From: a virus
IMG/VR virus record: IMGVR_UViG_3300022187_000017
Coordinates: 1-64,000 of that record
Length of the DNA: 64,000 bases
Strand: one strand, 5' to 3'
The notes under the pieces were generated by a model. That model did no database searches and was not told the origin of the DNA. It saw nothing but the letters and a program-made list of their open reading frames with translations. Both the position numbers and the translations under genes were made by a program. This document shows, in pieces, positions 1 to 64,000 of this stretch (the first letter of the stretch is position 1; the number at the start of each line of letters is the position of its first letter).

Positions 1-664
1 GAGCATCCGATCCATAAGAATACACATTTAGAATATCACTATTAACCTTCTGGAAGGCCTGAGTGATATAATCCAATGTTCCTCTAGCTGCTAAATTTAC
101 CCCTTCCATAATTCTAATCCTGAAGGTATCATCTCCTTCTAGATCTCTCCCTCCAAGTGCAGTAAATTCATTTGTCACATAACTGTGGCCAGTTGGTACT
201 GGAGCTACTTTTGTTATTGTATTGGCTGGTACTTTGGTTTTTAATCCTGTAGATTGTGATCTTACTAGTGCATATGAATACCCTGCAGATCCTATAGTCA
301 CATCAGTAACTAGCTCAAATGTTACTCCATTACCTGTGAAGAAATGGACACCTGCTTGATATGTTACTCCCTCACTTGCTACTAACCTAACATAGGTACT
401 TGATGCAGATGATACGAACCTATCTGCTATTCCTCTTCTAGTTGCTATCTCATCTAAGTGAGATCCAAATGCAAACTCTGGGAATAAGTGACTCTCTACA
501 AGAGCAATGTCTTTAATGGCCTTCTGGCCTATCTTAGCACATCCATAAGCTACACCATTTAGAATAGATTCATCTGTGGCCTTAGTAACCTTACTTGTAC
601 TGTTAAAAAGGATTTCATACCAAATCCTTTTCAGTTCTTCTAATGATGTAAATCTTGTAATCAT
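1..664 (-). CDS. Baseplate J-like protein (partial, C-terminus beyond window)
   Basis: An open frame starts at ATG 664-662 and runs off the left edge, giving 221 codons. The translated N-terminus (MITRFTSLEEL...) is followed by HLDEIATRRGI near residue 75, the hallmark of gpJ/gp47 baseplate wedge proteins, then a beta-rich stretch with TYQAGVHFFTGNGVTF that matches the usual 'G.v.paGt.f...dGv.F' pattern. The family forms the outer wedge of the contractile-tail baseplate. It is last in the baseplate row and starts 1 base after the stop of the upstream gene, so it is probably translationally coupled. The identification is by motif only. Confidence 0.85.
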   Translation of the reverse strand, partial: MITRFTSLEELKRIWYEILFNSTSKVTKATDESILNGVAYGCAKIGQKAIKDIALVESHLFPEFAFGSHLDEIATRRGIADRFVSSASSTYVRLVASEGVTYQAGVHFFTGNGVTFELVTDVTIGSAGYSYALVRSQSTGLKTKVPANTITKVAPVPTGHSYVTNEFTALGGRDLEGDDTFRIRIMEGVNLAARGTLDYITQAFQKVNSDILNVYSYGSDA

Positions 665-665
665 C

Positions 666-1604
666 CTATAGTGTTATTGTTTGAAGTACTGGCTCATCTA
701 GTACTGTTTTTAATTCTAATGTTATCGATAAAGAGTCCATTGTATTCTTGATATCTGATACTCTCATCACTCTATATGAATCATCTCTTGCAAATGTATT
801 CCTGTACTGCCTTATCAGTATAGGGTATGCAATTGATGCTCTGTTGGATCCTGCTACTAATGAACTCTGGACACCATCCTCATCAAATTCTGGTGTCTTA
901 CCTCTTGTAAGAGTTGCTAGTACTAATGTGTTCTGCTCAAGTGTCTGATAGTATGTCAATACCTCAAAATCATTCTCACCTGATGCAAATGTTAATTTTC
1001 TATTTAGATCTATACCATAAACCTTCTCACCTATTATATCCTCATCTACAACTGAGTTTATAGAAATACCTGTAGCTCCAAACCCTGTAGTGGATACTGA
1101 GGCTCCTCCTTCTGGAGTGTAATCCTCTTCTGTCAGATCATTCTCCATGGAGAGTCTAAACCAAGAATTCTCCTTATCACTGGATCCTATCTCCTTAGAT
1201 AGGGATTCTAATGTCTGGTAGAACCTCAATGATGTATTAGATCTAATCCCTACTCCATTTCTACCCTTAGACACTGAAGATCTTAACCATTTTCTGGCAT
1301 TCTTAGCTGTCTGTAATGTTATCTTAATATTAGTAATGCTCTCCAGTAACTCCCAATAAGCAGCTGTGGTGCTCAATCTACCTTTATTTAGATCTATGAC
1401 ATCATCAACCCTATTAGATTCCTCTAGCAGCTCCTCAAGTATGTCAAATGGCTCATTATCTATCTTAGATATCTTCCCTGTATAGAATAGATAGATAGAT
1501 TTATACTTAGTACTTATGAAATCAACATATTTCTCTAAGTACTCAGTCAAAGGATACTTGGTATCATCCTCAAATCTTTCTATTATGCCTGAAGGTAATG
1601 CCAT
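666..1604 (-). CDS. Hypothetical baseplate-region protein
   Basis: This 312-residue protein is not recognised. It is soluble, with an acidic helical N-terminal half (about 1-130) and a beta-richer C-terminal half. It has no signal peptide or membrane segment. It sits between the LysM-less hub-adaptor-like protein and the baseplate J-like gene, with zero and one base of spacing, so it is almost certainly a baseplate component or assembly factor. The start at 1604 directly abuts the upstream stop. Confidence 0.7.
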   Translation of the reverse strand: MALPSGIIERFEDDTKYPLTEYLEKYVDFISTKYKSIYLFYTGKISKIDNEPFDILEELLEESNRVDDVIDLNKGRLSTTAAYWELLESITNIKITLQTAKNARKWLRSSVSKGRNGVGIRSNTSLRFYQTLESLSKEIGSSDKENSWFRLSMENDLTEEDYTPEGGASVSTTGFGATGISINSVVDEDIIGEKVYGIDLNRKLTFASGENDFEVLTYYQTLEQNTLVLATLTRGKTPEFDEDGVQSSLVAGSNRASIAYPILIRQYRNTFARDDSYRVMRVSDIKNTMDSLSITLELKTVLDEPVLQTITL

Positions 1605-2342
1605 TTAAAAAGGTAATTTAGGTAAATTAATTGATTTACTAATATTGTTAGCTAGGGCATTAGCTCCTTTCTGGAGCAACCCAAATCCTGTACTTTTTAT
1701 TACACTCAATGGATCAAATCCATTTATTCTACCACTTGATAGAGGAGCTAATGCTGTCAATGAAAGATTGTACTTCCACATCATATTGGAAGTCTGCTCA
1801 TCCTGACTGATCTTAAAACTCTCCTTCTTCACTAAGAAGTTATGTCCTGACATTGGCATATATAGGAATAGCTGGTATGGCTTATCATATATATCCAGAG
1901 TTGATGACTTCAATAGGATTTTCTCCAACACCTTCAACGCACCATACCCTGTCTTTAATTTCGTATTTATGATGCTAGACTGGATCTCCAATCCTTTAAT
2001 ACCCCTCACACCTAAAACACTAGCTTTATCCAATGGAGGTGCTAATAATAATTTAAAGGATCTTCCAAAGGTACCATTTAATGTTATATTTTTAGGTACA
2101 AATGTAGAAGAATCTAATGCTGTAACTCCTCCCATTGTCTTTTTTATGTTAACAAGAGTCCTATCATCATAGTTTACTGCAGAAGGATTCACAGGAAATG
2201 TAAGGAAGTCCTCTGTATCACCTTTGGAATTAACTAGTTCTAAGGTAATAGCATAATATTCTATCTCATCAGGAAAAATTGCATTTGCTGCAGCTCTACC
2301 AACCTCATGAACTGTATCTAATATTGCACCTTCTAAACTCAT
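1605..2342 (-). CDS. Baseplate hub/adaptor-like protein (gp53/XkdP-type region)
   Basis: The 245-residue product has the pattern FPVNPSAVNYDDRT followed by a Gly-Gly turn (MGGVTAL) and NITLNGTFG. This resembles the 'NP..v......GG......itl.GtfG' core of baseplate proteins that link the hub to the wedge (XkdP/gp53-like). No LysM domain is visible, although such proteins often carry one. It lies between a predicted muralytic protein and two wedge genes. The role is inferred from pattern and position. Confidence 0.6.
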   Translation of the reverse strand: MSLEGAILDTVHEVGRAAANAIFPDEIEYYAITLELVNSKGDTEDFLTFPVNPSAVNYDDRTLVNIKKTMGGVTALDSSTFVPKNITLNGTFGRSFKLLLAPPLDKASVLGVRGIKGLEIQSSIINTKLKTGYGALKVLEKILLKSSTLDIYDKPYQLFLYMPMSGHNFLVKKESFKISQDEQTSNMMWKYNLSLTALAPLSSGRINGFDPLSVIKSTGFGLLQKGANALANNISKSINLPKLPF

Positions 2343-2351
2343 CTGATTGTC

Positions 2352-2792
2352 TTAACTTAACCTTCTGTATCCTAACACTCTGTATTCTGGGTAGGCTCTT
2401 ATGTTGACCATGTTTGACTGATTGCCACCTAATGCATAGATATTATCTCCTTCCTTATTAATGAATAAGGCTACATGGCCTTTCCATGAGTTTACTGACT
2501 CTCTCCAGAACACTACTACATCACCCACTTTTGGATTTGAGGTAGGCTGTCCTACTTTCATCCAAGATCTTGCATCTAACTTTCCTGAATACTCTACTCC
2601 AGCCTTCTTAGCAATGTAGTTCACAAATGCTGAACACCATGCAGTGTCATCACTGTAATCATACCCAAGTTCTTTGAAGAATGCCTCTACTTCTGGATTG
2701 CTTTGGCCTGCACCAGTCCACTCCTTTAATCCATAGAACCCGAATGCTATCTCTAGCATATTTAACCTTTCTTGCTGTGTTACCATAATCAT
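2352..2792 (-). CDS. TIGR02594-type cysteine peptidase (cell-wall hydrolase)
   Basis: This 146-residue protein matches the small NlpC/P60-CHAP-like TIGR02594 family. DDTAWCSAFVNYI places the nucleophile at Cys53, KGHVALF gives the partner His106, and GGNQSN (122-127) is the usual third conserved block. The family cleaves peptidoglycan peptides. No signal peptide or membrane segment is present, and the gene lies between baseplate genes, so a virion-borne, tail-tip hydrolase is more likely than the cytosolic endolysin, though both are possible. Start codons at 2792 and 2786 (ATG ATC ATG) are both usable. Confidence 0.8.
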   Translation of the reverse strand: MIMVTQQERLNMLEIAFGFYGLKEWTGAGQSNPEVEAFFKELGYDYSDDTAWCSAFVNYIAKKAGVEYSGKLDARSWMKVGQPTSNPKVGDVVVFWRESVNSWKGHVALFINKEGDNIYALGGNQSNMVNIRAYPEYRVLGYRRLS

Positions 2793-2818
2793 AAATATAA
2801 TGAATTCATATCAATTTA

Positions 2819-3238
2819 TTACCCTACTACTCCATTTATCTGAGCTATCTGTGATGTGACTGTAGCTTCTAATGCTGTCTGATCTGATAGTAATGTTACT
2901 TTCTCTGCTGCAATTACTGAAGGGATAGGTGTTATTACTGGAGCTCCATTTGCTGCTAATGCTACTAAGTCCTCACATTTATCATCAGTTTCTATTACTC
3001 CTGCTGTCTCAATATCATCTGCATGAGCATCCTCTTCAGTCTGGATCTCAGTTGAATAATCTGATACAGTAGACTTGTATGCATCTGTAACTGCATCTGA
3101 TTCCACTTGAGTTAGTATCTCATCATCAACTAATGTCTGCATATTATCAAAAAAAGTTTGCATATCAGCTAATTGATCAACTAGAGGCTGTAACTTTCTT
3201 GATTTACTTGATGCTGTGGTTCTTCCTGCTGATGCCAT
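2819..3238 (-). CDS. Hypothetical Ala/Thr/Asp-rich tail protein
   Basis: The product has 139 residues and a very acidic composition after a basic N-terminal tail (about residues 1-16). It is predicted helical. No family is recognised. It begins 2 bases after the spike-like gene stop and precedes the tail hydrolase, suggesting a baseplate or hub-associated role. No signal or membrane segment is seen. Confidence 0.65.
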   Translation of the reverse strand: MASAGRTTASSKSRKLQPLVDQLADMQTFFDNMQTLVDDEILTQVESDAVTDAYKSTVSDYSTEIQTEEDAHADDIETAGVIETDDKCEDLVALAANGAPVITPIPSVIAAEKVTLLSDQTALEATVTSQIAQINGVVG

Positions 3239-3240
3239 TG

Positions 3241-4140
3241 TTAATTAATTAATGTTGAAAATCTCCTGATCAAATCAGTTGCTGTTAAAATACTATCTGG
3301 ACTTAATGGCTTTTGATCAATTGTCTTTGTCTGAATGTACATTTTCAATAAATCTATGATCAACTGCCTTAGATCCTCACTACTATTCTTTATATGGAAT
3401 CCTGCTTCATTGATAGTAAAATCATTCCCTGCTGCATCTGCCCAGACAAATCCTCCATCCTTGATAGTCATTTCATTCTCATACCTATCTACATATGTTA
3501 AGATCCCAGCCTTAGTTAATGCTAAGGTAGATATCTCATCTTCTTTTGATGCTATCTTGATGTTAAGTTCATTCTCAGCAAATATATTTAGAATGTCATC
3601 AGATTTGATATCTGCAGATCCATCTAAATTGAAACTGATAGATGTTGTTTTATCCCCACCTTGGACTTTCACACCAAACCCACCTTTGTCCTGCTCATCA
3701 GATATTATAGATACTGTATAGCTCTTATCCTTAATTGACATTACTCTGGAGACTCTAGTATCATCACTATCTAATTCATCAACTAATGAACCTTCTCTAT
3801 ATGGAGAGCTACCAGCTGGCTCCTGAAGAATCCCAAATATGATAACCTGATCATACTTTGGAGTTGACACCCAACTAATAAGGGATCCTCTATCTTCTGC
3901 CCTAACTGGGAATATTAACTCTCTAATTATATGCTTTGGAATAGCCACTTCTCTTAGTGGATAATTAGCATCTGTGAGTATCATGCAATATCCTGTCTCA
4001 TACACCTTCCTAATATACTCACTCCTATCAATATCCACTGGTATGATGATCCATCCAGTTCCAGATGAAGGCCTACCTTCAGGAGATAGGTTTAATATCT
4101 TCCCAGTTTCTTTGTATTTATGTATAGCCTTTTTAAGCAT
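3241..4140 (-). CDS. Baseplate spike-like protein (gpV/gp5-type)
   Basis: The 299-residue product has an N-terminal region with an OB-fold-like beta pattern (about 60-120, including PKYDQVIIFGILQ). A stretch of short beta repeats follows (about 150-260: SISFNLDGSADIKSDD, TLALTKAGILTYVD, EMTIKDGGFVWAD, FTINEAGFHIKN), which looks like the ascending beta-helix of a membrane-piercing spike. It overlaps the end of the large hub gene by 8 bases, the usual hub-spike order. No lysozyme domain is fused here; cell-wall hydrolysis is supplied by neighbours. Confidence 0.7.
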   Translation of the reverse strand: MLKKAIHKYKETGKILNLSPEGRPSSGTGWIIIPVDIDRSEYIRKVYETGYCMILTDANYPLREVAIPKHIIRELIFPVRAEDRGSLISWVSTPKYDQVIIFGILQEPAGSSPYREGSLVDELDSDDTRVSRVMSIKDKSYTVSIISDEQDKGGFGVKVQGGDKTTSISFNLDGSADIKSDDILNIFAENELNIKIASKEDEISTLALTKAGILTYVDRYENEMTIKDGGFVWADAAGNDFTINEAGFHIKNSSEDLRQLIIDLLKMYIQTKTIDQKPLSPDSILTATDLIRRFSTLIN

Positions 4141-7100
4141 CGAATTGTTTATTTTGTAAAAAGAAGTTTAATACATCTTGATTCACAGTGATATCTGCCT
4201 TATAGTCAAATTTATCATCTGCACTTCCTTGACCTACTATATCATACACTCCTTTAGTCAATTTAGGGATATCTACAATATTGAAGTAAGATACATCAAC
4301 TTGAGTTGAATTCCCATCTTCACCTATAATATCTGTTATCCTGCCACCAATATATTTAGCCTTCATTCCTCTCTCAACCTGCACTGTTGTAGTTCTATCT
4401 ATTGTCTCCATACCAATGCTGATATCCTGACTTACCTGAGTCACATAAAACACCTCATCTGTAGGTCTGAAATAGATGTAATTACCCACTTTAATTCTTC
4501 TATCTCCATTCATTGTGATAGTTCCCTCTCTAGTGAATGGTAGGTGTATATTTGTCTCAACTAAGAAGGCCAGCTCCTGAGATGCCTGCTCTGCAAATAG
4601 ATCTATGTTATCTTCAGTATTTTTATCACTGAAGAATTTATAATTTGAGTAGTTGGATACTGCTGACAATCTTCTGTTACCTATCACCTGTGCCAGTCCA
4701 TCAAAATACAATGCTGGAACATGGCCTAATGTCTGATTGGCTCCTGCAAAATTACCTCTTTGCTCTACTTGATACCATGCATACCCCTTTGATGACATCC
4801 TGAGTGTATCTGAGATCACATCATCTTCATTGATATTGATGATCTTTGGATACTTAGAAGATGTCACTGTCACCTCATCCAATTCATTCACTGCACCTCC
4901 ACCAAATACTGTAGGTTTTTCTGAATTACTTTCACCTGATTCTTGTGCTCTCTTCTGCTCTTTCTCTCTCAACTTTTCTCTATACCTATTTAGAGTTTCT
5001 CCTTCTGCTCCACCTGAATTGGAAGATTGCTCTCCTATGAATGGCTGAAAATCTTCATCTACATCACTAGGTAGTTCTTTATATGCTTCAAATACTGCCT
5101 CCTGTGTGAATGGAGGTTTTCTTGCTATCATCCAGAATCTATCTCCATATGTATCTGTGAAGAATTCTACAAATGGATCTTGACATACCTTCAGTATGAG
5201 ATCAAATATAGATCCATCTGGATTTGATATTGAATCATCTACCACTCTTAGATCTGTAATGGATGAATCGATAAATGCACTCATGATCTGCCAGATGCCT
5301 TTTACTTCTGATTTTATAGTCTCCCTACCCTCTTCTCCCCACTTTGATCGATATGTTATAGTAGTCTTATCCTCAAATGCATTAAATACATCATCAGGAA
5401 CATATCCAATGGTAGCTATCCTACTAAATATAAATTCTAAACTATCCTTTATTGATCTGGCTGTTATGGCTGATATCTCTTGGAATTGACCTCCCATATA
5501 CCTCCCATTTTTAAATGGCTGATCTCCATAAATTGAAGATGCATGTCCTATTGAAAATGGATTGAAGTAAGCATTATCATCCTCCAATACTGACATGAGG
5601 CTTTTACCTCTCACTGCCACTGAGATCTCATTTGTGGATCCTGTAGAGCTCACAGCTACATGATCAACTAATCCTATCATATCATACCACTTACCATCTA
5701 TGTCATCATCAATAGCTCCATCTATTTTAAGTTTTTCATATGAGATAAATACAAGATCATTCTTACCTATAATCCTCTGGTAGTAAGGAATGTTTCTTTT
5801 GAATTCTGAGGCTACATCTCCCTGCTCTGAGAATGCAATTTCCTTATTGACATTTGACATCAATACATCATCATCTCCAGAGGTTACAATTAACTTCTCT
5901 ACAGATGCAGATTTATTATCAACCTCATCCTTTGCTAACTCATACCCAACTCCACTTAGATCAATGCTAAAATCACCTCCAGTCTTTATATGATTTGAGA
6001 TGCTACATAGTCCAATATCCTTAGTGATATCTATAAACCCTATTGAATCCTCTGATCTCTCTAAGTACTTAGCTCTACTCCACAGAAATACTCTTACCTG
6101 TGGCCTGATATCTTTTGCTGTGACTCCTCTGTTCTTGTATGCTGGCACAAAACCCGGATCGACTGTCAACTCCCTCAATATTTGAGGAAAGTATTCATTT
6201 ACATTAACCTTAGTAGATGTAAGATTGCTCTCATATTTATCTCTAATGTTTATTTTAGAAACTTCTATAATAATAACAACTCCTTCACTTAATGGGTATG
6301 CTACCCCACTAGCATAACTGTCATCATCACCATTATTAGATCTCTTCTCCTCAATAGTCAGAGCCTCATATGCCCTCTTATTATTACTCTTACCTTTATA
6401 CTCAAAATCTTTCAAGTCATCAGATGTCATGTCATAGGCTATAAACGTAGCATCTAGAACTAAATCTGAGAATGTTTGATGTCCACTATTTTTAGGAAGT
6501 GTATATTTTATGACTTTAACACCACTATCTTCAATCCCTTCTTGATGCCTTTTAGTTGCATCATTAGCTACCTCCTCCTCATCATCTTCAATTGGATCTT
6601 CACACTCTGGCATTTCACCCTTAGTCCATAATGCATATCTGTAAGATCCAAAAGTCTGAGCTCTACTCTCACCATCACCATCACCTCTGGTATCAATATG
6701 AATAAACCATTTAGCTCCCTTGCCATATAAACCAAATCCTCCAGCTCCTGCATCTAATAATGTTGTAAGTAATGTATCTTGATTCCTAATTGCACATGCT
6801 ATTACCTTCCATGCCTCTTTTGGTTGAGGCCCTATGAATGCAAAGTCCATGGCTATCCCTTTCACATGAACACCTGATGCTCCTGTATGAGAGATCTCTA
6901 AGTTGTATGCTGGAGTTCTCTTTGTGGATGTAACCACTAGAGTATTACCTGCACCTATTTCATCATCTACATAATCCTGTATGATCTGAGCTATCTTAGG
7001 TAATCTAGCATCTATAGAGTGAGTATCTGGAACTTTATTGGCAGAGTTAGCCTTCTTCCCATGAAAATTCTCTTCATGGAATCTGGTAGGAGATATTAAA

Positions 7101-7141
7101 TCCCTTACATCCTTAGTTACTTCTATCCAAGTTCTTGCCAT
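4133..7141 (-). CDS. Baseplate hub protein with N-terminal peptidase M15-like domain
   Basis: This 1002-residue protein begins with an M15-type zinc peptidase domain (about 1-165). VHVKGIAMDF supplies His92 and Asp99, and KWFIHIDTR supplies His148 and Asp150, matching the H-x6-D...H-x-D signature of D-Ala-D-Ala carboxypeptidase/VanY-like enzymes. An acidic linker follows (about 180-195), then a long beta-rich hub-like region with structured segments near 330-480 and 560-700 and a final region (850-1002) typical of gp27/gpD hubs. It follows the tape measure and precedes the spike, as expected for a hub. Fusion of a muralytic domain to the hub suggests local peptidoglycan cutting during injection. 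Confidence 0.75.
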   Translation of the reverse strand: MARTWIEVTKDVRDLISPTRFHEENFHGKKANSANKVPDTHSIDARLPKIAQIIQDYVDDEIGAGNTLVVTSTKRTPAYNLEISHTGASGVHVKGIAMDFAFIGPQPKEAWKVIACAIRNQDTLLTTLLDAGAGGFGLYGKGAKWFIHIDTRGDGDGESRAQTFGSYRYALWTKGEMPECEDPIEDDEEEVANDATKRHQEGIEDSGVKVIKYTLPKNSGHQTFSDLVLDATFIAYDMTSDDLKDFEYKGKSNNKRAYEALTIEEKRSNNGDDDSYASGVAYPLSEGVVIIIEVSKINIRDKYESNLTSTKVNVNEYFPQILRELTVDPGFVPAYKNRGVTAKDIRPQVRVFLWSRAKYLERSEDSIGFIDITKDIGLCSISNHIKTGGDFSIDLSGVGYELAKDEVDNKSASVEKLIVTSGDDDVLMSNVNKEIAFSEQGDVASEFKRNIPYYQRIIGKNDLVFISYEKLKIDGAIDDDIDGKWYDMIGLVDHVAVSSTGSTNEISVAVRGKSLMSVLEDDNAYFNPFSIGHASSIYGDQPFKNGRYMGGQFQEISAITARSIKDSLEFIFSRIATIGYVPDDVFNAFEDKTTITYRSKWGEEGRETIKSEVKGIWQIMSAFIDSSITDLRVVDDSISNPDGSIFDLILKVCQDPFVEFFTDTYGDRFWMIARKPPFTQEAVFEAYKELPSDVDEDFQPFIGEQSSNSGGAEGETLNRYREKLREKEQKRAQESGESNSEKPTVFGGGAVNELDEVTVTSSKYPKIININEDDVISDTLRMSSKGYAWYQVEQRGNFAGANQTLGHVPALYFDGLAQVIGNRRLSAVSNYSNYKFFSDKNTEDNIDLFAEQASQELAFLVETNIHLPFTREGTITMNGDRRIKVGNYIYFRPTDEVFYVTQVSQDISIGMETIDRTTTVQVERGMKAKYIGGRITDIIGEDGNSTQVDVSYFNIVDIPKLTKGVYDIVGQGSADDKFDYKADITVNQDVLNFFLQNKQFDA

Positions 7142-7148
7142 TATTATT

Positions 7149-8867
7149 TTAGTATGATGTCATAAGTGCCTTCAATATAGGCCCTAGAGCAGTATTCATT
7201 CCAGAAGTCCCAGCTGAAATATTAAAAATAGCCTCTTTAATACTATCCCAGTCACTCTCCATATTCTTCATCATAGCATCTTTATCTGAAGTGGCTCCTT
7301 TAGCCTTCTCCATCAATTTAATGTCCTTAGTTTCAGCTTCCACCCCTAAGCTGCCAAGACTCACATTACCTTTAAGCATTTTAATGATATCTGATTTATT
7401 CATAGATCCTCCTGTCATCTGATCCATAAGAATAGCCTTAGAATTCAAATCACCACCTGTCCCCTTCACATAATCCATCATTCCAGCTCCAAATCCTTCA
7501 GCTCCAAGTCCCTTCTCCATCTCAGCCTGTAGCTCAAAATAAGACATATTTGGGTTCAACTTCCTAAGAATATCCATTTTTATTGCTTGTACTTCTGGGC
7601 CTCCCTGATTTGCAAGACCTCCACTTAAAGATTGTATAGTTGATGCAGCATAGTCATCTCTTTTAAATGCACCACCTAAACCTTCTAATTGACTTCTTAC
7701 ATTCAACCACTCATTACCACCTCCTGTAAACCCAGTCCTAGTGAATTGCTGCTCTTGAAATTGAGCATATGATTGAGCTAACTCATTCATACGAGTCATA
7801 TCAGTGTTTTTATCGCCAAAGGCTCCTGTACCAAACATTGTAGAGAAGATCCTTTGAGTAGTTTGAGCAGCAGTATCATCTTTATCCAAAACTCTTGTAA
7901 GCCTCTCTAAGGTGTTTACTGTTCCCTGCTCCATACCAAGACCTCTTCTTAGAGATAGTCCCTGTATTGTTCTATTATTATCCTCAGTGACTCCTCTGGA
8001 GCCTCCATAAGCTCTAGTTCCTGATGTTAGTTGTTGGAAGTATTCCTCTTTACCAAATCCAAGGGATTGAGCTGAAGATCCATCTCCATTATACATCCAC
8101 TTATTATATAAACCTGATCCCCTACCAGCTCCTGTATATGTAGATAGGAAGTTATTATTCTGACCTGATATAGCTGAGTAGTCTGTTAATCCAACCTCTC
8201 TATCTCTACCAGCATCCCACCCACCTTTAAGAAGTTTGAGATAAGATCCTATTGCCACTCCTGCTATTCCTAATGCAGCTAACCCTCCTACACCACCTCT
8301 CATTATTCCCATGGCACTTGGGCCACCACCACCACCTTTACCTTTACCTTGGATCTCTCTTAGTTTAAGTTCATGAAGTGCTGACTTTTGGCCTGCTCCA
8401 CCACCTGTCACTATTTGCTTTAACTGCTCAGTAGTTTGCTGAGACATATCAACATTTGAATCTACAATAGACTCATCACCATCTTTAATGGCTGCTAAAA
8501 TATCTCTGAGTACAAGGATCCCTTCTTTATCAGATCTGGTATCCTTAGCTAGTTCTTGAAATTTCTTACCGAATTCTTTATCTACATCCTTCTTACCTTC
8601 TACTGTAGTAACCTTAGATCTGGCTACATCTCTCTGCTCATACAGCTCATTCTTTCTTTTTTCAGCATCCATCCTATTCATTCTCTGAAGAAGATTGATC
8701 TGCTTCTCATAAGCAGCTATAACCTTAGTAGCTGATTGCTCAGTTTTCATGGCACCAGCAATAGACTCTCTAGTTACCTCTTCTGCCTGCTGCTGTACTC
8801 TACTTAGCTTCTGAGAAACTTCATCTGTTCTTGCTGAAAATACTACTTCCCTACGTGTGCTGCTCAT
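7149..8867 (-). CDS. Tape measure-like protein
   Basis: The product has 572 residues, with a charged coiled-coil N-terminus (about 20-150), a glycine run near 175-182, and a single hydrophobic segment (about 190-212) rich in Gly and Ala. A long soluble Gly/Asn/Gln-rich part and a helical tail follow. Position decides the call: it follows the tube and two chaperone-sized genes and precedes the hub. It is short for a tape measure of a contractile-tail phage, implying a short tail (under about 100 nm if the usual length per residue holds). A paralogous second tape-measure gene is not visible. Confidence 0.75.
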   Translation of the reverse strand: MSSTRREVVFSARTDEVSQKLSRVQQQAEEVTRESIAGAMKTEQSATKVIAAYEKQINLLQRMNRMDAEKRKNELYEQRDVARSKVTTVEGKKDVDKEFGKKFQELAKDTRSDKEGILVLRDILAAIKDGDESIVDSNVDMSQQTTEQLKQIVTGGGAGQKSALHELKLREIQGKGKGGGGGPSAMGIMRGGVGGLAALGIAGVAIGSYLKLLKGGWDAGRDREVGLTDYSAISGQNNNFLSTYTGAGRGSGLYNKWMYNGDGSSAQSLGFGKEEYFQQLTSGTRAYGGSRGVTEDNNRTIQGLSLRRGLGMEQGTVNTLERLTRVLDKDDTAAQTTQRIFSTMFGTGAFGDKNTDMTRMNELAQSYAQFQEQQFTRTGFTGGGNEWLNVRSQLEGLGGAFKRDDYAASTIQSLSGGLANQGGPEVQAIKMDILRKLNPNMSYFELQAEMEKGLGAEGFGAGMMDYVKGTGGDLNSKAILMDQMTGGSMNKSDIIKMLKGNVSLGSLGVEAETKDIKLMEKAKGATSDKDAMMKNMESDWDSIKEAIFNISAGTSGMNTALGPILKALMTSY

Positions 8868-8871
8868 AGTT

Positions 8872-9276
8872 TTATATTGTTATACTACCATCATCATTCT
8901 TCTTGATATTAGTAATATCTATTTGATCAAATGCCTTATCAATATCATCTTGAGATACCTTACTCACACTTCTCTTAGTCTTGAAGTACTTCCCTCTACC
9001 TGCTTCATAAGAAATAGTTGGATCCTTCTTCTTATGCAATTCACCTTCAATTGCATGTCTTATAGCTAAATCCTGACCTAACTCTATCATCATATCAACT
9101 GGATTTAAAGATCTATGTAATTCAGAATTAAATGGGATATTATGTTTTTCTCTGTATACTTTATCCAGTGGAAATGTATAACTCCATAAAATAACAAATT
9201 CAGAGATGGAAATGTCACCTAACACTCCGTCTCTGAATAATTGCTTCTTACCTTTCCTTTCTTTAAGACTTATCAT
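8872..9276 (-). CDS. Putative tail assembly chaperone, downstream partner
   Basis: This 134-residue basic protein is placed between the first chaperone-like gene and the tape measure, where gpG/gpGT-type or gp14-like assembly chaperones sit. Its start (9276) overlaps the upstream stop by 14 bases, and its frame is offset by +1 (equal to -2) relative to the upstream gene. An AAGAAGG run lies directly before the ATG and could serve independent initiation or slippage. No enzyme motif is visible. Confidence 0.6.
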   Translation of the reverse strand: MISLKERKGKKQLFRDGVLGDISISEFVILWSYTFPLDKVYREKHNIPFNSELHRSLNPVDMMIELGQDLAIRHAIEGELHKKKDPTISYEAGRGKYFKTKRSVSKVSQDDIDKAFDQIDITNIKKNDDGSITI

Positions 9277-9658
9277 CCTTCTTCTCTATCAAAGAATCAG
9301 TGATGGAACTCCATACTTTAGTTAGGTCTTTTGAATACTTACTATACCATGGGTGAACTGTTTCATGATACCCCTTATATAAGTCAAGTATATCAAATGG
9401 ATCTAGCTTTGACCAATTATCCACCTTTAGATCTGTTATTACCTCTGGACATAAAGAGCTCAATACTGCTATCATATCCACTATGTCTAGTGACATGACT
9501 CCCACCTCATCTAAATTACGGACAATCTGCCCATAATTACCTCTGGTTATTTGTGCCTTCATAGTCTGTATGTCTAACAACTGACCTATATCAGGCTTAT
9601 TTATGGTATAGGTGTTTCCACCTGCCTCAAAAATACACTCTTTGCTCACTGTACTCAT
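9263..9658 (-). CDS. Putative tail assembly chaperone, upstream partner
   Basis: This 131-residue acidic protein lies just downstream of the tail tube gene. It contains NTYTINKPDIGQLLDIQ near the N-terminus, a pattern common in small tail-assembly chaperones that read like a beta hairpin followed by helices. Size, position and overlap with the next small gene support the call. No catalytic motif is visible. Confidence 0.6.
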   Translation of the reverse strand: MSTVSKECIFEAGGNTYTINKPDIGQLLDIQTMKAQITRGNYGQIVRNLDEVGVMSLDIVDMIAVLSSLCPEVITDLKVDNWSKLDPFDILDLYKGYHETVHPWYSKYSKDLTKVWSSITDSLIEKKDDKS

Positions 9659-9686
9659 AATTCTCTCTTTTTACGATTATTACTAT

Positions 9687-10175
9687 TTACCCTCCCACTC
9701 CTGAAATTAGGATTGGTGTCTTGTATGTGAAATCTTGATTCCTTCCAGCTACCTGCCCTTCAGAAAGATCGATTGACTCTCTCTCCATGAATGCACCTTT
9801 AACTGTCAAGTGCTCAACCCACTTCCCAACTCTAAGGCCATTAGGATCCACTGAATCCTCAATCCTTTTAAGAAGTACTATGTCCACACCTTTATTGTCT
9901 AAAACAATATTGTCTATGAATTCTCTGATGGAGTCTGTTCTTCTGTTGGTAGCACCCGGGATTCCTGATTCATCATAAGATATCTCATAAAATCCTGCTG
10001 TACAAGTTCCACTCCACTGAGTCATTGGTAGCTCTTGAGGTGTTGCCTCTCCAAGACCATAAACAGTCACCCTTCTAAAAGTCTCTGTAACTGTTATATT
10101 CTTCATCCTACCTACCACGTTTCCATTAACCTTGATTAATGCTATGGGTGCTGTTAATGATAATGATTCTGCCAT
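9687..10175 (-). CDS. Tail tube protein
   Basis: The 162-residue, beta-rich protein directly follows the sheath gene. It contains KVNGNVVGRMKNITVTE near the start and ends with a conserved-looking DFTYKTPILISG. Size (about 18 kDa), context and beta pattern match myovirus inner tube proteins, which polymerise as hexameric rings inside the sheath. Confidence 0.82.
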   Translation of the reverse strand: MAESLSLTAPIALIKVNGNVVGRMKNITVTETFRRVTVYGLGEATPQELPMTQWSGTCTAGFYEISYDESGIPGATNRRTDSIREFIDNIVLDNKGVDIVLLKRIEDSVDPNGLRVGKWVEHLTVKGAFMERESIDLSEGQVAGRNQDFTYKTPILISGVGG

Positions 10176-10194
10176 TTTTATATAATATTAATTT

Positions 10195-11838
10195 TTAGCT
10201 CAATCCTGATGTGTCATCCAGAATTCTAGCTGTTAAGAAAATCTTATTAACTTCATAATTTGGATTTATTCCAAACTGGATTTTATATGCATCAGAGTCT
10301 ATCTCTACAGTTACATCACTGGAACTGATGATCAAGTTATCTACTGTATTAGTAGCTTCAACATCCTTCAGGTAGTTAACTACCCAAACTCTGACAGTTT
10401 CACTGTCTATTGTGTTTCTATTAGGGCCTGAAACTTGATTTCCAAGTAGGTCTAATATAGCTTGTTTCTTCATTCCAGCCAATAGCTCTCTCATGATTCT
10501 CACAAGTGAGATCTGGTGAGTACTTCCATCAGAATTAACAACAAATGTGTTAAGCTGAACTGTATTGACTCCTTGAACAATTGAAAAGAATTCTAGCTCA
10601 GGAGCATATTTCGTCATCAAAACTCCTGCATCTAATCCAATAGAAACTTCCTGATCTGTTAATGAATGAGCCTCCCCTGATATTGAAATACCTTTGAATG
10701 TTGGAGGTGTCTGAGGATCTAATCCTGCTAAACGACCTGTTACCAGTGCTGCTTTGTACAGTGCATCTTTTAGTCTTAGTGGGTTTACAAGATCACCCGG
10801 ATTGCTTACATAGCACCCACCATGAACCACAACCACATTCTGAGAGTTATGTGCTGTTGCTGCTGCTACTGATTGAGATGCAAAAGTTCCACTTGTTGCT
10901 CCACCACCAATTACATACATTGCTGGATCATTCATCTCAGTATCTAAGTAAGCTGCAATCTTATTAGCATCTACTGAAGTAGCATTACCTGCTTGATCTT
11001 CCATTAAGATGAAATTAATATTCACATCTTTAATTGCTGTAAGTGCAGCAGTGACTTGAGCTGTATCATACGCTGATGTACCACCTGAGAATAAGTTATT
11101 ACCTAAAAGAGTAGTTAAATCTCCTGCTACAATAGCTCCTGTGAATGCTGCTCCTGTTACAATTGTGAAATTGTTGACAAAATCAATATCGTTAACTGCC
11201 CAAAGTAGCATACCTTCCACTGTATCTTCCTCACTAGATTGAGCAATTAATGTTGGACTAGTATCTACCTCTGCTATATTGTTGTATGAATTGCCATTAC
11301 TGTCATTACCTACAAATGAGCCTCTCCAGAACTTCATTATGAATTTAGCTGGATCATTTACACCAGCTGTTAAAGTAATTGCATACCCTTTGGTTAAAAG
11401 ATCTGTTGCTCCTTCTACACCATTTCCTGAAATACCTTCATTCAATAGTCCAAATTCTAATGTAGGATTTGATGCTATTGCTAGGACTGCAGTTGCAGCC
11501 ACTGTTGTTAATGCTCTTGTATACACAATATTAGATGCTCCATTTATTTTAGATCCAAAAGGTCTAAATAATGGAACTGCCATATCATACCATTGACCAC
11601 CACCAATCCACTTCTGGAATTGAGTGATACTGGTGAATGTGTAAAATGAATCTTTCCCTGTTGTTGCTTCTCCAGCAATCCCTGCTCCATTTCCATGAAC
11701 TGAGAGAGGATCTTTGTCAATAATTAGTACAGTACCACTGTCTAATTCTAATCTAGGATTGTTAACTCCACTTTCTACAGTACCGAATACTCCGGGTTTG
11801 TCAACCTTCTTTCCTCCAAATATAAAACTAGTAGCCAT
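10195..11838 (-). CDS. Contractile tail sheath protein
   Basis: The product has 547 residues. The N-terminal KPGVFGTVES and the early block SITQFQKWIGG, followed by MAVPLFRPFG, resemble the start of contractile sheath proteins. The C-terminal part has VWVVNYLKDVEATNTVDN and a KIQFGINPNYEVNKIFLTARI end, typical of the sheath insertion-arm domain. It precedes the tube gene, the conserved order. A 17-bp palindrome and an AT-rich stretch lie just upstream and may regulate it. Confidence 0.9.
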   Translation of the reverse strand: MATSFIFGGKKVDKPGVFGTVESGVNNPRLELDSGTVLIIDKDPLSVHGNGAGIAGEATTGKDSFYTFTSITQFQKWIGGGQWYDMAVPLFRPFGSKINGASNIVYTRALTTVAATAVLAIASNPTLEFGLLNEGISGNGVEGATDLLTKGYAITLTAGVNDPAKFIMKFWRGSFVGNDSNGNSYNNIAEVDTSPTLIAQSSEEDTVEGMLLWAVNDIDFVNNFTIVTGAAFTGAIVAGDLTTLLGNNLFSGGTSAYDTAQVTAALTAIKDVNINFILMEDQAGNATSVDANKIAAYLDTEMNDPAMYVIGGGATSGTFASQSVAAATAHNSQNVVVVHGGCYVSNPGDLVNPLRLKDALYKAALVTGRLAGLDPQTPPTFKGISISGEAHSLTDQEVSIGLDAGVLMTKYAPELEFFSIVQGVNTVQLNTFVVNSDGSTHQISLVRIMRELLAGMKKQAILDLLGNQVSGPNRNTIDSETVRVWVVNYLKDVEATNTVDNLIISSSDVTVEIDSDAYKIQFGINPNYEVNKIFLTARILDDTSGLS

Positions 11839-11862
11839 TTATTTTGTTTTTTAATATATATA

Positions 11863-11879
11863 TTTGTTAATATAACAAA
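11863..11879. promoter_or_regulatory. 17-bp palindrome upstream of the sheath gene
   Basis: TTTGTTA and TAACAAA form perfect 7-base arms around ATA. It lies 25 bases upstream of the sheath start in the only AT-rich gap of this tail region. It may be an operator or part of a weak promoter (a TTTG here and TATATTAA 17 bases downstream on the minus strand). The evidence is symmetry and position only. Confidence 0.35.
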
Positions 11880-11896
11880 ATTAAATCAATCTTTCC

Positions 11897-12157
11897 TTAC
11901 TTCTCTGATATATTTACTGCTTTTATAACAGTAGCTTTGACCAAAATGGCCTTCCACTCAGAGAATAATTTCTTCTCACCTCTATATTTTCTGATCACTG
12001 CGACTCTATCCAATGGGTGAATTCCACCATGTAGATCACAAAATCTATCTATAGCACACTCTGTTGTTTCTAAAGTAGAAACAACCTCTGGTGTAACCTT
12101 TGGAGTAACCTTTGGAGTACTCTCTACTGGAGTTTCTTTTGTTTGCTTTTTAGCCAT
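11897..12157 (-). CDS. Small hypothetical tail protein
   Basis: The 86-residue product starts with a Thr/Val/Pro repeat-like tail (TPKVTPKVTPEV, about 14-26), then a compact C-terminal region with two Cys residues (about 34-43) and many basic residues. It is not recognised. It sits directly upstream of the sheath, where some phages place a small head-tail or tail-terminator accessory gene. Confidence 0.6.
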   Translation of the reverse strand: MAKKQTKETPVESTPKVTPKVTPEVVSTLETTECAIDRFCDLHGGIHPLDRVAVIRKYRGEKKLFSEWKAILVKATVIKAVNISEK

Positions 12158-12163
12158 GTCTTT

Positions 12164-12940
12164 TTATTTTAATTCTTCTATAGTAAGTGGTATTTTTGGA
12201 TCAATAGGATCCTCATCATACCCATCCCCTACAGCACCTGATGATAAATCATTTGACCTAGGGAATACAAGGCTACTAAAACTTTCAGTTAAATGGAAGT
12301 TAGGAACCACTGCCTCATTAGCACTATCAATAATAATGCTCCTGCTGTAAAAATGCTCTCCAGCAGCAGTATCATTCATCTTTAACTCATGCCCTGAGAC
12401 ATGAGGATTCTGGAACATATCCAGTATCAATGTATCAAAGATAGCTAAAATTCCGTACTTTACCAAGAAATACATCAACTGAACTTCAATCCAATTATCT
12501 GATGTGAATATTATTGCTATTCTAGTCTGGTACCTTCTTATTCTTTTCTCATAGAAAGTATTGTCATTAGGATTCTCTGTAGGTATTAAATGGCCATGAT
12601 TTGTACTTGATACAAATCCACCACCAATCCAATTATCCTTCTCCTGTTCTGATGGAGCTGCTATATGCATTGTAGGAACATTCTCCCTGTCCTTATCATA
12701 GTAAGATCTTATAGTCACTTTTCTAGCATTTCCTGCTACTGTATCAGCCTGTCTAGTGATAAATAGATCTACTGCCTGAGCATATAGATCATACTTACCA
12801 TTATCATATGATAGGCCATTAAACATCTGTCCAATTACAGACTCTGTTTTGGTAGTCCTAGCATCATAATCAGCCTTTATCCCTGCCATGAAATTCTGGA
12901 GGATTGTTTGCAATTCTAATTCTTGTATCTTTAATGCCAT
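12164..12940 (-). CDS. Hypothetical neck/tail protein
   Basis: This 258-residue protein has no recognised domain. The middle part (about 140-190) is rich in aromatic and hydrophobic residues, but no clean membrane helix is present. It overlaps the upstream gene by one base (start and stop share base 12940), so the two are coupled. Position between a gp10-like protein and the sheath suggests a tail terminator or sheath-connector role. Confidence 0.65.
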   Translation of the reverse strand: MALKIQELELQTILQNFMAGIKADYDARTTKTESVIGQMFNGLSYDNGKYDLYAQAVDLFITRQADTVAGNARKVTIRSYYDKDRENVPTMHIAAPSEQEKDNWIGGGFVSSTNHGHLIPTENPNDNTFYEKRIRRYQTRIAIIFTSDNWIEVQLMYFLVKYGILAIFDTLILDMFQNPHVSGHELKMNDTAAGEHFYSRSIIIDSANEAVVPNFHLTESFSSLVFPRSNDLSSGAVGDGYDEDPIDPKIPLTIEELK

Positions 12941-13683
12941 TATAAACTACTTAAAAAATCATCTATTACTAATTTCATTTTATCTCCCATATCAAAGTTA
13001 TCCCATGCTTTTTGAGCTAGATTCTTCTCAGAGAATCCCGGGTGAATAAATGCATCTGGATCACTATTAACACTCACCCTTCTAAAATTTACATAACCTC
13101 CAGTTGTTTTCTGCATCCCTTCATAAATTGAAGTCCTCTTATTCTTTGGAAGGCTAGATACATCTGTTATTCTTTTTCTTAACGCCTGAGACTTTGGTAT
13201 ATGATACTGCTCTGGTATCTGACCTAATTTTAATTGCCTTCCAGCTAATGCCTTAGTAGTCTCATGGATCACTGTTGGCATTACACTTGCAAAGGCCTGA
13301 CTCTCTCCCAGTGATGTTGATACTCCAAATCTAAATGGAATTGTCAGCATTGGATCTCCAGACTTGGTATACTTCACCTTATTAGACTGCAGGAATCCTA
13401 TCTTCATATCAAATGAATCAGCTCCCATCTCAATAGCATTGGCTATCCACTCTACAGGATCTAGATAGGCCACTCCTGTAAATCTACCCCTACTTTCAGT
13501 CTGGATAGCTCTCTTGTACATCTCCCTAGTGGATCCTAGGTGCTGATTAGCCTGATTCTCCCACTCCCTTGCATACTCCTGTGTAATAGTTGTTACAGCC
13601 AACTCTCTCAAGTCATCTACTTGAGATGCTGCTAAACTGAACTCTTCAGCTAAGGCTCTGGTATCTATTGTTACAGGTATCAT
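12940..13683 (-). CDS. HK97 gp10-like tail-completion protein (putative)
   Basis: The 247-residue product has an N-terminal helical region and a C-terminal IHPGFSEKNLAQKAWD segment that resembles the 'HPG...n.fl..A' end of gp10/minor tail or tail-completion proteins. It is followed by a coupled gene and the sheath, and preceded by a 79-base gap with no clear promoter or terminator. It is probably a head-to-tail joining protein. Confidence 0.6.
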   Translation of the reverse strand: MIPVTIDTRALAEEFSLAASQVDDLRELAVTTITQEYAREWENQANQHLGSTREMYKRAIQTESRGRFTGVAYLDPVEWIANAIEMGADSFDMKIGFLQSNKVKYTKSGDPMLTIPFRFGVSTSLGESQAFASVMPTVIHETTKALAGRQLKLGQIPEQYHIPKSQALRKRITDVSSLPKNKRTSIYEGMQKTTGGYVNFRRVSVNSDPDAFIHPGFSEKNLAQKAWDNFDMGDKMKLVIDDFLSSL

Positions 13684-13762
13684 TACTTACAATATAGTGT
13701 TTTTTATCATAGTATCTCTCTTACTGGTATGTTATATTAGATCAAGACCACTAGTTTGTTTA

Positions 13763-15481
13763 TTATACTTCTTCAAAAAATAATTCTACAACTGCATGAG
13801 CAGTAGTTGAACCACCACCAGTAGAGTGCCATAGAACAGATACAACTTCTCCTGCTAAAATAGTAGTACTTGCTACACCAGTAGCACTATCCCATCTATC
13901 ATTATAAGTTCTTTGAACCGCTGTTCCTCCTCCTCCATTAGCAGCCTCTTCTAATAATACTGCTTTATTAGTAAAAGTAGCCTGATACCAAGGGTCTCCA
14001 TTGGGTATTGCATATTTAATAACCCCTAATGATACAACACCATGTGCCTGTACTGCTTGAATTTGCATAGAAACTCCTATTAATTTACAATTAACAAAAG
14101 GAACAAAGAAAGAAGTTAAATCGTTTCCATTTACAGAACTTAAAGTTGCACCAAAGCTAGTACTAAGTGCTGTACTACCAAAAGTACCTCCCCTCCATAC
14201 TCCTGCTCCACCTGTATTTATAACTATATAACTTCTACTACTCCATTGTCTTGGAGCACCACCTACACCGGGACCTCCTTTTTCAGCAATCAAATCCCAA
14301 TCAGCATGAGTTGGTAATTCTGTTGTACTAGCTACTACACATACATAAGAACTACCATTATATTCTACTGCTTGATTCAATATATAAGTTCCTGCAATAT
14401 AAGGCCCTTGCCAGCTGATATCCCCATCAGCTCCATCAGCTCCATCATTTCCAGATGGCCCTACAGCTCCACCACTAATTCTTCCTATACTTAATGTTGT
14501 TCCATTCTGTACTATGATATTAGTTGAGAGAGAGTGAGTTCTTCTTAGAGTAAAGTCTATTGTATCTCCTGCTGCTAATTGTAGCATTATACCAACAAAT
14601 ATTTGTGCTACTTGATGCTGACTATCCCCTCTAACATAACCTCCTCTAAATACATTAGGTAGTTCTACTCCATTGATTAGTATTTTTACCTCACCTCCAT
14701 ATCTAAGTAGAGTAGTGGTTCCATATAAATCAATATTTGCATTGATTAAATAAACACCATTTGCATTAATGGTTATTTGATTTGCTACTAGAGAATAATC
14801 ACTATCTTCATGTTCTATAACATTCCATTGTAAAGCAAAGGCTGTTGCACTATCAGCACTTTGTTCAGATGTATTCATATATCGAGCATATTTAAAAGAA
14901 TCTAATACACTCCATTTAATTTTATTAGGTTGAGCTAAATCAACTTGTAAAACGGATCCATCAGCACCTACAGGCAATCTTTCATCCTCAGTAGCTCCCC
15001 TAACAATCATATCTCCAAGAGTTGTAGTTGGAGTAGTGGATCCTGCTACCACATCCAGACTCTCTTCTTCAGATAGTTTTCTGTAATCACCTAAAACTCC
15101 TGTAGTGGCTGCTAATTTTTGATATAATGCCCATCCTAGATCTACTGTTGCATCAGTGGTAGCATCTACTACTATGTAGATGTAATTCTCTGTCTGGGAT
15201 CCTTGAGCTGCTAGTAGAGCTGCAATGGTTGCATAGTTATCAGATATTGCTGGAGATGTTGCTGCTGCTATTAATGCACTTACCTCAGAAAATGTTTGAA
15301 ATGCTGAATCATTATTGAGTAATGAAATATCATCCCCAGTTTGCATTGGACACTCTTGTTTTAATGAGATCCCATCATTTGATACTATCCATCTATGGAC
15401 TCTATCATCTACTAATAGATAATATACATCACTTGGATCATAAGGCCCTGCTGGGAGTGCTGTTACTTTATGTTTTGCCAT
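13763..15481 (-). CDS. Virion fibre with C1q-like and carbohydrate-binding-like domains
   Basis: The product has 572 residues. A C1q/TNF-like jelly roll occupies about 195-335 (pattern NGVYLINANI, LAAGDTIDFTLRR, LSIGRISGG). A short collagen-like GPSGNDGADGADGD follows, then a small aromatic domain (WQGPYIAGTYILNQAV...YVCV, about 355-400) like CBM5/12 chitin-binding modules, and a C-terminal beta domain. Such proteins form trimeric fibres that contact host glycans. The gene lies between connector and tail genes, unlike the main fibre cluster at 36-43 kb, so it may be a neck or head fibre. Confidence 0.7.
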   Translation of the reverse strand: MAKHKVTALPAGPYDPSDVYYLLVDDRVHRWIVSNDGISLKQECPMQTGDDISLLNNDSAFQTFSEVSALIAAATSPAISDNYATIAALLAAQGSQTENYIYIVVDATTDATVDLGWALYQKLAATTGVLGDYRKLSEEESLDVVAGSTTPTTTLGDMIVRGATEDERLPVGADGSVLQVDLAQPNKIKWSVLDSFKYARYMNTSEQSADSATAFALQWNVIEHEDSDYSLVANQITINANGVYLINANIDLYGTTTLLRYGGEVKILINGVELPNVFRGGYVRGDSQHQVAQIFVGIMLQLAAGDTIDFTLRRTHSLSTNIIVQNGTTLSIGRISGGAVGPSGNDGADGADGDISWQGPYIAGTYILNQAVEYNGSSYVCVVASTTELPTHADWDLIAEKGGPGVGGAPRQWSSRSYIVINTGGAGVWRGGTFGSTALSTSFGATLSSVNGNDLTSFFVPFVNCKLIGVSMQIQAVQAHGVVSLGVIKYAIPNGDPWYQATFTNKAVLLEEAANGGGGTAVQRTYNDRWDSATGVASTTILAGEVVSVLWHSTGGGSTTAHAVVELFFEEV

Positions 15482-15482
15482 G

Positions 15483-16469
15483 TTACCATTGTTCTGTTGC
15501 CCAATCAGAAGTCAATGTATCCCACTCAGTTCCATCCCATCCTTGGAATAAGCCTGTTGTATTGTTGAATACAATTAATGCTACTGTTGGAGTTAACCCA
15601 TCTATTTCAGCTTGAGAATATGAGTTAATAGTTATTGTCTGTCCATTAAGTGTTAATCCTACTGTCTCTGCACAAGTAGGAGTAAAACTATTATCAAATA
15701 GATATGCCTCATCAATAGATGTCTCATTTATCACATAATGCATTGTTCTAGCTACTGCATGAACAGGGAATGAGTAATGATCTTCCTTTTTTGTTGTATG
15801 ATGTAAACTCTCTGATGATATTATTGATCTAGGTAGATCTAACACCACAAATACTGGATTATGCTGGTACCTAATTGTAATTGTTAAATTAGTTATCCCA
15901 TTAAGTGATGGATCCAATGTTAGTATATTACCTCCTATAGATCCATCTGTAGGTAATGTTAATGATATTAATGCTGTAGTTGTTGTGTCAAATCTAAATA
16001 TAGCCTCTACTGAGATAGGCCTGTACCTTAATCTGGCTCTCATAGTGCCATCATCATAAATTTCTGGCCTTACCACCTCCGTATAAGAAGTTAGTCCCTC
16101 AGTGAGCCTAATTTTGTCCATATAACCAAGTTCTACCTCTTGGTATGTTGTGATGGATGCTGTTCCTATATCTTCTTTTGACCAATCCTTAAACTTGGTA
16201 TCCTTATTCATTGACTGAACTACAGCCTTTGTAGATACTGGATTGTACCATAGCCATCCAGATCCTCCACAATTCCTGCATTCAGGTAATGCTTGAGATC
16301 CAACTGATGCACATGGACATACTAATGCCTTCTCTATGACCACTGGGTACCCTTTCTGCTCTACAAGAGTGTCAAAATTCCTCTTCTGGAGAGATCCTTT
16401 TGGCTTATTCCTTAGAACTGAAGTAGGAGTCTTAGCAAGTTGTGTTGTATTATCTGTTGGAGTTGGCAT
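15483..16469 (-). CDS. Head-tail connector-region protein with zinc-ribbon-like motif
   Basis: This 328-residue protein carries CPC, CRNCGGSG near residues 52-72, a four-cysteine knuckle that could bind zinc. The remainder is beta-rich, with a Thr/Ile-rich central part. It sits between the gp6-like connector and a fibre gene with 1-3 base spacing. Similar Cys-knuckle proteins are found in neck regions of large phages, but I do not recognise a named family. Confidence 0.6.
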   Translation of the reverse strand: MPTPTDNTTQLAKTPTSVLRNKPKGSLQKRNFDTLVEQKGYPVVIEKALVCPCASVGSQALPECRNCGGSGWLWYNPVSTKAVVQSMNKDTKFKDWSKEDIGTASITTYQEVELGYMDKIRLTEGLTSYTEVVRPEIYDDGTMRARLRYRPISVEAIFRFDTTTTALISLTLPTDGSIGGNILTLDPSLNGITNLTITIRYQHNPVFVVLDLPRSIISSESLHHTTKKEDHYSFPVHAVARTMHYVINETSIDEAYLFDNSFTPTCAETVGLTLNGQTITINSYSQAEIDGLTPTVALIVFNNTTGLFQGWDGTEWDTLTSDWATEQW

Positions 16470-16472
16470 AAT

Positions 16473-17264
16473 TTACATTGATCTTATAACCATCCCATCA
16501 TATTTTAACTTTAATCTTGGTAGAGATAGTTTAAGATCAGCTAAATATCCTGTGATCCTAGCTCCGTAACCTGCATTTGTTGCAGAAGATGTTGTACTAA
16601 TACTTTGTGATAGTCCATCGATTGATACACTCTCAGATGCTATACCTGCACCTAATATGATATCACCCATCTGATGGAAGATTCCTATTGATGCCAATTT
16701 ACCAGCTGCATCTGCTAAGTCTGCTGGTAATTTTTGAAATGATGTGCAGTACTTTACCCTCCAGTAGTTAGGAATTGACTTTCCAGCCATCCAGCCTGCT
16801 AATGGTAGTATTCCTGCATATACTGCACTTCCTGATCCTGAGACTCCTACTCCACCTGATCCGGGTACCAAATAGAAAGACCTATGAGCTCCTGTTGGAT
16901 CATTGGTACTCTTTATTGATATCCAGTCTGTAGGATAAGTCAATTGAGTCTGGCCAGCAGCTAGTCCCATCATCTCATGAGCTGCTAATACTGGATAGGA
17001 TACTGGAAGATAACTCCACTCTGTAAAGTCATCTACATAATAGTGTAGACTCTCCTCTACGATCTGCTTAGATAGCTTGAGGTTCAAATAACCTTCTAAC
17101 TGCTCTACTGCAGACTCTATATGGAATTCTATACTTTTCTGATCTATTGGGTTCCCACTTTGATCAGTTAATCCTATACCAAAGAAATAGCGACTTACCA
17201 ATTCTGTTGTAGATATTGGTAAGTCACTTCTCTCAATTGGAAAATTATATGCTACTGTAGGCAT
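16473..17264 (-). CDS. Head-tail connector (gp6-like adaptor)
   Basis: The 263-residue product has the adaptor pattern near residues 40-75: IEFHIESAVEQLEGYLNL then LSKQIVEE, a helix pair followed by a Tyr/Asp-rich strand and a PVLAAHEM helix. This resembles gp6/gp15-type adaptor proteins that bind the portal and extend the neck. A Gly/Ser-rich loop (about 133-145) is an insertion. Location downstream of the capsid gene fits. Confidence 0.7.
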   Translation of the reverse strand: MPTVAYNFPIERSDLPISTTELVSRYFFGIGLTDQSGNPIDQKSIEFHIESAVEQLEGYLNLKLSKQIVEESLHYYVDDFTEWSYLPVSYPVLAAHEMMGLAAGQTQLTYPTDWISIKSTNDPTGAHRSFYLVPGSGGVGVSGSGSAVYAGILPLAGWMAGKSIPNYWRVKYCTSFQKLPADLADAAGKLASIGIFHQMGDIILGAGIASESVSIDGLSQSISTTSSATNAGYGARITGYLADLKLSLPRLKLKYDGMVIRSM

Positions 17265-17273
17265 CTACATTGA

Positions 17274-17750
17274 TTAAATCAAATTATTATCAACAATAAG
17301 GTTTACTAATGTCTCATTTGAGGAATTACCTTTAAATTCCACTTCTCCTTCAGTAAGGATTGCCTTTAGCTCCTTGTTAGAGTGTTTAGATAACACTTCT
17401 ACTAGATCAGCCTTCTCTTGTTCAGATAATGGATCTGGAGGAGTATCTTCTTCCTCATCTACCTTTCCATTCTGTGGAGGATCTGTAACAGGCTCCTTTA
17501 TAGCTTCTGGCTCTGGATCTGCATTTGGGTCTATAATTTCTTCATCTACTACTTCAATCTCCTTTACAGGAGTAGTAGTAGGATCTTTTGTCTCTTTACC
17601 TACTAGTGTTACTTTACCTTGTGAGTTTAATAAGGCAGCCATCTCATTGGATACATCGGCCTCACATTTATCATCAAAATTTACTGTTCCTAAATTGTTA
17701 GTGATTGAAGAATTAGCATCCCAATCTCTGTTTGACTTCACTTTTTGCAT
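17274..17750 (-). CDS. Acidic head protein with C-terminal HeH/SAP-like domain
   Basis: The product has 158 residues. The middle (about 60-115) is highly acidic and Pro-rich. The C-terminus (about 120-158; LSKHSNKELKAILTEG... LVNLIVDN) reads like a helix-extended-helix (HeH/SAP) nucleic-acid-binding fold, seen in several small phage head proteins. The N-terminal FDDKCEADVSNEMAALL segment is unassigned. It follows the terminator behind the capsid gene. Confidence 0.6.
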   Translation of the reverse strand: MQKVKSNRDWDANSSITNNLGTVNFDDKCEADVSNEMAALLNSQGKVTLVGKETKDPTTTPVKEIEVVDEEIIDPNADPEPEAIKEPVTDPPQNGKVDEEEDTPPDPLSEQEKADLVEVLSKHSNKELKAILTEGEVEFKGNSSNETLVNLIVDNNLI

Positions 17751-17784
17751 TACTTTCTATTTTTGTTAATATTACTATTTTAAA

Positions 17785-17814
17785 AAAGCCTCCTCTGGTG
17801 AAAGAAGAGGCTTT
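17785..17814 (-). terminator. Rho-independent terminator after the major capsid gene
   Basis: AAAGCCTCCTCT and AGAAGAGGCTTT pair with one C-A mismatch around a 6-base loop; on the minus strand the hairpin is followed by a T run. It lies 25 bases past the capsid stop and before the next head gene, so it would trim most transcripts to end after the capsid gene and let fewer read on. Confidence 0.8.
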
Positions 17815-17839
17815 GATTATATATCCCTGTGTGTCTTAC

Positions 17840-19366
17840 TTAGACAATGGTAAATTTACCAATGTTTATAAAACGGATAGTCTTACTTGGTACATACAGG
17901 ATTGGAGTTCCATATAACAAGATCATAAATCTGTTAATTGGTGCCAAAACTGCCAGATCCATTTTCATCATTGGAGCCAATTGCTTGAATCCAAATATCT
18001 CCTTATCAGACTGAAGTAGCATAGCCTCCTCAGTGTTAGGTAAGAATCTGTTATTGTCACGAACTGCTAATGCAGCTGCTCCATCCACTCCTGCTACAAG
18101 AGAACCTCTCTTAACATCTGTACCAGCTGCTGGTACAGTCATGATTGGATAGAAATCAGTTGATGCTGCTGCTGCAGATGGATCAACTTCTGAACGATAG
18201 ATCACATAAGCCTCTGGAGCATATGCTCCACCACCTGATACAAAGATCAAGTCAACTGCCTCAGTAGTTGCTACTGTGATTGTTCCACCCACTTGTACTA
18301 ATGCACTCTCTCCATATCGATTGATAGCAGATACTGCATAGTAGTAATCTCCTGCTCCATCAGCAAACCTTGTTAAAGGTGCTGCTACTACTGGTGTAGC
18401 AGATGTTGGAGTTGGAGTAGCTGGTGCCTTAGCAGAACTTGCAGTTCCACCAATAGCCTTAGATGTTCCTTTCACAGCGAAAATATCATGCTCTAAATCG
18501 ATTGTTGCGAATCTAGAGAAATACTTAGTCACTGGCTGACCTAGGCCTGTTCCACCCGGATTACCACCACCAGACTGATTGAATCGTCTTTGAGCAAATA
18601 GCTGCAAAGAGAAGTCTGTGATGATCTGTGGAGGCCCTATCAAAAGATCTGGATGTGCATAATAGCGAAGTAATGTCTCACATGCATCTTCAACATTAGA
18701 TTCTTTTAATGCTCCTCCTCTAAGATCTACAACATGATCAGATTCCATATACTGCTCTAATGAAGAGTAGTTATCCATGTTCAAGTGCTGTGCATAGATA
18801 CCATTCCACTCATCTGAAACTACTGCCTCATCTGCATAGAATAATCCACGATCAGCTTTCTGAAGTAAGTATAACATACCATCAGAAATTTCTTTACGAT
18901 ACAAGTCACCAACTTGGTTCTTCACCAACTGGGCAACATGTGTTACACCTCTTGATACACCCATGTACTTAACTTTTTCAAGTTTACGAGTGTACAGAGA
19001 GTTTTCTTCTTCTGGGAGTTCTCCTTCTGACCAAAAACCTCCACGATCTTGACCATAAGATGTTTGTACGTTGAACTCTTCCACAGTACTGTAGGCAGCT
19101 TCTTTAGCTACTCTTTTCCAGAATCGAATGTGTGAATCTTTCCATTGCGTTAAACGTAACGCATTGTCTAATGATTCATACTTTAACGCTCCAGCATTTG
19201 TCTGGCCAGCAGAAGTGATATCACCACCCTGTACATGTCCAGCTTCCATTGCTTTGGAGAGATCCTGTAACTCTTGAGAACTCATACTAGCATCATTGAC
19301 ATCTTCTTGACCGAAAGAAGCTCCATGTCCTAGTTGGTAATCCCCTAATTTAATTGATAAACTCAT
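17840..19366 (-). CDS. Major capsid protein with Ig/FnIII-like insertion
   Basis: The 508-residue product follows the protease/scaffold gene. An N-terminal helical segment precedes the shell-like core (RLTQWKDSHIRFWKR, VKYMGVSRGVTHVAQLV, VTKYFSRFATIDLEHDIF). A Pro/Thr-rich linker and beta domain interrupt it at about 310-420 (PVVAAPLTRF..YYYAVSAINRYGESALV..), reading like a fibronectin/Ig-type insertion, and the C-terminus resumes with MKMDLAVLAPINRFMIL. Codon use differs from neighbours: CGT/CGA arginine codons and CpG are common, as in a highly expressed gene. A strong terminator follows. Confidence 0.85.
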   Translation of the reverse strand: MSLSIKLGDYQLGHGASFGQEDVNDASMSSQELQDLSKAMEAGHVQGGDITSAGQTNAGALKYESLDNALRLTQWKDSHIRFWKRVAKEAAYSTVEEFNVQTSYGQDRGGFWSEGELPEEENSLYTRKLEKVKYMGVSRGVTHVAQLVKNQVGDLYRKEISDGMLYLLQKADRGLFYADEAVVSDEWNGIYAQHLNMDNYSSLEQYMESDHVVDLRGGALKESNVEDACETLLRYYAHPDLLIGPPQIITDFSLQLFAQRRFNQSGGGNPGGTGLGQPVTKYFSRFATIDLEHDIFAVKGTSKAIGGTASSAKAPATPTPTSATPVVAAPLTRFADGAGDYYYAVSAINRYGESALVQVGGTITVATTEAVDLIFVSGGGAYAPEAYVIYRSEVDPSAAAASTDFYPIMTVPAAGTDVKRGSLVAGVDGAAALAVRDNNRFLPNTEEAMLLQSDKEIFGFKQLAPMMKMDLAVLAPINRFMILLYGTPILYVPSKTIRFINIGKFTIV

Positions 19367-19407
19367 TTGTTTTTCTTTTTATATAATCAATACCGAGCTT
19401 CAATCGG

Positions 19408-21060
19408 TTAGTCTAATATTGTGATTCCTTCACTCTTAGCAAATTCTCTAAGTCTTGGAGTTATTATACTTCCAGCCTCTAGAGCCATTAGATCACCTCT
19501 AACACCTTCAACTACATTTGATGTAGGATCTTCTGATTTCTGCAAGAATGCATCTGTCAACTTAGTTGCTAGAATATTTTTTTGCTTAGACACTGAATAA
19601 ACAGTCCCACCTAAAACATCAGCTTCATCTCCTTTGATGATCTCACCCGGCTTGGCAAGATACTCACTTGTAGTTACTGTCCTTGCCTCTAGTGGAGCAC
19701 CCTTTAATGCTTCTATCTCATCAGATAATCCTTTAATAAGAACTCCAACTGCTTGGAATTTCTCATCACTGGCTGTCTTATTCTTTTCTAAATGACCTGA
19801 GATCATTGTAGAAAGTCCTTTAATCAGGCTATCCTGATCTGTTGGCTCTACAACTTCCTCTTCAGTAGTTGCAGCTGTCTCAACTTCTTCTTCTTCTTCA
19901 ACTTCTTCTTCTTCAACTTCTTCTTCAACCTCTTCTACAACTTCTACAACTTCTTCTGTAGATAACGCTGTAATAGCTGCTAAACTTTTTTCTAGCTCAG
20001 ATTTTCTCTCAGCAATTTCTTCTGGAGACATCTCTGACAATTCCTTGCCACTGGCCATCTCAACAACTTCTTCTGTAGCATCATCCTCAACTACCTCAGT
20101 AGTTTGAGCCTTAACCACAGACAAAGCCTCTAATGCAGAATTGAAATCCTCATCTGATACTTTTTTTTCTGTGCCTGTATTTTCTGTTTGCATCTTTATT
20201 TTTTTGAAATTTAATACATAATTATAAACACTATCAGCTTGCTTCTGAGTAGTGCCTTTATATCGATTAAGTAGTAAATTAGTGAATTCAGACTTACTAA
20301 ACAACTTCTCTTCCGATTTTTTTTCTTTTTTTGTCTTAGAATAAGTCCCATTATCACACTTATGTATGTAACCAGCCTTCTCTAATTCATCTTTATCCTT
20401 GAATTCCTTACCATCATCACTCTTGTAAATCTCTGATTTAGTGTCAGTTTCAAGATCCTCTGGGATAAGTGCATCTGTTGATTCAGTGTCTGCTGCCTTC
20501 TGGATGATCCTACCATCTGTCCCTACTTTGAAGTCACCTAATGCATCAAAGTCTATGAGTTCACCTAATTTGAGACTCTTAGCTATCTCTGTAGTAGTTC
20601 CTAAGTTAATTGGATGAGGAGTGATTGCTAGATCAGTGATCATAGCTCTCTTGATTTTTTTCTTATCATTTGGATCAGTCTCTAGTACCTTACCTTCTAT
20701 AGAAAGACCTAGGCTTAATCCATTTTCTTGCATGGCCTTTGATAGAGCATAAACTTCCTCAGCCATCTTATGTCCTTTAAATAGATAGTAATCTACTTCT
20801 AGATTCCCCTCCTTATTTACTCCAGCAGATGTAGGCTTCCCTATAATGGACATGGGATTCTTCTTCCATTCATGATTCCAGTTGATCAGGCCATTCTTTA
20901 AGAAGTAGGCTAGTTCAAATCCTGATGGATCCAATGTATCACCCTGAGTATCCTTTTTAGGAGTAGAGGCTACACCCTTCATGAGCATAGTCCCATTCTT
21001 GCCTTCTCCTTTGGCCTTTATGAGGTCTATTCTTGTATTATAGCTGAATGTTCTTTCCAT
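19408..21060 (-). CDS. Prohead protease (XkdF/HK97-like) fused to capsid scaffold
   Basis: The product has 550 residues. The protease domain spans about 1-165: GVASTPKKDTQGD, NWNHEWKKNP with likely catalytic His63, GLSLGLSIEG with Ser118, and ITDLAITPHPIN (141-152). A charged linker follows, then a scaffold-like region rich in Glu, with a pure E/V run near 385-410. An in-frame ATG at 20193 (residue 290), preceded by an A-rich leader, could start a separate scaffold. The protein would assemble the procapsid and then cut itself and other head proteins. It lies directly upstream of the capsid gene. Confidence 0.85.
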   Translation of the reverse strand: MERTFSYNTRIDLIKAKGEGKNGTMLMKGVASTPKKDTQGDTLDPSGFELAYFLKNGLINWNHEWKKNPMSIIGKPTSAGVNKEGNLEVDYYLFKGHKMAEEVYALSKAMQENGLSLGLSIEGKVLETDPNDKKKIKRAMITDLAITPHPINLGTTTEIAKSLKLGELIDFDALGDFKVGTDGRIIQKAADTESTDALIPEDLETDTKSEIYKSDDGKEFKDKDELEKAGYIHKCDNGTYSKTKKEKKSEEKLFSKSEFTNLLLNRYKGTTQKQADSVYNYVLNFKKIKMQTENTGTEKKVSDEDFNSALEALSVVKAQTTEVVEDDATEEVVEMASGKELSEMSPEEIAERKSELEKSLAAITALSTEEVVEVVEEVEEEVEEEEVEEEEEVETAATTEEEVVEPTDQDSLIKGLSTMISGHLEKNKTASDEKFQAVGVLIKGLSDEIEALKGAPLEARTVTTSEYLAKPGEIIKGDEADVLGGTVYSVSKQKNILATKLTDAFLQKSEDPTSNVVEGVRGDLMALEAGSIITPRLREFAKSEGITILD

Positions 21061-21068
21061 TATAAATT

Positions 21069-21698
21069 TTAATATTTATGAATTAAGCAGGCTACTCCAA
21101 CAACCTCTACTGTTATATTTGCATCTGCATGAATTCTAATTTCACCCGGATTATCTAATGTCAATTCATTACCCATATATATAGCAGCTGTAGCTGACAA
21201 TTCATAAGTACCTGTACTTTTATAGCTCTCCCTAATTAAATGAACCTCATATTCTGAGACTCCAATTCCAAGAAATGCAGCTAAATGAACATCAGTGAAA
21301 TTACTTAGTGTTGTTACTATAACACTGACTCTAATTGTAATATGATCACCTAGGCTAAGTTGAGAGAAATCAAACTGATCATTATCAACATCCCATACAT
21401 CAGTAACCCCTATTGGAGGATAGAGCTTATTTGTATATGCTCCTTCTCCATCAATTGTTATCTTATGATCTGATCCATTCCCTGTTACTGCTATTGGAGT
21501 TGTTTGAGTTGCTAGATCATTATAATCTAGAGTCCCAATTTCTCTACCTCCAACACCTTCTTGAACAGCAACCTGCTCCCAGAGATATTTACCTTCTTCA
21601 ATTAACTGATTTGCCATGTCACCAGTTCCATGAATGTGAGATGATGTATCTTCCACCCATTTCTTGATTCTTTGAGATAATTCAGTTGTAATTGGCAT
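21069..21698 (-). CDS. Hypothetical head decoration/fibre protein
   Basis: This 209-residue protein has a helical N-terminus (about 1-45) and a beta-rich C-terminal domain (about 70-209) with regular strands such as HITIRVSVIVTTL and YELSATAAIYMG, suggesting a jelly-roll or Ig-like decoration domain. It lies 8 bases upstream of the protease. No enzyme motif is visible. A role on the capsid surface is inferred from location. Confidence 0.6.
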   Translation of the reverse strand: MPITTELSQRIKKWVEDTSSHIHGTGDMANQLIEEGKYLWEQVAVQEGVGGREIGTLDYNDLATQTTPIAVTGNGSDHKITIDGEGAYTNKLYPPIGVTDVWDVDNDQFDFSQLSLGDHITIRVSVIVTTLSNFTDVHLAAFLGIGVSEYEVHLIRESYKSTGTYELSATAAIYMGNELTLDNPGEIRIHADANITVEVVGVACLIHKY

Positions 21699-21767
21699 TA
21701 TTATAAGGTATTAATACTAGGGACACCCGAAGATATCCCTAGAATTCTTTTTAACTAAAGGTAGCTA

Positions 21768-22313
21768 TTATGCTCCCTGAGCCCAGATTCCTGTAGAGGA
21801 AAGGATAATCCATGCACTAGTCCCAGTTACACCAGTTCCTATAAGAACTGCTGAATCCCCAAGTAAGGCTGTTGCTTTAGTAAGGATGAAATCTTTATCA
21901 ACTGTACCATCCATTTGAACAACTGTAGCTGCTAATGTGACAGTACCTGCTATACCATCAGCTGCATCTGGACTGATTGTTATGATGTTGTTACCATCTG
22001 CTCCTACATTACCAACTCTCACCAATAGACCTGCTACTGTTGGAGGTAAGGTGATTGTTTTAGCATCAGTTCCCATAGTGATCAACTTGTTATGATCAGC
22101 TACTGTTACTGTATAATCATCAACTAAGGCTATAATGCCTTGAGGAGAATCCACCTGTCCTGCTGCTGCTATTGCAGCTGATGTGTCACCTACTGGCAAC
22201 ATAGCCTCTAATACTGTTGCTATTTCTTCGCTAATTGCATCTGTTCCTCCTGAATTGGAGACAATTTTATAAAATGCATCTAGTAATTTCTGTGTGTTTG
22301 CTGCTATAGCCAT
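21768..22313 (-). CDS. Head fibre/decoration protein with shared N-terminal module
   Basis: The product has 181 residues. Residues 1-45 carry a helical module (NTQKLLDAFYKIVSNSGGTD, AISEEI) that recurs at the N-terminus of three proteins in the 37-43 kb fibre cluster. The rest (about 65-181) is a beta-rich Thr/Gly domain (HNKLITMGTDAKTITLPP...) of the type found in phage fibres and decoration proteins. The shared module may anchor these proteins to the virion. It ends with a 69-base gap before the next gene. Confidence 0.65.
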   Translation of the reverse strand: MAIAANTQKLLDAFYKIVSNSGGTDAISEEIATVLEAMLPVGDTSAAIAAAGQVDSPQGIIALVDDYTVTVADHNKLITMGTDAKTITLPPTVAGLLVRVGNVGADGNNIITISPDAADGIAGTVTLAATVVQMDGTVDKDFILTKATALLGDSAVLIGTGVTGTSAWIILSSTGIWAQGA

Positions 22314-22338
22314 ATCTAATTTTTATTTAATTTTGTTT

Positions 22339-22638
22339 TTAATATCCTGCAAAAGTTCCTGTTGAATCTCCATCAGAGAAGATAACTGTAAAACTACCAT
22401 CAGCCTCTGTGACATCTAATATGTTTGCTACAGATCCTGCTTCATCTATATTTAATGGAACTCCCATTTTATTTAATTGATCAATCCCAGTCCCTTTAAT
22501 ATCATAGATACAAGAGATTGCTCCACTGCCTAAATTGGCAGCTAGATCAGCTACTGAGTCTCTTATGTCAGCTACGATTTGGACATCTATCAATGTATAT
22601 CCTCCACCTGCTGCACGTTGTAATGTTATTGTTTTCAT
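22339..22638 (-). CDS. Small hypothetical head protein
   Basis: The 99-residue product begins MKTITLQRAAGGG. I prefer this ATG (22638) to one 45 bases upstream because a terminator-like hairpin occupies 22663-22678. The protein is beta-rich and acidic, ending DGDSTGTFAGY. It is in the head operon between decoration-like and coiled-coil proteins. No family is recognised. Confidence 0.55.
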   Translation of the reverse strand: MKTITLQRAAGGGYTLIDVQIVADIRDSVADLAANLGSGAISCIYDIKGTGIDQLNKMGVPLNIDEAGSVANILDVTEADGSFTVIFSDGDSTGTFAGY

Positions 22639-22662
22639 AGTTAAAATTTTAAAACACCAAAA

Positions 22663-22678
22663 GAGGCTCAATGGCCTC
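22663..22678 (-). terminator. Short terminator-like hairpin
   Basis: GAGGC and GCCTC form a 5-bp stem with a 6-base loop; on the minus strand it is followed by TTTTGG. It lies between the coiled-coil gene and the 99-residue gene. The stem is short, so termination may be partial. Confidence 0.45.
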
Positions 22679-22738
22679 CCCATTCACTCTCTTCAATCTC
22701 ACAATTAAAGTAATATAATAAAAAACTATCTAACTATG

Positions 22739-23026
22739 TTACTTTTTCAATAATTCTTTACCAACTTTTTCTAATATAGCCTCAGTATTGAATTTTTTAT
22801 TCTGAGATTCTACTGTGATTTCTAGTTTTTTTACTAAACTTCCTGCATCTACTATAATAGACTTTAAGTTAGATATCTCATCATCTCTCTCCTCTAACCT
22901 TCTAATGATTCTCTCTATACCATTAGCTAGATGTTGTTTTTGAAGTGAGAGATCTAAGATCTCACCTTCCAATTGCTTAATTCTTCTCTTCTTGGCTCCA
23001 AAGAACCCAATGACTCTATTTATCAT
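22739..23026 (-). CDS. Small coiled-coil protein
   Basis: This 95-residue protein is almost entirely coiled coil (about 18-80, with heptad-like Leu/Ile spacing) after a short basic N-terminus. It overlaps the MuF-like gene stop by 4 bases (ATGA), indicating coupling. It could be a small scaffold or assembly factor for the head. No family is recognised. Confidence 0.6.
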   Translation of the reverse strand: MINRVIGFFGAKKRRIKQLEGEILDLSLQKQHLANGIERIIRRLEERDDEISNLKSIIVDAGSLVKKLEITVESQNKKFNTEAILEKVGKELLKK

Positions 23027-23985
23027 ACGCTTATTTTTTTATCTCCTATTGTTATTTCTACCTTACTCTTTCTGGCCACTTTTGGCTTATATTTATCTGT
23101 TAGTTTGAAGTCATTACCATTCCACTCCCACTCTCCTGCAGTTAATGCTGTCCTAGTCATTCCAAATGGAGGCCTCTGTAATGTACATCTGCACCATGGA
23201 TGAACTGGCCCTATTACTGGCAGCCAATTACCTACCTTCTTACCTACATTGGTGCCATTAGCTTTCAATTCTGCTAATGTGAATAGTTTAGGTTCTGATC
23301 CTACACCTCCTGTAAGAAGTAATCTTGTACAGTGATGGCACGCTCCAGCATACACATCTTTATAAACCAGTGCCTGATCTCCACCTTCCCTCATCATATT
23401 CATGGATCTACCTTCATCAAATGCTGTATGAAGTACAAAGTCAGCTATTCTTCCTAGATCTCTATGCCACTTCCCAGTTCTATGACCTATATCAGATACT
23501 ACTGCATTGACATATTTCCTATCTTCTATGGCCTTCTTAGCTGCATCGATCACTAGAGTTGAGTGAGTAACTGTATGTTTTATCTTATCTGCATTCACCA
23601 GAGCATTCCTGACATCACCTTTGATGTTCATAGCTGTCCTCCTTAACTCTCCTGCCATTTGAATATTTAACGATTGTAGAGCTGATTTCTGGAGCTTATT
23701 TAAAGGAAAGACCTTACCAGTCTCTATATGGTTCTTTAGTGCAGCAAATGTCATCCCTTTAGCCACAGAATCCCCTAATGCATCTGATAGGATGCCAAAT
23801 CTGAATGCCTGATTAACATTGTATGAAGTTCTCTTGATCTGAGCTAAATTTACACCAGCATTTGACAATGTAGCCTTCTCACCTTCTGTTAGAAAATCAG
23901 ATCCTACATGATGTGCCATAAAAGTCAGAGAGTACTTATCAATGACTCCTAACAACTCCTCTATCTGTTGTGGTGTTAATTTCAT
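23023..23985 (-). CDS. MuF-like phage head morphogenesis protein
   Basis: The 320-residue product carries the MuF C-terminal signature: DVYAGACHHCTRL (CHHC at 216-219) followed about 45 residues later by PVHPWCRCTL (262-267). The Cys/His set probably binds a metal. The N-terminal two thirds is helical. MuF proteins bind the portal or capsid interior and are packaged in small numbers. It follows a 37-residue microprotein with a TAATG overlap. Confidence 0.85.
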   Translation of the reverse strand: MKLTPQQIEELLGVIDKYSLTFMAHHVGSDFLTEGEKATLSNAGVNLAQIKRTSYNVNQAFRFGILSDALGDSVAKGMTFAALKNHIETGKVFPLNKLQKSALQSLNIQMAGELRRTAMNIKGDVRNALVNADKIKHTVTHSTLVIDAAKKAIEDRKYVNAVVSDIGHRTGKWHRDLGRIADFVLHTAFDEGRSMNMMREGGDQALVYKDVYAGACHHCTRLLLTGGVGSEPKLFTLAELKANGTNVGKKVGNWLPVIGPVHPWCRCTLQRPPFGMTRTALTAGEWEWNGNDFKLTDKYKPKVARKSKVEITIGDKKISV

Positions 23986-24098
23986 TACAGAAATCTACGC
24001 TTACTATTCCAAGTAGTCCCTTTAGCCTTATTCATATGCTGCAGAGATGATCTCTTATTATTCTGATCCTTTTTTACTGCTCCTGTTATTGTATTCAT
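23985..24098 (-). CDS. 37-residue basic microprotein
   Basis: ATG at 24098-24096 opens a frame of 37 codons ending in TAA, which shares bases with the ATG of the MuF-like gene (TAATG). The product (MNTITGAVKKDQ...TTWNSKRRFL) is basic and soluble. The stop-start overlap, the absence of any other frame and its place in a tight operon support a real gene. No function is recognised. Confidence 0.6.
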   Translation of the reverse strand: MNTITGAVKKDQNNKRSSLQHMNKAKGTTWNSKRRFL

Positions 24099-24110
24099 AG
24101 CTTAATTTTA

Positions 24111-27100
24111 TTAGCCTAGCAATATAGTGAAAGATTGTTGTATATCCAAATTGTCACCCCACTTTAATGATTTTATGATATGCTTGTTCTCTGATAGGAA
24201 CTTCTCAACCAGTGGTTTAATTTCATCATTGAATGTTTTAGCACTTGCATAATTTGGAGCACTCACATATGGGACTCCATCTTTATCCCCACCTCTGATG
24301 GCTCCACCACCTCTGGTATTGTGTGCATGATATTGTTCTAATGCTCTTGCAAAACACTCCTTGGTAGAGTTGGTATACTTACTATTTGACTTAGCATTCA
24401 TACCTCTTCTGAATGCTATAGCTAATTGCCCTGCTGTAGATTCAAAATTATCACTGGCATAATTAGATCCCTCTCCTGTTGCATCATCTAAAAAGTGTGC
24501 TACTTCATGCCCAAATGTAAAATTGAGCTGATCATCACCAAGTTTATTTGTTACCCCTATAGCCTTGAAGGAAGGATAATAAACTCCTATAGCAGTTTTA
24601 GCATACATATATGTAGTTCCTGCATGTGATATTGTAAGGTCATTTTTGTTGGCCAATTCCTTTAGTGTACCAAATGATCCCTGTACATCTCCCCATGCAG
24701 ACTTCAACTGTTCAACTTGAGCTGGCTGGATCTTAGATCCATTCTGCCTCTTAATCATTATACCACTATCTTTCTTCAACATATCATCTCTTCCTGACTT
24801 ACCATAAGATGTTTCTAGAGCCTTAGTTCTGATCTCTGAAACTTCTTCTCTCCTGATAGAAATATCATTGATCTTCCAGTCTAACATCTCTCTATAGTTA
24901 CTCCATGAGCTCCATGCATCTGCATGTGCATATGAAGTACCATAACTATGCTGTCCTCTCCTGAGAATCTCACCCTTTTTAGTTTTTCTCTTAGCATTTG
25001 GATCCACAAATCTCTCATACATTGAGTGAAATGAGCTTGCCATGTGCCTATCATCAAATTTAGCCTTTAATCTTTTCAGACCATGCTTTTTAATTGGCTT
25101 ATATAATTTTTCACGTTCTTTCCATGGCATTGCATCCCACTGTTCTTTTGTGATTTGCTTCTTTACTTTTGCTGGAATTGAATGATATAGATTCTTTTGA
25201 TCCATATACCTCTGCCTAGTTGACTCTGGAAGTCCTTCCCAGTGATCTAGTGATCTTTTATTCTTCCTATCTCTGTCAGCTATCATTTGCCCTTTCTCCA
25301 TAGTCTCATACCAGTTCTGAGTTAGAACTAGCTGATCTAATGTCAATGCTACATACCCTATTTCCTTTGGATCATACTCCCCTTTCTTCTGGCCATACCC
25401 TGCCTTATCTGGCATAGATTCTTCACTATATCCATTGGCAGCAATCATATATTTATTTGGGCCTACTCTAATTGAATCAAATATAAACCCTTTTCTTCTG
25501 AATGCATCTGTATCTATATCTGGAATGAAATTTGGCCTTTCCATATCTAGAATAGTTTTCTCATCATATAGAATGTTATCTGCAGTGTCAATTCCTGAGA
25601 AATCTGGCACATGATCATGCTTAGTGCCAATTGCATCAGTAACTTCTATAATTGTACCTCCATTGGCTGTAGCTAATGCAGCATTCTTTTGATGAATGAT
25701 CTGAAGATCTAGTTTCCTAGTTTTCATCCTATTCTCCATTCTATTACTACTATACTCTGACCTTTTAGAGAAATCTTTAGATTCTCTCTCTAAATTACTT
25801 AACCTATCGATCTTACTCTGATACTCATCTCTCTCCTTGATCATTGCAGCTAATTTTGACTGCTCCTTCTTAACCATCTTACCCTTAACTGTTTTGAATG
25901 CCTGCTTGAAATCATTAATTTCCTCCTCAGATAGATTTGCAATAGTCTCCTCTGCTGCTTTTTTGGCTGCAGCCATAGTTTCTGCCTGCTTTTTATCTTC
26001 TGCCTTCCTATTAGCATTTGCCTCTTCCCTTGCTTTTTTCTGTGCCTGTAGTTCCTTTAGCTGCTTATCAATACTTTCTTTAGTGGCTCCAGCCATCCCT
26101 AATTTCTTAGCTGCCTCTTCACGTTCACGTTTTTTCTTTGCCTCTGGAGTTTCCTCTGGTTTATTCTTTTTTAATGCCTCTGAGATCTTTCTTTTAGTCT
26201 CCTCTGACATTGCCTGTCTTTTCTTGTTATATGAATCCTTCAGATCTGGATATGTAGATAGAACACTATCCTTCATCTTCTCCCCATTATTCACAGCTTT
26301 ACTCACAGCCTGATAGTGAGCATATACTAGCTTTCTGATGAGCTGCTTCTTAGTTAATCCCTCAGTTGATACAGTAGGCTTCCCAGATGAAGATCCTCCA
26401 CTAGAAGTACTCCCTGTACTTTTTGGCTCTTTGTTGATTGATGCAATGGCTGTATCTATCTCTGCCTGATCTATACCATGCATAGACATATATTCACTTA
26501 GAGAATAATTGTGAAGATTCTCAATTGGTTTTATTCCAAATAATTGCTTTCTAGATGGGACTCTATTGCTCTCATTTGTGTTATTTAGAATTTCAGATAT
26601 CTTTTTATTGTTTGTTTCAGCTGGCACATCCATTACCTTCTCATCTACTCCATTCAGATCACCCTCTGCAGTCTTTACATTATACCTAGCTCCATTTTTA
26701 TCTGGAATAACCTCTGATATCTTACCCTTCTCTCCTCCAACATCTACACTTGTACCTACTGGAAGTGCATTCTTTTGACTTATAATCTCATCTGCCTTAT
26801 CTGGATCCTTCTGTAATGATGCAATTCCACCTAATACTTGACTTAAAAACTTAACAGGGAATACCCATCCTTTGAGCTTTCCGTTGAAGGATCCTACACC
26901 AACCTCTTTCTTAATAGTTTGGAATGTGGCTTTATTTGCATATGTGTCCCCAGTTATCAGAACTGCCTTATCTGAATATCTCTCCACATTCATTCCAGCA
27001 ACATCCTCAGCAATTAGATCACCAACTGGCACATTCTTAGATAGTCCCTGCTTAGAAGTCTCATCACCCTCTCTTACCCATACAGTAGTTTGATGTACTT

Positions 27101-27617
27101 TACCATTTCTAGTAACCCACACTCTCTTTTGGACTAATCCGGGTTTGAATCCCTTCTCAATACCTAGTGCCTCAAATGCTGTACCTTTATCCATTGACTT
27201 GCTTATATTTTTATCTCCTGCATTTCTATAAAGTCTATCTATAGCCTCCTGCTTATTATACCCCAAAAAGGAATTATGCCCATATGTATGTGTACTTTTC
27301 ACAGCCTCTCCCCAGAACCCTTTACTATCCTTCTTCACCTCTATCCACTCAGACTCTCCATCTGTTTCTAACCTTTGGATATATTTATCTTTACCCTTGA
27401 TGCTTATCCCATATACAGGCATTTCCATATCTGGCCTGTCCACTATGGTAGCTTTACCTTCAGTAAGAAGTTTCTTTTTAGATGCACTTTTCTTCTCTGG
27501 AACCCAGCCTTTAGCTGTTTTAACTACAGGAGAGCCTCCATGAGTTCTTTTGGTTCCTATTGGAAGTGCCTTCCCTCCCTTTAATATATTAAATGCATCA
27601 TTCTCATCCATTACCAA
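24111..27617 (-). CDS. Large polyvalent virion-associated protein with LPD1/zincin-like C-terminus
   Basis: This 1168-residue protein is Lys/Glu-rich. It opens with the repeated GGKALPIGT...AKGWVPEKK module (13-43). Residues 160-187 form a second small beta module (KRVWVTRNGKVHQTTVWV). Residues 217-254 (VLITGDTYANKATF, GSFNGKLKGWVFP) match a small domain found in large polyvalent proteins. Near 470-485, MSEETKRKISEALKK looks like a NUMOD3 helix, and a coiled coil extends to about 600. The C-terminus has HEVAH (1037-1041) and ECFARALEQY (1087-1096), as in LPD1/zincin-like domains. It is probably packaged and injected, but the substrate is unknown. Confidence 0.7.
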   Translation of the reverse strand: MVMDENDAFNILKGGKALPIGTKRTHGGSPVVKTAKGWVPEKKSASKKKLLTEGKATIVDRPDMEMPVYGISIKGKDKYIQRLETDGESEWIEVKKDSKGFWGEAVKSTHTYGHNSFLGYNKQEAIDRLYRNAGDKNISKSMDKGTAFEALGIEKGFKPGLVQKRVWVTRNGKVHQTTVWVREGDETSKQGLSKNVPVGDLIAEDVAGMNVERYSDKAVLITGDTYANKATFQTIKKEVGVGSFNGKLKGWVFPVKFLSQVLGGIASLQKDPDKADEIISQKNALPVGTSVDVGGEKGKISEVIPDKNGARYNVKTAEGDLNGVDEKVMDVPAETNNKKISEILNNTNESNRVPSRKQLFGIKPIENLHNYSLSEYMSMHGIDQAEIDTAIASINKEPKSTGSTSSGGSSSGKPTVSTEGLTKKQLIRKLVYAHYQAVSKAVNNGEKMKDSVLSTYPDLKDSYNKKRQAMSEETKRKISEALKKNKPEETPEAKKKREREEAAKKLGMAGATKESIDKQLKELQAQKKAREEANANRKAEDKKQAETMAAAKKAAEETIANLSEEEINDFKQAFKTVKGKMVKKEQSKLAAMIKERDEYQSKIDRLSNLERESKDFSKRSEYSSNRMENRMKTRKLDLQIIHQKNAALATANGGTIIEVTDAIGTKHDHVPDFSGIDTADNILYDEKTILDMERPNFIPDIDTDAFRRKGFIFDSIRVGPNKYMIAANGYSEESMPDKAGYGQKKGEYDPKEIGYVALTLDQLVLTQNWYETMEKGQMIADRDRKNKRSLDHWEGLPESTRQRYMDQKNLYHSIPAKVKKQITKEQWDAMPWKEREKLYKPIKKHGLKRLKAKFDDRHMASSFHSMYERFVDPNAKRKTKKGEILRRGQHSYGTSYAHADAWSSWSNYREMLDWKINDISIRREEVSEIRTKALETSYGKSGRDDMLKKDSGIMIKRQNGSKIQPAQVEQLKSAWGDVQGSFGTLKELANKNDLTISHAGTTYMYAKTAIGVYYPSFKAIGVTNKLGDDQLNFTFGHEVAHFLDDATGEGSNYASDNFESTAGQLAIAFRRGMNAKSNSKYTNSTKECFARALEQYHAHNTRGGGAIRGGDKDGVPYVSAPNYASAKTFNDEIKPLVEKFLSENKHIIKSLKWGDNLDIQQSFTILLG

Positions 27618-29053
27618 GTTTTATATGCTGTTAATTCATACCTCCCTGAATCCATTCTGTAGATTGCTACATGAATATTTCTATTCATTGCCTTACCACT
27701 CTTACTTTTGACTGGCTTACCATCTTTCAATAATGGAAGAGTAGCACTCTTAGTAGTTCCATAAGAAACACCACCACTACCATACTGTAAATTTAATGCA
27801 TCTTCATCTACTGTAAACCCATGCTTCTTAGCCTCAGTTCTAACCTGATCTAATGCTCCTGATAGAGTCTCAAAGTAGGTATCACTGCTCTTAAATGATG
27901 ATTTTTTAGCTGGTTTAGCTACTGCTTTTGCTGGATATGACTTCGCTGCTGGATCCTTAGCTTTTGGAGCTGTCTCCTTAGACAATATAGCTGAGAATGT
28001 AACTTTATTATTCCCCTTATATGCTGAAGTCTCTAAATTTATAGATCCACCACCAACATAAATTGTTTTCATTGATGTTTTATTACCACCACTTCTATCA
28101 ACTCCATGTTCTTTATAGAAATTTTTGACTTTATCTATCATACCACTAGGCAGATCTCCACTAAAAGTATACCTTGTATGATCATCGTTATACTCTTTTT
28201 TAGAATTTTTCAATAACCATGATACTTGATTATTTCCCTTAACTTCTTTCTCAGTTAAAGATACCTTCTTTCCATCATGGTATCTTTCTAACTCTTTGGG
28301 AGGCTTCCCTACCTTAAACATATGATTAATATCCTCCTGAGTAGAGTGAACATAACCCTTCCCACCTAATGGATTTGCATTAACAAAATGAGTTTTACCT
28401 CCTTTTGATTTTTCTTTAGCTACATTAGTAACTGCCTCTTTAGAATGGAGATCTTTATCAGATAAATTCTTCCCAAGAGTTGCTGCTTTAGGAGCTTCTT
28501 TCTTCTCTCTATTAGCAATATATTCATTATATGCTTTAAGTCTTATCTCATTTTGAGCTATATCATATTTATTACCTGTCTCTTTGTTATATGCGAGATT
28601 CCTCTTTACAATCTCTCTTATAGCCTTAGCATCCTTGATGCTATCATCTTTATGTCTATATTCAATACCTTGAAGTGTTATTCTATGGTTCTTTTCATCC
28701 TGAGACTCCTCTTTCTTACTAGCTCCAGCTACTTTTGCAGACTTAGCATTACTTCTAACCATAGATTCTCCAAACTTTTCAGCTGCAGATCTAGTTCTTT
28801 TCTCCTCCTGCACATTCCCATCTTTATCTATAACCTGATAGATTGTCTTACTACCAACTTTTCTTTCATTGATTGTGAATCCATCTCCACCTTTCTTACC
28901 CTTCTTTTCTGGAACCCACCCCTTAGCAGTTTTTTCAACATGGACTCCACCATGTACTCTTTTGGTACCTATAGGTAAGGCCTTGCCTCCCTTAATTATC
29001 ATATCTGCCTCAGCTAGATTATGTAACTCTGCTATGTTTAATTCTTTACTCAT
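27611..29053 (-). CDS. Large basic protein with N-terminal GGKALP module
   Basis: The product has 480 residues. Residues 18-50 carry the GGKALPIGT...AKGWVPEKK module, nearly identical to an internal copy in the upstream protein and related to the start of the downstream one. The rest is Lys-rich and includes a charged helical section (about 95-205) and a beta-rich C-terminal part. No catalytic motif is visible. Its ends overlap both neighbours by a few bases, so the three are translated together. A virion or injected protein is likely. Confidence 0.65.
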   Translation of the reverse strand: MSKELNIAELHNLAEADMIIKGGKALPIGTKRVHGGVHVEKTAKGWVPEKKGKKGGDGFTINERKVGSKTIYQVIDKDGNVQEEKRTRSAAEKFGESMVRSNAKSAKVAGASKKEESQDEKNHRITLQGIEYRHKDDSIKDAKAIREIVKRNLAYNKETGNKYDIAQNEIRLKAYNEYIANREKKEAPKAATLGKNLSDKDLHSKEAVTNVAKEKSKGGKTHFVNANPLGGKGYVHSTQEDINHMFKVGKPPKELERYHDGKKVSLTEKEVKGNNQVSWLLKNSKKEYNDDHTRYTFSGDLPSGMIDKVKNFYKEHGVDRSGGNKTSMKTIYVGGGSINLETSAYKGNNKVTFSAILSKETAPKAKDPAAKSYPAKAVAKPAKKSSFKSSDTYFETLSGALDQVRTEAKKHGFTVDEDALNLQYGSGGVSYGTTKSATLPLLKDGKPVKSKSGKAMNRNIHVAIYRMDSGRYELTAYKTW

Positions 29054-31278
29054 GGCTTTTTTATTAAATCATCAAATTTACCAAATCTACCTATATAAGA
29101 AACAACTGACTTTTGTGTTTCATGAGATGCTCTAGCAGCAAAGGTAGTTACATTTTTTCTGGTGAATGTCTGCATATTATTTTTAGCCTTAAATTCCTCA
29201 GTTCCATTTGGAGTAGCTAAATCTATGACTCTATACCCTGTATAAGTATCCCCATTTTTTGAAACAATCTTAACAGCACCTGAAAATCCATTAGTCATAT
29301 CAACTAAGGCTACAACTCCTCCTACTTTTAAGGAATTCAGATTGTTGATTATACTATCTTGCCTATCTCTCTTATTAGCTAATGATATACCTTTTAAATT
29401 AGATCCAATATTGACTCCAACTGTAGGACTCTTATCTTTTACCCCAATATTTTTACCACTCTTATCTTTTATAAATCTACCCTCCATAGCATCTATTTTA
29501 GACTGAGCATTTTTATGTTCTGTAGATCCATGCTTCATCCTATTTCTAGATTCCTTCATCTTATTTATATCCTTAGTATGAGCTAATACACCTGCTGCCT
29601 CTGGAGTTTTTTCACCTTGACGTTTACCTGAGTATTTCTTCTCTGGCACCCATCCCTTAGCTGTCTTTTCAACTGGTACTCCACCATGGACTCTCTTGGT
29701 TCCAATTGGAAGAGCTTTACCACCTTTGATGATCATATTGATCTCAGCTTGGTTATGTAGTTCTGCTACTTCAAGAGCCTTCTTTAGATCATTATTACCA
29801 TCTAACATTGCATGTATGGCCTTAGTGCTATTTGGGAGTTTCTTACCAGTGATACTTTCATAAATATCCTTAGTGAATTTCTGATCATATCTTAATCTAG
29901 ACTTCAGGTAAGGTAGATCATTCTTCTTGATAGCCTCTGCCATCTTATCAAAACTTTGCTTAGATAGTGCCTTCTGGCCACCTCTAACAATTTCTTCTAC
30001 CTTTTCTTTTGTGTATTGCTTGGCACCTTCATCACCTTTACCCATAGCTCTCTCCCAGTTACCAATTTGAGTCTTAACTAGATCATTAGTCCCAAAGTAA
30101 TCTTTCTTATCATACTTATCAAAGATAGCATTAAATTTAGCCTCTGGAGAATCTTTTGGAGTATCTTTCTGGTGCTGCTCTACAGCATCTCTAATACCCA
30201 TGGAGATATCCTCTTCCATAATCTTCACTACAGCATCTTTGTTATCCATGAAATATTTAACCTGCTCTTCAGAAGGTTTCATGTCATTCATTGCATCAAG
30301 AGATCTTTGTTTCTTTGATATCATGCCATCAGTAACACTCTTATGGCCACTCTCTGCTAATGCTGCTTTGGCCTCCTCTGTGGTATGCTTATGCCCTACT
30401 GGATTCTTACCAAACATCTCCTCATATGTTTTCTGGCTCTTACCATACTTAGCTGCTGATTTCTTTTTTTCAGCTGCTTTCCTATGATTAAACAGCTCCT
30501 TTGATGTATCATTTACCTCCTTTACAGTTTTTGGATCTGCCTTCCCTGTAGATGCTACATCTTTCTTATGTTTAGCCATTGCATTATCATGAGCTTCCTT
30601 TTTAGCATCTCCTTCAAGATCATTCAATACCTTTTTTAAACTAGATAAGTGCTGTTCATCTCTAGCATTGGTGACATTGCCCTGCTTCTTAATTCTATCT
30701 TCAAATATTTTTATTGCCTCCTTTATTTTATCCACATCCATCTTACCATCATCCTTCTTAGCTGGTTCCTTCTTAGCTGATTCCTTCTTCTCTAGTTCCT
30801 CCTTCTCTGGATCAGGCTTACCACCTAAATCATCAAATGATGCACCTTCTTTTGATGCATCCTCATGAGAGGCCTTAACCATTTTATTCACCACATCTTG
30901 AGGTACCATATGCTGTGCTGCTGGCTCTAATGATTGGAATATCTCATATGCTTTTTTGGGATCTGCCTCCATGATCTCCTTCATGTGAGTAAGTTGAGCT
31001 AAATCATGCTTACTTGCTGGCTCTACCTGCCCACCTTTACCTCCTGCTGGAGCTGCTGCTGTTGGAGTTGGAGCACCTTCTTTACCTGCACCCTTCTTAC
31101 CAGATGAAACTTCCTTCCATTCACCTGCAGTTTTCTTATACTTCTTACCATTTTTGTAAGTATGTATTGTTCCCTCTGGAGCTCCACCCGGGAAGTGAGT
31201 CCCACCAGTGGCACCTTTAAGGATCTCTGCTCCTATACCTAATCTATTATTCTGAATAGCATCTATTACTTGTTTCAT
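29050..31278 (-). CDS. Large Lys/Glu-rich protein with two copies of the module
   Basis: The product has 742 residues. An N-terminal variant of the module lies at 24-58 (GGTHFPGGAPEGT, KYKKTAGEWKEV). A long helical Lys/Glu/Ala region spans about 60-500. A second, nearly canonical copy (GGKALPIGTKRVHGG) lies near 520-550, preceded by VAELHNQAE, which also matches the start of the next protein. The final 190 residues are beta-rich. The internal copy plus its flank suggests past duplication or fusion of a whole N-terminus. The function is unknown; a virion-packaged protein cut at modules by the head protease is one possibility. Confidence 0.65.
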   Translation of the reverse strand: MKQVIDAIQNNRLGIGAEILKGATGGTHFPGGAPEGTIHTYKNGKKYKKTAGEWKEVSSGKKGAGKEGAPTPTAAAPAGGKGGQVEPASKHDLAQLTHMKEIMEADPKKAYEIFQSLEPAAQHMVPQDVVNKMVKASHEDASKEGASFDDLGGKPDPEKEELEKKESAKKEPAKKDDGKMDVDKIKEAIKIFEDRIKKQGNVTNARDEQHLSSLKKVLNDLEGDAKKEAHDNAMAKHKKDVASTGKADPKTVKEVNDTSKELFNHRKAAEKKKSAAKYGKSQKTYEEMFGKNPVGHKHTTEEAKAALAESGHKSVTDGMISKKQRSLDAMNDMKPSEEQVKYFMDNKDAVVKIMEEDISMGIRDAVEQHQKDTPKDSPEAKFNAIFDKYDKKDYFGTNDLVKTQIGNWERAMGKGDEGAKQYTKEKVEEIVRGGQKALSKQSFDKMAEAIKKNDLPYLKSRLRYDQKFTKDIYESITGKKLPNSTKAIHAMLDGNNDLKKALEVAELHNQAEINMIIKGGKALPIGTKRVHGGVPVEKTAKGWVPEKKYSGKRQGEKTPEAAGVLAHTKDINKMKESRNRMKHGSTEHKNAQSKIDAMEGRFIKDKSGKNIGVKDKSPTVGVNIGSNLKGISLANKRDRQDSIINNLNSLKVGGVVALVDMTNGFSGAVKIVSKNGDTYTGYRVIDLATPNGTEEFKAKNNMQTFTRKNVTTFAARASHETQKSVVSYIGRFGKFDDLIKKP

Positions 31279-31457
31279 CTGTTACTTCTTAACTTTGTTT
31301 TCAATTCTTTTTTAAAATCAACTAGAGCTACATTCATAATGCTCTTAAAACTATCCTTGAAGTCATCCTCATATTTGAATATAACAGGATATCTTGGTAG
31401 ATCCCTGTACTTCTTGGTTAATGTCCCATCCTTCTTTTTGACTTTATCTTTACTCAC
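31275..31457 (-). CDS. Small basic protein (GTG start)
   Basis: This 60-residue Lys/Arg-rich protein starts with GTG at 31457 and ends in an ATGA overlap with the next gene. A near-perfect Bacteroidota-type promoter lies 17 bases upstream, which supports both the gene and its unusual start. No family is recognised. Confidence 0.55.
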   Translation of the reverse strand: MSKDKVKKKDGTLTKKYRDLPRYPVIFKYEDDFKDSFKSIMNVALVDFKKELKTKLRSNR

Positions 31458-31473
31458 ACTATTTATTAATTAT

Positions 31474-31504
31474 CAAATATAGTAATTATACATTTGTCTT
31501 GCAA
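31474..31504 (-). promoter_or_regulatory. Bacteroidota-type promoter for the polyvalent gene operon
   Basis: On the minus strand the -33 box is TTG (31504-31502) and the -7 box is TATATTTG (31481-31474), separated by 20 bases. The -7 box matches TAnnTTTG exactly. It lies in a 72-base gap and faces the small GTG-start gene and the three large polyvalent genes. Confidence 0.7.
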
Positions 31505-31529
31505 GTGGATTGTAAAAATACTTTTAAAA

Positions 31530-31970
31530 CTATTGTGTTACTAAGTATAATACTCCTGCTGCACCTACTACTACAGCTCCACCTACTATCCACTTCTTCC
31601 TTCTTTCCTTCCTTAATTGCTTAGATACCAACTCTAAGTCACTATCTAATGATCCATTTATCTTCCTCAGCCTTATAATCTCTTCATCTCTCTCATTTAG
31701 AGCTGAATTTAATAAGAATACCTGAGACTTATATATGTCTAGAGCATCCTTGAAATTGGTTATCAGCATATCATTATTCTCTAGAGTACGCTTGGCATAC
31801 TTTAACTCAACCCTTTCCTTAGCCAACTGCATCCCTTTCCACTGGAACATAACTGTTAGAGTGGAATCTACTCTAAACTCCTCCCAAACAGTGTCCTTAG
31901 TTGCTCCCTCTGGCTGAGAGTACCCTAAGATACTCACTAGGATCAGTATTGATAGCATTAATTTCTTCAT
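31530..31970 (-). CDS. Signal-peptide coiled-coil protein, possible spanin component
   Basis: The product has 146 residues. Residues 1-19 form a signal peptide (KKLMLSILILVSILGYSQ) without a lipobox cysteine. A long coiled coil spans about 45-122, and a C-terminal transmembrane helix (about 128-145) follows basic residues. The start lies inside the upstream gene (74-base overlap in another frame), as in Rz/Rz1 pairs. The topology (exported, C-terminally anchored) is unlike classic o-spanin lipoproteins. Lysis by bridging or fusing membranes is inferred from arrangement only. Confidence 0.55.
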   Translation of the reverse strand: MKKLMLSILILVSILGYSQPEGATKDTVWEEFRVDSTLTVMFQWKGMQLAKERVELKYAKRTLENNDMLITNFKDALDIYKSQVFLLNSALNERDEEIIRLRKINGSLDSDLELVSKQLRKERRKKWIVGGAVVVGAAGVLYLVTQ

Positions 31971-32274
31971 CTTTCTTCTTTTTTACATGTGTTTTCCACT
32001 TATTATAGTCTGAAATTGATTTATTTACTATAGAATCAGCTCTATGGCTGGCCTCAGTGTATAACCTATAAATTGAATCACCTCTTTTGCTTATAGAATC
32101 CATTTCATGCATCCAAATCTCTCTCTGATTAGCATGCTCCTTCAATAGATCCTTTGTTGGATCAGGGCCAAAGAATATAGCAATTCCAAACCCTATCACA
32201 AGTGACAGAATCATGGTTATAAGAGTGCTCTTATTGTTACCTACAAATACTTTTATGCCTTCTTTATTCATCAT
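31897..32274 (-). CDS. Inner-membrane i-spanin-like protein
   Basis: The product has 125 residues. One N-terminal transmembrane helix (about 15-34) is followed by a helical, charged, probably periplasmic coiled coil, the Rz layout. Its 3' part overlaps the next gene by 74 bases, and it overlaps the portal stop by 11 bases. No enzymatic motif is visible. Two adjacent ATGs exist at the start. Confidence 0.55.
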   Translation of the reverse strand: MMNKEGIKVFVGNNKSTLITMILSLVIGFGIAIFFGPDPTKDLLKEHANQREIWMHEMDSISKRGDSIYRLYTEASHRADSIVNKSISDYNKWKTHVKKKKDEEINAINTDPSEYLRVLSARGSN

Positions 32275-34057
32275 CTAGAGCTAATTTATTAAATAATTGC
32301 ATAGCATCCTTCATCATTGGATTACCTTGATACTTCTGTAAGGTAGTTTCTAGAGCTTTCTGGAACCCTTCTTCATCTGGAGCACCTTCATCACCATCTC
32401 CACCATCATCCACTCCTATATCATCCCATTCAGCAGCTGCATCTGTAGACTCTTCCTGCTGGCCTGCCATAGCATCACCTTGGTTCTTAGATAGCCATAT
32501 TTGATTCATGATCATATCATCATCATCAATCTTATCTGCAAGTCCTCTCTTTCTTCTGACTTCTTTAAGTCCCATGAATGAACCTGCTGCTTTAATGTCC
32601 TTATCTAGTTCCTTATCTTCTGACTCTATATCCAATCCTACAAATCTGAATCTGAAAGTTGAATCTATCTGCCAGATGATCCATTTGTTGATCCAGCTTT
32701 CAATAGCCTTCAATAATGGATACAACCCTTTATCTCTGGAGAATTTCATCTTAGCTTCAGTCTCCTGTCCTGAGCTGCTATTTATACCTCCACCTTTATT
32801 GAATTCTATTCCAATTTCCTCTGGAGCTATTTTATATAATGCACAAATGATCTTGATCAGGTATTCCTGCCACTCATTAAACTGCATATCTGCATTGTTC
32901 TTATGTAGATCTATCCACTCAACACCTTCACCCTCTAATACAGGTATCTTGTGAGCATTCTTTGTGCCTACAACCATAGATCTCCACTCCTGCCTTAGCT
33001 CTGCTATCCTGTTTCTATTAAGTCCCTTAGATACCTTTAAAATACCTTTTGGATTTGAACCTTGAGTAAAAAACTTACCATTATACTGATCAGTATTTAA
33101 CTGCCATGTAATGATATTTATAAGATCTTCTAATTCTGACTTACCATATCCATTCTGGTAGATATCTGTTCTGGCATTTCTGACACCATACATAATCTCC
33201 CATGGATAGTAGTCACTTACTATCTTACCATCTACTACCTGCACATGAGAAGGATAATATCCCTTTATCTCTTTTGGCTTGGCTCCAGTTCTAGCTTCAT
33301 AGTTACCAGACTTATCTATATGAGCTTGATAAATAGTTCCTGCATCAACTGCAAAGTATCTTGAAGGATCTCCTCCTCTATTAGGCACTATTTCAGCTGT
33401 AGCTGCATCCAATGTAAGGGAATCCTCAACTATCTTTCTTAGAAAAACAGTAAATGTGTCTGACCCCCATAAAGTTTCACCTTCTTTCTTATCCCCTCCA
33501 TTGAGAAGGAAATTAGTTAAATATTTGACCTGCTTCTTATCCTTTAGTGACATCTTAGGCTCTTCATCTGTATAGAAGTCAGTTGGCTTCTTCTCAATGA
33601 CAAACCCCATATCATACTTCCCCTTTCTAGGAGATGAAAAATTTTCTATTTGTGATTGTCTTGTTGTTATTATAGCTCTAACCACTGTAGTAGAACCCAT
33701 CTTTCTAAGGAATCCGGGTGACAGTTGAGCTCTCTTAGTCTTAAATCCATGCTGAGAATACTGATTCAGATATGGATCTGACATAATAGTAACCCCACCC
33801 TCCTTATTCCTAGCATCTTCATCTAAGATCTCCTCTAGGAATGACTGAGCTTTAATAAGTGTTTTAGGATCATTTGATGACAATGCCTTCTCTAAGAGCA
33901 TGTTTTTCTCTACCTCTAGCAGCTGCTTCTCCAGACCTATTTCTTCAAGTCTGTCTGTTGGCTCAACTGTTGAAGTACTCTCATAATTTCGGTCAAGTGG
34001 TTGCACCTGCACCCCATCTCCAGTGGAGCTGGTAATATAGTTATAAGTGTACTGCAT
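32264..34057 (-). CDS. Portal protein
   Basis: The 597-residue protein has the portal pattern: TTVVRAIITTRQSQI near 125, an Asp/Ala-rich region around 215-260, ITWQLNTDQYNGKFFTQG near 315-335, and LIKIICALYKIAPEEIGI near 400, the helix that precedes the Gly-rich INSSSGQETEAKMK turn. An acidic, low-complexity C-terminus (about 535-565) is common in portals of Bacteroidota phages. It forms the dodecameric DNA gate. Two small coupled genes of unknown role precede it. Confidence 0.9.
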   Translation of the reverse strand: MQYTYNYITSSTGDGVQVQPLDRNYESTSTVEPTDRLEEIGLEKQLLEVEKNMLLEKALSSNDPKTLIKAQSFLEEILDEDARNKEGGVTIMSDPYLNQYSQHGFKTKRAQLSPGFLRKMGSTTVVRAIITTRQSQIENFSSPRKGKYDMGFVIEKKPTDFYTDEEPKMSLKDKKQVKYLTNFLLNGGDKKEGETLWGSDTFTVFLRKIVEDSLTLDAATAEIVPNRGGDPSRYFAVDAGTIYQAHIDKSGNYEARTGAKPKEIKGYYPSHVQVVDGKIVSDYYPWEIMYGVRNARTDIYQNGYGKSELEDLINIITWQLNTDQYNGKFFTQGSNPKGILKVSKGLNRNRIAELRQEWRSMVVGTKNAHKIPVLEGEGVEWIDLHKNNADMQFNEWQEYLIKIICALYKIAPEEIGIEFNKGGGINSSSGQETEAKMKFSRDKGLYPLLKAIESWINKWIIWQIDSTFRFRFVGLDIESEDKELDKDIKAAGSFMGLKEVRRKRGLADKIDDDDMIMNQIWLSKNQGDAMAGQQEESTDAAAEWDDIGVDDGGDGDEGAPDEEGFQKALETTLQKYQGNPMMKDAMQLFNKLALDDE

Positions 34058-34063
34058 TTAACT

Positions 34064-34396
34064 TTAATTTAAGTCCTCATCCTCATCTTCAATAGCAAAT
34101 TCATCTGCATCTCTAACAAATAGAACTACAGTTTCATCTCCTTTGATGACTTCAACTCTTTTCAAAGATTCAATTTCAGATAAGATCATAGCTGTATCTT
34201 CACCTTTCTCAAGTGCATCAGCCTTAAACTTCTCAATTGATCCTTGATCAAATATGTCATAGCCTACACTATATTTCTCATTGAACTGCTCTTGAGTCAT
34301 CCCTTTTAAGATGACTTCATCAGCATTTGAGAATCGACTAATCAAAGTAGATCTTTCTGCTGCTCTTTTAGATTGTATTTCTGATCTAATATCCAT
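34064..34396 (-). CDS. Small acidic protein upstream of the portal
   Basis: This 110-residue soluble protein has helix-rich sequence and an acidic end (EDEDEDLN). It shares a base with the upstream stop (34396), so the pair is coupled, and it ends 6 bases before the portal start. No motif is recognised. A head-assembly accessory role is plausible. Confidence 0.6.
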   Translation of the reverse strand: MDIRSEIQSKRAAERSTLISRFSNADEVILKGMTQEQFNEKYSVGYDIFDQGSIEKFKADALEKGEDTAMILSEIESLKRVEVIKGDETVVLFVRDADEFAIEDEDEDLN

Positions 34397-34998
34397 TATA
34401 CTAATAATTTTAACATTTGTCCTGACAATTCCACTTCAGATTTATCTCCAAGTGAATTAATTATACCATCAATGAACAGCTTATCAGCTGACTTACTAAT
34501 GTAAGAGCTAACACAGTTATTATATTCATTCATGTATTTTTTTATATCTGCAGATTTCTCAACCTGAACATCTCCCATTTTAGTTAGATCTGAAGATCCA
34601 TAGTCTCCACCCATTGTAACTGGCTCATCATAAGATTTGATTTCTCTCTCTTTACCATACTTCTGCTCATAAGTGAACATATTGGGTAAATATGGAAATG
34701 CCTCTTTCCTCAATCCTTGTAGAGTGTATGAAGAAGGTGCCTTCATTGGAATGTCATTACATCCAAAAGACTTTATCATAGATAGAGCAATAGCCATCTT
34801 TGATTTCAACTCTTGACAATGAGATTCTAATGATATCCCTACCTTGGCCAGTAATACTTTGAGCTCCTTACCATTCTTCTTGATCTCAAATCCTTTACCA
34901 TAAGTGAAGTCATCTATTATCCCCTTAGATAGATCTAAATCCTTAGAGGATCTTATAGCCTTCTCTAACTTTACTAAATTTATTTCTTTTGCTTCCAT
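34396..34998 (-). CDS. Hypothetical protein coupled to portal operon
   Basis: The 200-residue product is helical and soluble. Residues about 110-150 contain a Tyr/Gly/Asp-rich loop (GGDYGSSDLTKMGD). No family is recognised. It opens the portal operon after a strong bidirectional terminator; an AT-rich sequence at 35008-35040 may hold a weak promoter but lacks a good -33 box. Confidence 0.6.
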   Translation of the reverse strand: MEAKEINLVKLEKAIRSSKDLDLSKGIIDDFTYGKGFEIKKNGKELKVLLAKVGISLESHCQELKSKMAIALSMIKSFGCNDIPMKAPSSYTLQGLRKEAFPYLPNMFTYEQKYGKEREIKSYDEPVTMGGDYGSSDLTKMGDVQVEKSADIKKYMNEYNNCVSSYISKSADKLFIDGIINSLGDKSEVELSGQMLKLLV

Positions 34999-35060
34999 TT
35001 TTTATTGACTAAATATGTCTAATGATTACAATATAAGGAAAATTTATTTCTATATAAACA

Positions 35061-35089
35061 AAAAGGCCTTAAATTAATTAAGGCCTTTT
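35061..35089. terminator. Bidirectional terminator upstream of the portal operon
   Basis: AAAAGGCCTTAA and TTAAGGCCTTTT form a perfect 12-bp stem with a 5-base loop (ATTAA). A and T runs at both ends let it work in either direction. It stops transcription from the 35.2-36.3 kb genes before the portal operon. Confidence 0.8.
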
Positions 35090-35176
35090 CGCATTGCGTA
35101 AAAAGAGAATAGAGATTGTGATTAATATCACATAGAAGTAATATACGTCTATTATTCTATACTCCAACTACTAGAC

Positions 35177-35632
35177 CTACTTTTTTTCTTTATTTTCTAT
35201 AAAGTTTTTTCTGGAGGCCTCCCTTAGCTGCAAATGCTTCTTTGTAACTGGGATTTTATCTCCTACTTTTAGGTTCATTTTCTTCAACTGGCCAGTGATA
35301 TCCATCTCAACATCAATCTCATCTATCACCATCTCTTGATCAGCTGGCTCCTCTGGCTGTGCTGGCTGTGCTAATGCATTTGATATAGATGATTGTAATA
35401 CACCTACAGCTGCAAAGAAGTCAATCTCCTTCTGAGTCCTTGTAAGAATCAGAGTCTTAACCTGATTGTTCTTCAGTTTGTCAACTACAATCCTGTAATC
35501 AACCTCTTCTGGGATAGGGATCTCTGAGATACTTATATTATTTAGATCCACAATCTCCTGTTTTTCTTTTGCACCCTCTACAGCTTCTGTAGCTTTAATG
35601 GCATCTTTTTTCTCGTCTTTTACTACTTCCAT
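35177..35632 (-). CDS. Hypothetical acidic protein
   Basis: The product has 151 residues. An Ala/Glu/Lys-rich N-terminus (1-30) precedes a compact central domain with EVDYRIVVDKLKNNQV and VKTLILTRTQKEIDFF, followed by a Pro/Glu-rich linker and a helical end. No family is recognised. It has its own upstream promoter-like element and sits between the holin and a terminator. Confidence 0.55.
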   Translation of the reverse strand: MEVVKDEKKDAIKATEAVEGAKEKQEIVDLNNISISEIPIPEEVDYRIVVDKLKNNQVKTLILTRTQKEIDFFAAVGVLQSSISNALAQPAQPEEPADQEMVIDEIDVEMDITGQLKKMNLKVGDKIPVTKKHLQLREASRKNFIENKEKK

Positions 35633-35667
35633 TTTTACATTTTAGATTATTTATTATTTTTATGCTC

Positions 35668-35695
35668 CAAATATAGTGATTATATAGATACCAAA
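35668..35695 (-). promoter_or_regulatory. Bacteroidota-type promoter (perfect -7 box)
   Basis: The minus strand has TATATTTG at 35675-35668, an exact TAnnTTTG match. A TTTG lies at 35695-35692, but the spacing is only 16 bases; at the usual spacing the -33 region is a T run. It faces the 151-residue gene. Confidence 0.5.
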
Positions 35696-35713
35696 AAAAT
35701 ATTCATAGAACTA

Positions 35714-36346
35714 TTAATCCTCTGGCATGATCTCATTCTCCTCATCCTTTGGTAAATTATAGTCTCCATTCTCACTAAAATCTGATTCATCATACCCTCC
35801 TCTATATTGATCACCCCTCCTATTATTATCTTTCCAGTCATCATTTCTGGTGCCTCCTTCTATAACATATAATAGCCTATCTACTTTCTTTCTTATCCAG
35901 TCAGCCATCAACTTAATAGAATATGATACTGCATCAAATTCTGTTAACTCCTGTCCTGTTCTTATTGAATATAGATTACCTAGTGTAGAGTACCCCTCAT
36001 GCAGTGATAGGATCATTAGTCCCCAATTAAGCATCTTTACTGCATCATCTGTAAATAGTGAATATATTGTTGCTAATATAACTGGAAAGATCAGCATAAC
36101 GAACTTAGAGGCTACCCTTCTAAGTCCTGTTTTGCTGTCTGGCCTTCTCATAGTTGGAACCACTATTGACTTTACAATACCTGTAATAATATCAAATGTC
36201 CACAGTAGTAGAAATACCCCTAGGAATTTAACATTTACCCCATAATCTGCTAACCAATATAACATAGATGCACCAAAGTAAGGTGCTGATTTTAATAGTC
36301 CAGTAAAACTCATGTCTATTTTTAGTATTCTATCAAGCATTATCAA
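35714..36346 (-). CDS. Phage holin (holin_4-like family)
   Basis: The 210-residue protein has hydrophobic segments near 18-33, 38-60 and 85-105 and the family-like motif LLLWTFDIITGIVKSI, in which D-I-I-T-G is the conserved turn of the phi-C31/Cp-1 holin class (PF05105). A charged, hydrophilic C-terminus follows. It would form membrane lesions timing lysis. Its nearest possible lysis partners are the spanin-like pair 3-4 kb downstream. Start codons at 36346 and 36340 are both possible. Confidence 0.75.
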   Translation of the reverse strand: MIMLDRILKIDMSFTGLLKSAPYFGASMLYWLADYGVNVKFLGVFLLLWTFDIITGIVKSIVVPTMRRPDSKTGLRRVASKFVMLIFPVILATIYSLFTDDAVKMLNWGLMILSLHEGYSTLGNLYSIRTGQELTEFDAVSYSIKLMADWIRKKVDRLLYVIEGGTRNDDWKDNNRRGDQYRGGYDESDFSENGDYNLPKDEENEIMPED

Positions 36347-36366
36347 TTGATTTATGCGGTTTTTAT

Positions 36367-37296
36367 TTATCCTATCTTTCTAATTATAAAGTCTAATTCA
36401 CTCTCTCCACCTGTTGTATCCTCAAGTCCATTAAGATCTGCCAATACTTCCTGCCCTGCTGCTACTAGAGCATCTCTAATAGCTTTTCCTTGATATGGGC
36501 TATGTTCCTGATCAAATAAAATACAATCATCCACAACTAACTCCAATGAACTTGCTGACCATACCCTAGTAGGTACTGACTTCACTGCTATATTAGAGAG
36601 CATATCATAATAACTATCTCTTAATGTAGTAAATGTTGGATCTTCAAAATCACTCCATTCATCAAATCCATTACCATATGTTCTATCAACTCTTTGCTTT
36701 GCAGCTGGATCATCATCATATTGGCAGCTTACATCATAACCACTGGATACAAAGTCAGCAAATATGACTGACTCCCATTGAGGATACCAATATCCTGCCT
36801 GTGGGCCTTGTAGTGCTATTGCAACTACATCAGCATCTTCATCTTCAATGGCACTTCCACCACCTGCAGCAAAAGTATTATAGCCTATGTGTTGAGCTAT
36901 ACCTGTACCTGCAGAGCTACCTCTTATTACAAATTTGTTTTTATCAAGATTGAAGAATGTTGCCCAGAACTTTAGAAACTTCACTGCTCTTACTCCTGAG
37001 TCAAATGCTTTTCTAAATCCATTTAATTCAATATCTGTATTTACAAAAGGATAGTTTACTGTAGCTATTGCAATACCATTGGATAAGAAGTTCTCTACAT
37101 CAGTTAGACTTATACCAGTCTTATCTAATGCAACAAAACCACCACCATGAAAATGTACTACTATACCTGTTGTGGGTACTGAAGTAGGTATCCATATATC
37201 TAACACCTCTTTATTCTCATACCCATATTGAATATTATTATAAAAAGTATGAGGTGTTACCAATGTATGGTATGAAGATGATGATATAAACCCCAT
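36367..37296 (-). CDS. Alpha/beta-hydrolase esterase (HSL-like)
   Basis: The product has 309 residues. HGGGF (50-54) supplies the oxyanion hole typical of the hormone-sensitive-lipase/carboxylesterase group. GSSAG (126-130) supplies the nucleophile Ser128. A C-terminal DQEHSPYQG holds a plausible catalytic His. No signal peptide is visible. Its place beside tail-fibre-like genes suggests deacetylation of a surface or capsular polysaccharide during adsorption, but an intracellular esterase is not excluded. Confidence 0.75.
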   Translation of the reverse strand: MGFISSSSYHTLVTPHTFYNNIQYGYENKEVLDIWIPTSVPTTGIVVHFHGGGFVALDKTGISLTDVENFLSNGIAIATVNYPFVNTDIELNGFRKAFDSGVRAVKFLKFWATFFNLDKNKFVIRGSSAGTGIAQHIGYNTFAAGGGSAIEDEDADVVAIALQGPQAGYWYPQWESVIFADFVSSGYDVSCQYDDDPAAKQRVDRTYGNGFDEWSDFEDPTFTTLRDSYYDMLSNIAVKSVPTRVWSASSLELVVDDCILFDQEHSPYQGKAIRDALVAAGQEVLADLNGLEDTTGGESELDFIIRKIG

Positions 37297-37299
37297 ATA

Positions 37300-38334
37300 T
37301 TACCAAGTTGCAAATGTTAGTGAGGCTCTTGTCCAAACATTATCTGCATCACATTTATAAACAAAATCTCCTACCACTCTCCTTTCTCCTGCTTTACCAG
37401 AGGCAGTAGCACTTGCTGGAGCAACTGATCCTCCAAAGAACCCGTCTATCTCTTTTACCTGCCCACCAGCATCAACACCTAATGATCTAGTTGTTACTCC
37501 AATGGTAGTAGCATCTTGATCAGCATGTGCAAATCCTTGTACATAAGTTCCTGTACCATAATTGGATAATTCAAATCCTTTATCAAAAGAACTATAATAA
37601 GGAGTAAACCATGCTCTAGCAAGTCCTCCCCCGGGTGTTCCTGATACTCGAATCTCTACTGAGGGTTCTGTATCAAATCTAGAATTTGTAAGTGTCTTAG
37701 TTGCCTGTTGTACATAAGCATATCCATCCCCAGTACGACTATTGGCTATTCTAGTTACCCAATCTGTACTTACATCTAAATCATCAGGAAATACAGAGAA
37801 ACTAGCTAATTGTGCTGGTACTAATGATTGTATTCCAACTCCTACAGACATTTTACCTGCCGCTCCACTGGCTGCACTTACATCTCCATTATAAAGGAAT
37901 GACCTATATCCAGCTTGACCACCTACCCCAAACCAGTCAAATAAATTTGCCTCTATATTATCAGCAGGCACTCCTAATTCACTTAATACATTTTGTCCAC
38001 CGAATTGAACTCTAGATATTGCTCCTGATGTCCAAGTGTAATCAAATTTTACACCTCCAGTTGCTCCAACTTGAGTTCCTACTATATCCAATTGCTCTTC
38101 TGGAGTAGCCTCACCTAGTCCTAATTTGGCTGTTCTGTAGGCATCTACTGTTATGTCTGTATTTGGTAATCCTGTACCTACATCAGCTAATGGAGAATCT
38201 GTTCCATCTTCTTTGATAAGTAGATTGAGTAGTTTATCTAAGATCTCTACTGCCTTATTTTGCACAGGCTCATTACCCGGATTGTTTGCTGCCTTAACTA
38301 GTAGTGCTAAAAATTGTTCTGTATTTGTTGCCAT
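37300..38334 (-). CDS. Fibre-like protein with shared N-terminal module
   Basis: The product has 344 residues. Residues 1-45 carry a divergent form of the helical module (NTEQFLALLVKAANNPGNEP, then VEILDKLL). The remainder is beta-rich and Gly/Thr/Ala-rich, ending with GERRVVGDFVYKCDADNVW, a small Trp/Cys end typical of fibre tips. It follows another module-bearing protein and precedes the esterase by 3 bases. A receptor-binding or virion surface role is inferred. Confidence 0.65.
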   Translation of the reverse strand: MATNTEQFLALLVKAANNPGNEPVQNKAVEILDKLLNLLIKEDGTDSPLADVGTGLPNTDITVDAYRTAKLGLGEATPEEQLDIVGTQVGATGGVKFDYTWTSGAISRVQFGGQNVLSELGVPADNIEANLFDWFGVGGQAGYRSFLYNGDVSAASGAAGKMSVGVGIQSLVPAQLASFSVFPDDLDVSTDWVTRIANSRTGDGYAYVQQATKTLTNSRFDTEPSVEIRVSGTPGGGLARAWFTPYYSSFDKGFELSNYGTGTYVQGFAHADQDATTIGVTTRSLGVDAGGQVKEIDGFFGGSVAPASATASGKAGERRVVGDFVYKCDADNVWTRASLTFATW

Positions 38335-38405
38335 CTTATATACTATTAATTGTAATCATCAATTGTGAACATTAGTTTTAATGCCCTTCTGATCTACTTT
38401 TACCA

Positions 38406-39200
38406 TTATGAACCGTTACGAACCCAATAACTTACAAATAACCTATCTCCTGCTGCTACTACATAGTTATTAGGAATTATCAAATCCCCATCTGAAGGAT
38501 TATAACTTGGATTGGTCACACTAAATGTTCTCTCTAATGCTTGAGTAGAGTCAACTATTATTCTTGCATCTGATGCTCCCATATCTGGAGCTTGAAAAGA
38601 TACTGTAGCAAAAAAAAGTTCTCCTAATGGTGAATTGAATCCTAGAGTCTCACCAGCCAATACTGCTTCTAATGATAACAACTCTGGTTGAAGATCAAAT
38701 GATACATCTGAGAATCCTGATATATCTTTAACTAATACTGCTTCTTCATCTCCCACACCTGCATATACAAATGTTACATCTTCTGTTGATGCATCTGGAA
38801 ATGTTACTCTAAATACTGCTGTAAATGAATCTAAGGTTACTGCATTATCATCATCAGCCTTCTTGAATGAGTACTTCATTGTATCATTTCCTATAGAAGA
38901 TGTTGCTACCTCTGGAGTAAGTCTGATATCTAGTGCATTGAAAACGGATGTTTCATGGCTAACCTCTGTCACTACCCCTCCTTCAGGAACTCCTAAATCA
39001 GCATAGTTTTCATATGTTCCTGCTGTATCTACTATTATTCTACCATCAATAGATCCAGATGCTATTGCTAATTCCTCTATTAATTCTGCTAGTGGATTCG
39101 CCATCTCTTCTCTGATAGTATCCAAACCTGCAGAATTAGCAGTTATCTTTTCTATTATACTAATAAGATCCTTTGCTGATTTTTGTTTATTTATTGCCAT
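38406..39200 (-). CDS. Fibre-like protein with shared N-terminal module
   Basis: The product has 264 residues. The N-terminal module is clear (LISIIEKITANSAGLD then TIREEM, about 12-35). The rest is beta-rich, with an FTAVFRVTFPDASTEDVTF stretch and a final LFVSYWVRNGS. Several adjacent proteins share a similar beta-rich C-terminal style. It is probably a virion adhesion or decoration protein. Confidence 0.65.
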   Translation of the reverse strand: MAINKQKSAKDLISIIEKITANSAGLDTIREEMANPLAELIEELAIASGSIDGRIIVDTAGTYENYADLGVPEGGVVTEVSHETSVFNALDIRLTPEVATSSIGNDTMKYSFKKADDDNAVTLDSFTAVFRVTFPDASTEDVTFVYAGVGDEEAVLVKDISGFSDVSFDLQPELLSLEAVLAGETLGFNSPLGELFFATVSFQAPDMGASDARIIVDSTQALERTFSVTNPSYNPSDGDLIIPNNYVVAAGDRLFVSYWVRNGS

Positions 39201-39217
39201 GTCTTGTTTATTAATTA

Positions 39218-39796
39218 TTAATTGTAATCATCAATTGAGAATAGTAACTGTAGTGTCCAGTCTCCATCTCCTAATGTTGCATCTCCTGTATTGGCTTTCA
39301 ACATCACCCTATCATTAAATGACATAGGATCTCCAGTTGCTCCTGACTTATCTATTCTTCTTAAATAGTCTGCTGCATCATTTGGTGCTGCTAATACTAC
39401 AATTGTCTGTCCTAGAGTCTCATAATAAACTTCCATATCAGCTGGGAAGTTAAAATTAACTCCATTATGAACTAATCTTTCAGATCCTGCAATGAATCTG
39501 TATGTTTTAAGTGATCCGGGTGCTGGAGCTATCTCCTGTGGAGTAGTATTCAATGCTTTTGCTTCTGCTGGAGTTAGTGGTAGTATAAACTTCTCAATAA
39601 CTGTATTTGATGCTGCTGCAACTGCTGTCCATTTCGTACTAACATCAGTGGCAAATGTTCCTGATGTGTGAGCTGTATTACATAAATATATTGCTCCTGT
39701 TTGGGTTATACAATCACCTACTTGATAAGCTACTCCTGTTACCCATGCTGTAAGTTGAATTGCTGTTTTTGATATGACTCTTCCTTTGAACTCCAT
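39218..39796 (-). CDS. Fibre-like protein with carbohydrate-binding-like motif
   Basis: The 192-residue product has WVTGVAYQVGDCITQTGAIY...CNTAHTSGTFATD near 18-55. This is the W..gv.Y..GD.v...g..Y.C...H.S pattern of small CBM5/12-like or fibre repeat domains. The remainder is beta-rich. It is part of the 37-41 kb fibre cluster with tight spacing and probably binds host surface glycans or joins fibre subunits. Confidence 0.6.
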   Translation of the reverse strand: MEFKGRVISKTAIQLTAWVTGVAYQVGDCITQTGAIYLCNTAHTSGTFATDVSTKWTAVAAASNTVIEKFILPLTPAEAKALNTTPQEIAPAPGSLKTYRFIAGSERLVHNGVNFNFPADMEVYYETLGQTIVVLAAPNDAADYLRRIDKSGATGDPMSFNDRVMLKANTGDATLGDGDWTLQLLFSIDDYN

Positions 39797-39797
39797 G

Positions 39798-40661
39798 TTA
39801 TATAATTATTGCTCTTCCGTTAAATTCTAACCCAACACCTACTGTAATTGTTACATCCCCATTTGTTGGATCTACATTGACTGAATCCACACCTATTACA
39901 TTATCTGTTGCATCATCAATCACTTGCACTATTGGATTAACTCCCTTCCCATGGACTGCTCCTGTTACAGTTACTGCTTCAGATGAAAAGTCTCCAATGA
40001 CGAATTCAAATGTATATTTGAACCCTGATGCAATTCCTGCCAGAGATACTGAACTATTAAATCCTCCATTGGCTCCTGTGAAGTTAAGGCTACTACCTAC
40101 TATTTCTACATTTGAAATTACTCCATCTGCTGCTGCTGATGTAGTTGTGACTGGAGTATATACTGTCTTATATGTTATTGCATCTGTATCTACTGTGAAC
40201 CCTGCTACATTGGTAAGATTGTATGGCTGAAACATCTTTCCTCCATTTACTCCTCCATTGTGAACTACTATCAGATGATTCCCCAATACTGATGTTGAGA
40301 ATCGATCTGGCCTTGTTAAGTTTCCTGCTCCATCTGCTTCATACAATCCATTCTGAGTAGCTACTGTCTGGCCATATAGCAATACTATAGATCCTGCTAC
40401 CAACCCCACACCATCTACTGATGTTATTCCTGTGAGTGCTGAATTATCACTGTCAGCTGCATCTGCCTTGAATACTGACTCTTCTGATGATAGAGGAACC
40501 CATGCTGAGTTAATGAAGTCATACCTCATCAATGTTACTTCAGCTCCTAGTGCCACTGTTTCCTTTGCCCAGAGCACATATGTCTTTGGTGTTACTAGAT
40601 CACTCTCTAGTGGTTGTGTAAAGGATTTGACTAATCCTACTATGTTTCCAAAATCTGCCAT
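39798..40661 (-). CDS. Tail fibre-like protein with 'VDGVGLVAGS..NGLY' repeat
   Basis: The product has 287 residues. Residues about 75-120 (SVDGVGLVAGSIVLLYGQT, QNGLYEADG, LTRPDRF) match the 'vDGvtlaaGdrVLvkdqt...NGiY' domain common in phage tail fibres. A beta-rich C-terminal half follows. It shares a base with the upstream gene stop (TAATG), so translation is coupled. Confidence 0.7.
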   Translation of the reverse strand: MADFGNIVGLVKSFTQPLESDLVTPKTYVLWAKETVALGAEVTLMRYDFINSAWVPLSSEESVFKADAADSDNSALTGITSVDGVGLVAGSIVLLYGQTVATQNGLYEADGAGNLTRPDRFSTSVLGNHLIVVHNGGVNGGKMFQPYNLTNVAGFTVDTDAITYKTVYTPVTTTSAAADGVISNVEIVGSSLNFTGANGGFNSSVSLAGIASGFKYTFEFVIGDFSSEAVTVTGAVHGKGVNPIVQVIDDATDNVIGVDSVNVDPTNGDVTITVGVGLEFNGRAIII

Positions 40662-40903
40662 TAGTTATTATTAAATTGCATGTTCTTATATGGATCAAAA
40701 TAGAACCTGTCTATCTGAGATCCTGATCCTGCTAAATTACCACTAGCATCTAGTACTGCAGTAAATTGTGCTGAAGGATCTGTAATGTCTAGATTGCCAT
40801 AAGCATCTATAGTGAAGGTCACTAGTGTAGTAACTCCAGATGCTGTCAGAGCTTCTTCTGCACAGATCTCCTTCTTTATATCACAAAGGCTCCTGCAGTT
40901 CAT
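40661..40903 (-). CDS. Small hypothetical fibre-cluster protein
   Basis: The product has 80 residues. It has three Cys residues near the N-terminus (positions 3, 7, 13), a beta-rich middle with FTIDAYGNLDITDPS, and an Asn-rich end. It is coupled to the downstream fibre gene by TAATG. No family is recognised. Confidence 0.55.
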   Translation of the reverse strand: MNCRSLCDIKKEICAEEALTASGVTTLVTFTIDAYGNLDITDPSAQFTAVLDASGNLAGSGSQIDRFYFDPYKNMQFNNN

Positions 40904-40904
40904 C

Positions 40905-41288
40905 TTAGTGAGGTTTACCTGTTACTACGATTACTACCTTACCTACTGATCCCCAAGTTATAGCTGATAGATCCATCTTGAAGTATCTTGCTAAGTGTTG
41001 TGGTACAACTTGCATTGCTGTACTATTTGCAACCATTGCAAGACTAAAAGCAGTGCTATAAGCTATCCCTGCTGCTCCTTTAATCCCAGCTTCTGTTGCT
41101 GTAATTGTTCCAGAAGTTCCTGTTGCTCCAATATGCTGAACTGTAACTGCTATTGTTTTACAAGATAAGAAGTCAAACCATAAGTTCTGTCTGATTGATT
41201 CTCCTGCTCCTAAATCTATATCTATTTTATATTCCCTTGAAGTTGGGCCTTGATAATCCTTAAAATCTTTGATCTTAGCTGATGCCAT
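40905..41288 (-). CDS. Small beta-rich fibre-cluster protein
   Basis: This 127-residue protein is beta- and Gly/Thr/Ala-rich (IGATGTSGTITATEAGIKG) and lacks membrane segments. It starts the run of fibre-like genes after a 168-base gap. It is probably a virion component, but no family is recognised. Confidence 0.55.
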   Translation of the reverse strand: MASAKIKDFKDYQGPTSREYKIDIDLGAGESIRQNLWFDFLSCKTIAVTVQHIGATGTSGTITATEAGIKGAAGIAYSTAFSLAMVANSTAMQVVPQHLARYFKMDLSAITWGSVGKVVIVVTGKPH

Positions 41289-41456
41289 AATATATATATT
41301 TGTCTCGACTCTTAAATTCCCTGTGAGTCATAAATTAAACTTAACTATCACTTAATATACTGATTTTTTCTTTAACAAGATCTATTTTTATAAAAAAGAA
41401 AAGCCAAAACATTTCTGCTCTGACCTCTCCCCATCATGAAAAAAATTATCTTTATA
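41289..41456. other. 168-base noncoding gap
   Basis: The gap separates the sulfotransferase gene from the fibre genes downstream. It is AT-rich. On the minus strand it has a weak promoter-like pair (CTTG at 41379-41376 and TATATTAAG at 41359-41351, spacing only 16) and no convincing hairpin terminator. I see no open frame that I would call a gene. Confidence 0.4.
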
Positions 41457-42284
41457 TTAGTATTTAAAATAGTCATAGAACCATTGATAAGATGCAATTA
41501 CACTTGCACTAAGGTTCCTTCCTAAAATTTCATCCCAGTCTGGTTTTAATGGTTGAACTTTCTTTCTGATTATATGATCTCCAAATGGGCCATATACTCT
41601 ATCATCTTCATGAGTAATTTGTTCTACATTATCAAAGTCATGATCATAATAAGGAAGTCCTAAGTACTCATACACCCTTTCCATTTCAGCTTTAGGATTT
41701 TCTGTGAAATCTTCAAACTTAATGAACAGTATATGTTCATCATTCCCTACATCGATTATCTCTTTTAGTCTTTCTAATGCCAATCCTACTGGAGGTGAAT
41801 TAGACCACCTAACTAATCTCTTTTCAATAGTAGTTCCTTCACCCTTTCCCCAATCTACTACACCATTATCTGCTTCAGCATTCTTTCTATGCTTCTTCTC
41901 CATTGAAGAAAATACTCCTCTGAGATCTCTTACCATGCAAATCATCTTAGGATCCTCTGAGTAACTTTTTACAAAGTCATAATAATATCCCCAGCCTCTA
42001 CATTTATCGACTACTCTAGGCTTATCTGTGAGAGCTCCATACCACCCTTGTAAACTTCCTTGGCAAAATCCCTTCCATGCCTTCTTCATTTCTTCAGCAT
42101 CTTGTGCTCTGAATTCTTCTGCTGTGGAATATTGCTTCCTTGCTCCAAATAATAGCTCTGCTACTCCTGATGTTGGAGATACATAAAACTCTGGGTTCTG
42201 TCCTATCACATTCTGCAATAAGGTGCTCCCACTTCTTGGTATTGATGACTGGTAGTAAATCTCTATTCTACTATTCTTAGGCAT
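41457..42284 (-). CDS. PAPS-dependent sulfotransferase
   Basis: The 275-residue product matches the sulfotransferase fold. The PSB loop IPRSGSTLLQN (15-25) binds the 5'-phosphosulfate. The 3'-phosphate motif MVRDLRGVFSS (117-127) has Arg119 and Ser127. A C-terminal Lys/Gly-rich end would close over PAPS. Such enzymes transfer sulfate from PAPS to hydroxyl or amino groups of glycans, lipids or small molecules. The gene lies between two fibre-like genes, so sulfation of a host glycan or virion protein is possible. Marine phages often carry this family. Confidence 0.85.
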   Translation of the reverse strand: MPKNSRIEIYYQSSIPRSGSTLLQNVIGQNPEFYVSPTSGVAELLFGARKQYSTAEEFRAQDAEEMKKAWKGFCQGSLQGWYGALTDKPRVVDKCRGWGYYYDFVKSYSEDPKMICMVRDLRGVFSSMEKKHRKNAEADNGVVDWGKGEGTTIEKRLVRWSNSPPVGLALERLKEIIDVGNDEHILFIKFEDFTENPKAEMERVYEYLGLPYYDHDFDNVEQITHEDDRVYGPFGDHIIRKKVQPLKPDWDEILGRNLSASVIASYQWFYDYFKY

Positions 42285-42291
42285 ACTTTGA

Positions 42292-43023
42292 TTATGTTAC
42301 AATTGTTAAAACTCCTGCATTACTCCATACAGCTCCTGATGGCAACCCTGCAGCCGAAGTAGGTATTGATGTAATTGATAAGTTGTTACAGAAAAAAGAA
42401 TTAGTTCTATTAGTTGTAATGTAGGCTCCTGCAATAAAAGTAGTGGCATGGTTTACAATATTATATCTTCCACCCATGATCCCTGAATCGCTCATACTTG
42501 GATTTATGCTATTGCTATACCCACCACCAATAAATCCATATGCACCATTTATGGTATGGCTATATCCACCAGCTATGACAGATTTATTTCCAGCTGCATC
42601 GATAGTACTATTCTTCCCACCTCCTATGGTAGAGTTTAGTCCTGCAGCTGAATTATTATTTCCTAATGATACTGATTCAATTCCTGTAGCATCATTATCT
42701 CCTCCTACTGCAAATGACCTAGCTCCAGTAGCTCCTGATGCTTCATCTGCAAAGGTTTGGGAAGTTAAATCTACTGCATTAAGTCCTACAGGGCCAAAAT
42801 TAGCTGCTGTTCTTCCTAGAATTACTAATCCCTCTCCATTGCCTTCATCAAGTAATTCTGTTCCACCACCACCTGATATTGATGTGTTTTCATCTGCTAC
42901 TGCTCCTATTGAGCTTTCTAGTGCTGATGATATATCTTCTCTTATAACATCAGTCCCTTGGACATTTGATCCAATTTTCTCAATAACTCTTATTAGAAGT
43001 TCTGTGTTTGAATTTATAGCCAT
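42292..43023 (-). CDS. YadA-head-like adhesin/fibre with shared N-terminal module
   Basis: The product has 243 residues. The N-terminal module is clear (LIRVIEKIGSNVQGTD then VIREDISSALE, about 10-38). Residues about 110-215 contain short repeats with GG turns every 14-19 residues (STIGGGKN, SVIAGGYS, GFIGGGYS, GIMGGRYN), as in the left-handed beta-roll of YadA-type trimeric adhesins. This suggests a trimeric receptor-binding fibre. It lies next to the sulfotransferase. Confidence 0.75.
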   Translation of the reverse strand: MAINSNTELLIRVIEKIGSNVQGTDVIREDISSALESSIGAVADENTSISGGGGTELLDEGNGEGLVILGRTAANFGPVGLNAVDLTSQTFADEASGATGARSFAVGGDNDATGIESVSLGNNNSAAGLNSTIGGGKNSTIDAAGNKSVIAGGYSHTINGAYGFIGGGYSNSINPSMSDSGIMGGRYNIVNHATTFIAGAYITTNRTNSFFCNNLSITSIPTSAAGLPSGAVWSNAGVLTIVT

Positions 43024-43071
43024 TATTTCTTGTATTAATTAATTATACTATCTAATATAATCAATTTTTAT

Positions 43072-44373
43072 TTATATATTCACATCCTCATGTCTTATCT
43101 TACCCCTGTGATCCTTGTACAAATGGCACATGCCAGCTGTAGATGAGAATCCCATACTTTCTGACCATAAGTTCCCTGTAAATAGTGGAGCAATTGTGAT
43201 CTTCCTGTAGTCTAATGAGTCATGCTGCACCACTATGATATCTTCATAGACAGCAATCTTCTTCTTTAATGTTCTTTTAGTCTCTCTAGCATGATTGTGG
43301 CCTTGCATTACTATATGATACTCTGCCTCACTGAACCCATAATCCTGTACAATCTTCCCTGTATCCTTCTTAGATAGACCTAAATGGCCATGCATCCCTA
43401 GGTACCCTATACCATCTAGCATCCTTTTAGATACTGATTGGAATACTTCAGACTCTATGCTCTTGTAATCCTTCTGGAATAAGTACTGGAGAGCATAGGC
43501 TACCTCTCCACTCATATCTTCTTTATTACTACTAGTTACTCTGTCATGATTACCCGGAACGAAATCCACCAGCTCCAGATTGTTGATCTTAGAATATAGG
43601 TGTTTACATAGCAGCTCATGTGTCATGATCAATCCATTGATGCCATAAGCATTCTTATCTAATCCCTTCCAGCTATTGATATGATTCAGGCCTGTAAATG
43701 ACTCTATAAAGTCTCCTAAGAGGCATAAATACACCTTCTTATATTGCTTATCATTCACTTCATTAGCAATCTCCTCTAAATATCCTGCTAGGATCCCCAG
43801 ATTGAAGTCCTGTGATTTTTGTAGATCTGCTGTGAATGCTCCTGCATGGAAGTCCCCTAATGGAATCACTCCCCAGCCTAACTTTGCATTACCCTTTTTA
43901 CGTACAGATCTCTTCTTATATTTTATATTCTTCCACAATAGCTCTGGGCATGCCCTAAGCAGCTTGAGAGTGATACCATAATTCTGGACAGTCACCACAT
44001 CAAATCCCATGGCCTTACCCTCTCTCTTTACTTTCATGGAAGTTGACCATGACTTACACTCAAACTTATCTACAGTATACTTATCTGTATCTATTTCAAA
44101 GTGTTTTATAGCATCCTCCTTACTCTTTAAAGGCTTACCTCCCAAGTAGGTTAATATAACTCCATTACTGGATTCTGTTATACTCTCCTTCTCTTCTGGC
44201 TCTGGTATTTTTGATGATATATTCTCCTTTACTACTACACCTAGTAATTCAGCCTCTTGTTCTGTTAATGCATACCTAGGTATTCTATTCTCTTCAAATG
44301 CATCTCCTCTCATTTCTGCAAGTGCAGATACTTGTTCAGCATCTAAGTGAACCCTTATTGTTTTACTATTCAT
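43072..44373 (-). CDS. Calcineurin-like metallophosphoesterase
   Basis: The product has 433 residues. The catalytic domain spans about 165-370 and has the full metallophosphoesterase set: LGDFHAG (Asp174, His176), LLGDFIES (Gly220, Asp221), PGNHDRV (274-277), MHGH (328-330) and GHNHA (358-361). The N-terminal 160 residues are charged and may bind a substrate. It may cut a nucleotide or nucleic-acid phosphodiester. It is the last gene before the fibre cluster. No helicase or nuclease partner is adjacent. Confidence 0.85.
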   Translation of the reverse strand: MNSKTIRVHLDAEQVSALAEMRGDAFEENRIPRYALTEQEAELLGVVVKENISSKIPEPEEKESITESSNGVILTYLGGKPLKSKEDAIKHFEIDTDKYTVDKFECKSWSTSMKVKREGKAMGFDVVTVQNYGITLKLLRACPELLWKNIKYKKRSVRKKGNAKLGWGVIPLGDFHAGAFTADLQKSQDFNLGILAGYLEEIANEVNDKQYKKVYLCLLGDFIESFTGLNHINSWKGLDKNAYGINGLIMTHELLCKHLYSKINNLELVDFVPGNHDRVTSSNKEDMSGEVAYALQYLFQKDYKSIESEVFQSVSKRMLDGIGYLGMHGHLGLSKKDTGKIVQDYGFSEAEYHIVMQGHNHARETKRTLKKKIAVYEDIIVVQHDSLDYRKITIAPLFTGNLWSESMGFSSTAGMCHLYKDHRGKIRHEDVNI

Positions 44374-44434
44374 AAGTAAGTATTAAGTTATCAATTGTTA
44401 CTTCAGTTCCTACCTAAAATAGGAAAATTCCCTA

Positions 44435-44671
44435 TCACAGGAATATGTAAACAAATGTAGCAATGAGGTATGTGTGAAAAGATACATTCCCTACTATGTA
44501 GATCCATTTCTCTAAAATTGGAATCTTTGCGAATATTTGCCTTTCATTGTGGTACTTATAGATCAGATTATCTAGCACTCCCAATAGGAGTATTGCTAAT
44601 GACAATATACCTGCCACCTGAGCTATAAGTTGTACAACTACAGCAAATGTAATTGATAATATTAAATCCAT
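44435..44671 (-). CDS. Two-helix membrane protein
   Basis: The product has 78 residues and two hydrophobic segments (about 3-32 and 55-78) joined by a basic loop (YKYHNERQ). There is no signal-peptidase site. It could be a small holin-like or superinfection protein, but the sequence gives no family. Confidence 0.6.
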   Translation of the reverse strand: MDLILSITFAVVVQLIAQVAGILSLAILLLGVLDNLIYKYHNERQIFAKIPILEKWIYIVGNVSFHTYLIATFVYIFL

Positions 44672-44689
44672 TCTTTCTCTCTTTACTGA

Positions 44690-44818
44690 CTACTTGTTAT
44701 ATGTATTCTCAACTAGGAAATCTGACTTTTCAATACTTCCAGTAGAATATGCTAATGCAGTCATTGTTACTATAAGGAAGAGAGCTATTGCAACTCCCCA
44801 CTGTCCACGCTTTTTCAT
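44690..44818 (-). CDS. 42-residue membrane microprotein
   Basis: ATG at 44818 opens a 42-codon frame (MKKRGQWGVAIALFLIVTMT...). Residues 8-24 are a hydrophobic helix and the N-terminus is basic, either a signal anchor or an uncleaved signal peptide. It lies in a gap between two accepted genes with no better frame. The supporting evidence is weak. Confidence 0.4.
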   Translation of the reverse strand: MKKRGQWGVAIALFLIVTMTALAYSTGSIEKSDFLVENTYNK

Positions 44819-44888
44819 ATAATGTCCAATTAGTTATGCTTCATTTTTACTGGGTTTAGCTTACCCGACATCAGCCAATATACAAAAT

Positions 44889-44918
44889 TATTGTCACTTT
44901 ATTGACATTGTGACAATA
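44889..44918 (-). terminator. Hairpin after the signal-peptide gene
   Basis: TATTGTCAC and GTGACAATA form a perfect 9-bp stem with a 12-base loop, starting 3 bases past the stop of the 115-residue gene. On the minus strand it is followed by ATTTTG. It is a likely terminator, though the T run is short. Confidence 0.55.
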
Positions 44919-44920
44919 AA

Positions 44921-45268
44921 TTATCCTTTCTGCCATTTAGGAGGAAGAGCCTGCTTCTCTGGTTTGACTATATAAACCTCAACATCAGCTGGAAGATCTT
45001 CTGCTACTCCAAATATTGATGTTGGGTATAGGTAGATCTTACCCGGGCCGACTATTCTCTCAAATCTAACTACAGCTCCAGCCTGAAGGATCACCCTGAA
45101 TCCATTCAAGTAAAGAGTATCCCCTATGAACACTCCTCCATCATCAGCTACAAATGTAGTTGGAGTCTCCAATATTAATGACTCTAGTTTAAAATTCTCC
45201 TGTGCTTGGACACTTGGACATAAAAACTGTCCAACTATGATCAATAGTACTACTAATAATTTCTTCAT
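44921..45268 (-). CDS. Exported hypothetical protein
   Basis: The product has 115 residues. A signal peptide is clear (MKKLLVVLLIIVGQFL then a VQAQ cleavage site near 22). The mature part is small and beta-rich, with DGGVFIGDTLYLNGFRV near 43-60. It is exported to the periplasm or beyond; no lipobox cysteine follows the cleavage site. The function is unknown. It overlaps the upstream gene by 4 bases. Confidence 0.65.
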   Translation of the reverse strand: MKKLLVVLLIIVGQFLCPSVQAQENFKLESLILETPTTFVADDGGVFIGDTLYLNGFRVILQAGAVVRFERIVGPGKIYLYPTSIFGVAEDLPADVEVYIVKPEKQALPPKWQKG

Positions 45269-45474
45269 AACTTGATTTTAAATTTATCTTCAATTTCCTT
45301 CTTAGTCCCAAATTCCACCTTATGCGTATCTATCTGGTATGCATTATCAGATACAACCATATATTTATCTTTAAATCCTGTCTTAATAACATGCATCACT
45401 TCTGGCTCATCTTCTAGCTTGAATGACTTAACTAATGTTATAGCATTGAACTTTACCCACTTATTCCAAGCCAT
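45265..45474 (-). CDS. Small hypothetical protein
   Basis: The product has 69 residues with alternating charged and hydrophobic residues, soluble, and no motif that I recognise. It is coupled to the downstream exported protein by an ATGA overlap and starts 5 bases after the upstream stop. Confidence 0.55.
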   Translation of the reverse strand: MAWNKWVKFNAITLVKSFKLEDEPEVMHVIKTGFKDKYMVVSDNAYQIDTHKVEFGTKKEIEDKFKIKL

Positions 45475-45478
45475 ATCT

Positions 45479-45862
45479 TTATCTTTGGCCTATGTCTCTT
45501 AGATACTCTCTGGTGTCATCTCTACCCATCATTCTAGCATAAGTCCCAGAAGGGAGCTCTATGATGATCTTACCTGCAGCTGTAGCATACTTTAGTTCCA
45601 TAGCTATTCCACCCGGGATTCTTCCATCTGGGAGAGCCTTGAATGCGAATACCTCACACTCTCTCACCTTAGTACCAAACACCTTATCAAACTTAGCCTC
45701 ATAGGATCCTGTTTTCTCTGCAGCAAACTCTGCTGATACCTCTGGTGTATTTGGATTCAATACCTCCAGACCTAATGCCTCCAAAGTTTTGACATCCCTC
45801 TCCTCTTGAGGAGTATTGTAAATTCCCATAAAATGGGCATAATAAACCTTTAATTTCTTCAT
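45479..45862 (-). CDS. Nucleoside 2-deoxyribosyltransferase-like (DUF4406-type) protein
   Basis: The product has 127 residues. It has the pattern VYYAHFMGIYNTPQEERDV at the N-terminus and FKALPDGRIPGGIAMELKYA near 75-95, as in DUF4406/NDT-like SLOG-fold proteins that bind nucleotides. Ala-Leu-Pro-Asp-Gly and the following Gly-Ile-Ala-Met-Glu are the conserved substrate-binding turn. The substrate is unknown. It is coupled to the upstream gene by a 4-base overlap. Confidence 0.6.
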   Translation of the reverse strand: MKKLKVYYAHFMGIYNTPQEERDVKTLEALGLEVLNPNTPEVSAEFAAEKTGSYEAKFDKVFGTKVRECEVFAFKALPDGRIPGGIAMELKYATAAGKIIIELPSGTYARMMGRDDTREYLRDIGQR

Positions 45863-46203
45863 AGTTTTTTTATTAAATCGTATTTCTCAAACATTTCAAA
45901 TTCTAACTCATCACTCCAGATATGGATCTCATGATCTGGTAGGCTTACTATTCCTTTAATGGATCCTGTATCTAGCTCAACTAAGGAACAGTTGTATACA
46001 TTACTTTTACCATTCTTATATGTACCCTTCTCCCATCCATTACCTGAATCCCAGATGATCTTAGCTCCTATCTGAGGAACACTGGCTGCAACCTTCATAG
46101 CTGCCATGATCACATTGAAGAGACTTGGATATGTTTTCTTGAACTTATCAACATCCCAGTCCTTCATCAACTTTCTAGCCTCTCTATTGAGTATCTCTTC
46201 CAT
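45859..46203 (-). CDS. Hypothetical soluble protein
   Basis: I choose ATG 46203 (MEEILNREARK) because it forms a TAATG overlap with the stop of the upstream gene; an in-frame ATG 27 bases farther upstream would add nine residues. The protein has 114 residues. A beta-rich middle contains KIIWDSGNGWEKGTY and IHIWSDELEF. No family is recognised. Confidence 0.55.
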   Translation of the reverse strand: MEEILNREARKLMKDWDVDKFKKTYPSLFNVIMAAMKVAASVPQIGAKIIWDSGNGWEKGTYKNGKSNVYNCSLVELDTGSIKGIVSLPDHEIHIWSDELEFEMFEKYDLIKKL

Positions 46204-46673
46204 TAGGTATTGAAGTTTAGATTCTTCCACTTGATCATGTCTAGATGATCCTTAGATCTTCCATAGCTGGCCTTAGCATCGATAACTCCCTGCACTGACT
46301 GAACCTTACCTTTTACTCTGCCATCCTCACTCACATACTCTAATAATCCCTTTGGCAAACTAGCATGATCCTCCAGCAATATGTCCAGACAATACCCATT
46401 CTTCTTTAACTTCAGGGATCTCTTCCCTGCAGATCCAAGACAGTCTCCTTCTGATACTGATCTAAGGAGAGATAAGATATGTCTCTGCTCTTTAGTTGGC
46501 TTATAGATGATAATATCTAGATCATCTGGAGTTTTGTCCAGATTGAGTCCATGAAGGTGTAGTGCATGTGTCCCTCCTATTACTAAATTACTAAATCTAT
46601 TCAGCTGTGATAAAATTGTGTAGAATTGAATGATTGTCTCATTCATCTTCTCTGTTACGCTTAATTTTTTCAT
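46203..46673 (-). CDS. Nucleotidyltransferase-like (MNT/AbiEii-type) protein
   Basis: The product has 156 residues. GGTHALHLHG (33-42) and PDDLDIII (49-56) reproduce the GGx-A...G and D-x-D core of minimal nucleotidyltransferases. A third acidic position is plausible near LDILLED (about 95). Such folds transfer nucleotides to proteins or tRNA in toxin-antitoxin and defence settings. No partner antitoxin is recognised, though it is coupled to a small soluble protein downstream. Confidence 0.65.
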   Translation of the reverse strand: MKKLSVTEKMNETIIQFYTILSQLNRFSNLVIGGTHALHLHGLNLDKTPDDLDIIIYKPTKEQRHILSLLRSVSEGDCLGSAGKRSLKLKKNGYCLDILLEDHASLPKGLLEYVSEDGRVKGKVQSVQGVIDAKASYGRSKDHLDMIKWKNLNFNT

Positions 46674-46798
46674 CTCTTTCTCTTTTTACGTTTTCTCCTG
46701 TTCTTTGCTCTGGTGATCATACCCTTCTTTTTAGACTTCAGAGTTTTTCTATCCTCTGGAGTCATATAGACATAATCACTTACTCCTGAATACCACAT
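46670..46798 (-). CDS. Basic small protein
   Basis: I choose ATG 46798, which overlaps the upstream stop as TAATG. The product has 42 residues and a strongly basic C-terminus (KNRRKRKKRKR), suggesting nucleic-acid binding. An in-frame ATG 60 bases upstream would extend into the previous gene and is less likely. Confidence 0.55.
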   Translation of the reverse strand: MWYSGVSDYVYMTPEDRKTLKSKKKGMITRAKNRRKRKKRKR

Positions 46799-47181
46799 TA
46801 GAAATGTTTCTCTTTTTTTAACCAATCTTGCGGTGTTATGTAGCCTTCTCTTTGGCAATGTTCCATATAGTACTGCATATTTTGAAACATATCTAACTTA
46901 CCCTTCGGCTTCGCAACATCGTGTATAGCTAAATTTTTAACTTGGTCTAAGTAAAAATCAACCATCATATATTTTAATCCATGTAGTGTAATATTTATTC
47001 CTCTGCCATATTCTGAGTTAGAGATGTAATCATTTGCTTTTTTGTTTAATTCACTTCTATTCATTTTTTTTACTTGCTTCTGTTCACATTCATTCCAAAC
47101 TTGTTTTAATGCTAACATTACACTTACGCTATCAGGGTAAGCTGTTTCCGCTTGTATTTCTTTAATTCTATCACTTGTCAT
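46798..47181 (-). CDS. Hypothetical protein with atypical composition
   Basis: The product has 127 residues and is helical and soluble (about 1-60 charged). The coding DNA holds about six CpG in 384 bases, far above the surrounding density, and uses codons unlike its neighbours, suggesting recent acquisition. It overlaps the downstream gene by TAATG and follows a 60-base gap. No family is recognised. Confidence 0.55.
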   Translation of the reverse strand: MTSDRIKEIQAETAYPDSVSVMLALKQVWNECEQKQVKKMNRSELNKKANDYISNSEYGRGINITLHGLKYMMVDFYLDQVKNLAIHDVAKPKGKLDMFQNMQYYMEHCQREGYITPQDWLKKEKHF

Positions 47182-47241
47182 ATAATTAATTTTAGTGTTT
47201 CAAATTTTGCTAGGTCTATGCCCATTATTACTTCACTCATC

Positions 47242-47829
47242 TTAAAACCTCTTCCAGTTAGCTGGATCTGTATCCAGTATGTTGATCTCAAATCCTACCT
47301 GTACTGAGTGCTTAAATGAAGATTTAATGTTATATAGGATCTCAAAATCCTGCCTGTCTACAAATTGTAGTGTAGCTATCCCCTTGAACCCATTAAAGAA
47401 TTCATATCCTAATACAGCTCCAGCTCCAAATCCTCTCTTTGCTAGACCTCTATCAAGTATTCCATAGTCTATGTATAATCCAGCCTCTAAGTGCTCTAAG
47501 AATAGCTGATTGAATGTGTAGCCTACCTCAACTGCATATCTCTTGTATGCTGGTAGTTCTGGATTAAGTGTAGCATATTCAAATGAAGGTGCTACATGCA
47601 TGTATCCCCACTCCTGTTGATTACCTTGCCATCTTGATTTAACTAGAATATTGGTTAACCCTGAAGGGATCCCATGTGCATCATCTCCTATTACAGTAAT
47701 CTTTGGATCTACCTGTACTGATAATGATACTGCTGTCTGTGCTGATCCTACCTGATATATACCCACTAGGAGTACAGCATACAGTAAGATCTGTAATAAT
47801 GTTCTGGTAATACTAATTTGTTTTTTCAT
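47242..47829 (-). CDS. Predicted outer-membrane beta-barrel with signal peptide
   Basis: The product has 195 residues from MKKQISITRTLLQ (an ATG 9 bases upstream is also possible). A signal peptide (about 1-31) ends in GSAQ. The mature part alternates polar and hydrophobic residues (YAVEVGYTFNQLF, LEAGLYIDYGIL, GAGAVLGYEFF, FKGIATLQFVD, SVQVGFEINIL), the pattern of an eight-stranded barrel. A phage-encoded outer-membrane protein could block receptors or alter host permeability. A Bacteroidota-type promoter lies just upstream. Confidence 0.7.
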   Translation of the reverse strand: MKKQISITRTLLQILLYAVLLVGIYQVGSAQTAVSLSVQVDPKITVIGDDAHGIPSGLTNILVKSRWQGNQQEWGYMHVAPSFEYATLNPELPAYKRYAVEVGYTFNQLFLEHLEAGLYIDYGILDRGLAKRGFGAGAVLGYEFFNGFKGIATLQFVDRQDFEILYNIKSSFKHSVQVGFEINILDTDPANWKRF

Positions 47830-47863
47830 GATTTTCAATTTATGTTTATTGTTGTTTAAGTTG

Positions 47864-47895
47864 CGAATATATAACTAATATATTTAATATCCTAA
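47864..47895 (-). promoter_or_regulatory. Bacteroidota-type promoter for the beta-barrel gene
   Basis: On the minus strand TATATTCG (47871-47864) forms the -7 box, with TTAG at 47895-47892 after 20 bases, a weak -33 box. It lies 35 bases upstream of the start. Confidence 0.5.
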
Positions 47896-48482
47896 TAAAA
47901 TTTTATATTGTGCCTTACACTGAAGGCTGTTGGATCATTAGTGATCTGAGGAGTCTCCAGCTCCTGTACAAAGGTTATTATCCTCAATCCATCCTCACTA
48001 CCATCATCATAATAGTAAGTCTCACTGTGGCCTCCTATGATCTCTCTACGTATCTTTGGGAACCTCTTCTGGATCTCTTTACTTAGATCCATATTGATTC
48101 CTTTGGCATGTAAGGCTTTCACTAGATGATATTCCTTCTGCTCAGTTATATCCTTTGACATCTTATCAATGGCTGCCTGCATATGGATCTGGCCTTCATC
48201 AAAGTCTATTGAGAACTTATTTGCTGTTGCTATCCTTCTTGGCTCAAAATAAACCTCTTCCACTCTATACCCTTCACATAAACCCCAGATCATCTTGGTG
48301 TCCCTGCATTGAATATATCCTACAGCATGATCAAATAATGCACCACCATACATTGCCTGTATTGGTTTTATACTTGGCTTTTCTATACATAACCCAACTC
48401 TACCATTGGCTCCTTCTGCTCCTGCTCCTCCATTTAATACTTTATAGAGGTACCCTACTTCTAATTGTTTTGTCTCTCCCAT
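47892..48482 (-). CDS. Hypothetical protein
   Basis: The product has 196 residues with a mixed alpha/beta pattern. Residues 10-60 contain GYLYKVLNGGAGAEGANGR and Cys/Gly-rich turns, and a helical part spans about 95-140. No family or active site is recognised. It overlaps the upstream gene by 22 bases in another frame. Confidence 0.55.
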   Translation of the reverse strand: MGETKQLEVGYLYKVLNGGAGAEGANGRVGLCIEKPSIKPIQAMYGGALFDHAVGYIQCRDTKMIWGLCEGYRVEEVYFEPRRIATANKFSIDFDEGQIHMQAAIDKMSKDITEQKEYHLVKALHAKGINMDLSKEIQKRFPKIRREIIGGHSETYYYDDGSEDGLRIITFVQELETPQITNDPTAFSVRHNIKFY

Positions 48483-48697
48483 AACTTGCTATTCTTCCCA
48501 TCTGCTGGGAATAGATTAAAATTCTGTTTTACTGTTCTAAATTCTAGATCTGCTGCTACATGATCCATTGCTGGAATGAACTTCTGTGGTATTTTTATAT
48601 TCTTCTCCCAGAGCCTTCTAAACTCATCCTTATCAATAGATAGCATTGGAGGTACTGTCCCTATTACTATCACCTTACCTGTTGATCCTGTACTCAT
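48461..48697 (-). CDS. Small hypothetical protein (MSTGST start)
   Basis: The product has 78 residues and begins MSTGSTGKVIVIG. The first codons and upstream bases repeat exactly those of the next gene upstream (a shared 21-base stretch), suggesting a duplicated start region. The rest differs and is soluble and unassigned. Confidence 0.5.
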   Translation of the reverse strand: MSTGSTGKVIVIGTVPPMLSIDKDEFRRLWEKNIKIPQKFIPAMDHVAADLEFRTVKQNFNLFPADGKNSKLWERQNN

Positions 48698-48713
48698 ACT
48701 ATAACTTGTTATT

Positions 48714-48884
48714 TTACCAACTACTACCCTTATAATTAGGTCTTTTTCTTGGCCTCATTCCTAATACTGATGGATGAACTAACTCAGGATCTCCATTCTC
48801 ATGTATGATCCATATTAGATCAAACCCTATCCAGTTTATCCTAACCTTCTCTCCAGTAGCTATAATTGTTGATCCTGTACTCAT
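48714..48884 (-). CDS. 56-residue hypothetical protein (MSTGST start)
   Basis: ATG at 48884 overlaps the stop of the upstream gene (ATGA) and opens a 56-codon frame ending in TGG TAA. The product begins MSTGSTIIATGEKVRINW and ends with an Arg/Lys-rich tail. The overlap and the tight gap support a real gene. Its first six residues match the downstream gene. Confidence 0.5.
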   Translation of the reverse strand: MSTGSTIIATGEKVRINWIGFDLIWIIHENGDPELVHPSVLGMRPRKRPNYKGSSW

Positions 48885-49249
48885 ACTGCTGTCTTGTTTA
48901 AGTCAATATATCTTGGCTTATCTGAGATCTTATTGAAGGAAAGACCTTCCTCATACATATCCTCTTGGAAGTATACCAGTCCAGACTCTACATTCACCTT
49001 GATCAATGGAAAGAATCCACCTATTGCAGATGTCTTAGTCTCATATCTGAATAACTTCTCATTAGGCCTCATCTTGAAGTCTGCATATTGACCTACCTCA
49101 AACTCATCCAATGGATATAGGTAGAAGTCTTGACTCACATCTTTAAGTCCAAATGCTCCTACAGACTGTAGGCCATGGCTCTGTTGGCTCTCCCAGATCT
49201 TACACCCCTTGAATGTCTCTAGATCTGTAATTGTTAATCGATTATTCAT
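48881..49249 (-). CDS. Hypothetical protein
   Basis: The 122-residue product is mixed alpha/beta (DLETFKGCKIWES, then EDMYEEGLSFNKISDK), soluble, without a recognised family. A Bacteroidota-type promoter lies 30-60 bases upstream, so it opens the operon running to 47.9 kb. Confidence 0.55.
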   Translation of the reverse strand: MNNRLTITDLETFKGCKIWESQQSHGLQSVGAFGLKDVSQDFYLYPLDEFEVGQYADFKMRPNEKLFRYETKTSAIGGFFPLIKVNVESGLVYFQEDMYEEGLSFNKISDKPRYIDLNKTAV

Positions 49250-49277
49250 GATGAAATGATTTATTGTTATTAGACTG

Positions 49278-49309
49278 CTAATATAATCATTATATTTTTA
49301 ATACGCAAA
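49278..49309 (-). promoter_or_regulatory. Bacteroidota-type promoter
   Basis: On the minus strand TTTG (49309-49306) and TATATTAG (49285-49278) are separated by 20 bases. It faces the 122-residue gene and the genes below it. Confidence 0.65.
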
Positions 49310-49319
49310 TTTATCTTTA

Positions 49320-50108
49320 TTACATCACCCAATCCTCTACTATATCTGGCTCTACTCCTGCCTCCAGAGCTTCCTGTACTGACTTGATAGATTCTCCATT
49401 CTTGAATGTATGGCCTATCTGCTCCTCTACAGCTACATACTCAGCTAATAACTCTGGGTTCTCTTTACCTGCTATTAGGAGTGCATTGAATGGACTGAAG
49501 ATACAGAAACAACATGACAGCCTTGGCATCCCCAGATCATATGCTTTATGATACTCCAGATTGTTACCCTTGATCACATCCCAGACCTTCTTAGAGCTCC
49601 AGTCATGTACAGGTAGATAATCTATCACTGTCCTCTTCTTAGTGGTTAACTGCTTATTTAATGACTCCACCTTTCTCTTAGATCTGGCTGGAGACTCCTC
49701 TGCTCTGAATCCAAATACATACAGGATCTTACAAACTCCCATCTCTTTAGTTAGCTTAGTTACTACTCTAGCACCCGGGCCACGCTTGAAATCACTGGTA
49801 CACCATCTCTGTTGGCTACTTGGCCACTTACCTCTCCTCACTGCATACTCCAGAAGATCCTCCTCATAGCCATCCTTATCTCTTCTCTTGCTGTAATAGG
49901 TCTTTAGTCCCCAGTGATCAGATTGTCTCTTAACTAGCTCCTTTGTGCCTTTCCACTCAACCTTACCTAGATCCTGATGTGACACTACTAACTGATCCAG
50001 AGGATAGCACTGTTCCAATGCCATCTGAACCATTTGCCAGACAGACACTAGAGAGTCCTTCCCTCCAGATGAATTGATGATCACTAGATCATAGTCAGCT
50101 AAGATCAT
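49320..50108 (-). CDS. PP-loop ATPase (PAPS-reductase/DndC-like)
   Basis: The product has 262 residues. SSGGKDSL (13-20) is the PP-loop. QRWCTSDFKRGP near 100-111 and RLSCCFCIFSP near 200-210 match the Cys-bearing blocks of phage PAPS-reductase/adenine-nucleotide alpha-hydrolase proteins, which may hold an iron-sulfur cluster. The C-terminus is helical. It activates a substrate by adenylation, with sulfate reduction, DNA phosphorothioation or base modification all possible. No dnd partner is visible. Confidence 0.75.
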   Translation of the reverse strand: MILADYDLVIINSSGGKDSLVSVWQMVQMALEQCYPLDQLVVSHQDLGKVEWKGTKELVKRQSDHWGLKTYYSKRRDKDGYEEDLLEYAVRRGKWPSSQQRWCTSDFKRGPGARVVTKLTKEMGVCKILYVFGFRAEESPARSKRKVESLNKQLTTKKRTVIDYLPVHDWSSKKVWDVIKGNNLEYHKAYDLGMPRLSCCFCIFSPFNALLIAGKENPELLAEYVAVEEQIGHTFKNGESIKSVQEALEAGVEPDIVEDWVM

Positions 50109-50464
50109 AAGTAGACCATTTTAAGGATCTCCTCTTCCCACTCCTTGTAAGAAGGATCTAACTCAAACTTAAAAGTCTGAGGATTGTACTGTGAAGGATG
50201 AATAGCTGAATAATTCACCTCTCTCTTCACCTGATCAGAGGCTTTAAGATAATCAAGTATCTGCTCAATTCCCATCATAAACAAAGATGCAGAGAAATAC
50301 TTATCTACTGTCTCCATTTTAGATGTGTTCTTCTCCCCATTAAAGTAAGTCACTCTAATGATAGGCTTACCAGTATCAAGACACTTAAATGTGTCAACTG
50401 GGAAATCTAGACCTAGACTCTCTAGGCTCTTCTTAATTTCACTAATTGCTTTTTGTGATGTCAT
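50105..50464 (-). CDS. Hypothetical protein
   Basis: I choose ATG 50464 (MTSQKAISEIKKSL), because a strong promoter -7 box lies at 50488-50495 and a longer frame would place its start inside the promoter. The 119-residue product is mixed alpha/beta. It overlaps the PP-loop gene by 4 bases (ATGA), so they are coupled. No family is recognised. Confidence 0.55.
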   Translation of the reverse strand: MTSQKAISEIKKSLESLGLDFPVDTFKCLDTGKPIIRVTYFNGEKNTSKMETVDKYFSASLFMMGIEQILDYLKASDQVKREVNYSAIHPSQYNPQTFKFELDPSYKEWEEEILKMVYL

Positions 50465-50487
50465 AATTGTTGTTTTTAATTCTGGTG

Positions 50488-50519
50488 TAAATATAGTTAC
50501 TATATATTTACTGTGCAAA
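50488..50519 (-). promoter_or_regulatory. Bacteroidota-type promoter for the PP-loop operon
   Basis: On the minus strand TTTG (50519-50516) and TATATTTA (50495-50488) are separated by 20 bases. It matches the phylum consensus except for the last base of the -7 box. Confidence 0.7.
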
Positions 50520-50579
50520 TTTATTTTTAGTGAAATGCCAAAATACCTTGTTAGCACCTATAAACACTAAGAAACTTTT

Positions 50580-50855
50580 TTAATATTTTATTTTTACATG
50601 AATCTCATCAAATAGCATTATGCTTAATGTATCACCATCTGATGTTGACATATTATTGATGTTAATAGCATCTATCATAGTCTGGCTGTAGCTGCAGTCT
50701 TTCATCTCTTCTCTGGCATTCTCTATCATCCATTCATACCACAGCTTGTGAATAGCATTATAATTTCTACCCCTTGGAGATAACTTCTTTCTAGGTATTG
50801 GAGTTAACTTCCTTCCTGATTTACTTCTGGGATCATCTGCTAACATTATCATCAT
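50580..50855 (-). CDS. Small basic protein
   Basis: This 91-residue protein has a very basic N-terminal part (about 9-35), suggesting nucleic-acid or membrane contact, then a helical centre with an aromatic-rich KLWYEWMIENAREEM segment. No family is recognised. It starts 4 bases past the second PP-loop gene. Confidence 0.5.
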   Translation of the reverse strand: MMIMLADDPRSKSGRKLTPIPRKKLSPRGRNYNAIHKLWYEWMIENAREEMKDCSYSQTMIDAININNMSTSDGDTLSIMLFDEIHVKIKY

Positions 50856-50859
50856 ATCT

Positions 50860-51756
50860 CTAATATTTACTCATTACACAATGGCCATGGGACATCTTGT
50901 AGTCCACCAGCTCCTGCTCTGTCATATGCCCAAACTTCTCCAGAGCTGTTTTAAGGACTTCTGGGAGAGGATCTTTCTTACCCCACACACCAAGATTCTT
51001 TTCTTCCATGTGCTCATTAGCCTTCATCTTATTGGCCTCCAGCTTCACCCAGAGGTCATATGATGCTCTGTCATATCTATACAAGTACAATAACTCCTGC
51101 AGGCTCATGAATGGACATAAGATGCAATTGGAAGGATAAGGTACCTTCTCACCTACACTGGTGATGTAATCCTGACATGCTTGCCGATCCATACCCTCTT
51201 CAATCAATGGATACTGCTTATTGATGCAAGTATTAAACCATTTCATCCCACTGGAGCCATTCTCAGAGGCTCTCTTCTCTTCTCCCTTAGCAATGCCTAT
51301 AAGTACATTGATCTTCCCGTACTTCTCAGCAAACTCATAGAATGCTGCTTTCCTACCATACTTCTCAGTGTTGTAGTTGTGATGTACATACAGCTCTAGG
51401 AACTTGTAGATAGGCCTGATCTTCAGGTTATCTGTACAAGTCTTAGGGAATGCCTTAGATCCAACTGTATTTTTGCTCTGGTAGAATTTGATCAATCCAC
51501 CCTTCCAGCTATTGGATGCCCATAGATCAGGCTCCAGATGAAAGAATGGGATCTTATGCTCATCACATAGCTCTTCTACTCTCTCCAGATACTTATCAGT
51601 ATGATCATGCTCATTTCTGGTATTAGCCATAACCACAATAAGATCACCCTTCACATATTTGGCCTTGAATACTGGATCATGTAAACACTTAAAGAGGATG
51701 GCAGTTGAATCCTGCCCTCCTCCATAAGATAACATTGTAAGCTCTTTCTTCTCCAT
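50860..51756 (-). CDS. PP-loop ATPase (phage PAPS-reductase-like) with Cys motif
   Basis: The product has 298 residues. SYGGGQDSTAIL (10-21) is the PP-loop. KTCTDNLKIRPIYKFL near 103-118 and CILCPFM near 215-221 are Cys-bearing blocks like those of phage PAPS-reductase-like enzymes. The C-terminal region is helical with a HCVMSKY end. It differs from the neighbouring PP-loop protein and shares only the loop and Cys logic, so it is a second, divergent enzyme. The substrate is unknown. Confidence 0.75.
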   Translation of the reverse strand: MEKKELTMLSYGGGQDSTAILFKCLHDPVFKAKYVKGDLIVVMANTRNEHDHTDKYLERVEELCDEHKIPFFHLEPDLWASNSWKGGLIKFYQSKNTVGSKAFPKTCTDNLKIRPIYKFLELYVHHNYNTEKYGRKAAFYEFAEKYGKINVLIGIAKGEEKRASENGSSGMKWFNTCINKQYPLIEEGMDRQACQDYITSVGEKVPYPSNCILCPFMSLQELLYLYRYDRASYDLWVKLEANKMKANEHMEEKNLGVWGKKDPLPEVLKTALEKFGHMTEQELVDYKMSHGHCVMSKY

Positions 51757-52079
51757 TACACTAAGCTATGTGCTGTTGCTTGAGAGATCACTGGAAGATC
51801 CTGTGCCTTCTTAACGATCAATTCTAGATCTGCTTCTGCTCTGTATAAAGATACTAGGTTCCCATCTTCTTTGGCCTCATCTGCATTCTCCTTGATAAAA
51901 GTATCACATAGCTCCATTAAATCATTGTATAAGAATCCATCCTGCAATCCATGAAGGCTATTGATGAAGTTATTAAACCCATGCCCATACTGTGAAAAAG
52001 TTCTGATTGTGTTACTTAGGAATGATAATTCGATTCTGTTGAAGTTCTCTTGTCTGTTGAAATTTGTGTAATTTGCCAT
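51756..52079 (-). CDS. Small hypothetical protein
   Basis: This 107-residue helical protein overlaps the next gene by TAATG. It follows a Bacteroidota-type promoter and the 200-base gap behind the tmRNA gene. The central part is an Asp/Glu-rich helix. No motif is recognised. Confidence 0.55.
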   Translation of the reverse strand: MANYTNFNRQENFNRIELSFLSNTIRTFSQYGHGFNNFINSLHGLQDGFLYNDLMELCDTFIKENADEAKEDGNLVSLYRAEADLELIVKKAQDLPVISQATAHSLV

Positions 52080-52109
52080 GATTTGATGTTTTTGTTGTTA
52101 TTAATGATG

Positions 52110-52140
52110 TAAATATAGTTACTATATCTCATTCCTGCAA
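52110..52140 (-). promoter_or_regulatory. Bacteroidota-type promoter
   Basis: On the minus strand TTG (52140-52138) and TATATTTA (52117-52110) are separated by 20 bases. It faces the 107-residue gene and the second PP-loop gene. Confidence 0.65.
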
Positions 52141-52198
52141 GACTTTTTTTACTTAAAACATCAAATAATTTATAACTCACTGATTACCAGTGAGAAAA

Positions 52199-52221
52199 AT
52201 ATGCATATTTTTTATGCATAT
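52199..52221. repeat. AT-rich inverted repeat
   Basis: ATATGCATA and TATGCATAT form perfect 9-base arms around TTTTT. It lies in the gap between the tmRNA terminator and the promoter of the next operon. It may be a protein site or a weak hairpin. A nearby ATGTATACAT palindrome adds to the symmetry. No function is known. Confidence 0.4.
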
Positions 52222-52299
52222 CACCCATATATGTATAAAAAAGTGCATAAATGTATACATATATGCTAACAATGCATGATCTTTCATACCAATAAAAAA

Positions 52300-52333
52300 G
52301 GGAGGATTTACGATCCATTACTGGATTCCTCCC
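52300..52333 (-). terminator. Terminator of the tmRNA gene
   Basis: GGGAGGA and TCCTCCC form a 7-bp stem; an inner ATCC/GGAT stem shapes the loop. On the minus strand it is followed by a run of six T. It lies 8 bases after the tag stop codon, so the coding piece ends here or just before. Confidence 0.75.
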
Positions 52334-52590
52334 ATACGTCTTATGCAGCCATTCTAAATGGTGCAGTAGATTGTTGTATAACTTCTGGAGTTATAATTAA
52401 AATAGCCTCCTTTATCGCTTCTTTACGCTGTCAAAACCAGTCTACCCCATGTTCCCAGATATAGTGCTGGGATCACTTCCACTTTTTAAACAACCTCCTT
52501 CTGGAGATAGTGGAGTAGATGGGAGTCGAACCCATGTCCAAACATAATCCACAATAATATCAACGAACTACTTTGCTGTAAAGATAGTAA
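52300..52590 (-). ncRNA. ssrA: Circularly permuted (two-piece) tmRNA gene
   Basis: Reading the minus strand, an acceptor piece comes first. It holds the T arm (ATGGG-TTCGACT-CCCAT, 52535-52519), acceptor strand CTACTCC (52518-52512) and discriminator A (52511); CCA is not encoded. A spacer of about 60 bases with two small hairpins follows. The coding piece begins GGGGTAG (52448-52442), which pairs fully with CTACTCC using one G-U, then GGTTTTGACAG (52438-52428), the tmRNA D-loop-like consensus. P2 forms between GCGTAAAGA (52428-52420) and TCTTTACAGC (52584-52575), with one bulge. PK1 uses GGAG/CTCC and TATAA/TTATA. The tag frame follows (GCA at 52364-52362 to TAA at 52343-52341) and encodes APFRMAA. 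The exact 5' end is not known; processing by RNases would release the two pieces. It tags stalled peptides and frees ribosomes. Confidence 0.9.
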
Positions 52591-52636
52591 ATCTATCGCT
52601 TTGTATATGATTTCGTTTTAATGAATTATATACTTT

Positions 52637-52736
52637 GTTGTGTGTAGTTTTATACCCGATAAGGTATAATATATGATACATTAACCTATATTATACCCGA
52701 TAAGGTATAATAACTCACTCATAAATTACACACAAC
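52637..52736. repeat. Nested repeat array upstream of the tmRNA gene
   Basis: Two identical copies of TTATACC-N6-GGTATAA plus one further T (52650-52670 and 52691-52711) are 41 bases apart, about four helical turns. Each can form a 7-bp hairpin. A perfect 10-base inverted repeat (GTTGTGTGTA at 52637-52646, TACACACAAC at 52727-52736) encloses both. No other copy was seen in the window. It could bind a regulator of the tmRNA or of the adjacent gene, or form a folded RNA leader. The right arm overlaps the 3' end of the Gp88-like gene. Confidence 0.6.
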
Positions 52737-53325
52737 TCTTTATATGATTATCTAGAAGATAAAAACATACATCTGGCTTTCTGGCCTCATCATCATTATA
52801 GTCTATAGGCATCCCTACAGCCTCTTCTACAGTCTTAACCACTATTGTATGCTTCAATCCATATTCCTCTATTAAATGATCATCCCTACCTCCATAACTA
52901 GCTGTTAGGACTAAATTGGAAGGGATCTCATCTATTCTGGCTACCCAATATCTCAGAGACTTTGTATATGCCCAGAATTCAACCTCTGGATGATCTCTAC
53001 ATAACTGCAGCCACATGTCAAAGTATTTCTGGGAGAAGAAGTCTCCAGATGAATGGATCCTTACTGACTCACATTTATTGGGAATCACTGGGATCCCTCC
53101 AGCTCTTGCAAAATCAAAGTTATCCCATCTATGATCTCTCACTGCTGGGAATCTCTCTGCACTGGCTGCATAACATCTATATGCATCACTGCTGTTCTCA
53201 AACTTACCTGTCTCCCTGTCTACCTTCACTAAGCATTCCTCAGCAAATGGACAGGTATGGCCTGTTGGCATGTTCCATTCAAATACTACACCAGTGTAAT
53301 ATTTAGTCTTTCTTGTAAACTTCAT
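52726..53325 (-). CDS. Gp88-like phage protein (PF17338-type)
   Basis: The product has 199 residues. Cys residues cluster in TCPFAEECLVK near 24-34, with another in YRCYAASAERF near 49-58. VRIHSSGDFFSQKYFDMW near 88-105 and VEFWAYTKSLRYW near 113-125 match the gene product 88 family. The biochemical role of that family is not established to my knowledge; the Cys set suggests metal or iron-sulfur binding. Its 3' end abuts the repeat array that precedes the tmRNA gene. Confidence 0.7.
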   Translation of the reverse strand: MKFTRKTKYYTGVVFEWNMPTGHTCPFAEECLVKVDRETGKFENSSDAYRCYAASAERFPAVRDHRWDNFDFARAGGIPVIPNKCESVRIHSSGDFFSQKYFDMWLQLCRDHPEVEFWAYTKSLRYWVARIDEIPSNLVLTASYGGRDDHLIEEYGLKHTIVVKTVEEAVGMPIDYNDDEARKPDVCFYLLDNHIKSCV

Positions 53326-53343
53326 AGTTCATTATTTATTAGT

Positions 53344-53360
53344 GTTCATGTTACATGAAC
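53344..53360. promoter_or_regulatory. 17-bp palindrome between genes
   Basis: GTTCATG and CATGAAC are perfect 7-base arms around TTA. It lies 19 bases upstream of the Gp88-like start and 18 bases past the stop of the upstream gene. It is suited to a dimeric repressor site or a small hairpin. Confidence 0.4.
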
Positions 53361-53378
53361 AGTCCTCTAGACTGAACA

Positions 53379-53795
53379 TTATGCTGGAATATACTCTCCA
53401 GACTCTTCTCTATCATTCCTGAAGAAGATCCCTCCAGCATAGTGCTCATAAGACCTCTTCACTTTAATGTCTTGCCATCCCTTATAATCTGGGATCAATC
53501 TATACACTAGCTCTGCATAGCACTTCACATCTATACCATTGGGTACATAGATAGTCATCAACTTAGTTGACTGCTCTGGATCCTTCTTATCGATCAGCTT
53601 TTGAGTCCCCACCTTGAATGGAGCTTTAGTGTAATATAGGAATCCCTTCAATGCATCATACAGAAACATAGCATCCTGAACTGTCTTACCTTGGATAGAA
53701 AGTTTCCATCCATCAGATGTTTCTGAGTCTGTATTGACCATTAGGAAGTATCTGTTACTGTCCTTCAATTCGTTATATAGTGCTGGTGTTGCCAT
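53379..53795 (-). CDS. Hypothetical protein
   Basis: The 138-residue product has a beta-rich N-terminus (YFLMVNTDSETSDGWKLSI) and a helix near 40-55, ending in an acidic tail. It is soluble, without a recognised family. It starts 3 bases past the stop of the upstream gene. Confidence 0.55.
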   Translation of the reverse strand: MATPALYNELKDSNRYFLMVNTDSETSDGWKLSIQGKTVQDAMFLYDALKGFLYYTKAPFKVGTQKLIDKKDPEQSTKLMTIYVPNGIDVKCYAELVYRLIPDYKGWQDIKVKRSYEHYAGGIFFRNDREESGEYIPA

Positions 53796-53798
53796 AGT

Positions 53799-54023
53799 CT
53801 ATCTCTCTTCTATTGTTACTGCAGTGTCATATACTGCCACTGGATACTTCTTCAGCCTACCACTGATATCTCTCTTCTCTTCAGATCCTGCAGATGTTAC
53901 TGTCTGCTTCTGAGTCTGCTTCAGAAATGTCATTGCCTTCCCATGAGTTGGAAAATGAACCTCAGACCTCATTAATGTGAGGCCTGTGATCCTGTCTTTA
54001 TGTGTTACTGTGATGTGTATCAT
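53799..54023 (-). CDS. Small hypothetical protein
   Basis: The product has 74 residues, beta-rich and basic, with an early HITVTHKDRITGLTLM strand pair and a helical Thr/Gln-rich stretch. No family is recognised. It lies 3 bases past a 43-residue microprotein. Confidence 0.5.
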   Translation of the reverse strand: MIHITVTHKDRITGLTLMRSEVHFPTHGKAMTFLKQTQKQTVTSAGSEEKRDISGRLKKYPVAVYDTAVTIEER

Positions 54024-54026
54024 AGC

Positions 54027-54158
54027 TTAGTTGCTTAAAGTTTGTATTGCATCCTCATAAGATAGATCTTCTCCTCTTTCCTCTGCCTGCATCATGGCTA
54101 ATCTAGCCAAGTGATGTAGATCTAATCCTATTAAAAACTCTCTTTTTTCTGTTGTCAT
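54027..54158 (-). CDS. 43-residue microprotein
   Basis: ATG at 54158 starts a 43-codon frame (MTTEKREFLIGLDLHH...) ending 4 bases before the next start. The product is helical and acidic at the end. A Bacteroidota-type promoter sits 29 bases upstream, so this is the first gene of its operon, which supports the call despite its size. Confidence 0.55.
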   Translation of the reverse strand: MTTEKREFLIGLDLHHLARLAMMQAEERGEDLSYEDAIQTLSN

Positions 54159-54186
54159 GATATGCTATTTTGCTGTTATTCTGGTG

Positions 54187-54217
54187 TAAATATATACTAA
54201 CTATATTTAATACACAA
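54187..54217 (-). promoter_or_regulatory. Bacteroidota-type promoter
   Basis: On the minus strand TTG (54217-54215) and TATATTTA (54194-54187) are separated by 20 bases. It faces the 43-residue gene and the genes to 52.7 kb. Confidence 0.65.
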
Positions 54218-54234
54218 CAAAAAAGTGAAAAACT

Positions 54235-54465
54235 TTATGAACTTTGTCTATTCTTCTTATAGGAATGAGAGTCTATCTGGTGCTTATAGATCACCCTCAG
54301 CAGGCCTGTATATCCATATGGCTTATTCTCTGGACATAGGATCTTCTGTGCTTTCTTCACACTCCCTTTAGTCTTTTTGAGTGCTGCAATGATCATCCTC
54401 TTCTCTCCTGCAAAGAGGTTAAATTCCCCTTTGTACATATTTGGTGTATATAATTTATCAGCCAT
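54235..54465 (-). CDS. Fis-like helix-turn-helix protein
   Basis: The product has 76 residues. EKRMIIAALKKTKGSVKKAQKIL (split about 21-43) and the following GLLRVIYKHQI (54-64) match the three-helix HTH_8/Fis pattern 'E...I..aL..t.G....A...L......L...i...i'. It is probably a DNA-binding regulator. A four-base loop insertion between helices two and three (PENKPYG) is unusual. It overlaps the upstream stop (TAATG). Confidence 0.6.
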   Translation of the reverse strand: MADKLYTPNMYKGEFNLFAGEKRMIIAALKKTKGSVKKAQKILCPENKPYGYTGLLRVIYKHQIDSHSYKKNRQSS

Positions 54466-54692
54466 TATCCTAGTATTTTTAATCTCTCAATATCCTTCTT
54501 TGTTGCCATATAAAACATCTCTCTGAGTTGCTTGAATGTTAGATCTCTCAATCTCTTAGTTCCATAATAACTCTGAAAATCTTCCATGTGCTTATCCTTA
54601 TACTCCAGCAGGTAGTATTTAATTCTACTAGGTATTTGATCTAATGGATCTGTTTTTTTTGGAGTATTCTCCCCTTCCCATGTTCCACTCAT
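54465..54692 (-). CDS. Small hypothetical protein
   Basis: The 75-residue product has a charged N-terminus and a helical C-terminal part (LRDLTFKQLREMFYM). It is coupled by TAATG to the Fis-like gene. No family is recognised. Confidence 0.5.
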   Translation of the reverse strand: MSGTWEGENTPKKTDPLDQIPSRIKYYLLEYKDKHMEDFQSYYGTKRLRDLTFKQLREMFYMATKKDIERLKILG

Positions 54693-54711
54693 AACTTCTC
54701 TTTTAGTTCTC

Positions 54712-54894
54712 TCATGATTTCTGTTTATTTACCCATTTAATTGCATTCTTATGATCTTTAATCTCTTCTATGAGTCCTTTGTACTCTGGATCCAGTTCCT
54801 CTTCAGGGAGTATTCCATGTCCCATTCCTACCAGTTCTCTTTCATAGTGTTCCATAGTAGTCTTTAGTAACCTTAATGCTAATGCTTTACTCAT
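54712..54894 (-). CDS. Small helical protein
   Basis: The 60-residue product is helical and amphipathic, with an acidic centre (GHGILPEEELDPE). It lies in the early-like row of small genes. No motif is recognised. Confidence 0.5.
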   Translation of the reverse strand: MSKALALRLLKTTMEHYERELVGMGHGILPEEELDPEYKGLIEEIKDHKNAIKWVNKQKS

Positions 54895-54896
54895 GA

Positions 54897-55079
54897 TTAC
54901 TTATAATTACGATTAACTAAGTAGCTACTTAGCGTTAATGGCTTAGGGCATTCCTCTAATGGCTTTCTACTGTGTATATGCCCATTGAAACTTTGCTTAG
55001 TTACTTCAGTACTAAACCCCAAACTACACCCAAAAGATGTTAAGGCTCTACAGTTGTTACAATTTCTTTTCATTCCCAT
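54897..55079 (-). CDS. Small Cys-rich protein
   Basis: The 60-residue product has four Cys in CNNCRALTSFGC and ECPKP, which may bind zinc. It starts 2 bases past the upstream stop. No family is recognised. Confidence 0.5.
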   Translation of the reverse strand: MGMKRNCNNCRALTSFGCSLGFSTEVTKQSFNGHIHSRKPLEECPKPLTLSSYLVNRNYK

Positions 55080-55081
55080 CT

Positions 55082-55327
55082 CTATCCTTCTTTTATTTTA
55101 AATACACTCCAGCCTTTAGGATTGCCATCTGGATCCACTGTTCTTAGTGTCCCTGCTGCACCCATTAGAAGATACTCAAATGTACCTCCCATCATGTCTA
55201 TGAAGATCTGAGTAACTCTACTCCCACCTCTCATGTATGATATCCCTCTGGTATAATCAGAAGGCTCCAGAAAGACATTTGGATGTCTCACTGGAGTCTC
55301 TTGGTTTAAGTATTGATCTAATGTCAT
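55082..55327 (-). CDS. Small hypothetical protein
   Basis: The 81-residue product has a short N-terminal helix and a beta-rich Gly/Thr middle (GISYMRGGSRVTQIFIDMMG). It is coupled to the upstream gene by TAATG. No family is recognised. Confidence 0.5.
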   Translation of the reverse strand: MTLDQYLNQETPVRHPNVFLEPSDYTRGISYMRGGSRVTQIFIDMMGGTFEYLLMGAAGTLRTVDPDGNPKGWSVFKIKEG

Positions 55328-55983
55328 TACTTGATCTTTCTAGTGGTTACAATGAACCTGTGATGAGGAGCTACTAAATGACCATCTACCCAGATGAATC
55401 TGCAATGGAACTCTTGAGTCTCCTGTTGGATAAGGATCTCTAATTCGCTCCCTCTAGCTCTTGCTGTTGATAATGTCATCTTCTCAGTTGACTTGGCCTC
55501 AGATAATACTCTTAATACCAGCTTATCAAATCTCTGGATCCAACCTTTGTTGGCCTCAGTCATAAATTTGAACTTAGTCAATGACTCTCTTCCAATCATT
55601 ATTCTAGTTGCATTCAGCTTATCCCACTCTCCCATTATAGTCCACTTGGATACTGGAGTATTTAACCACTCTTCTCTCTGTCTATCACTAAACTTCTGGT
55701 AAGAATTTCCATATCTACCATTGTCATAAGGAGCACTCTGACCTAGATCTCCTCTTGTGATAACATCTGTATACTTCTCAGCTGCTGCCTCTCTTGATTC
55801 AGCATCAACTATCATTAACTCCTCTTCAAGATCTTCTAACTGATCCCAATGGTAGTTAGTATACGCTGTCATAAATTTGTTCTCAAAGTCTCTTAGCATC
55901 TTGGCTAATTTCATCTCTAGATTAGACTTCTGAATTCTTCTTCTTTTTACTTCTGCTTGTGATAATTCCTTAATTAGTGTCAT
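55327..55983 (-). CDS. Hypothetical protein
   Basis: The 218-residue product has a coiled-coil N-terminal part (about 5-75) with a RRRIQK cluster, a Gly/Tyr-rich loop, and a mixed C-terminal region. It is soluble and not recognised. It is the first gene after a Bacteroidota-type promoter at 56015-56045. Confidence 0.55.
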   Translation of the reverse strand: MTLIKELSQAEVKRRRIQKSNLEMKLAKMLRDFENKFMTAYTNYHWDQLEDLEEELMIVDAESREAAAEKYTDVITRGDLGQSAPYDNGRYGNSYQKFSDRQREEWLNTPVSKWTIMGEWDKLNATRIMIGRESLTKFKFMTEANKGWIQRFDKLVLRVLSEAKSTEKMTLSTARARGSELEILIQQETQEFHCRFIWVDGHLVAPHHRFIVTTRKIK

Positions 55984-56014
55984 AATATGATATTTATTTG
56001 TTGTTAATATGGTG

Positions 56015-56045
56015 CTAAAATATAGTTAATATATTTACTGTGCAA
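56015..56045 (-). promoter_or_regulatory. Bacteroidota-type promoter
   Basis: On the minus strand TTG (56045-56043) and TATTTTAG (56022-56015) are separated by 20 bases. It faces the 218-residue gene. Confidence 0.6.
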
Positions 56046-56286
56046 GAAAAAGATGATTTATTTTCACTTTAAATGAATAACACCTCCTTAGAATACCATT
56101 ATTCAACCTCATCACATAAGAATAGTGACATTTGTCATAGCCTTCATAGTGATCCTTAACATAGGCAATAGCATCAAAATAGTGATCTGCCATTACTGTC
56201 ACATAAGTACTTCCAGAGGATCCATAGATCCCCTTATTGAATACTTCCTCGGTTCCTTGATATGGATATGTCCCAGCAAAATACAT
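56035..56286 (-). CDS. Small hypothetical protein
   Basis: The 83-residue product is Tyr/Gly-rich and beta-like (YPYQGTEEVFNKGIYGSSG, then HYFDAIAYVKDHYEG), with a basic C-terminus. No family is recognised. Its 3' end overlaps the promoter of the next operon. It shares base 56286 with the stop of the upstream gene. Confidence 0.5.
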   Translation of the reverse strand: MYFAGTYPYQGTEEVFNKGIYGSSGSTYVTVMADHYFDAIAYVKDHYEGYDKCHYSYVMRLNNGILRRCYSFKVKINHLFLAQ

Positions 56287-56474
56287 TATCTACCTATTGA
56301 TTTTAATACTGTGTTAACCTCTCCTAGGTCTTGAGCTTCTTCTTTAGTTGAAGAATATCCAGTATTGTAGTCTCTATCACTACTGTCTATTAGATGAAAC
56401 TTCTCTGATCTGGTTCCATAAATGATCTTCTCTTCTGGCTTACAATTTGCTAATGCTTTGATAAATGTATACAT
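56286..56474 (-). CDS. Small hypothetical protein
   Basis: I choose ATG 56474 (MYTFIKALANCKPEE) because an in-frame ATG 33 bases upstream overlaps the promoter -7 box. The 62-residue product is soluble and unassigned. It is coupled to the next gene by a one-base overlap. Confidence 0.5.
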   Translation of the reverse strand: MYTFIKALANCKPEEKIIYGTRSEKFHLIDSSDRDYNTGYSSTKEEAQDLGEVNTVLKSIGR

Positions 56475-56493
56475 AATTTGTTGTTTTAGGCTA

Positions 56494-56525
56494 CTAAAAT
56501 ATAACAAGTATATTTAATACGCAAA
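56494..56525 (-). promoter_or_regulatory. Bacteroidota-type promoter
   Basis: On the minus strand TTTG (56525-56522) and TATTTTAG (56501-56494) are separated by 20 bases. It faces the 62-residue gene. Confidence 0.65.
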
Positions 56526-56532
56526 TAAAACA

Positions 56533-57366
56533 TCATTTATTTTTATCTACCAGTACCATCCCATAGTCATTTACTCCCTCTGGGATCTGTAGGCCCTGCT
56601 TCTTGATCATCTCATTATTCTTGAATCCACTATAATTCACCTGATGATGCCATCTCTCATACCTCCAGACTACCTTCACAACATCAGGATGCTGCCTCTG
56701 GAGACTCTCAGCAAACTCTTTCCTGTTATTGGTGTCTTTATATACCTCATCAGTATTGCCTCCCTTCATCTTCATTGTTGTGGCCTTCTGCTGTATGAAT
56801 GCATTGAATAGGACTGTTGGATGCCCATCCTTCAGGATCCTAAGACATAGATCTGTATCCTCATTGTACTTACCTCTCCACCTGTACTCCAGATCATTCT
56901 TGATCAATGTGCAGCTGTAGATCCTGTTATTCCTTGAGAATGCTGGCATGACTGTCTTGGCCTTGGCAAAGTGATCATACTGGAATCCTGCTAGTGCTAT
57001 GTTCTCATATCGATCTACAAAGATCTCTGCACACCTGAAGATAGTGCCATCTGTCACCTTCACCTGCAGGTTCCTGTTGAGTCTATTGAACTGCTCTATA
57101 TTGTCATCTAATAACCAGTGCCTCTCATGGCCTTCTGCAATAGAATGCTCCCAGACATAGTTTCTAGCTGGAATGGATCCCTGCCCTAAATTACTGAATG
57201 GGAGCTTTAATATCTTCTCTGGATCAATTACCTCAGCATAGCTATCATACTCCTGTGGCTCCACAACTATACGATAAGGGACTTTCATCCTCTCCAGAGT
57301 CTTAGATGTCATCCTTGACTTCCATCTGCCTTTAGAAATGATATAAACTGGATATTTAGGATTCAT
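56533..57366 (-). CDS. TET-associated-type glycosyltransferase
   Basis: The 277-residue product carries the TET/JBP-associated glycosyltransferase pattern: YIISKGRWKSRMT (8-20), IVVEPQEYDSY (33-43), ARNYVWEHS (67-75), HWLLDDNI (83-90, DxD-like acidic motif), VDRYENIALAGF (117-128), RWRGKYNEDTDLCLR (162-176) and GGNTDEVY (202-209). Known members glycosylate hydroxymethylated bases in phage DNA. No TET dioxygenase or cytosine methyltransferase is visible here. The small gene coupled to it upstream is often found near such enzymes. Confidence 0.8.
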   Translation of the reverse strand: MNPKYPVYIISKGRWKSRMTSKTLERMKVPYRIVVEPQEYDSYAEVIDPEKILKLPFSNLGQGSIPARNYVWEHSIAEGHERHWLLDDNIEQFNRLNRNLQVKVTDGTIFRCAEIFVDRYENIALAGFQYDHFAKAKTVMPAFSRNNRIYSCTLIKNDLEYRWRGKYNEDTDLCLRILKDGHPTVLFNAFIQQKATTMKMKGGNTDEVYKDTNNRKEFAESLQRQHPDVVKVVWRYERWHHQVNYSGFKNNEMIKKQGLQIPEGVNDYGMVLVDKNK

Positions 57367-57589
57367 CTCCTCTATACTCTAGATGTGCATATCTCCTAGG
57401 TGCCATATATGGATACCATAGTGACTTCTGCTTTGGAGTGATCTTCTGCTTCATGAGCTCTTCAAACTCCTTCACATCTTCATCATTCCTGAAGTGAACT
57501 ACTATCTTTCTCTTGGAAGTGAGATCCTCTTGATGGAATTCTGGCATATCTTTCCAGTCCTCCTTCCATGACTCATCCTTCTTGGCCAT
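57356..57589 (-). CDS. Small conserved phage protein (MPEFxQEDL type)
   Basis: The 77-residue product contains WKDMPEFHQEDL, KIVVHFRNDEDVKEF and TPKQKSLWYP, a pattern I recognise from small phage genes near DNA-modification or PP-loop enzymes. The domain's biochemistry is not known to me. It overlaps the glycosyltransferase start by 11 bases. Confidence 0.55.
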   Translation of the reverse strand: MAKKDESWKEDWKDMPEFHQEDLTSKRKIVVHFRNDEDVKEFEELMKQKITPKQKSLWYPYMAPRRYAHLEYRGDES

Positions 57590-57590
57590 C

Positions 57591-57974
57591 CTATTGAGTC
57601 TTTCCTAGCTCCTCTACTACAGCCTTATTGGACTGCTTCTGGATCTCAGCCATACCCAATAGACCTCTTACATTGGTGAAGTCTGCATATATTGTGAACT
57701 TACCATTAGTTACCATTGGCTTGAGTACTCCTAACATTATATTATATACATCAGCTGGAACACCATGCACTGGCATGACCAATCTCCATGGCTCTACATT
57801 CTTCTTCTCCTTCTTACAGTCATCAATATATCCCTTATTGATACTCATTAACTTCTCCTCCCAGTCTCTTACATTAGACTTTAGGTAGGCATCCAGCATC
57901 TTATTAGCTCTATCTACTCTTCTGAGTGTACCCCTACTGTTCTGTTGTACAAATAATTTTAATTTTTTTGCCAT
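57591..57974 (-). CDS. Hypothetical protein
   Basis: I choose ATG 57974 (MAKKLKLFVQQNS). A longer frame would start 51 bases upstream inside the previous gene. The 127-residue product is helical and basic at the start, then mixed. No family is recognised. It ends 1 base before the next start. Confidence 0.5.
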   Translation of the reverse strand: MAKKLKLFVQQNSRGTLRRVDRANKMLDAYLKSNVRDWEEKLMSINKGYIDDCKKEKKNVEPWRLVMPVHGVPADVYNIMLGVLKPMVTNGKFTIYADFTNVRGLLGMAEIQKQSNKAVVEELGKTQ

Positions 57975-57987
57975 TGTCTCTATTTTA

Positions 57988-58281
57988 TTATTTATGCTCC
58001 CATTTCTCTTTACCACAGTGAACACAATGAGTTAATGAAGTCCCTCCATAGTCTGGCCAGAAATTACATTTAGCAGTGTTCTCTACTGTTATATTTACGT
58101 TTATACTCTCTACTGGTGCATTTGGATAGAACTTAACTGTATACCCATCATCTCCCAGATCTCCTGTAGCTTTACCTATCTCCTCTCCTTCATAATAGGC
58201 TATTCCATCTACTACCATATAGTTCTCTGCATTCTCTAGATCATCAAAGATTAATGCTATGAAGATACCACTAACTTGCAT
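57988..58281 (-). CDS. Small protein with C-terminal Cys/His motif
   Basis: The 97-residue product has an acidic beta-rich N-terminal half and a C-terminal CNFWPDYGGTSLTHCVHCG. His/Cys spacing (C, H-C, H-C) suggests a small zinc-binding end. It overlaps a membrane microprotein by 11 bases. No family is recognised. Confidence 0.5.
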   Translation of the reverse strand: MQVSGIFIALIFDDLENAENYMVVDGIAYYEGEEIGKATGDLGDDGYTVKFYPNAPVESINVNITVENTAKCNFWPDYGGTSLTHCVHCGKEKWEHK

Positions 58282-58393
58282 GCTTGAAGTATATAGCGAT
58301 TATTCCTCCAATGGCTGCCAGTGAGATCAATACCCAGAGAATACTCCATGTATGATACTCCTTCCAGCTGTTGAATCTCTTTATCCAGCTCAT
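58271..58393 (-). CDS. 40-residue membrane microprotein
   Basis: ATG at 58393 overlaps the upstream stop (ATGA). The frame gives MSWIKRFNSWKEYHTWSILW..., with one hydrophobic helix (about 15-36) after a basic N-terminus. Coupling to both neighbours supports it. The function is unknown. Confidence 0.6.
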   Translation of the reverse strand: MSWIKRFNSWKEYHTWSILWVLISLAAIGGIIAIYFKHAS

Positions 58394-58620
58394 GATCTCT
58401 GCTTTGTCTGTTCTAGAATGATCTCTGAATTGATAATATCCCTCTTTGATTTATTGTAGGCTCTCATTGCCTGATCACCTATCCTGATACCAAATGCTGC
58501 TATCTCTCCAGTGATTACTTTGCCTGCATGCTCATTACCATCCAATAGTAATGCTGTTGCTGTTAAAATAACTGATGCCCAGACTGCTGCCCAGAAATTT
58601 GAAATGATTTTATCGTTCAT
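58390..58620 (-). CDS. Single-helix membrane protein
   Basis: The 76-residue product has one hydrophobic segment (about 8-25) and a helical, charged tail. The start at 58620 overlaps the stop of the upstream microprotein (ATGA). It could be a small holin-like or membrane-associated factor. No family is recognised. Confidence 0.55.
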   Translation of the reverse strand: MNDKIISNFWAAVWASVILTATALLLDGNEHAGKVITGEIAAFGIRIGDQAMRAYNKSKRDIINSEIILEQTKQRS

Positions 58621-58721
58621 GCTATTATTATTATGATTATTATTACTGCAACCATTACAATGAATGGCCAGCTGCAGCCTATTTTCTTGATCTGTCCATT
58701 GGGATATCTCTCTATCTTCAT
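58620..58721 (-). CDS. 33-residue membrane microprotein
   Basis: ATG at 58721 overlaps the upstream stop (ATGA). The product (MKIERYPNGQIKKIGCSWPF...) ends in a hydrophobic helix with an isoleucine run. Both ends overlap neighbours, supporting translation. The function is unknown. Confidence 0.55.
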
Positions 58722-58927
58722 GACTTCCCTAGTTTCTTCTCAACCCTATCCACAATAGTCTGTAGGTTCTGGATTGCTTTTGATTCCTCCATCTGATCCT
58801 CATAGACATCCATTGCCTTTGAGAGATCTTCATATGTCTCACACTCTTGTAGCTTTCCAACTAACTTAGAATGTGCAACCACTGCCTGCTGGATCTGATT
58901 CTTCTCTGTCTTACTTAAATTAGTCAT
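58718..58927 (-). CDS. Small helical protein
   Basis: The 69-residue product is helical and soluble with coiled-coil-like spacing. It overlaps both neighbours by 4 bases. No motif is recognised. Confidence 0.5.
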   Translation of the reverse strand: MTNLSKTEKNQIQQAVVAHSKLVGKLQECETYEDLSKAMDVYEDQMEESKAIQNLQTIVDRVEKKLGKS

Positions 58928-59163
58928 GATCTTATCTGTTCTGAATTGTTTAGTAACATCTTAAATTGATTGGATCTCTGTAGCTTACCATCTTCAACAC
59001 CTTGACTCACTCCAGTTGCAAATATATTCTCCACTACATCCTTTAAAGTCATATCTCTATGTATGATCATGTGCTCCTGAGTTATATTACACCAATATCT
59101 ATGCTTGTGAACTGCAGTTTTATCTGGATATATGTCTATTTTAGCTAACTGATTATCTGTCAT
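58924..59163 (-). CDS. Small hypothetical protein
   Basis: The 79-residue product has a His-rich part (HKHRYWCNITQEHM) and a soluble C-terminus. It is coupled at both ends by ATGA overlaps. No family is recognised. Confidence 0.5.
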   Translation of the reverse strand: MTDNQLAKIDIYPDKTAVHKHRYWCNITQEHMIIHRDMTLKDVVENIFATGVSQGVEDGKLQRSNQFKMLLNNSEQIRS

Positions 59164-59300
59164 ATTACTTCCATTGATGTTATGTCATCTATACTTGATA
59201 GAGTATTTTCTTCTATCCATCCTAGAGCTCCTATTAGTGTTTCAGCCTCTACTGAAGAGACTGTATTGCAATTATTGAATGTGAAATGATACTTCTTCAT
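59160..59300 (-). CDS. 46-residue microprotein
   Basis: ATG at 59300 overlaps the upstream stop (TAATG), and the stop overlaps the next start (ATGA). The product (MKKYHFTFNNCNTVSS...) is soluble and mildly acidic. Two overlaps make a real gene likely. Confidence 0.55.
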   Translation of the reverse strand: MKKYHFTFNNCNTVSSVEAETLIGALGWIEENTLSSIDDITSMEVI

Positions 59301-59512
59301 TAGAATGTTATTTCTAGTACAGCCTCATAAATGACAGATACTATTGATGTCAATGCTATTGCTGGGATCCACCAGACTGCATATGTAAATAGTAAATACC
59401 AGTTACCAGTAATGAATGCTACTATCACTGGCACTAACCAGATAGCAAATACTGACACTACTGCTATTAATGTGAATAGGCCTAATAACCCAATTTGGAA
59501 TGATTCTTTCAT
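59300..59512 (-). CDS. Two-helix membrane protein
   Basis: The 70-residue product has two hydrophobic segments (about 6-32 and 38-65) rich in Trp and Ile. It is probably a small inner-membrane protein, first after a Bacteroidota-type promoter. No family is recognised. Confidence 0.6.
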   Translation of the reverse strand: MKESFQIGLLGLFTLIAVVSVFAIWLVPVIVAFITGNWYLLFTYAVWWIPAIALTSIVSVIYEAVLEITF

Positions 59513-59531
59513 GATTCTCTATTTTAAGTTG

Positions 59532-59563
59532 CTAAAGTATAACAAATATATTTAACCTGCAAA
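59532..59563 (-). promoter_or_regulatory. Bacteroidota-type promoter
   Basis: On the minus strand TTTG (59563-59560) and TACTTTAG (59539-59532) are separated by 20 bases. It faces the two-helix membrane gene. The -33 box lies at the 3' end of the 44-residue gene upstream. Confidence 0.65.
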
Positions 59564-59686
59564 TTTATTATGATCATTATCATCATAGTTACCTAATATG
59601 ATCACCACCATCATAAGTACCAGTATGAACCCTGTTATTCCCTTTGCTGCTCCCTCTATTAGCATATTCATTGACTCTGTTTCCAT
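59552..59686 (-). CDS. 44-residue membrane microprotein
   Basis: ATG at 59686 starts METESMNMLIEGAAKG..., with one hydrophobic helix (about 17-32) and a charged C-terminus. The 3' end covers the promoter's -33 box. Context in a run of similar microproteins supports it, but no coupling overlap exists. Confidence 0.45.
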   Translation of the reverse strand: METESMNMLIEGAAKGITGFILVLMMVVIILGNYDDNDHNKFAG

Positions 59687-59760
59687 GTGCTTTAATTTGT
59701 AAGTTATTGACTGCCAATACTCCTCCTACAGTCTTACTTAAAGTGATTGTTTAACTCTTT

Positions 59761-60138
59761 TTACTTCTCAATGTCTTTCTTTCCACTCCTGTTGATGGAG
59801 TTGATCTCTCTCTCAATAGACCTCAGCCTCTCTTGGCCTCCCTCTTTACCTCTGGTATGTTTGTTAGCTCTCTCCCTGAAATGCTTTAAGGCCTTATCTC
59901 TAGTACCCCTGCTCATATCAGTGGGAGCACTGCTTTTAGTGGCTATAATAGTCCAGTCCCCATCCTCTTGATCATCAAAAGGTATACTAACTAGATTTTT
60001 GCCTGTTTTAGGATCCACTATGATGTTCCCCAGTGCATCTGTATTGATAAACTCTTTCCCATTTTGAGAGTATCTACCTGAATGTGATGTCACATGGAAG
60101 ATCTCTCCTGTATCTGGATTCTTAAAGTTGCCCCTCAT
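59761..60138 (-). CDS. Hypothetical charged protein
   Basis: The 125-residue product has an N-terminal beta-rich domain (NFKNPDTGEIFHVTSHSG, then ALGNIIVDPKTGKNL) and a helical, very basic and acidic C-terminus (about 75-125). No family is recognised. Its start overlaps an upstream membrane microprotein by 4 bases. Confidence 0.5.
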   Translation of the reverse strand: MRGNFKNPDTGEIFHVTSHSGRYSQNGKEFINTDALGNIIVDPKTGKNLVSIPFDDQEDGDWTIIATKSSAPTDMSRGTRDKALKHFRERANKHTRGKEGGQERLRSIEREINSINRSGKKDIEK

Positions 60139-60266
60139 CTGTTTATATAATTATAAATGTGTAATGCCATGACTATGATTCCAACCCATGATATTAGTCC
60201 CATTACCCTGAACCCTGTATCCTTTGATTGAAATAACATGCATTGTACAAAATATGTCTTTCTCAT
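60135..60266 (-). CDS. 43-residue membrane microprotein
   Basis: ATG at 60266 starts MRKTYFVQCMLFQS..., with a hydrophobic helix (about 22-36). The stop overlaps the next start (ATGA), and the start lies 1 base past the upstream stop. The function is unknown. Confidence 0.5.
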   Translation of the reverse strand: MRKTYFVQCMLFQSKDTGFRVMGLISWVGIIVMALHIYNYINR

Positions 60267-60267
60267 C

Positions 60268-60642
60268 TTAACAGTCCTGCCCTCCTTCAGCTCCTTTTAC
60301 CACCTTATCAGCATCTCTCTTCTCTTGGTTATTGATCCTAGCTATTTGCTCTTGCATCCCTAAGAATTTTCTCTCAGATAGGGCAGAAATCATCAGTACC
60401 CCTTTCTCGTCTTTGGCCTCTAGGTCAGTTATGAACCTTCCAATTTGAGATATTAGGTGTTCATCTGTATCATAGAAGAACTTTTCTTTATGCACATGGA
60501 CTGAACCATTACCGATCTCCAGAATGGGATAGGATACTATGTACATGATTACTTCCTTTAACTTCTTTGGTACTCCTACCAACTCTGGCATTGGTAATCC
60601 ATCAAATTCTGGTACTTGTATGTATTCAAGTTTTTTGCTCAT
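60268..60642 (-). CDS. Hypothetical protein
   Basis: The 124-residue product has a Pro/Val-rich N-terminus and a helical C-terminal half ending GGQDC. It is soluble, with no family recognised. It is 1 base from the microprotein and 3 bases from the SLOG-like gene. Confidence 0.5.
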   Translation of the reverse strand: MSKKLEYIQVPEFDGLPMPELVGVPKKLKEVIMYIVSYPILEIGNGSVHVHKEKFFYDTDEHLISQIGRFITDLEAKDEKGVLMISALSERKFLGMQEQIARINNQEKRDADKVVKGAEGGQDC

Positions 60643-60645
60643 TGC

Positions 60646-61047
60646 TTAATATTTTATGATTCTTACTTCTTTACTGTATTCCTTCATTGTCTCTATCATA
60701 TTCTTAGTGCCATTAGATCCATTCCAGAATGCCACCAGATAATCTGCATATTCTGCCATATCTCTATTCCTTGCATGTCCTGCTCCTTTGAAGTATTTGG
60801 ATCCATCTGGCCTCTCTCCTATCATAAATGGCATCTTACCCTCTATGTTATCCCAGTCTGCAGGCATTCTGGTGAGCTTGTATGCTCTTCTCTTGGCATA
60901 TTGCTCCCCTAACCTATCTGCACCTGCTGCAGTCCCTGAAACGATCTCTAATGTCTCCTTATTGAGTTTTGAGAATAATATATCACATACCTGTTCTAAC
61001 TTTCTCTGATCTTTGAAGTCTCTACCTCCTGCAATTATTACTTTCAT
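60646..61047 (-). CDS. DUF2493/SLOG-fold nucleotide-binding-like protein
   Basis: The 133-residue product starts KVIIAGGRDF (2-11), the glycine turn after the first strand of SLOG/DUF2493 proteins, then VSGTAAGADRLGE (36-48), GAGHARNRDM (88-97) and LVAFWNGSNGT (104-114). Members bind nucleotides or ligand tags and often accompany stress or defence systems. It is coupled to an upstream membrane microprotein (ATGA). Confidence 0.75.
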   Translation of the reverse strand: MKVIIAGGRDFKDQRKLEQVCDILFSKLNKETLEIVSGTAAGADRLGEQYAKRRAYKLTRMPADWDNIEGKMPFMIGERPDGSKYFKGAGHARNRDMAEYADYLVAFWNGSNGTKNMIETMKEYSKEVRIIKY

Positions 61048-61220
61048 CCCTTATTTCTCATCCATCTAAAGGGAATTATACCATCCCATATATCTAATTT
61101 CAAATCCTCCTCATCCATCCATCTTCCCTCAGTAATCCACCATGCATGCATCATAATTAGATCCACTAGATATAATATTGCTACAAATATCACTATTACT
61201 AATATTATTAACTCTTTCAT
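61044..61220 (-). CDS. 58-residue membrane protein
   Basis: ATG at 61220 starts MKELIILVIVIFVAIL..., with one long hydrophobic helix (about 3-25) and a Trp-rich cytoplasmic or periplasmic tail. The stop overlaps the SLOG-like start (ATGA). A terminator lies just upstream of its start, so its promoter is not obvious. Confidence 0.55.
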   Translation of the reverse strand: MKELIILVIVIFVAILYLVDLIMMHAWWITEGRWMDEEDLKLDIWDGIIPFRWMRNKG

Positions 61221-61237
61221 GATTTTAATCTTTAAAA

Positions 61238-61265
61238 AAAGAGGCTAGGCAACCCCAGCCTCTTT
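61238..61265 (-). terminator. Rho-independent terminator
   Basis: AAAGAGGCT and AGCCTCTTT form a perfect 9-bp stem with a 10-base loop; on the minus strand it is followed by a T run. It closes the operon containing the 109-residue exported gene upstream. Confidence 0.8.
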
Positions 61266-61295
61266 CATCTTCTTAGTGGCCATTGGCCTTTTTAT

Positions 61296-61625
61296 TTATG
61301 TAGTATATTCAAGTCTAATGTCAGGCAATGGATCTGGAGTTCTCAGTGATTTACCATTGAATACATTTTCGCTTAAAGTATTAGTAGTTATTAGCTTATG
61401 ATCTCCTATATCTGGAGGTGCATTCACATGCGAATAACTGGTTTCTAGAATAACCATGCTTGGTGACTCCACTGTGCTAAGAGTGTAGCTGTCTACTGAT
61501 ACTTGATCAATGGACATGGTTAGTTCATCTTGTACTGGATCATTGGCCAGCTCCTCTGACTGGAATCCAATGAGTGTGACTGCAAATAGTGCTAGACACA
61601 TAAATAGTCTGAATACATTCTTCAT
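61296..61625 (-). CDS. Exported hypothetical protein
   Basis: The 109-residue product has an N-terminal signal peptide (about 1-21: NVFRLFMCLALFAVTLIGFQS). The Cys is in the hydrophobic core, so no lipobox is evident. The mature part is acidic and Thr/Ser-rich with no recognised family. It is the last gene before a strong terminator. Confidence 0.55.
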   Translation of the reverse strand: MKNVFRLFMCLALFAVTLIGFQSEELANDPVQDELTMSIDQVSVDSYTLSTVESPSMVILETSYSHVNAPPDIGDHKLITTNTLSENVFNGKSLRTPDPLPDIRLEYTT

Positions 61626-61661
61626 ACTGTTCTATTTTAATGGTGCTTCATTTCTCAGGTT

Positions 61662-62597
61662 TCAGCTTGCCTGTTTTGTCTTTGTGAAGATCTCTCCCTT
61701 GTGTAAAGATAGGCCTAATAATTTAATATTGGCTATCATATCCTGCTTATTCCAGTATCCTTGACTGGATGCTCCAATGATTTTACCATTGGATGCTGTT
61801 ACTCTCCATCTCCACTTCCATAGCTTTCTATAGATCTCTACTGGATAAGGATGTTGTACTGGCACTTCTGTTTTCATTGTTCTATTGTTATTTGTGTTAC
61901 TATTATACTCAAACCATCTTGATTTGAACAGGAATCTCTTTCTATCTGTTCCTATCATCAGGTTAAAATAGTTTCTCTTTTTATTGAATATTCTCAATAC
62001 TCTTCTTAACCAAACTCTATCAAGGGGAAGTGTAAATGAATATCTAAAGTGCTTTGTTCCTCTTAATCGAAATGTAATCTTTTGTATCCCGAATATGGTT
62101 TTATTTCTCCAGATAAGAGGGTGACCAATTCCTTCTACTTTAAGAACATTGAGATGTTCATTTATCTCTGCACTTGTGTAGTTAGGAGTGATTAATCTTC
62201 CTAATGCTACTTTTGTATTCCATGTCCAGTTACGAAATGCTCCCCATGCATATGAAAGGAAGAATCTCTTGATAGCTCCATAATCCTCTTCAAATATCTG
62301 GTACTTGTCTCGGATGATATTTCCATACGGATCTACCTCATCATCTATCATCTCGTATACCCCATACCAATTATCAATATGAGCTCTCTCTGGGTCTCCT
62401 CCTCCTTGTTCATCTGAATTAGAAACCCACCATAACAATAGCCACTTCCAAAGTGTTGGGTTCTTGTCAATGGATCTCCTGAAGATGTATGCTAGCCAAT
62501 ATAATACAAATCCTACTGGCCATAAGATTAATACTTCAACAATAAACTTGAAGAAGAAGAATTTGAAGTACATCCATATGTTTTCTAAATGTCTCAT
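61662..62597 (-). CDS. Membrane protein with C-terminal DUF1508-like domain
   Basis: The 311-residue product has a hydrophobic segment (about 12-38), a middle region with Trp-rich IDNWYGVYEMIDDEVD and FFLSYAWGAFRNW (seen in many phage proteins of unknown role), and a C-terminal KWRWRVTASNGKIIGASSQGY (about 258-278, split here as KWRWRVTASNG and IIGASSQGY) that matches DUF1508/YegP. The fusion ties a YegP-like small domain to the membrane. It is not enzymatically assigned. Confidence 0.6.
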   Translation of the reverse strand: MRHLENIWMYFKFFFFKFIVEVLILWPVGFVLYWLAYIFRRSIDKNPTLWKWLLLWWVSNSDEQGGGDPERAHIDNWYGVYEMIDDEVDPYGNIIRDKYQIFEEDYGAIKRFFLSYAWGAFRNWTWNTKVALGRLITPNYTSAEINEHLNVLKVEGIGHPLIWRNKTIFGIQKITFRLRGTKHFRYSFTLPLDRVWLRRVLRIFNKKRNYFNLMIGTDRKRFLFKSRWFEYNSNTNNNRTMKTEVPVQHPYPVEIYRKLWKWRWRVTASNGKIIGASSQGYWNKQDMIANIKLLGLSLHKGEIFTKTKQAS

Positions 62598-62598
62598 A

Positions 62599-62979
62599 TT
62601 ACCAATGCTTTTTTAGGTTATACTTGAAGTCTAATACCTCCTGTGATACAGATCCTAACACATTGATGTAGATCACATATCTCTCCTCTGGTGTTATCTT
62701 AACACATGCAGTTACATACAGTCCTCCTGTAGATATTGGAAGGATGTCCTTATCATCTACCATCAACTTGATCTTAGATACTAAATCATCTACAGCTCTC
62801 TCTATGATAGGCTCATCATTCTGTGAGTTATCACTTCCATTGACATACTCTACTATCTCCAGATTATATGGATAGTCTTTCTTTTCAATTGTGCATCCTC
62901 TTAATGGGACATCAACTGATACCCAATTCAGTGCCTTACCTATAGGATGATCTTCTAAAAGTATTGTTTTATGTTTCAT
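62599..62979 (-). CDS. Hypothetical protein
   Basis: The 126-residue product has a mixed fold with VDVPLRGCTIEKKDYPY near 22-38 and a beta-rich C-terminal half. It is soluble. It starts within the overlap (ATGA) of an upstream membrane microprotein. No family is recognised. Confidence 0.5.
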   Translation of the reverse strand: MKHKTILLEDHPIGKALNWVSVDVPLRGCTIEKKDYPYNLEIVEYVNGSDNSQNDEPIIERAVDDLVSKIKLMVDDKDILPISTGGLYVTACVKITPEERYVIYINVLGSVSQEVLDFKYNLKKHW

Positions 62980-63155
62980 CTTCCAGCTTTTACATTGTTA
63001 TAAGCTAACCTCATCACTATAGCATTGAATAACATCACTACTACTAACAATGGACTATCTATAAAGATACCTACTGCTATCCCTATGCCATTTAATATCC
63101 CTGCTGCTATCAGAGATCTCAGCATCCACTTGATCATTTTCTTTGTTGGTTTCAT
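62976..63155 (-). CDS. 59-residue membrane protein
   Basis: ATG at 63155 starts MKPTKKMIKWMLRSLI..., with two hydrophobic stretches (about 14-31 and 34-49). Stops and starts overlap both neighbours by 4 bases. It is a likely small membrane protein of unknown role. Confidence 0.55.
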   Translation of the reverse strand: MKPTKKMIKWMLRSLIAAGILNGIGIAVGIFIDSPLLVVVMLFNAIVMRLAYNNVKAGR

Positions 63156-63349
63156 TCTATTGATTTAAGATTAAATGATATTTCAAATCCTGTCTTAGCA
63201 ATAGATTTAGTTTTTCCAAAAAAATCACCTTCGACAGTATCATCTTTTTTTACTTCAATTAATTCAGGGATTTTCATAATCCTCATCATTTCAACCATTA
63301 TAGCAAGAGATGTTACTTCCTGTCCTTTTTTAACGACTAATGTTTTCAT
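63152..63349 (-). CDS. Small hypothetical protein
   Basis: The 65-residue product has a basic N-terminus (MKTLVVKKGQEV), a Met-rich central helix and a Lys/Asp-rich end. It overlaps the upstream gene by 20 bases in another frame. No family is recognised. Confidence 0.5.
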   Translation of the reverse strand: MKTLVVKKGQEVTSLAIMVEMMRIMKIPELIEVKKDDTVEGDFFGKTKSIAKTGFEISFNLKSIE

Positions 63350-63818
63350 AATTCTCTATTGATTTATTGATCTCCTTCATCATCTGATCATAATTCCCTT
63401 TGAACTGCATAGCCTCCATTCTGATCTTCATAGCTATCTTTCTAGCATATCCCTCTGGGATCTCATGTCCCTGTCTTATACTCACTCCATTTACAATTGA
63501 ATACTTCCCCATTATTGAAGAGATTCTGTTGTGAAGTAAGTAGTGCATATCATATGTATCATCTCCTAGTATATTACTATGAGCCTGCTTCAGGCTTTTT
63601 GGAAGGATGAACATAATTGAATAGAAGTGAGATCCTTTCCTTGGAGGAGTTGCTATTGTGGATACATCGATCCCAAAACACTTCTCCTTATCTCTCTTCA
63701 ATTGATAGTGAGGAAATGGTGTTACCACCTTATCAAATCTTCCAGAGCTCTCTAGCTCCTTCTCTATTGCAAATCCCACCATTCTAGTTTTTTGTGTATC
63801 AACTGGCCTTTCTAGCAT
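63330..63818 (-). CDS. Hypothetical protein
   Basis: The 162-residue product has a Lys/Arg-rich mixed fold with HYQLKRDKEKCFGID near 47-61 and a helical C-terminus. No family is recognised. It overlaps both neighbours by about 20 bases. Confidence 0.5.
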   Translation of the reverse strand: MLERPVDTQKTRMVGFAIEKELESSGRFDKVVTPFPHYQLKRDKEKCFGIDVSTIATPPRKGSHFYSIMFILPKSLKQAHSNILGDDTYDMHYLLHNRISSIMGKYSIVNGVSIRQGHEIPEGYARKIAMKIRMEAMQFKGNYDQMMKEINKSIENYENISR

Positions 63819-64000
63819 CTTTTCTTTTTTTACTTCTTATTAATCCTATGTAGCATCCTAATAGGGATCCTATTAATGAGAATATTATCACTGGGATATA
63901 TCTCATGTCATGTTCTACCATCACCATCAGTACTCCTTTGGCTCCTATAGCTATTGCAATCAACCATAGAACATGAATGAGTCCTCCAGATATAAGAGTC
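63799..64000 (-). CDS. Membrane protein, partial (start beyond window)
   Basis: The frame enters from the right edge and ends at TGA 63801-63799, giving 66 codons. Two hydrophobic segments (GGLIHVLWLIAIAIGA and VIIFSLIGSLLGCYIG) and a basic end (RSKKRKDARK) indicate a small inner-membrane protein. It overlaps the next gene by 20 bases. Confidence 0.55.
   Translation of the reverse strand, partial: TLISGGLIHVLWLIAIAIGAKGVLMVMVEHDMRYIPVIIFSLIGSLLGCYIGLIRSKKRKDARKAS

What the first reader, a model, noticed from the sequence alone, without database searches (positions are those of the whole stretch)
24111..27617. Polyvalent protein with HEXXH/LPD1-like end and a NUMOD3-like helix
One 1168-residue protein links the module, a LITGDTY...GWVFP domain, a NUMOD3-like helix and a HEVAH...ECFARALEQY end. 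Its location beside the MuF-like protein recalls injected effector polyproteins. Zincin-type activity could attack host proteins after injection.
Basis: inference. Interest (0 to 1): 0.6.

Follow-up and report, generated by a model that had tools for sequence, protein, structure and literature searches.

The report
Phage head-region polyvalent zinc-protease protein
This phage gene, lying between the genes for the DNA portal and the capsid, encodes a large multi-domain protein whose far end is a conserved, probably working zinc protease of a kind that phages and plasmids are thought to carry into new host cells; that protease is shared by at least 26 other phages that attach it to quite different enzymes.

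Summary
On the minus strand, 24111-27611 encodes a 1166-aa protein (the listed TTG start adds two residues) with the features named. The C-terminal 218 aa are a zincin-type metallopeptidase. H1037, E1038, H1041, D1044 and E1087 are identical in 27 of 27 diverged members. A confident AlphaFold model matches solved gluzincins (prob 1.00 to the catalytic domain of lethal factor; then PPEP-1, selecase, IrrE).

LPD1-like is right through relatives. LPD1, so far of unknown function, also proved to be the third-zinc-ligand half of such zincins: in 10 of 10 plasmid LPD1 proteins an HExxHxxD lies 45-174 aa upstream. The NUMOD3-like helix passes Pfam's cut-off in a relative.

The MuF neighbour is not supported. 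The gene instead lies in the portal-to-protease-to-capsid block, and relatives keep this place while swapping effector domains (NUDIX, InPase, ART, RelA/SpoT, RadC, methyltransferase, helicase, PBECR1), fused or as nearby genes.

Best reading: a packaged, ejected polyvalent protein whose zincin mainly processes itself or co-packaged partners; attack on host proteins is the chief rival. Virion location, catalysis and substrate are untested.

The parts
24111..27611 (-). Gene for the polyvalent protein, 1166 aa from the ATG at 27611 (a TTG at 27617 in frame is the mechanical start)
   Evidence: relatives
27489..27587 (-). Shared N-terminal module (KGGKALPIGTKRTHGGSPVVKTAKGWVPEKK), residues 11-43
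   Evidence: Profile hits in three consecutive genes; 133-nt DNA repeat at 66-77% identity. An analogous GT.R-type N-terminal stretch is seen by eye in the Leptospira phage homologue and in L036, L040
27072..27137 (-). Predicted beta hairpin KRVWVTRNGKVHQTTVWVRE, residues 161-182, conserved in many family members
   Evidence: alignment A7; model strands 159-168 and 171-180 at low confidence
26820..27017 (-). GDTYANK..GWVFP domain, residues about 201-266 (alpha/beta, fold unassigned)
   Evidence: conserved in L014, L025-L028, L030; no Pfam family; no PDB fold match
26625..26750 (-). Small beta domain (SH3/tudor-like by eye), residues 290-331
   Evidence: strands 288-329 of the model, block pLDDT 82-90; weak tudor matches only
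26517..26594 (-). PENR motif (EILNNTNESNRVPSRKQLFGIKPIEN), residues 342-367
   Evidence: profile hit in 23 of 27 family members; outside them only the near-identical copy L032 of member L033
26169..26210 (-). NUMOD3-like helix, residues 470-483
   Evidence: sub-threshold in this protein, over the Pfam cut-off in relative L025; conserved in L025, L028, L029, L030
24816..25589 (-). Accessory domain with YIPDID motif and long helices, residues 677-934, directly before the zincin
   Evidence: alignment A4; model
24162..24815 (-). Zincin metallopeptidase domain, residues 935-1152
   Evidence: alignment A5; AF2 model; Foldseek to zincins
24495..24509 (-). HEVAH, residues 1037-1041 (first two zinc ligands and general base); D1044 follows three residues on
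   Evidence: invariant in 27 of 27
24330..24359 (-). ECFARALEQY, residues 1087-1096: LPD1-like helix carrying the predicted third zinc ligand E1087
   Evidence: E, C, F, A, R and E1094 invariant in 27 of 27; LPD1 profile hits 9 of 11 family members
27611..29053 (-). Upstream overlapping gene (480 aa) sharing the module
   Evidence: no family hit
29050..31278 (-). Next upstream overlapping gene (742 aa) with two module copies (residues 24-59 and 516-548); relative in L025
32264..34057 (-). Portal protein (context)
   Evidence: PF04860 E=6.6e-29
19408..21060 (-). Head maturation protease (context)
   Evidence: phrog_1028 E=8.3e-31
17840..19366 (-). Major head protein (context)
   Evidence: phrog_752 E=5.5e-67

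Best explanation
The gene encodes an internal-head polyvalent protein of a myovirus-type phage. It is made with two co-encoded module-bearing proteins, packaged in the head and ejected with the DNA. Its C-terminal domain is a catalytically competent zincin (gluzincin) of the LPD1-containing phage type: H1037, H1041 and E1087 bind zinc, E1038 is the base, and D1044 and H998 line the pocket. The most likely job of the zincin is proteolytic processing of the polyvalent protein itself and of co-packaged partners, during head assembly or on ejection. The N-terminal module is probably a head-targeting element. Shown: sequence, conservation, predicted fold, gene position, swapping of cargo. Inferred: activity, packaging, ejection, substrate.
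For: HExxHxxD plus Glu invariant in 27 of 27 diverged members. AF2 model with mean pLDDT 81.6 and zincin matches in the PDB and to MuF/minor-capsid-fused zincins and LPD proteins of phages. The gene lies between portal and head protease/major head protein, and the family keeps that place upstream of the major head protein on the same strand in at least 15 other loci. Relatives carry hallmark polyvalent domains: InPase, ART-PolyVal, PBECR1, RadC, RelA_SpoT, NUDIX, methyltransferase, SNF2-type helicase. The same cargo appears fused to the zincin core or as a nearby separate ORF, as expected if fused forms end up as separate units. The conserved PENR motif between cargo and core is missing in L016 and L024, which lack N-terminal cargo, as well as in L035 and the truncated L017. 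Precedent: P1 DdrB is processed before packaging, and autoproteolysis is the main role proposed for these MPTases (PMC5512222).
Against: No family member has been seen in a virion in the papers found. No catalysis or cleavage data exist. Minimal members (L023, 567 aa; L033, 554 aa) have no recognised cargo on the same chain, so cis-release cannot be the only function. The N4 virion polymerase carries such a domain but is packaged uncleaved (PMC5512222). A separate head maturation protease is encoded next door. L035 has about 220 aa ahead of the core but no PENR motif.
Confidence: 0.55

Rival explanations
1. Injected protease effector: the zincin is delivered into the new host cell and cuts a host protein (a defence, transcription or envelope factor).
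For: Nearest solved folds are effector-type zincins; Pfam hits in some members to ATLF and Peptidase_M91 'effector protein'; minimal members without cargo; head-gene position; listed as a possibility in PMC5512222.
Against: The core is nearly constant while everything else varies, and it is kept in phages of different hosts (Leptospira, a Bacteroidales contig), which is less expected for an enzyme tracking a host target. No host substrate is known.
Confidence: 0.3
2. The zincin core is mainly structural: a packaging scaffold that keeps the catalytic residues but whose essential role is loading polyvalent proteins into the head.
For: The MPTase region of the N4 virion polymerase is required for encapsidation although the protein is not cleaved (PMC5512222). 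A constant core next to head genes in the loci where context could be read.
Against: Strict invariance of all catalytic residues in 27 of 27 points to chemistry; a scaffold would be expected to lose some.
Confidence: 0.1
3. An extra head-maturation protease that cuts capsid or scaffold proteins.
For: Position directly upstream of the head protease and major head protein in many relatives.
Against: A standard head maturation protease is already present; the size and the changing effector domains of the family do not fit a maturation enzyme.
Confidence: 0.04
4. HEVAH and ECFARALEQY are chance motifs in a coiled-coil structural protein.
For: About half of the N-terminal model is low-confidence or coiled; direct Pfam matches are weak.
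Against: Invariance, fold prediction and structural matches.
Confidence: 0.01

Closest known systems
phrog_22901 (unknown function; its 1394-position length equals that of the protein in L020)
   Same: E=2.1e-50 over the zincin, residues 900-1150; L018, L024, L025, L031, L033 and P0005 also hit it
   Different: The match to the window protein covers only the zincin end of the 1394-position model; the module, GDTY domain and NUMOD3 helix are outside the matched part
Leptospira phage vB_LinZ_10-LE1 protein LEP1GSC047_0862 (AGS80813.1; the Foldseek hit S5VLA8 is also 684 aa)
   Same: Analogous N-terminal module, PENR motif and C-terminal accessory plus zincin; 38% identity over 243 aa; structural match E=1.7e-25
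   Different: 684 aa; lacks the GDTY domain and NUMOD3 helix
LPD1 (PF18796)
   Same: The ExFARAxExY helix; 9 of 11 family members hit
   Different: The window protein itself does not reach the model
Phage-type zincin-like MPTase of polyvalent proteins (Iyer et al. 2017, PMC5512222)
   Same: HEXXH, Asp three residues after it, conserved His before it, Glu in a later helix, polyvalent context
   Different: Pfam's MPTase-PolyVal model (PF18818) hardly hits: 1 of 11 members, E=0.028
Lethal factor catalytic domain / PPEP-1 type gluzincins
   Same: Fold: Foldseek prob 1.00 and 0.72-0.87
   Different: Fold only: 12-16% identity; no evidence of shared substrate; a phage protein with no link to that toxin's other parts
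Phage P1 DdrB and DarB
   Same: Large internal head proteins; DdrB with a C-terminal MPTase domain (PMC5512222); [quoted passage not shown]
   Different: Sequence relationship not tested; no DdrB-like ParB domain recognised here

Membership tests
Zincin (gluzincin) metallopeptidase | HExxH on one helix | tested here: met
   H1037, E1038, H1041 invariant in 27 of 27; in helix 352-371 of the model
Zincin (gluzincin) metallopeptidase | Third ligand Glu on a later helix | tested here: met
   E1087 invariant in 27 of 27, in helix 409-426 of the model; ligand geometry could not be measured as coordinates are not given
Zincin (gluzincin) metallopeptidase | Zincin fold | tested here: met
   Foldseek matches to zincins at prob 1.00; E-values 0.0013-0.0035, just above the 0.001 mark
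Zincin (gluzincin) metallopeptidase | Zinc binding and proteolysis | not testable with these tools
   needs protein
LPD1 (PF18796) | Match over the curated cut-off | tested here: not met
   No match in the window record at E<=10; P0005 25.6 bits against 27; 9 of 11 members below E=1, best 7.3e-5
LPD1 (PF18796) | Sequence link to accepted LPD1 proteins | tested here: met
   tblastn E=1e-7 to Leptospira weilii plasmid LPD1 protein, which hits LPD1 at 2.5e-20
Polyvalent protein (Iyer et al. 2017) | Several distinct domains on one chain, with effector or mobile-element domains | tested here: met
   Family level: InPase, ART-PolyVal, PBECR1, RadC, NUDIX and others. The window protein itself has only the zincin as a recognised enzyme
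Polyvalent protein (Iyer et al. 2017) | Encoded among virion genes (phage type) | tested here: met
Polyvalent protein (Iyer et al. 2017) | Packaged and delivered into the host | not testable with these tools
   no virion proteomics found
NUMOD3 | Match over Pfam cut-off 20.4 bits | tested here: inconclusive
   14.7 bits here; 21.0 bits for the same helix in L025
MuF-associated effector | MuF domain in the protein or its neighbour | tested here: not met
   no PF04233 match at E<=10 in the record; controls rang

The most novel reading that the evidence does not exclude
A phage 'chassis' for polyvalent proteins: small beta domain, PENR motif, YIPDID domain and LPD1 zincin form one conserved packaging-and-processing unit onto which unrelated effectors are swapped in cis or as neighbouring genes, with the PENR motif as the self-cleavage or docking site; and LPD1 in general is simply the third-ligand half of this zincin.
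Probability: 0.3. Interest if true: 0.65.

Novelty: new variant of a known kind. Interest (0 to 1): 0.45.

Why it matters
It gives a function to phrog_22901, listed as unknown, and a structural meaning to LPD1, one of the domains whose functions were called elusive in 2017: it carries the third zinc ligand of an HExxHxxD zincin. It also supplies a set of small, testable members (554-567 aa) with which the open question of what polyvalent-protein zincins cut (themselves, co-packaged proteins or host proteins) can be answered directly.

Tried and rejected
A direct LPD1 search in the record found nothing; the link came only through relatives. MuF was searched and not found. Separate InPase and NUDIX genes in the record: no match (the InPase search had no positive control). 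Sequence search of the PDB with the single protein and with the profile gave no convincing hit; the dynein light chain and IrrE matches are weak. The N-terminal half was folded: mean pLDDT 64 and no PDB match with confidence, so the GDTY domain stays unassigned. A search for the module in viral contigs found only near-identical copies of this phage. PADLOC: none. LE3/LE4 virion proteomics (PMC6078989) does not help because no homologue was found in those phages. LPD1 among 396 genomes of the phylum of the L024 genome: one hit, with a degenerate HEWGN. Chance origin of the motif: rejected.

Full report
OBSERVATION. The ORF lies on the minus strand, 24111..27617, open for 1168 codons. The probable start is the ATG at 27611, overlapping the stop of the upstream gene. 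Three genes in a row (742, 480 and 1166 aa) overlap each other by a few bases, so they look co-translated.

THE C-TERMINUS IS A ZINCIN. Only a Leptospira phage protein was found at first among annotated phages (35% identity overall, 38% over 243 aa, E about 1e-37). From a two-sequence profile, 12 viral contigs and one Bacteroidales contig were fetched, and from their profile 28 loci. The two profile scans of viral contigs chose loci by patterns such as ETSYG, EKF..EN and, in the second scan, ECFARA, so ECFARA conservation is partly a selection effect in the later loci; HExxHxxD was in no pattern, and ECFAR is also invariant in the first set. Over 27 non-identical members (median pairwise identity 45%, minimum 31%) H1037, E1038, H1041, D1044, E1087, R1091 and E1094 never vary, and H998 varies once. 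AlphaFold2 on residues 677-1152 with 11 sequences gave mean pLDDT 81.6, pTM 0.77. Foldseek against the PDB gave the catalytic domain of lethal factor (prob 1.00, E 0.0013-0.0035), then PPEP-1/Zmp1, selecase and IrrE, all zincins. Among viral models the Leptospira phage protein matched at 1.7e-25, followed by head-morphogenesis/minor-capsid fusions and large polyvalent proteins. Iyer et al. describe a widespread phage-type MPTase with a conserved His before the motif and an Asp three residues after HEXXH (PMC5512222); H998 and D1044 fit that description.

LPD1. The window protein does not reach the LPD1 model, but 9 of 11 members do weakly (best 7.3e-5), the Leptospira phage protein scores 25.6 bits against a cut-off of 27, and a Leptospira weilii plasmid protein related to ours (E=1e-7) hits LPD1 at 2.5e-20. 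To see what LPD1 is, I searched plasmids with the LPD1 stretch alone and read ten diverse loci: every one has HExxHxxD 45-174 aa upstream in the same frame. One Bacteroidota LPD1 protein has a degenerate HEWGN. LPD1 is therefore best read as the helix with the third zinc ligand of this zincin type. The 2017 paper lists LPD1 among domains of elusive function; no paper in the library names PF18796.

OTHER DOMAINS. LITGDTY..GWVFP is conserved in at least six relatives, always ahead of the zincin, with no Pfam or PDB match. The SEETKRKISEALK helix is conserved in L025, L028, L030 (variant in L029) and passes the NUMOD3 cut-off in L025. A motif not described in what I read, here called PENR (for example ATPENRxxxxxxLFG), is found in 23 of 27 members, about 290-670 residues before HExxH, and outside them only in a near-identical copy of one member. 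L016 and L024, which start close to the zincin core, lack it; so do L035, which has about 220 aa ahead of the core, and the truncated L017.

CONTEXT. The gene lies between the portal and the head maturation protease and major head protein; a tail sheath gene marks a contractile tail. In at least 15 other loci the zincin gene lies upstream of a major head protein homologue on the same strand. No MuF domain was found. The first 45 residues share a module with the two upstream genes (DNA identity 66-77%); an analogous start occurs in the Leptospira phage protein. In phage P1 the first 30 residues of DarB suffice to target a reporter to the capsid (PMC9024508); that the module here does likewise is inference.

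FAMILY PATTERN. Relatives carry NUDIX, InPase, ART-PolyVal, RadC, RelA_SpoT, methyltransferase, SNF2-type helicase and PBECR1 domains. The same cargo domains occur as separate ORFs close by in other loci, for example InPase in L018, L022, L033, L037 and RelA/SpoT with RadC in L023. Minimal members have the core alone.

MECHANISM. A constant catalytic core with exchanged cargo, split or fused, in the head-gene block is best explained by a packaged polyvalent protein in which the zincin processes itself and partners. P1 DdrB is processed before packaging, while the N4 polymerase is not (PMC5512222), so both outcomes have precedent. The host-protein-attack reading stays open at about 0.3.

LIMITS. 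Coordinates of the models are not available, so ligand geometry and PENR docking could not be measured. The window record is a virus record of 105,777 bases, possibly a fragment, with unknown host. No experimental data on any member were found.

Noticed in passing
L019:6046-11133 (+): Relative with zincin and InPase in which the InPase domain is interrupted by an apparent intein (LAGLIDADG and splicing-domain matches).
   Followed up: partly
window 27490-27622, 28902-29034, 29636-29768: 133-nt repeat (66-77% identity) encoding the shared module in three consecutive genes; could serve recombination of N-termini.
   Followed up: partly
window 21069-21698 (-): 209-aa gene just upstream of the head protease matching phrog_8270 and phrog_2725 (annotated acetyl-CoA acetyltransferase).
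   Followed up: no
window 36367-37296 (-): Gene matching a phage esterase family (phrog_3341), near a holin-like gene at 35714-36346.
   Followed up: no
L044 (Bacteroidota genome): LPD1 protein whose upstream motif reads HEWGN, a possible inactive zincin.
   Followed up: partly
L024:8029-13314 (+): 1761-aa protein on a Bacteroidales MAG contig with the zincin near its N-terminus and ParB-like and RNA-ligase-family matches at the other end.
   Followed up: no
L031:814-5910 (+): 1698-aa relative combining RadC, ART-PolyVal and the zincin core.
   Followed up: no

Follow-up and report, generated by a model that had tools for sequence, protein, structure and literature searches.

The 64-kb window analysed here (the whole stretch of DNA under study, from the 105,777-base virus record IMGVR_UViG_3300022187_000017) carries a permuted tmRNA gene on its minus strand at 52300–52590, as a preliminary description of this DNA had claimed. 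The Rfam permuted-tmRNA model RF04321 (tmRNA_permuted) matches 52556–52341 on the minus strand with 56.1 bits (E 3.2e-8; gathering score 47 bits), and covariation in relatives likewise bears the claim out. It is very likely, in our judgement, that this is the circularly permuted tmRNA gene of a Bacteroidota phage and that it is active in ribosome rescue, a reading in which processing, charging, use of SmpB, the rescue role and an independent origin are inferred.

The 3′ piece, with a P2 strand, the T arm and the acceptor, is encoded upstream of the 5′ piece, which follows a 62-nt spacer and consists of the acceptor, a D-like motif and the tag STAPFRMAA; a terminator-like hairpin comes last. 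The Rfam permuted model and the covariation support a permuted, presumably two-piece tmRNA gene; the cutting into two mature pieces is inferred, with no RNA data. The acceptor strands GGGGTAG and CTACTCC form 7 of 7 pairs, one of them G-U, exactly as originally described. CTACTCC is followed by a discriminator A; CCA is absent from the DNA, where CTA follows. The parts of the gene are as follows.

52294–52580, minus strand: whole permuted tmRNA gene (outer ends approximate), obtained by extending the RF04321 match at 52341–52556 to the P2 strand and the terminator-like hairpin.
52566–52574, minus strand: 3′ strand of helix P2, AAAGTAGTT, in the acceptor piece; own-partner helices score above swapped partners in 32 sequences.
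52519–52539, minus strand: GGAC and T arm (stem ATGGG/CCCAT, loop TTCGACT), from the RF04321 alignment; the outer T-stem pairs covary.
52511–52518, minus strand: 3′ strand of the acceptor stem, CTACTCC, plus discriminator A; CTACTCC pairs at all 7 positions with 52442–52448.
52449–52510, minus strand: intervening segment of 62 nt, expected to be removed, with a hairpin at its start; from sequence parse and fold.
52453–52477, minus strand: possible pseudoknot in the spacer, with a similar layout in L062 and L102.
52442–52448, minus strand: 5′ acceptor strand GGGGTAG, with the expected RNase P site at its 5′ end; from the acceptor pairing.
52428–52441, minus strand: D-like region AC-TGGTTTTGAC-AG with 2-nt linker; its signature equals that of 7 of 15 one-piece reference genes.
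52399–52407, minus strand: 5′ strand of helix P2, GGCTATTTT, at the position that covaries in relatives.
52377–52395, minus strand: hairpin TATAACT/AGTTATA preceding the tag, which may belong to PK1 (fold energy -3.1 kcal/mol, z -3.46).
52341–52370, minus strand: frame encoding the tag STAPFRMAA, with stop TAA; the resume codon was inferred from comparison, and R or K stands at -4 in 23 of 35 sequences.
52294–52333, minus strand: terminator-like hairpin GGGAGGA/TCCTCCC, then six T; from sequence and fold.

The preliminary description had suggested scanning with the Rfam permuted models and running ARAGORN. In the first of these, RF04321 exceeded its cut-off, but alpha_tmRNA, beta_tmRNA and cyano_tmRNA (RF01849–51) gave no gathering match in the window, the best match of an older model being RF01850 beta_tmRNA at 31.5 bits against a cut-off of 84 in a lax scan. 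ARAGORN, as run here, reported no tmRNA in the window. The one-piece model RF00023 reached a sub-threshold 24.4 bits at the site (cut-off 47). A pattern of T arm and acceptor, composed after the site had been read, occurred once in the 64 kb, where 0.02 occurrences were expected with up to 3 mismatches.

Pairing of the acceptor strands was compared across 19 distinct sequences, the window and 18 from viral contigs found with a narrow pattern and fetched without constraint on the acceptor. All 19 formed 7 of 7 pairs, whereas exchanging partners between sequences lowered the average to 5.8 (p 5e-5, the lowest value that 20,000 permutations can give). Each pairing, true or exchanged, was scored at the best of three linker lengths. 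In the same sequences, covariation extends to the two outer pairs of the T stem (2.0 versus 1.1 swapped). The covariation p values ignore relatedness and are therefore optimistic. Every one of the 19, the window included, has G3-U70; a G-U pair at this third position is an alanine identity element. Discriminator A and G3-U70 were constant as well in a wider set of 35 sequences, selected for a 2-nt linker or TTTGAC plus at least six acceptor pairs, so that this constancy is partly forced by the search patterns; CCA was encoded in eight of the 35.

Helix P2 had been drawn in the preliminary description between GCGTAAAGA and TCTTTACAGC. These strands can pair in the window, and their GTAAAGA/TCTTTAC core is the best helix of the window's sequence alone, yet they lie off the position common to relatives and were rejected as P2. 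The covarying position holds GGCTATTTT (52407–52399) with AAAGTAGTT (52574–52566), three of whose nine pairs are G-U. In the 32 of 35 sequences with enough flank, this helix scored 13.0 with own partners and 10.2 with swapped ones (p 5e-5). This position was fixed only once a search without such restriction, covering 70 by 40 nt, had hardly separated real from shuffled sequences (means 15.9 and 14.7), and the p value is thus optimistic. The pseudoknot PK1 that had been proposed stands in part, in that the 7-bp hairpin at 52395–52377 is clear by folding, but its partner helix GGAG/CTCC was read by eye only and overlaps P2 by one base. Similarly, sequence and fold provide the claimed terminator with a GGGAGGA/TCCTCCC stem and six T, beginning 7 nt past the tag stop, but a simple terminator scan flagged none at the tmRNA, presumably because its allowed loops are only 3–8 nt. 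There is a hint of a spacer pseudoknot shared in layout: the window, L062 and L102 have it in common, L036 and some other sequences have different candidates, and many have none.

The short tag frame of the preliminary description held up as well, ending in STAPFRMAA and a stop, with R or K four residues before the stop in 23 of 35 sequences, including the window's. This count was made by eye, and the tag script constrained nothing but the residue classes at the last two positions. Relatives have tags such as NAPLRAVA, FHAPLRAVA, FPAPLRAVA, NTTPLRMAV, FREPLRMAV, YNPSLRAVA and NNAPVRLAA. In named phages the tags are TDYTRIAA (cr125_1 and cr114_1), TDYTQLAVA (cr10_1) and a frame ending AKLEVAA (MA9V-3). 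cr50_1 shows no clear tag. Across the 35, the sequences without a clear tag are L058, L111, L222 and L275. Tags of the type ANDE/ANDN..A occur in L077, L179 and L214, which look like members of other lineages. Tags encoded by one-piece genes in the phylum sample include GEDNYALAA, GENNYALAA and GNTQYAMAA.

The virus is a phage with family matches to tail sheath, major head protein, head maturation protease, portal, RecA and the DNA polymerase III alpha subunit. In tblastn comparisons, its major capsid protein is closest to those of Bacteroides phages (39–40%), then to that of the cultivated Chryseobacterium phage MA9V-3 (33%); its portal is closest to MA9V-3 (41%), then to Bacteroides phages; and its polymerase is closest to MA9V-3 (37%), then to Cellulophaga and Tenacibaculum phages, with Bacteroides phages lower. 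The host is probably a member of Bacteroidota. This is inferred from the best matches of capsid, portal and polymerase, all of them in records of Bacteroides or Chryseobacterium phages, and there is no direct host link. The same host had earlier been proposed from promoters; the protein relatives back the host, but the promoter evidence itself is weak (2 matches to a Bacteroidota-type promoter in the window versus 0.31 expected).

According to the preliminary description, a permuted tmRNA in such a phage would be notable. The window's gene is not a lone example, MA9V-3 and crAss-like phages carrying the permuted form too. MA9V-3 (PV245944.1) matches RF04321 with 64.7 bits. Among eight crAss-like records examined, cr125_1, cr114_1, cr50_1 and cr10_1 have the permuted order and 7 of 7 acceptor pairs; cr114_1, cr53_1, cr50_1 and cr10_1 lie above the RF04321 cut-off, and cr125_1, cr115_1, cr52_1 and cr60_1 below it. 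Parsing failed to locate a T arm in cr115_1, cr52_1 and cr53_1, or a 5′ part in cr60_1; cr115_1, cr52_1 and cr60_1, below the cut-off and incompletely parsed, were not counted as permuted. The records of MA9V-3, cr125_1, cr114_1, cr50_1 and cr10_1 already label the gene SsrA, without mention of the permuted form. A broad permuted-tmRNA pattern was found in at least 119 stretches of viral contigs, suggesting that phage-borne permuted tmRNAs in general are common, and a narrower pattern with the TTTGAC variant in 19 stretches, whose hosts were not determined. RF04321 was passed by 18 of the 19 pattern relatives (14 of 15 in one scan, where L221 failed, and 4 of 4 in another). The Cellulophaga phages Calle_1 and phi38:1 have a one-piece tmRNA, so both forms occur in phages of Bacteroidota.

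The Bacteroides phages DAC16 and SJC03, with capsid proteins 39–40% identical, had no permuted match. Among 37 viral records scanned with RF04321, the window's own was the only one to match; the 36 others, mostly fragments, had been retrieved through capsid similarity. These include L121 and L122, fragments of 45 and 43 kb with a capsid protein identical to that of the phage, which are too short to inform, and several records of 110–150 kb. Comparison by blastn of the 5 kb around the tmRNA gene with phages gave no close relative; no viral locus was found with the PAPS-reductase-like neighbour as query, nor with a 200-aa protein. The many blastn matches of L055 were set aside as tRNA matches, the query having included a tRNA.

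In the bacteria themselves, 60 of 61 genomes of the sampled phylum pass the one-piece model, in keeping with the earlier statement that Bacteroidota tmRNA is a one-piece gene. The narrow pattern gave one match in a genome-contig collection of 84,980 species (L230, from a Bacteroidales MAG), which was rejected as a bacterial permuted gene, being a one-piece tmRNA with a chance downstream match. Of 392 genomes of the phylum to which this MAG belongs, only G280 passed the RF04321 cut-off, and it was again the only one to do so in 395 genomes of its order (overlap of the two samples was not checked). Its permuted copy lies in a chromosomal region that looks phage-like (4 of 10 neighbouring proteins have hits to helicase, polymerase or exonuclease families of phages), and G280 also has its own one-piece tmRNA (160.3 bits). 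Any RF04321 match at all was seen in 33 genomes of the phylum sample, one over the cut-off; among the 15 that were read, one was permuted (G280), seven had the one-piece order and seven were unresolved by pattern. Thus no permuted gene was found as a host's own in these limited searches (the 84,980-species collection and the 392- and 395-genome samples). A rare one is not excluded, because filtering was stricter for the large samples and variants other than TTTGAC fall outside the pattern.

As to where the permuted form came from, a separate permutation in the phage/host group, distinct from the three known lineages (alpha, beta and cyano), fits best; it is not proven, and the origin is inferred from sequence comparison. 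The signature of the window (2-nt linker, TTTTGAC, TGTTTGGAC) is found unchanged in 7 of the 15 genes of the one-piece reference, one of them G280's own, so the permuted form may well have originated within this group. Of the 35 phage genes, 29 resemble the 15-gene one-piece reference more than they do 76 other permuted genes; among the six with the opposite result is the copy in the phage region of G280. When left out one at a time, 14 of the 15 references and 6 of the 76 other permuted genes score toward the one-piece reference, the remaining 70 scoring away. At 19 symbols, taken from outside the T arm and acceptor, the signature is short; the reference was our own choice (13 genes parsed among 29 low-scoring loci of the phylum sample, and two others), and the phage set was partly picked by TTTGAC or the 2-nt linker, though the window and MA9V-3 were not. 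In addition, the phylum sample includes 27 further parsed one-piece genes, 26 of which score the opposite way, and seven of the eight looked at among 16 unparsed ones have other motifs. Over 139 parsed places, which are redundant, the commonest form was a 3-nt linker with TTTCGAC (70 places). The full proposal, for which we see the chances as evenly poised, is that of a fourth permuted-tmRNA lineage derived from Bacteroidota one-piece tmRNA, which would now reside in phages (myophages, crAss-like phages and prophages) rather than being the host's own gene, and would serve as a private ribosome-rescue RNA with its own tag type (ending in A-P-L-R-A/M-V/A-A or similar), using host SmpB, with the host's tag being different. 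Alternatively, the gene may have been borrowed from an alpha, beta or cyano lineage and have drifted in the phage, with no new permutation. RF04321, built from those three lineages, still matches (PMC11915505, as far as its available text goes), alpha-type genes are carried by phages according to the accessible portion of PMC9004378, the best match of an older model was to beta_tmRNA, if below the cut-off, and much of the phylum's one-piece sample lacks the signature. Against this stand the agreement with 7 of 15 reference genes, among them that of G280, the 70 of 76 other permuted genes that score away, and the one-piece tmRNA of Calle_1 and phi38:1, whose linker and TTTTGAC motif are identical. 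Because most other one-piece genes of the phylum lack the signature, the separate origin is held no more firmly than this, and borrowing, which we consider rather unlikely, is kept as a possibility.

Order, pairing, conservation, tag frame and phage location are directly seen for the phage tmRNA; its mode of action is a proposed model. A single transcript would be cut by host enzymes, by RNase P before GGGGTAG and by trimming after discriminator A, with loss of the 62-nt spacer and addition of CCA, leaving two pieces that the 7-bp acceptor stem and P2 would hold together. Host alanyl-tRNA synthetase would charge the RNA via the G3-U70 pair, and host SmpB would bring it to ribosomes stalled on broken messages, where alanine and STAPFRMAA would be added and the ribosome released. 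No SmpB gene was found in any of 12 phage records, several of them fragments, and it is assumed from this that host SmpB would serve. That charging elements, pairing and tag are all intact speaks for an active rescue RNA, the function itself being inferred. An RNA that instead binds SmpB, synthetase or ribosomes as a decoy, blocking or redirecting host rescue, has a precedent in the tmRNA-like RNA of phage DS6A, which lacks a tag frame and inhibits tmRNA (PMC11915505 and PMC4131195, each available in part), and the phage tag is indeed unlike the GEDNYALAA-type tags of the one-piece sample; a decoy, however, would not need the complete tag frame and stop that are retained here, with a tag type common to many relatives, and we think this improbable. 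It is more doubtful still that the gene is a passenger or decaying copy without function, left for instance after integration beside a host tmRNA gene. Such genes are common integration sites (PMC11915505, in the part available), but covarying stems and G3-U70 are retained across diverged phages, and the phage form is permuted whereas 60 of 61 sampled genomes pass the one-piece model. That the motifs match by chance in AT-rich phage DNA, as the silence of ARAGORN could suggest, can hardly be maintained given the Rfam E of 3.2e-8 over 64 kb and the covariation of relatives.

Permuted tmRNAs and phage copies of them are already known (PMC11915505 and PMC9004378, from the available text of each), and several of the genes discussed here are labelled SsrA. 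The accessible part of PMC11915505 gives three main bacterial clades with permuted tmRNA (alpha, beta and cyano) and lists 79 bacteriophage tmRNAs, and that of PMC9004378 reports 133 unique phage tmRNA structures, 53 of them two-piece as suggested by ARAGORN. The lineages behind RF04321 (PMC11915505, same portion) are like the window in gene order, T arm, acceptor pairing, D-like motif and tag frame; the window differs from them by its 2-nt linker and TTTTGAC, its tag and its inferred Bacteroidota phage. Methylophage Melnitz and other marine phages likewise carry permuted tmRNA, but their genes were grouped with alphaproteobacterial, cyanobacterial or gammaproteobacterial ones (PMC9004378, insofar as available), whereas the window shares its signature with some Bacteroidota one-piece genes. 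The SsrA of MA9V-3 (PV245944.1), from a related phage (portal 41%, polymerase 37%), has the permuted order and 7 of 7 acceptor pairs of the window but its own CGGTTTCGAC motif and the tag end AKLEVAA; it is listed in PMC13120357, whose accessible text does not contain the terms "permuted" or "two-piece". The crAss-like SsrA genes (cr125_1, cr114_1, cr50_1, cr10_1) share the permuted order and 2-nt linker, but their spacers, at 99–214 nt, are longer than the 62 nt of the window, and three have TDYTRIAA or TDYTQLAVA tags. The one-piece tmRNAs of Bacteroidota and of Calle_1 and phi38:1 have, in part, the AC linker and GGTTTTGAC motif of the window, but they differ from it in their one-piece order and in tags such as GEDNYALAA.

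Nothing on this lineage was found in the available portions of PMC10085705, PMC4131195, PMC9805569, PMC6235969 and PMC10013915, a term search of PMC10537231 had no hits, and no title or abstract among the matches listed described the phage lineage (subscription papers and preprints were outside the scope). What appears to be new is therefore a phage-borne Bacteroidota lineage with its own tag type, possibly a separate permutation. If true, this would add another case of a rare rearrangement, within a phylum where the bacteria sampled have the gene in one piece, and phages would maintain their own rescue RNA with a tag unlike that of the host; redirection by phages of the fate of stalled proteins during infection would become testable. 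There is also a blind spot in annotation, in that ARAGORN as run here misses the window's copy and SsrA labels are silent on the permuted form.

Several other features were observed. In crAss-like phages, RNAs of the Rfam families RAGATH-9, RAGATH-20 and RAGATH-22 precede annotated tmRNA genes, at upstream distances of up to about 420 nt (L271 835–1014, L229 2796–2964, L270 546–713, L272 550–652, L273 660–761 and L275 376–542), and those of L271 and L229 extend over the start of the tmRNA as annotated. In MA9V-3, a gene with the annotation ClpX is situated some 3.8 kb away from the tmRNA (L228 8939–9778; MA9V-3 26938–27777). The window encodes a TET-associated glycosyltransferase (TAGT) at 56533–57366, which suggests DNA base hypermodification in the phage, and a PAPS reductase domain, a second PAPS-reductase-like protein and a sulfotransferase at 49320–50108, 50860–51756 and 41457–42284, respectively. 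Repeated elements of 57 and 69 nt, mostly with a TATATTTA-like core, occur at 47857–59581 (five places) and 49257–52157 (three places) and are possibly phage promoters. Between the upstream gene and the tmRNA, at 52650–52710, there are two exact copies of a 20-bp element, TTATACCTTATCGGGTATAA, for which 0.01 matches would be expected with up to 3 mismatches; the two copies fold together (-29.9 kcal/mol, z -4.85) into a strong hairpin that could be an operator, a terminator or a processing signal.
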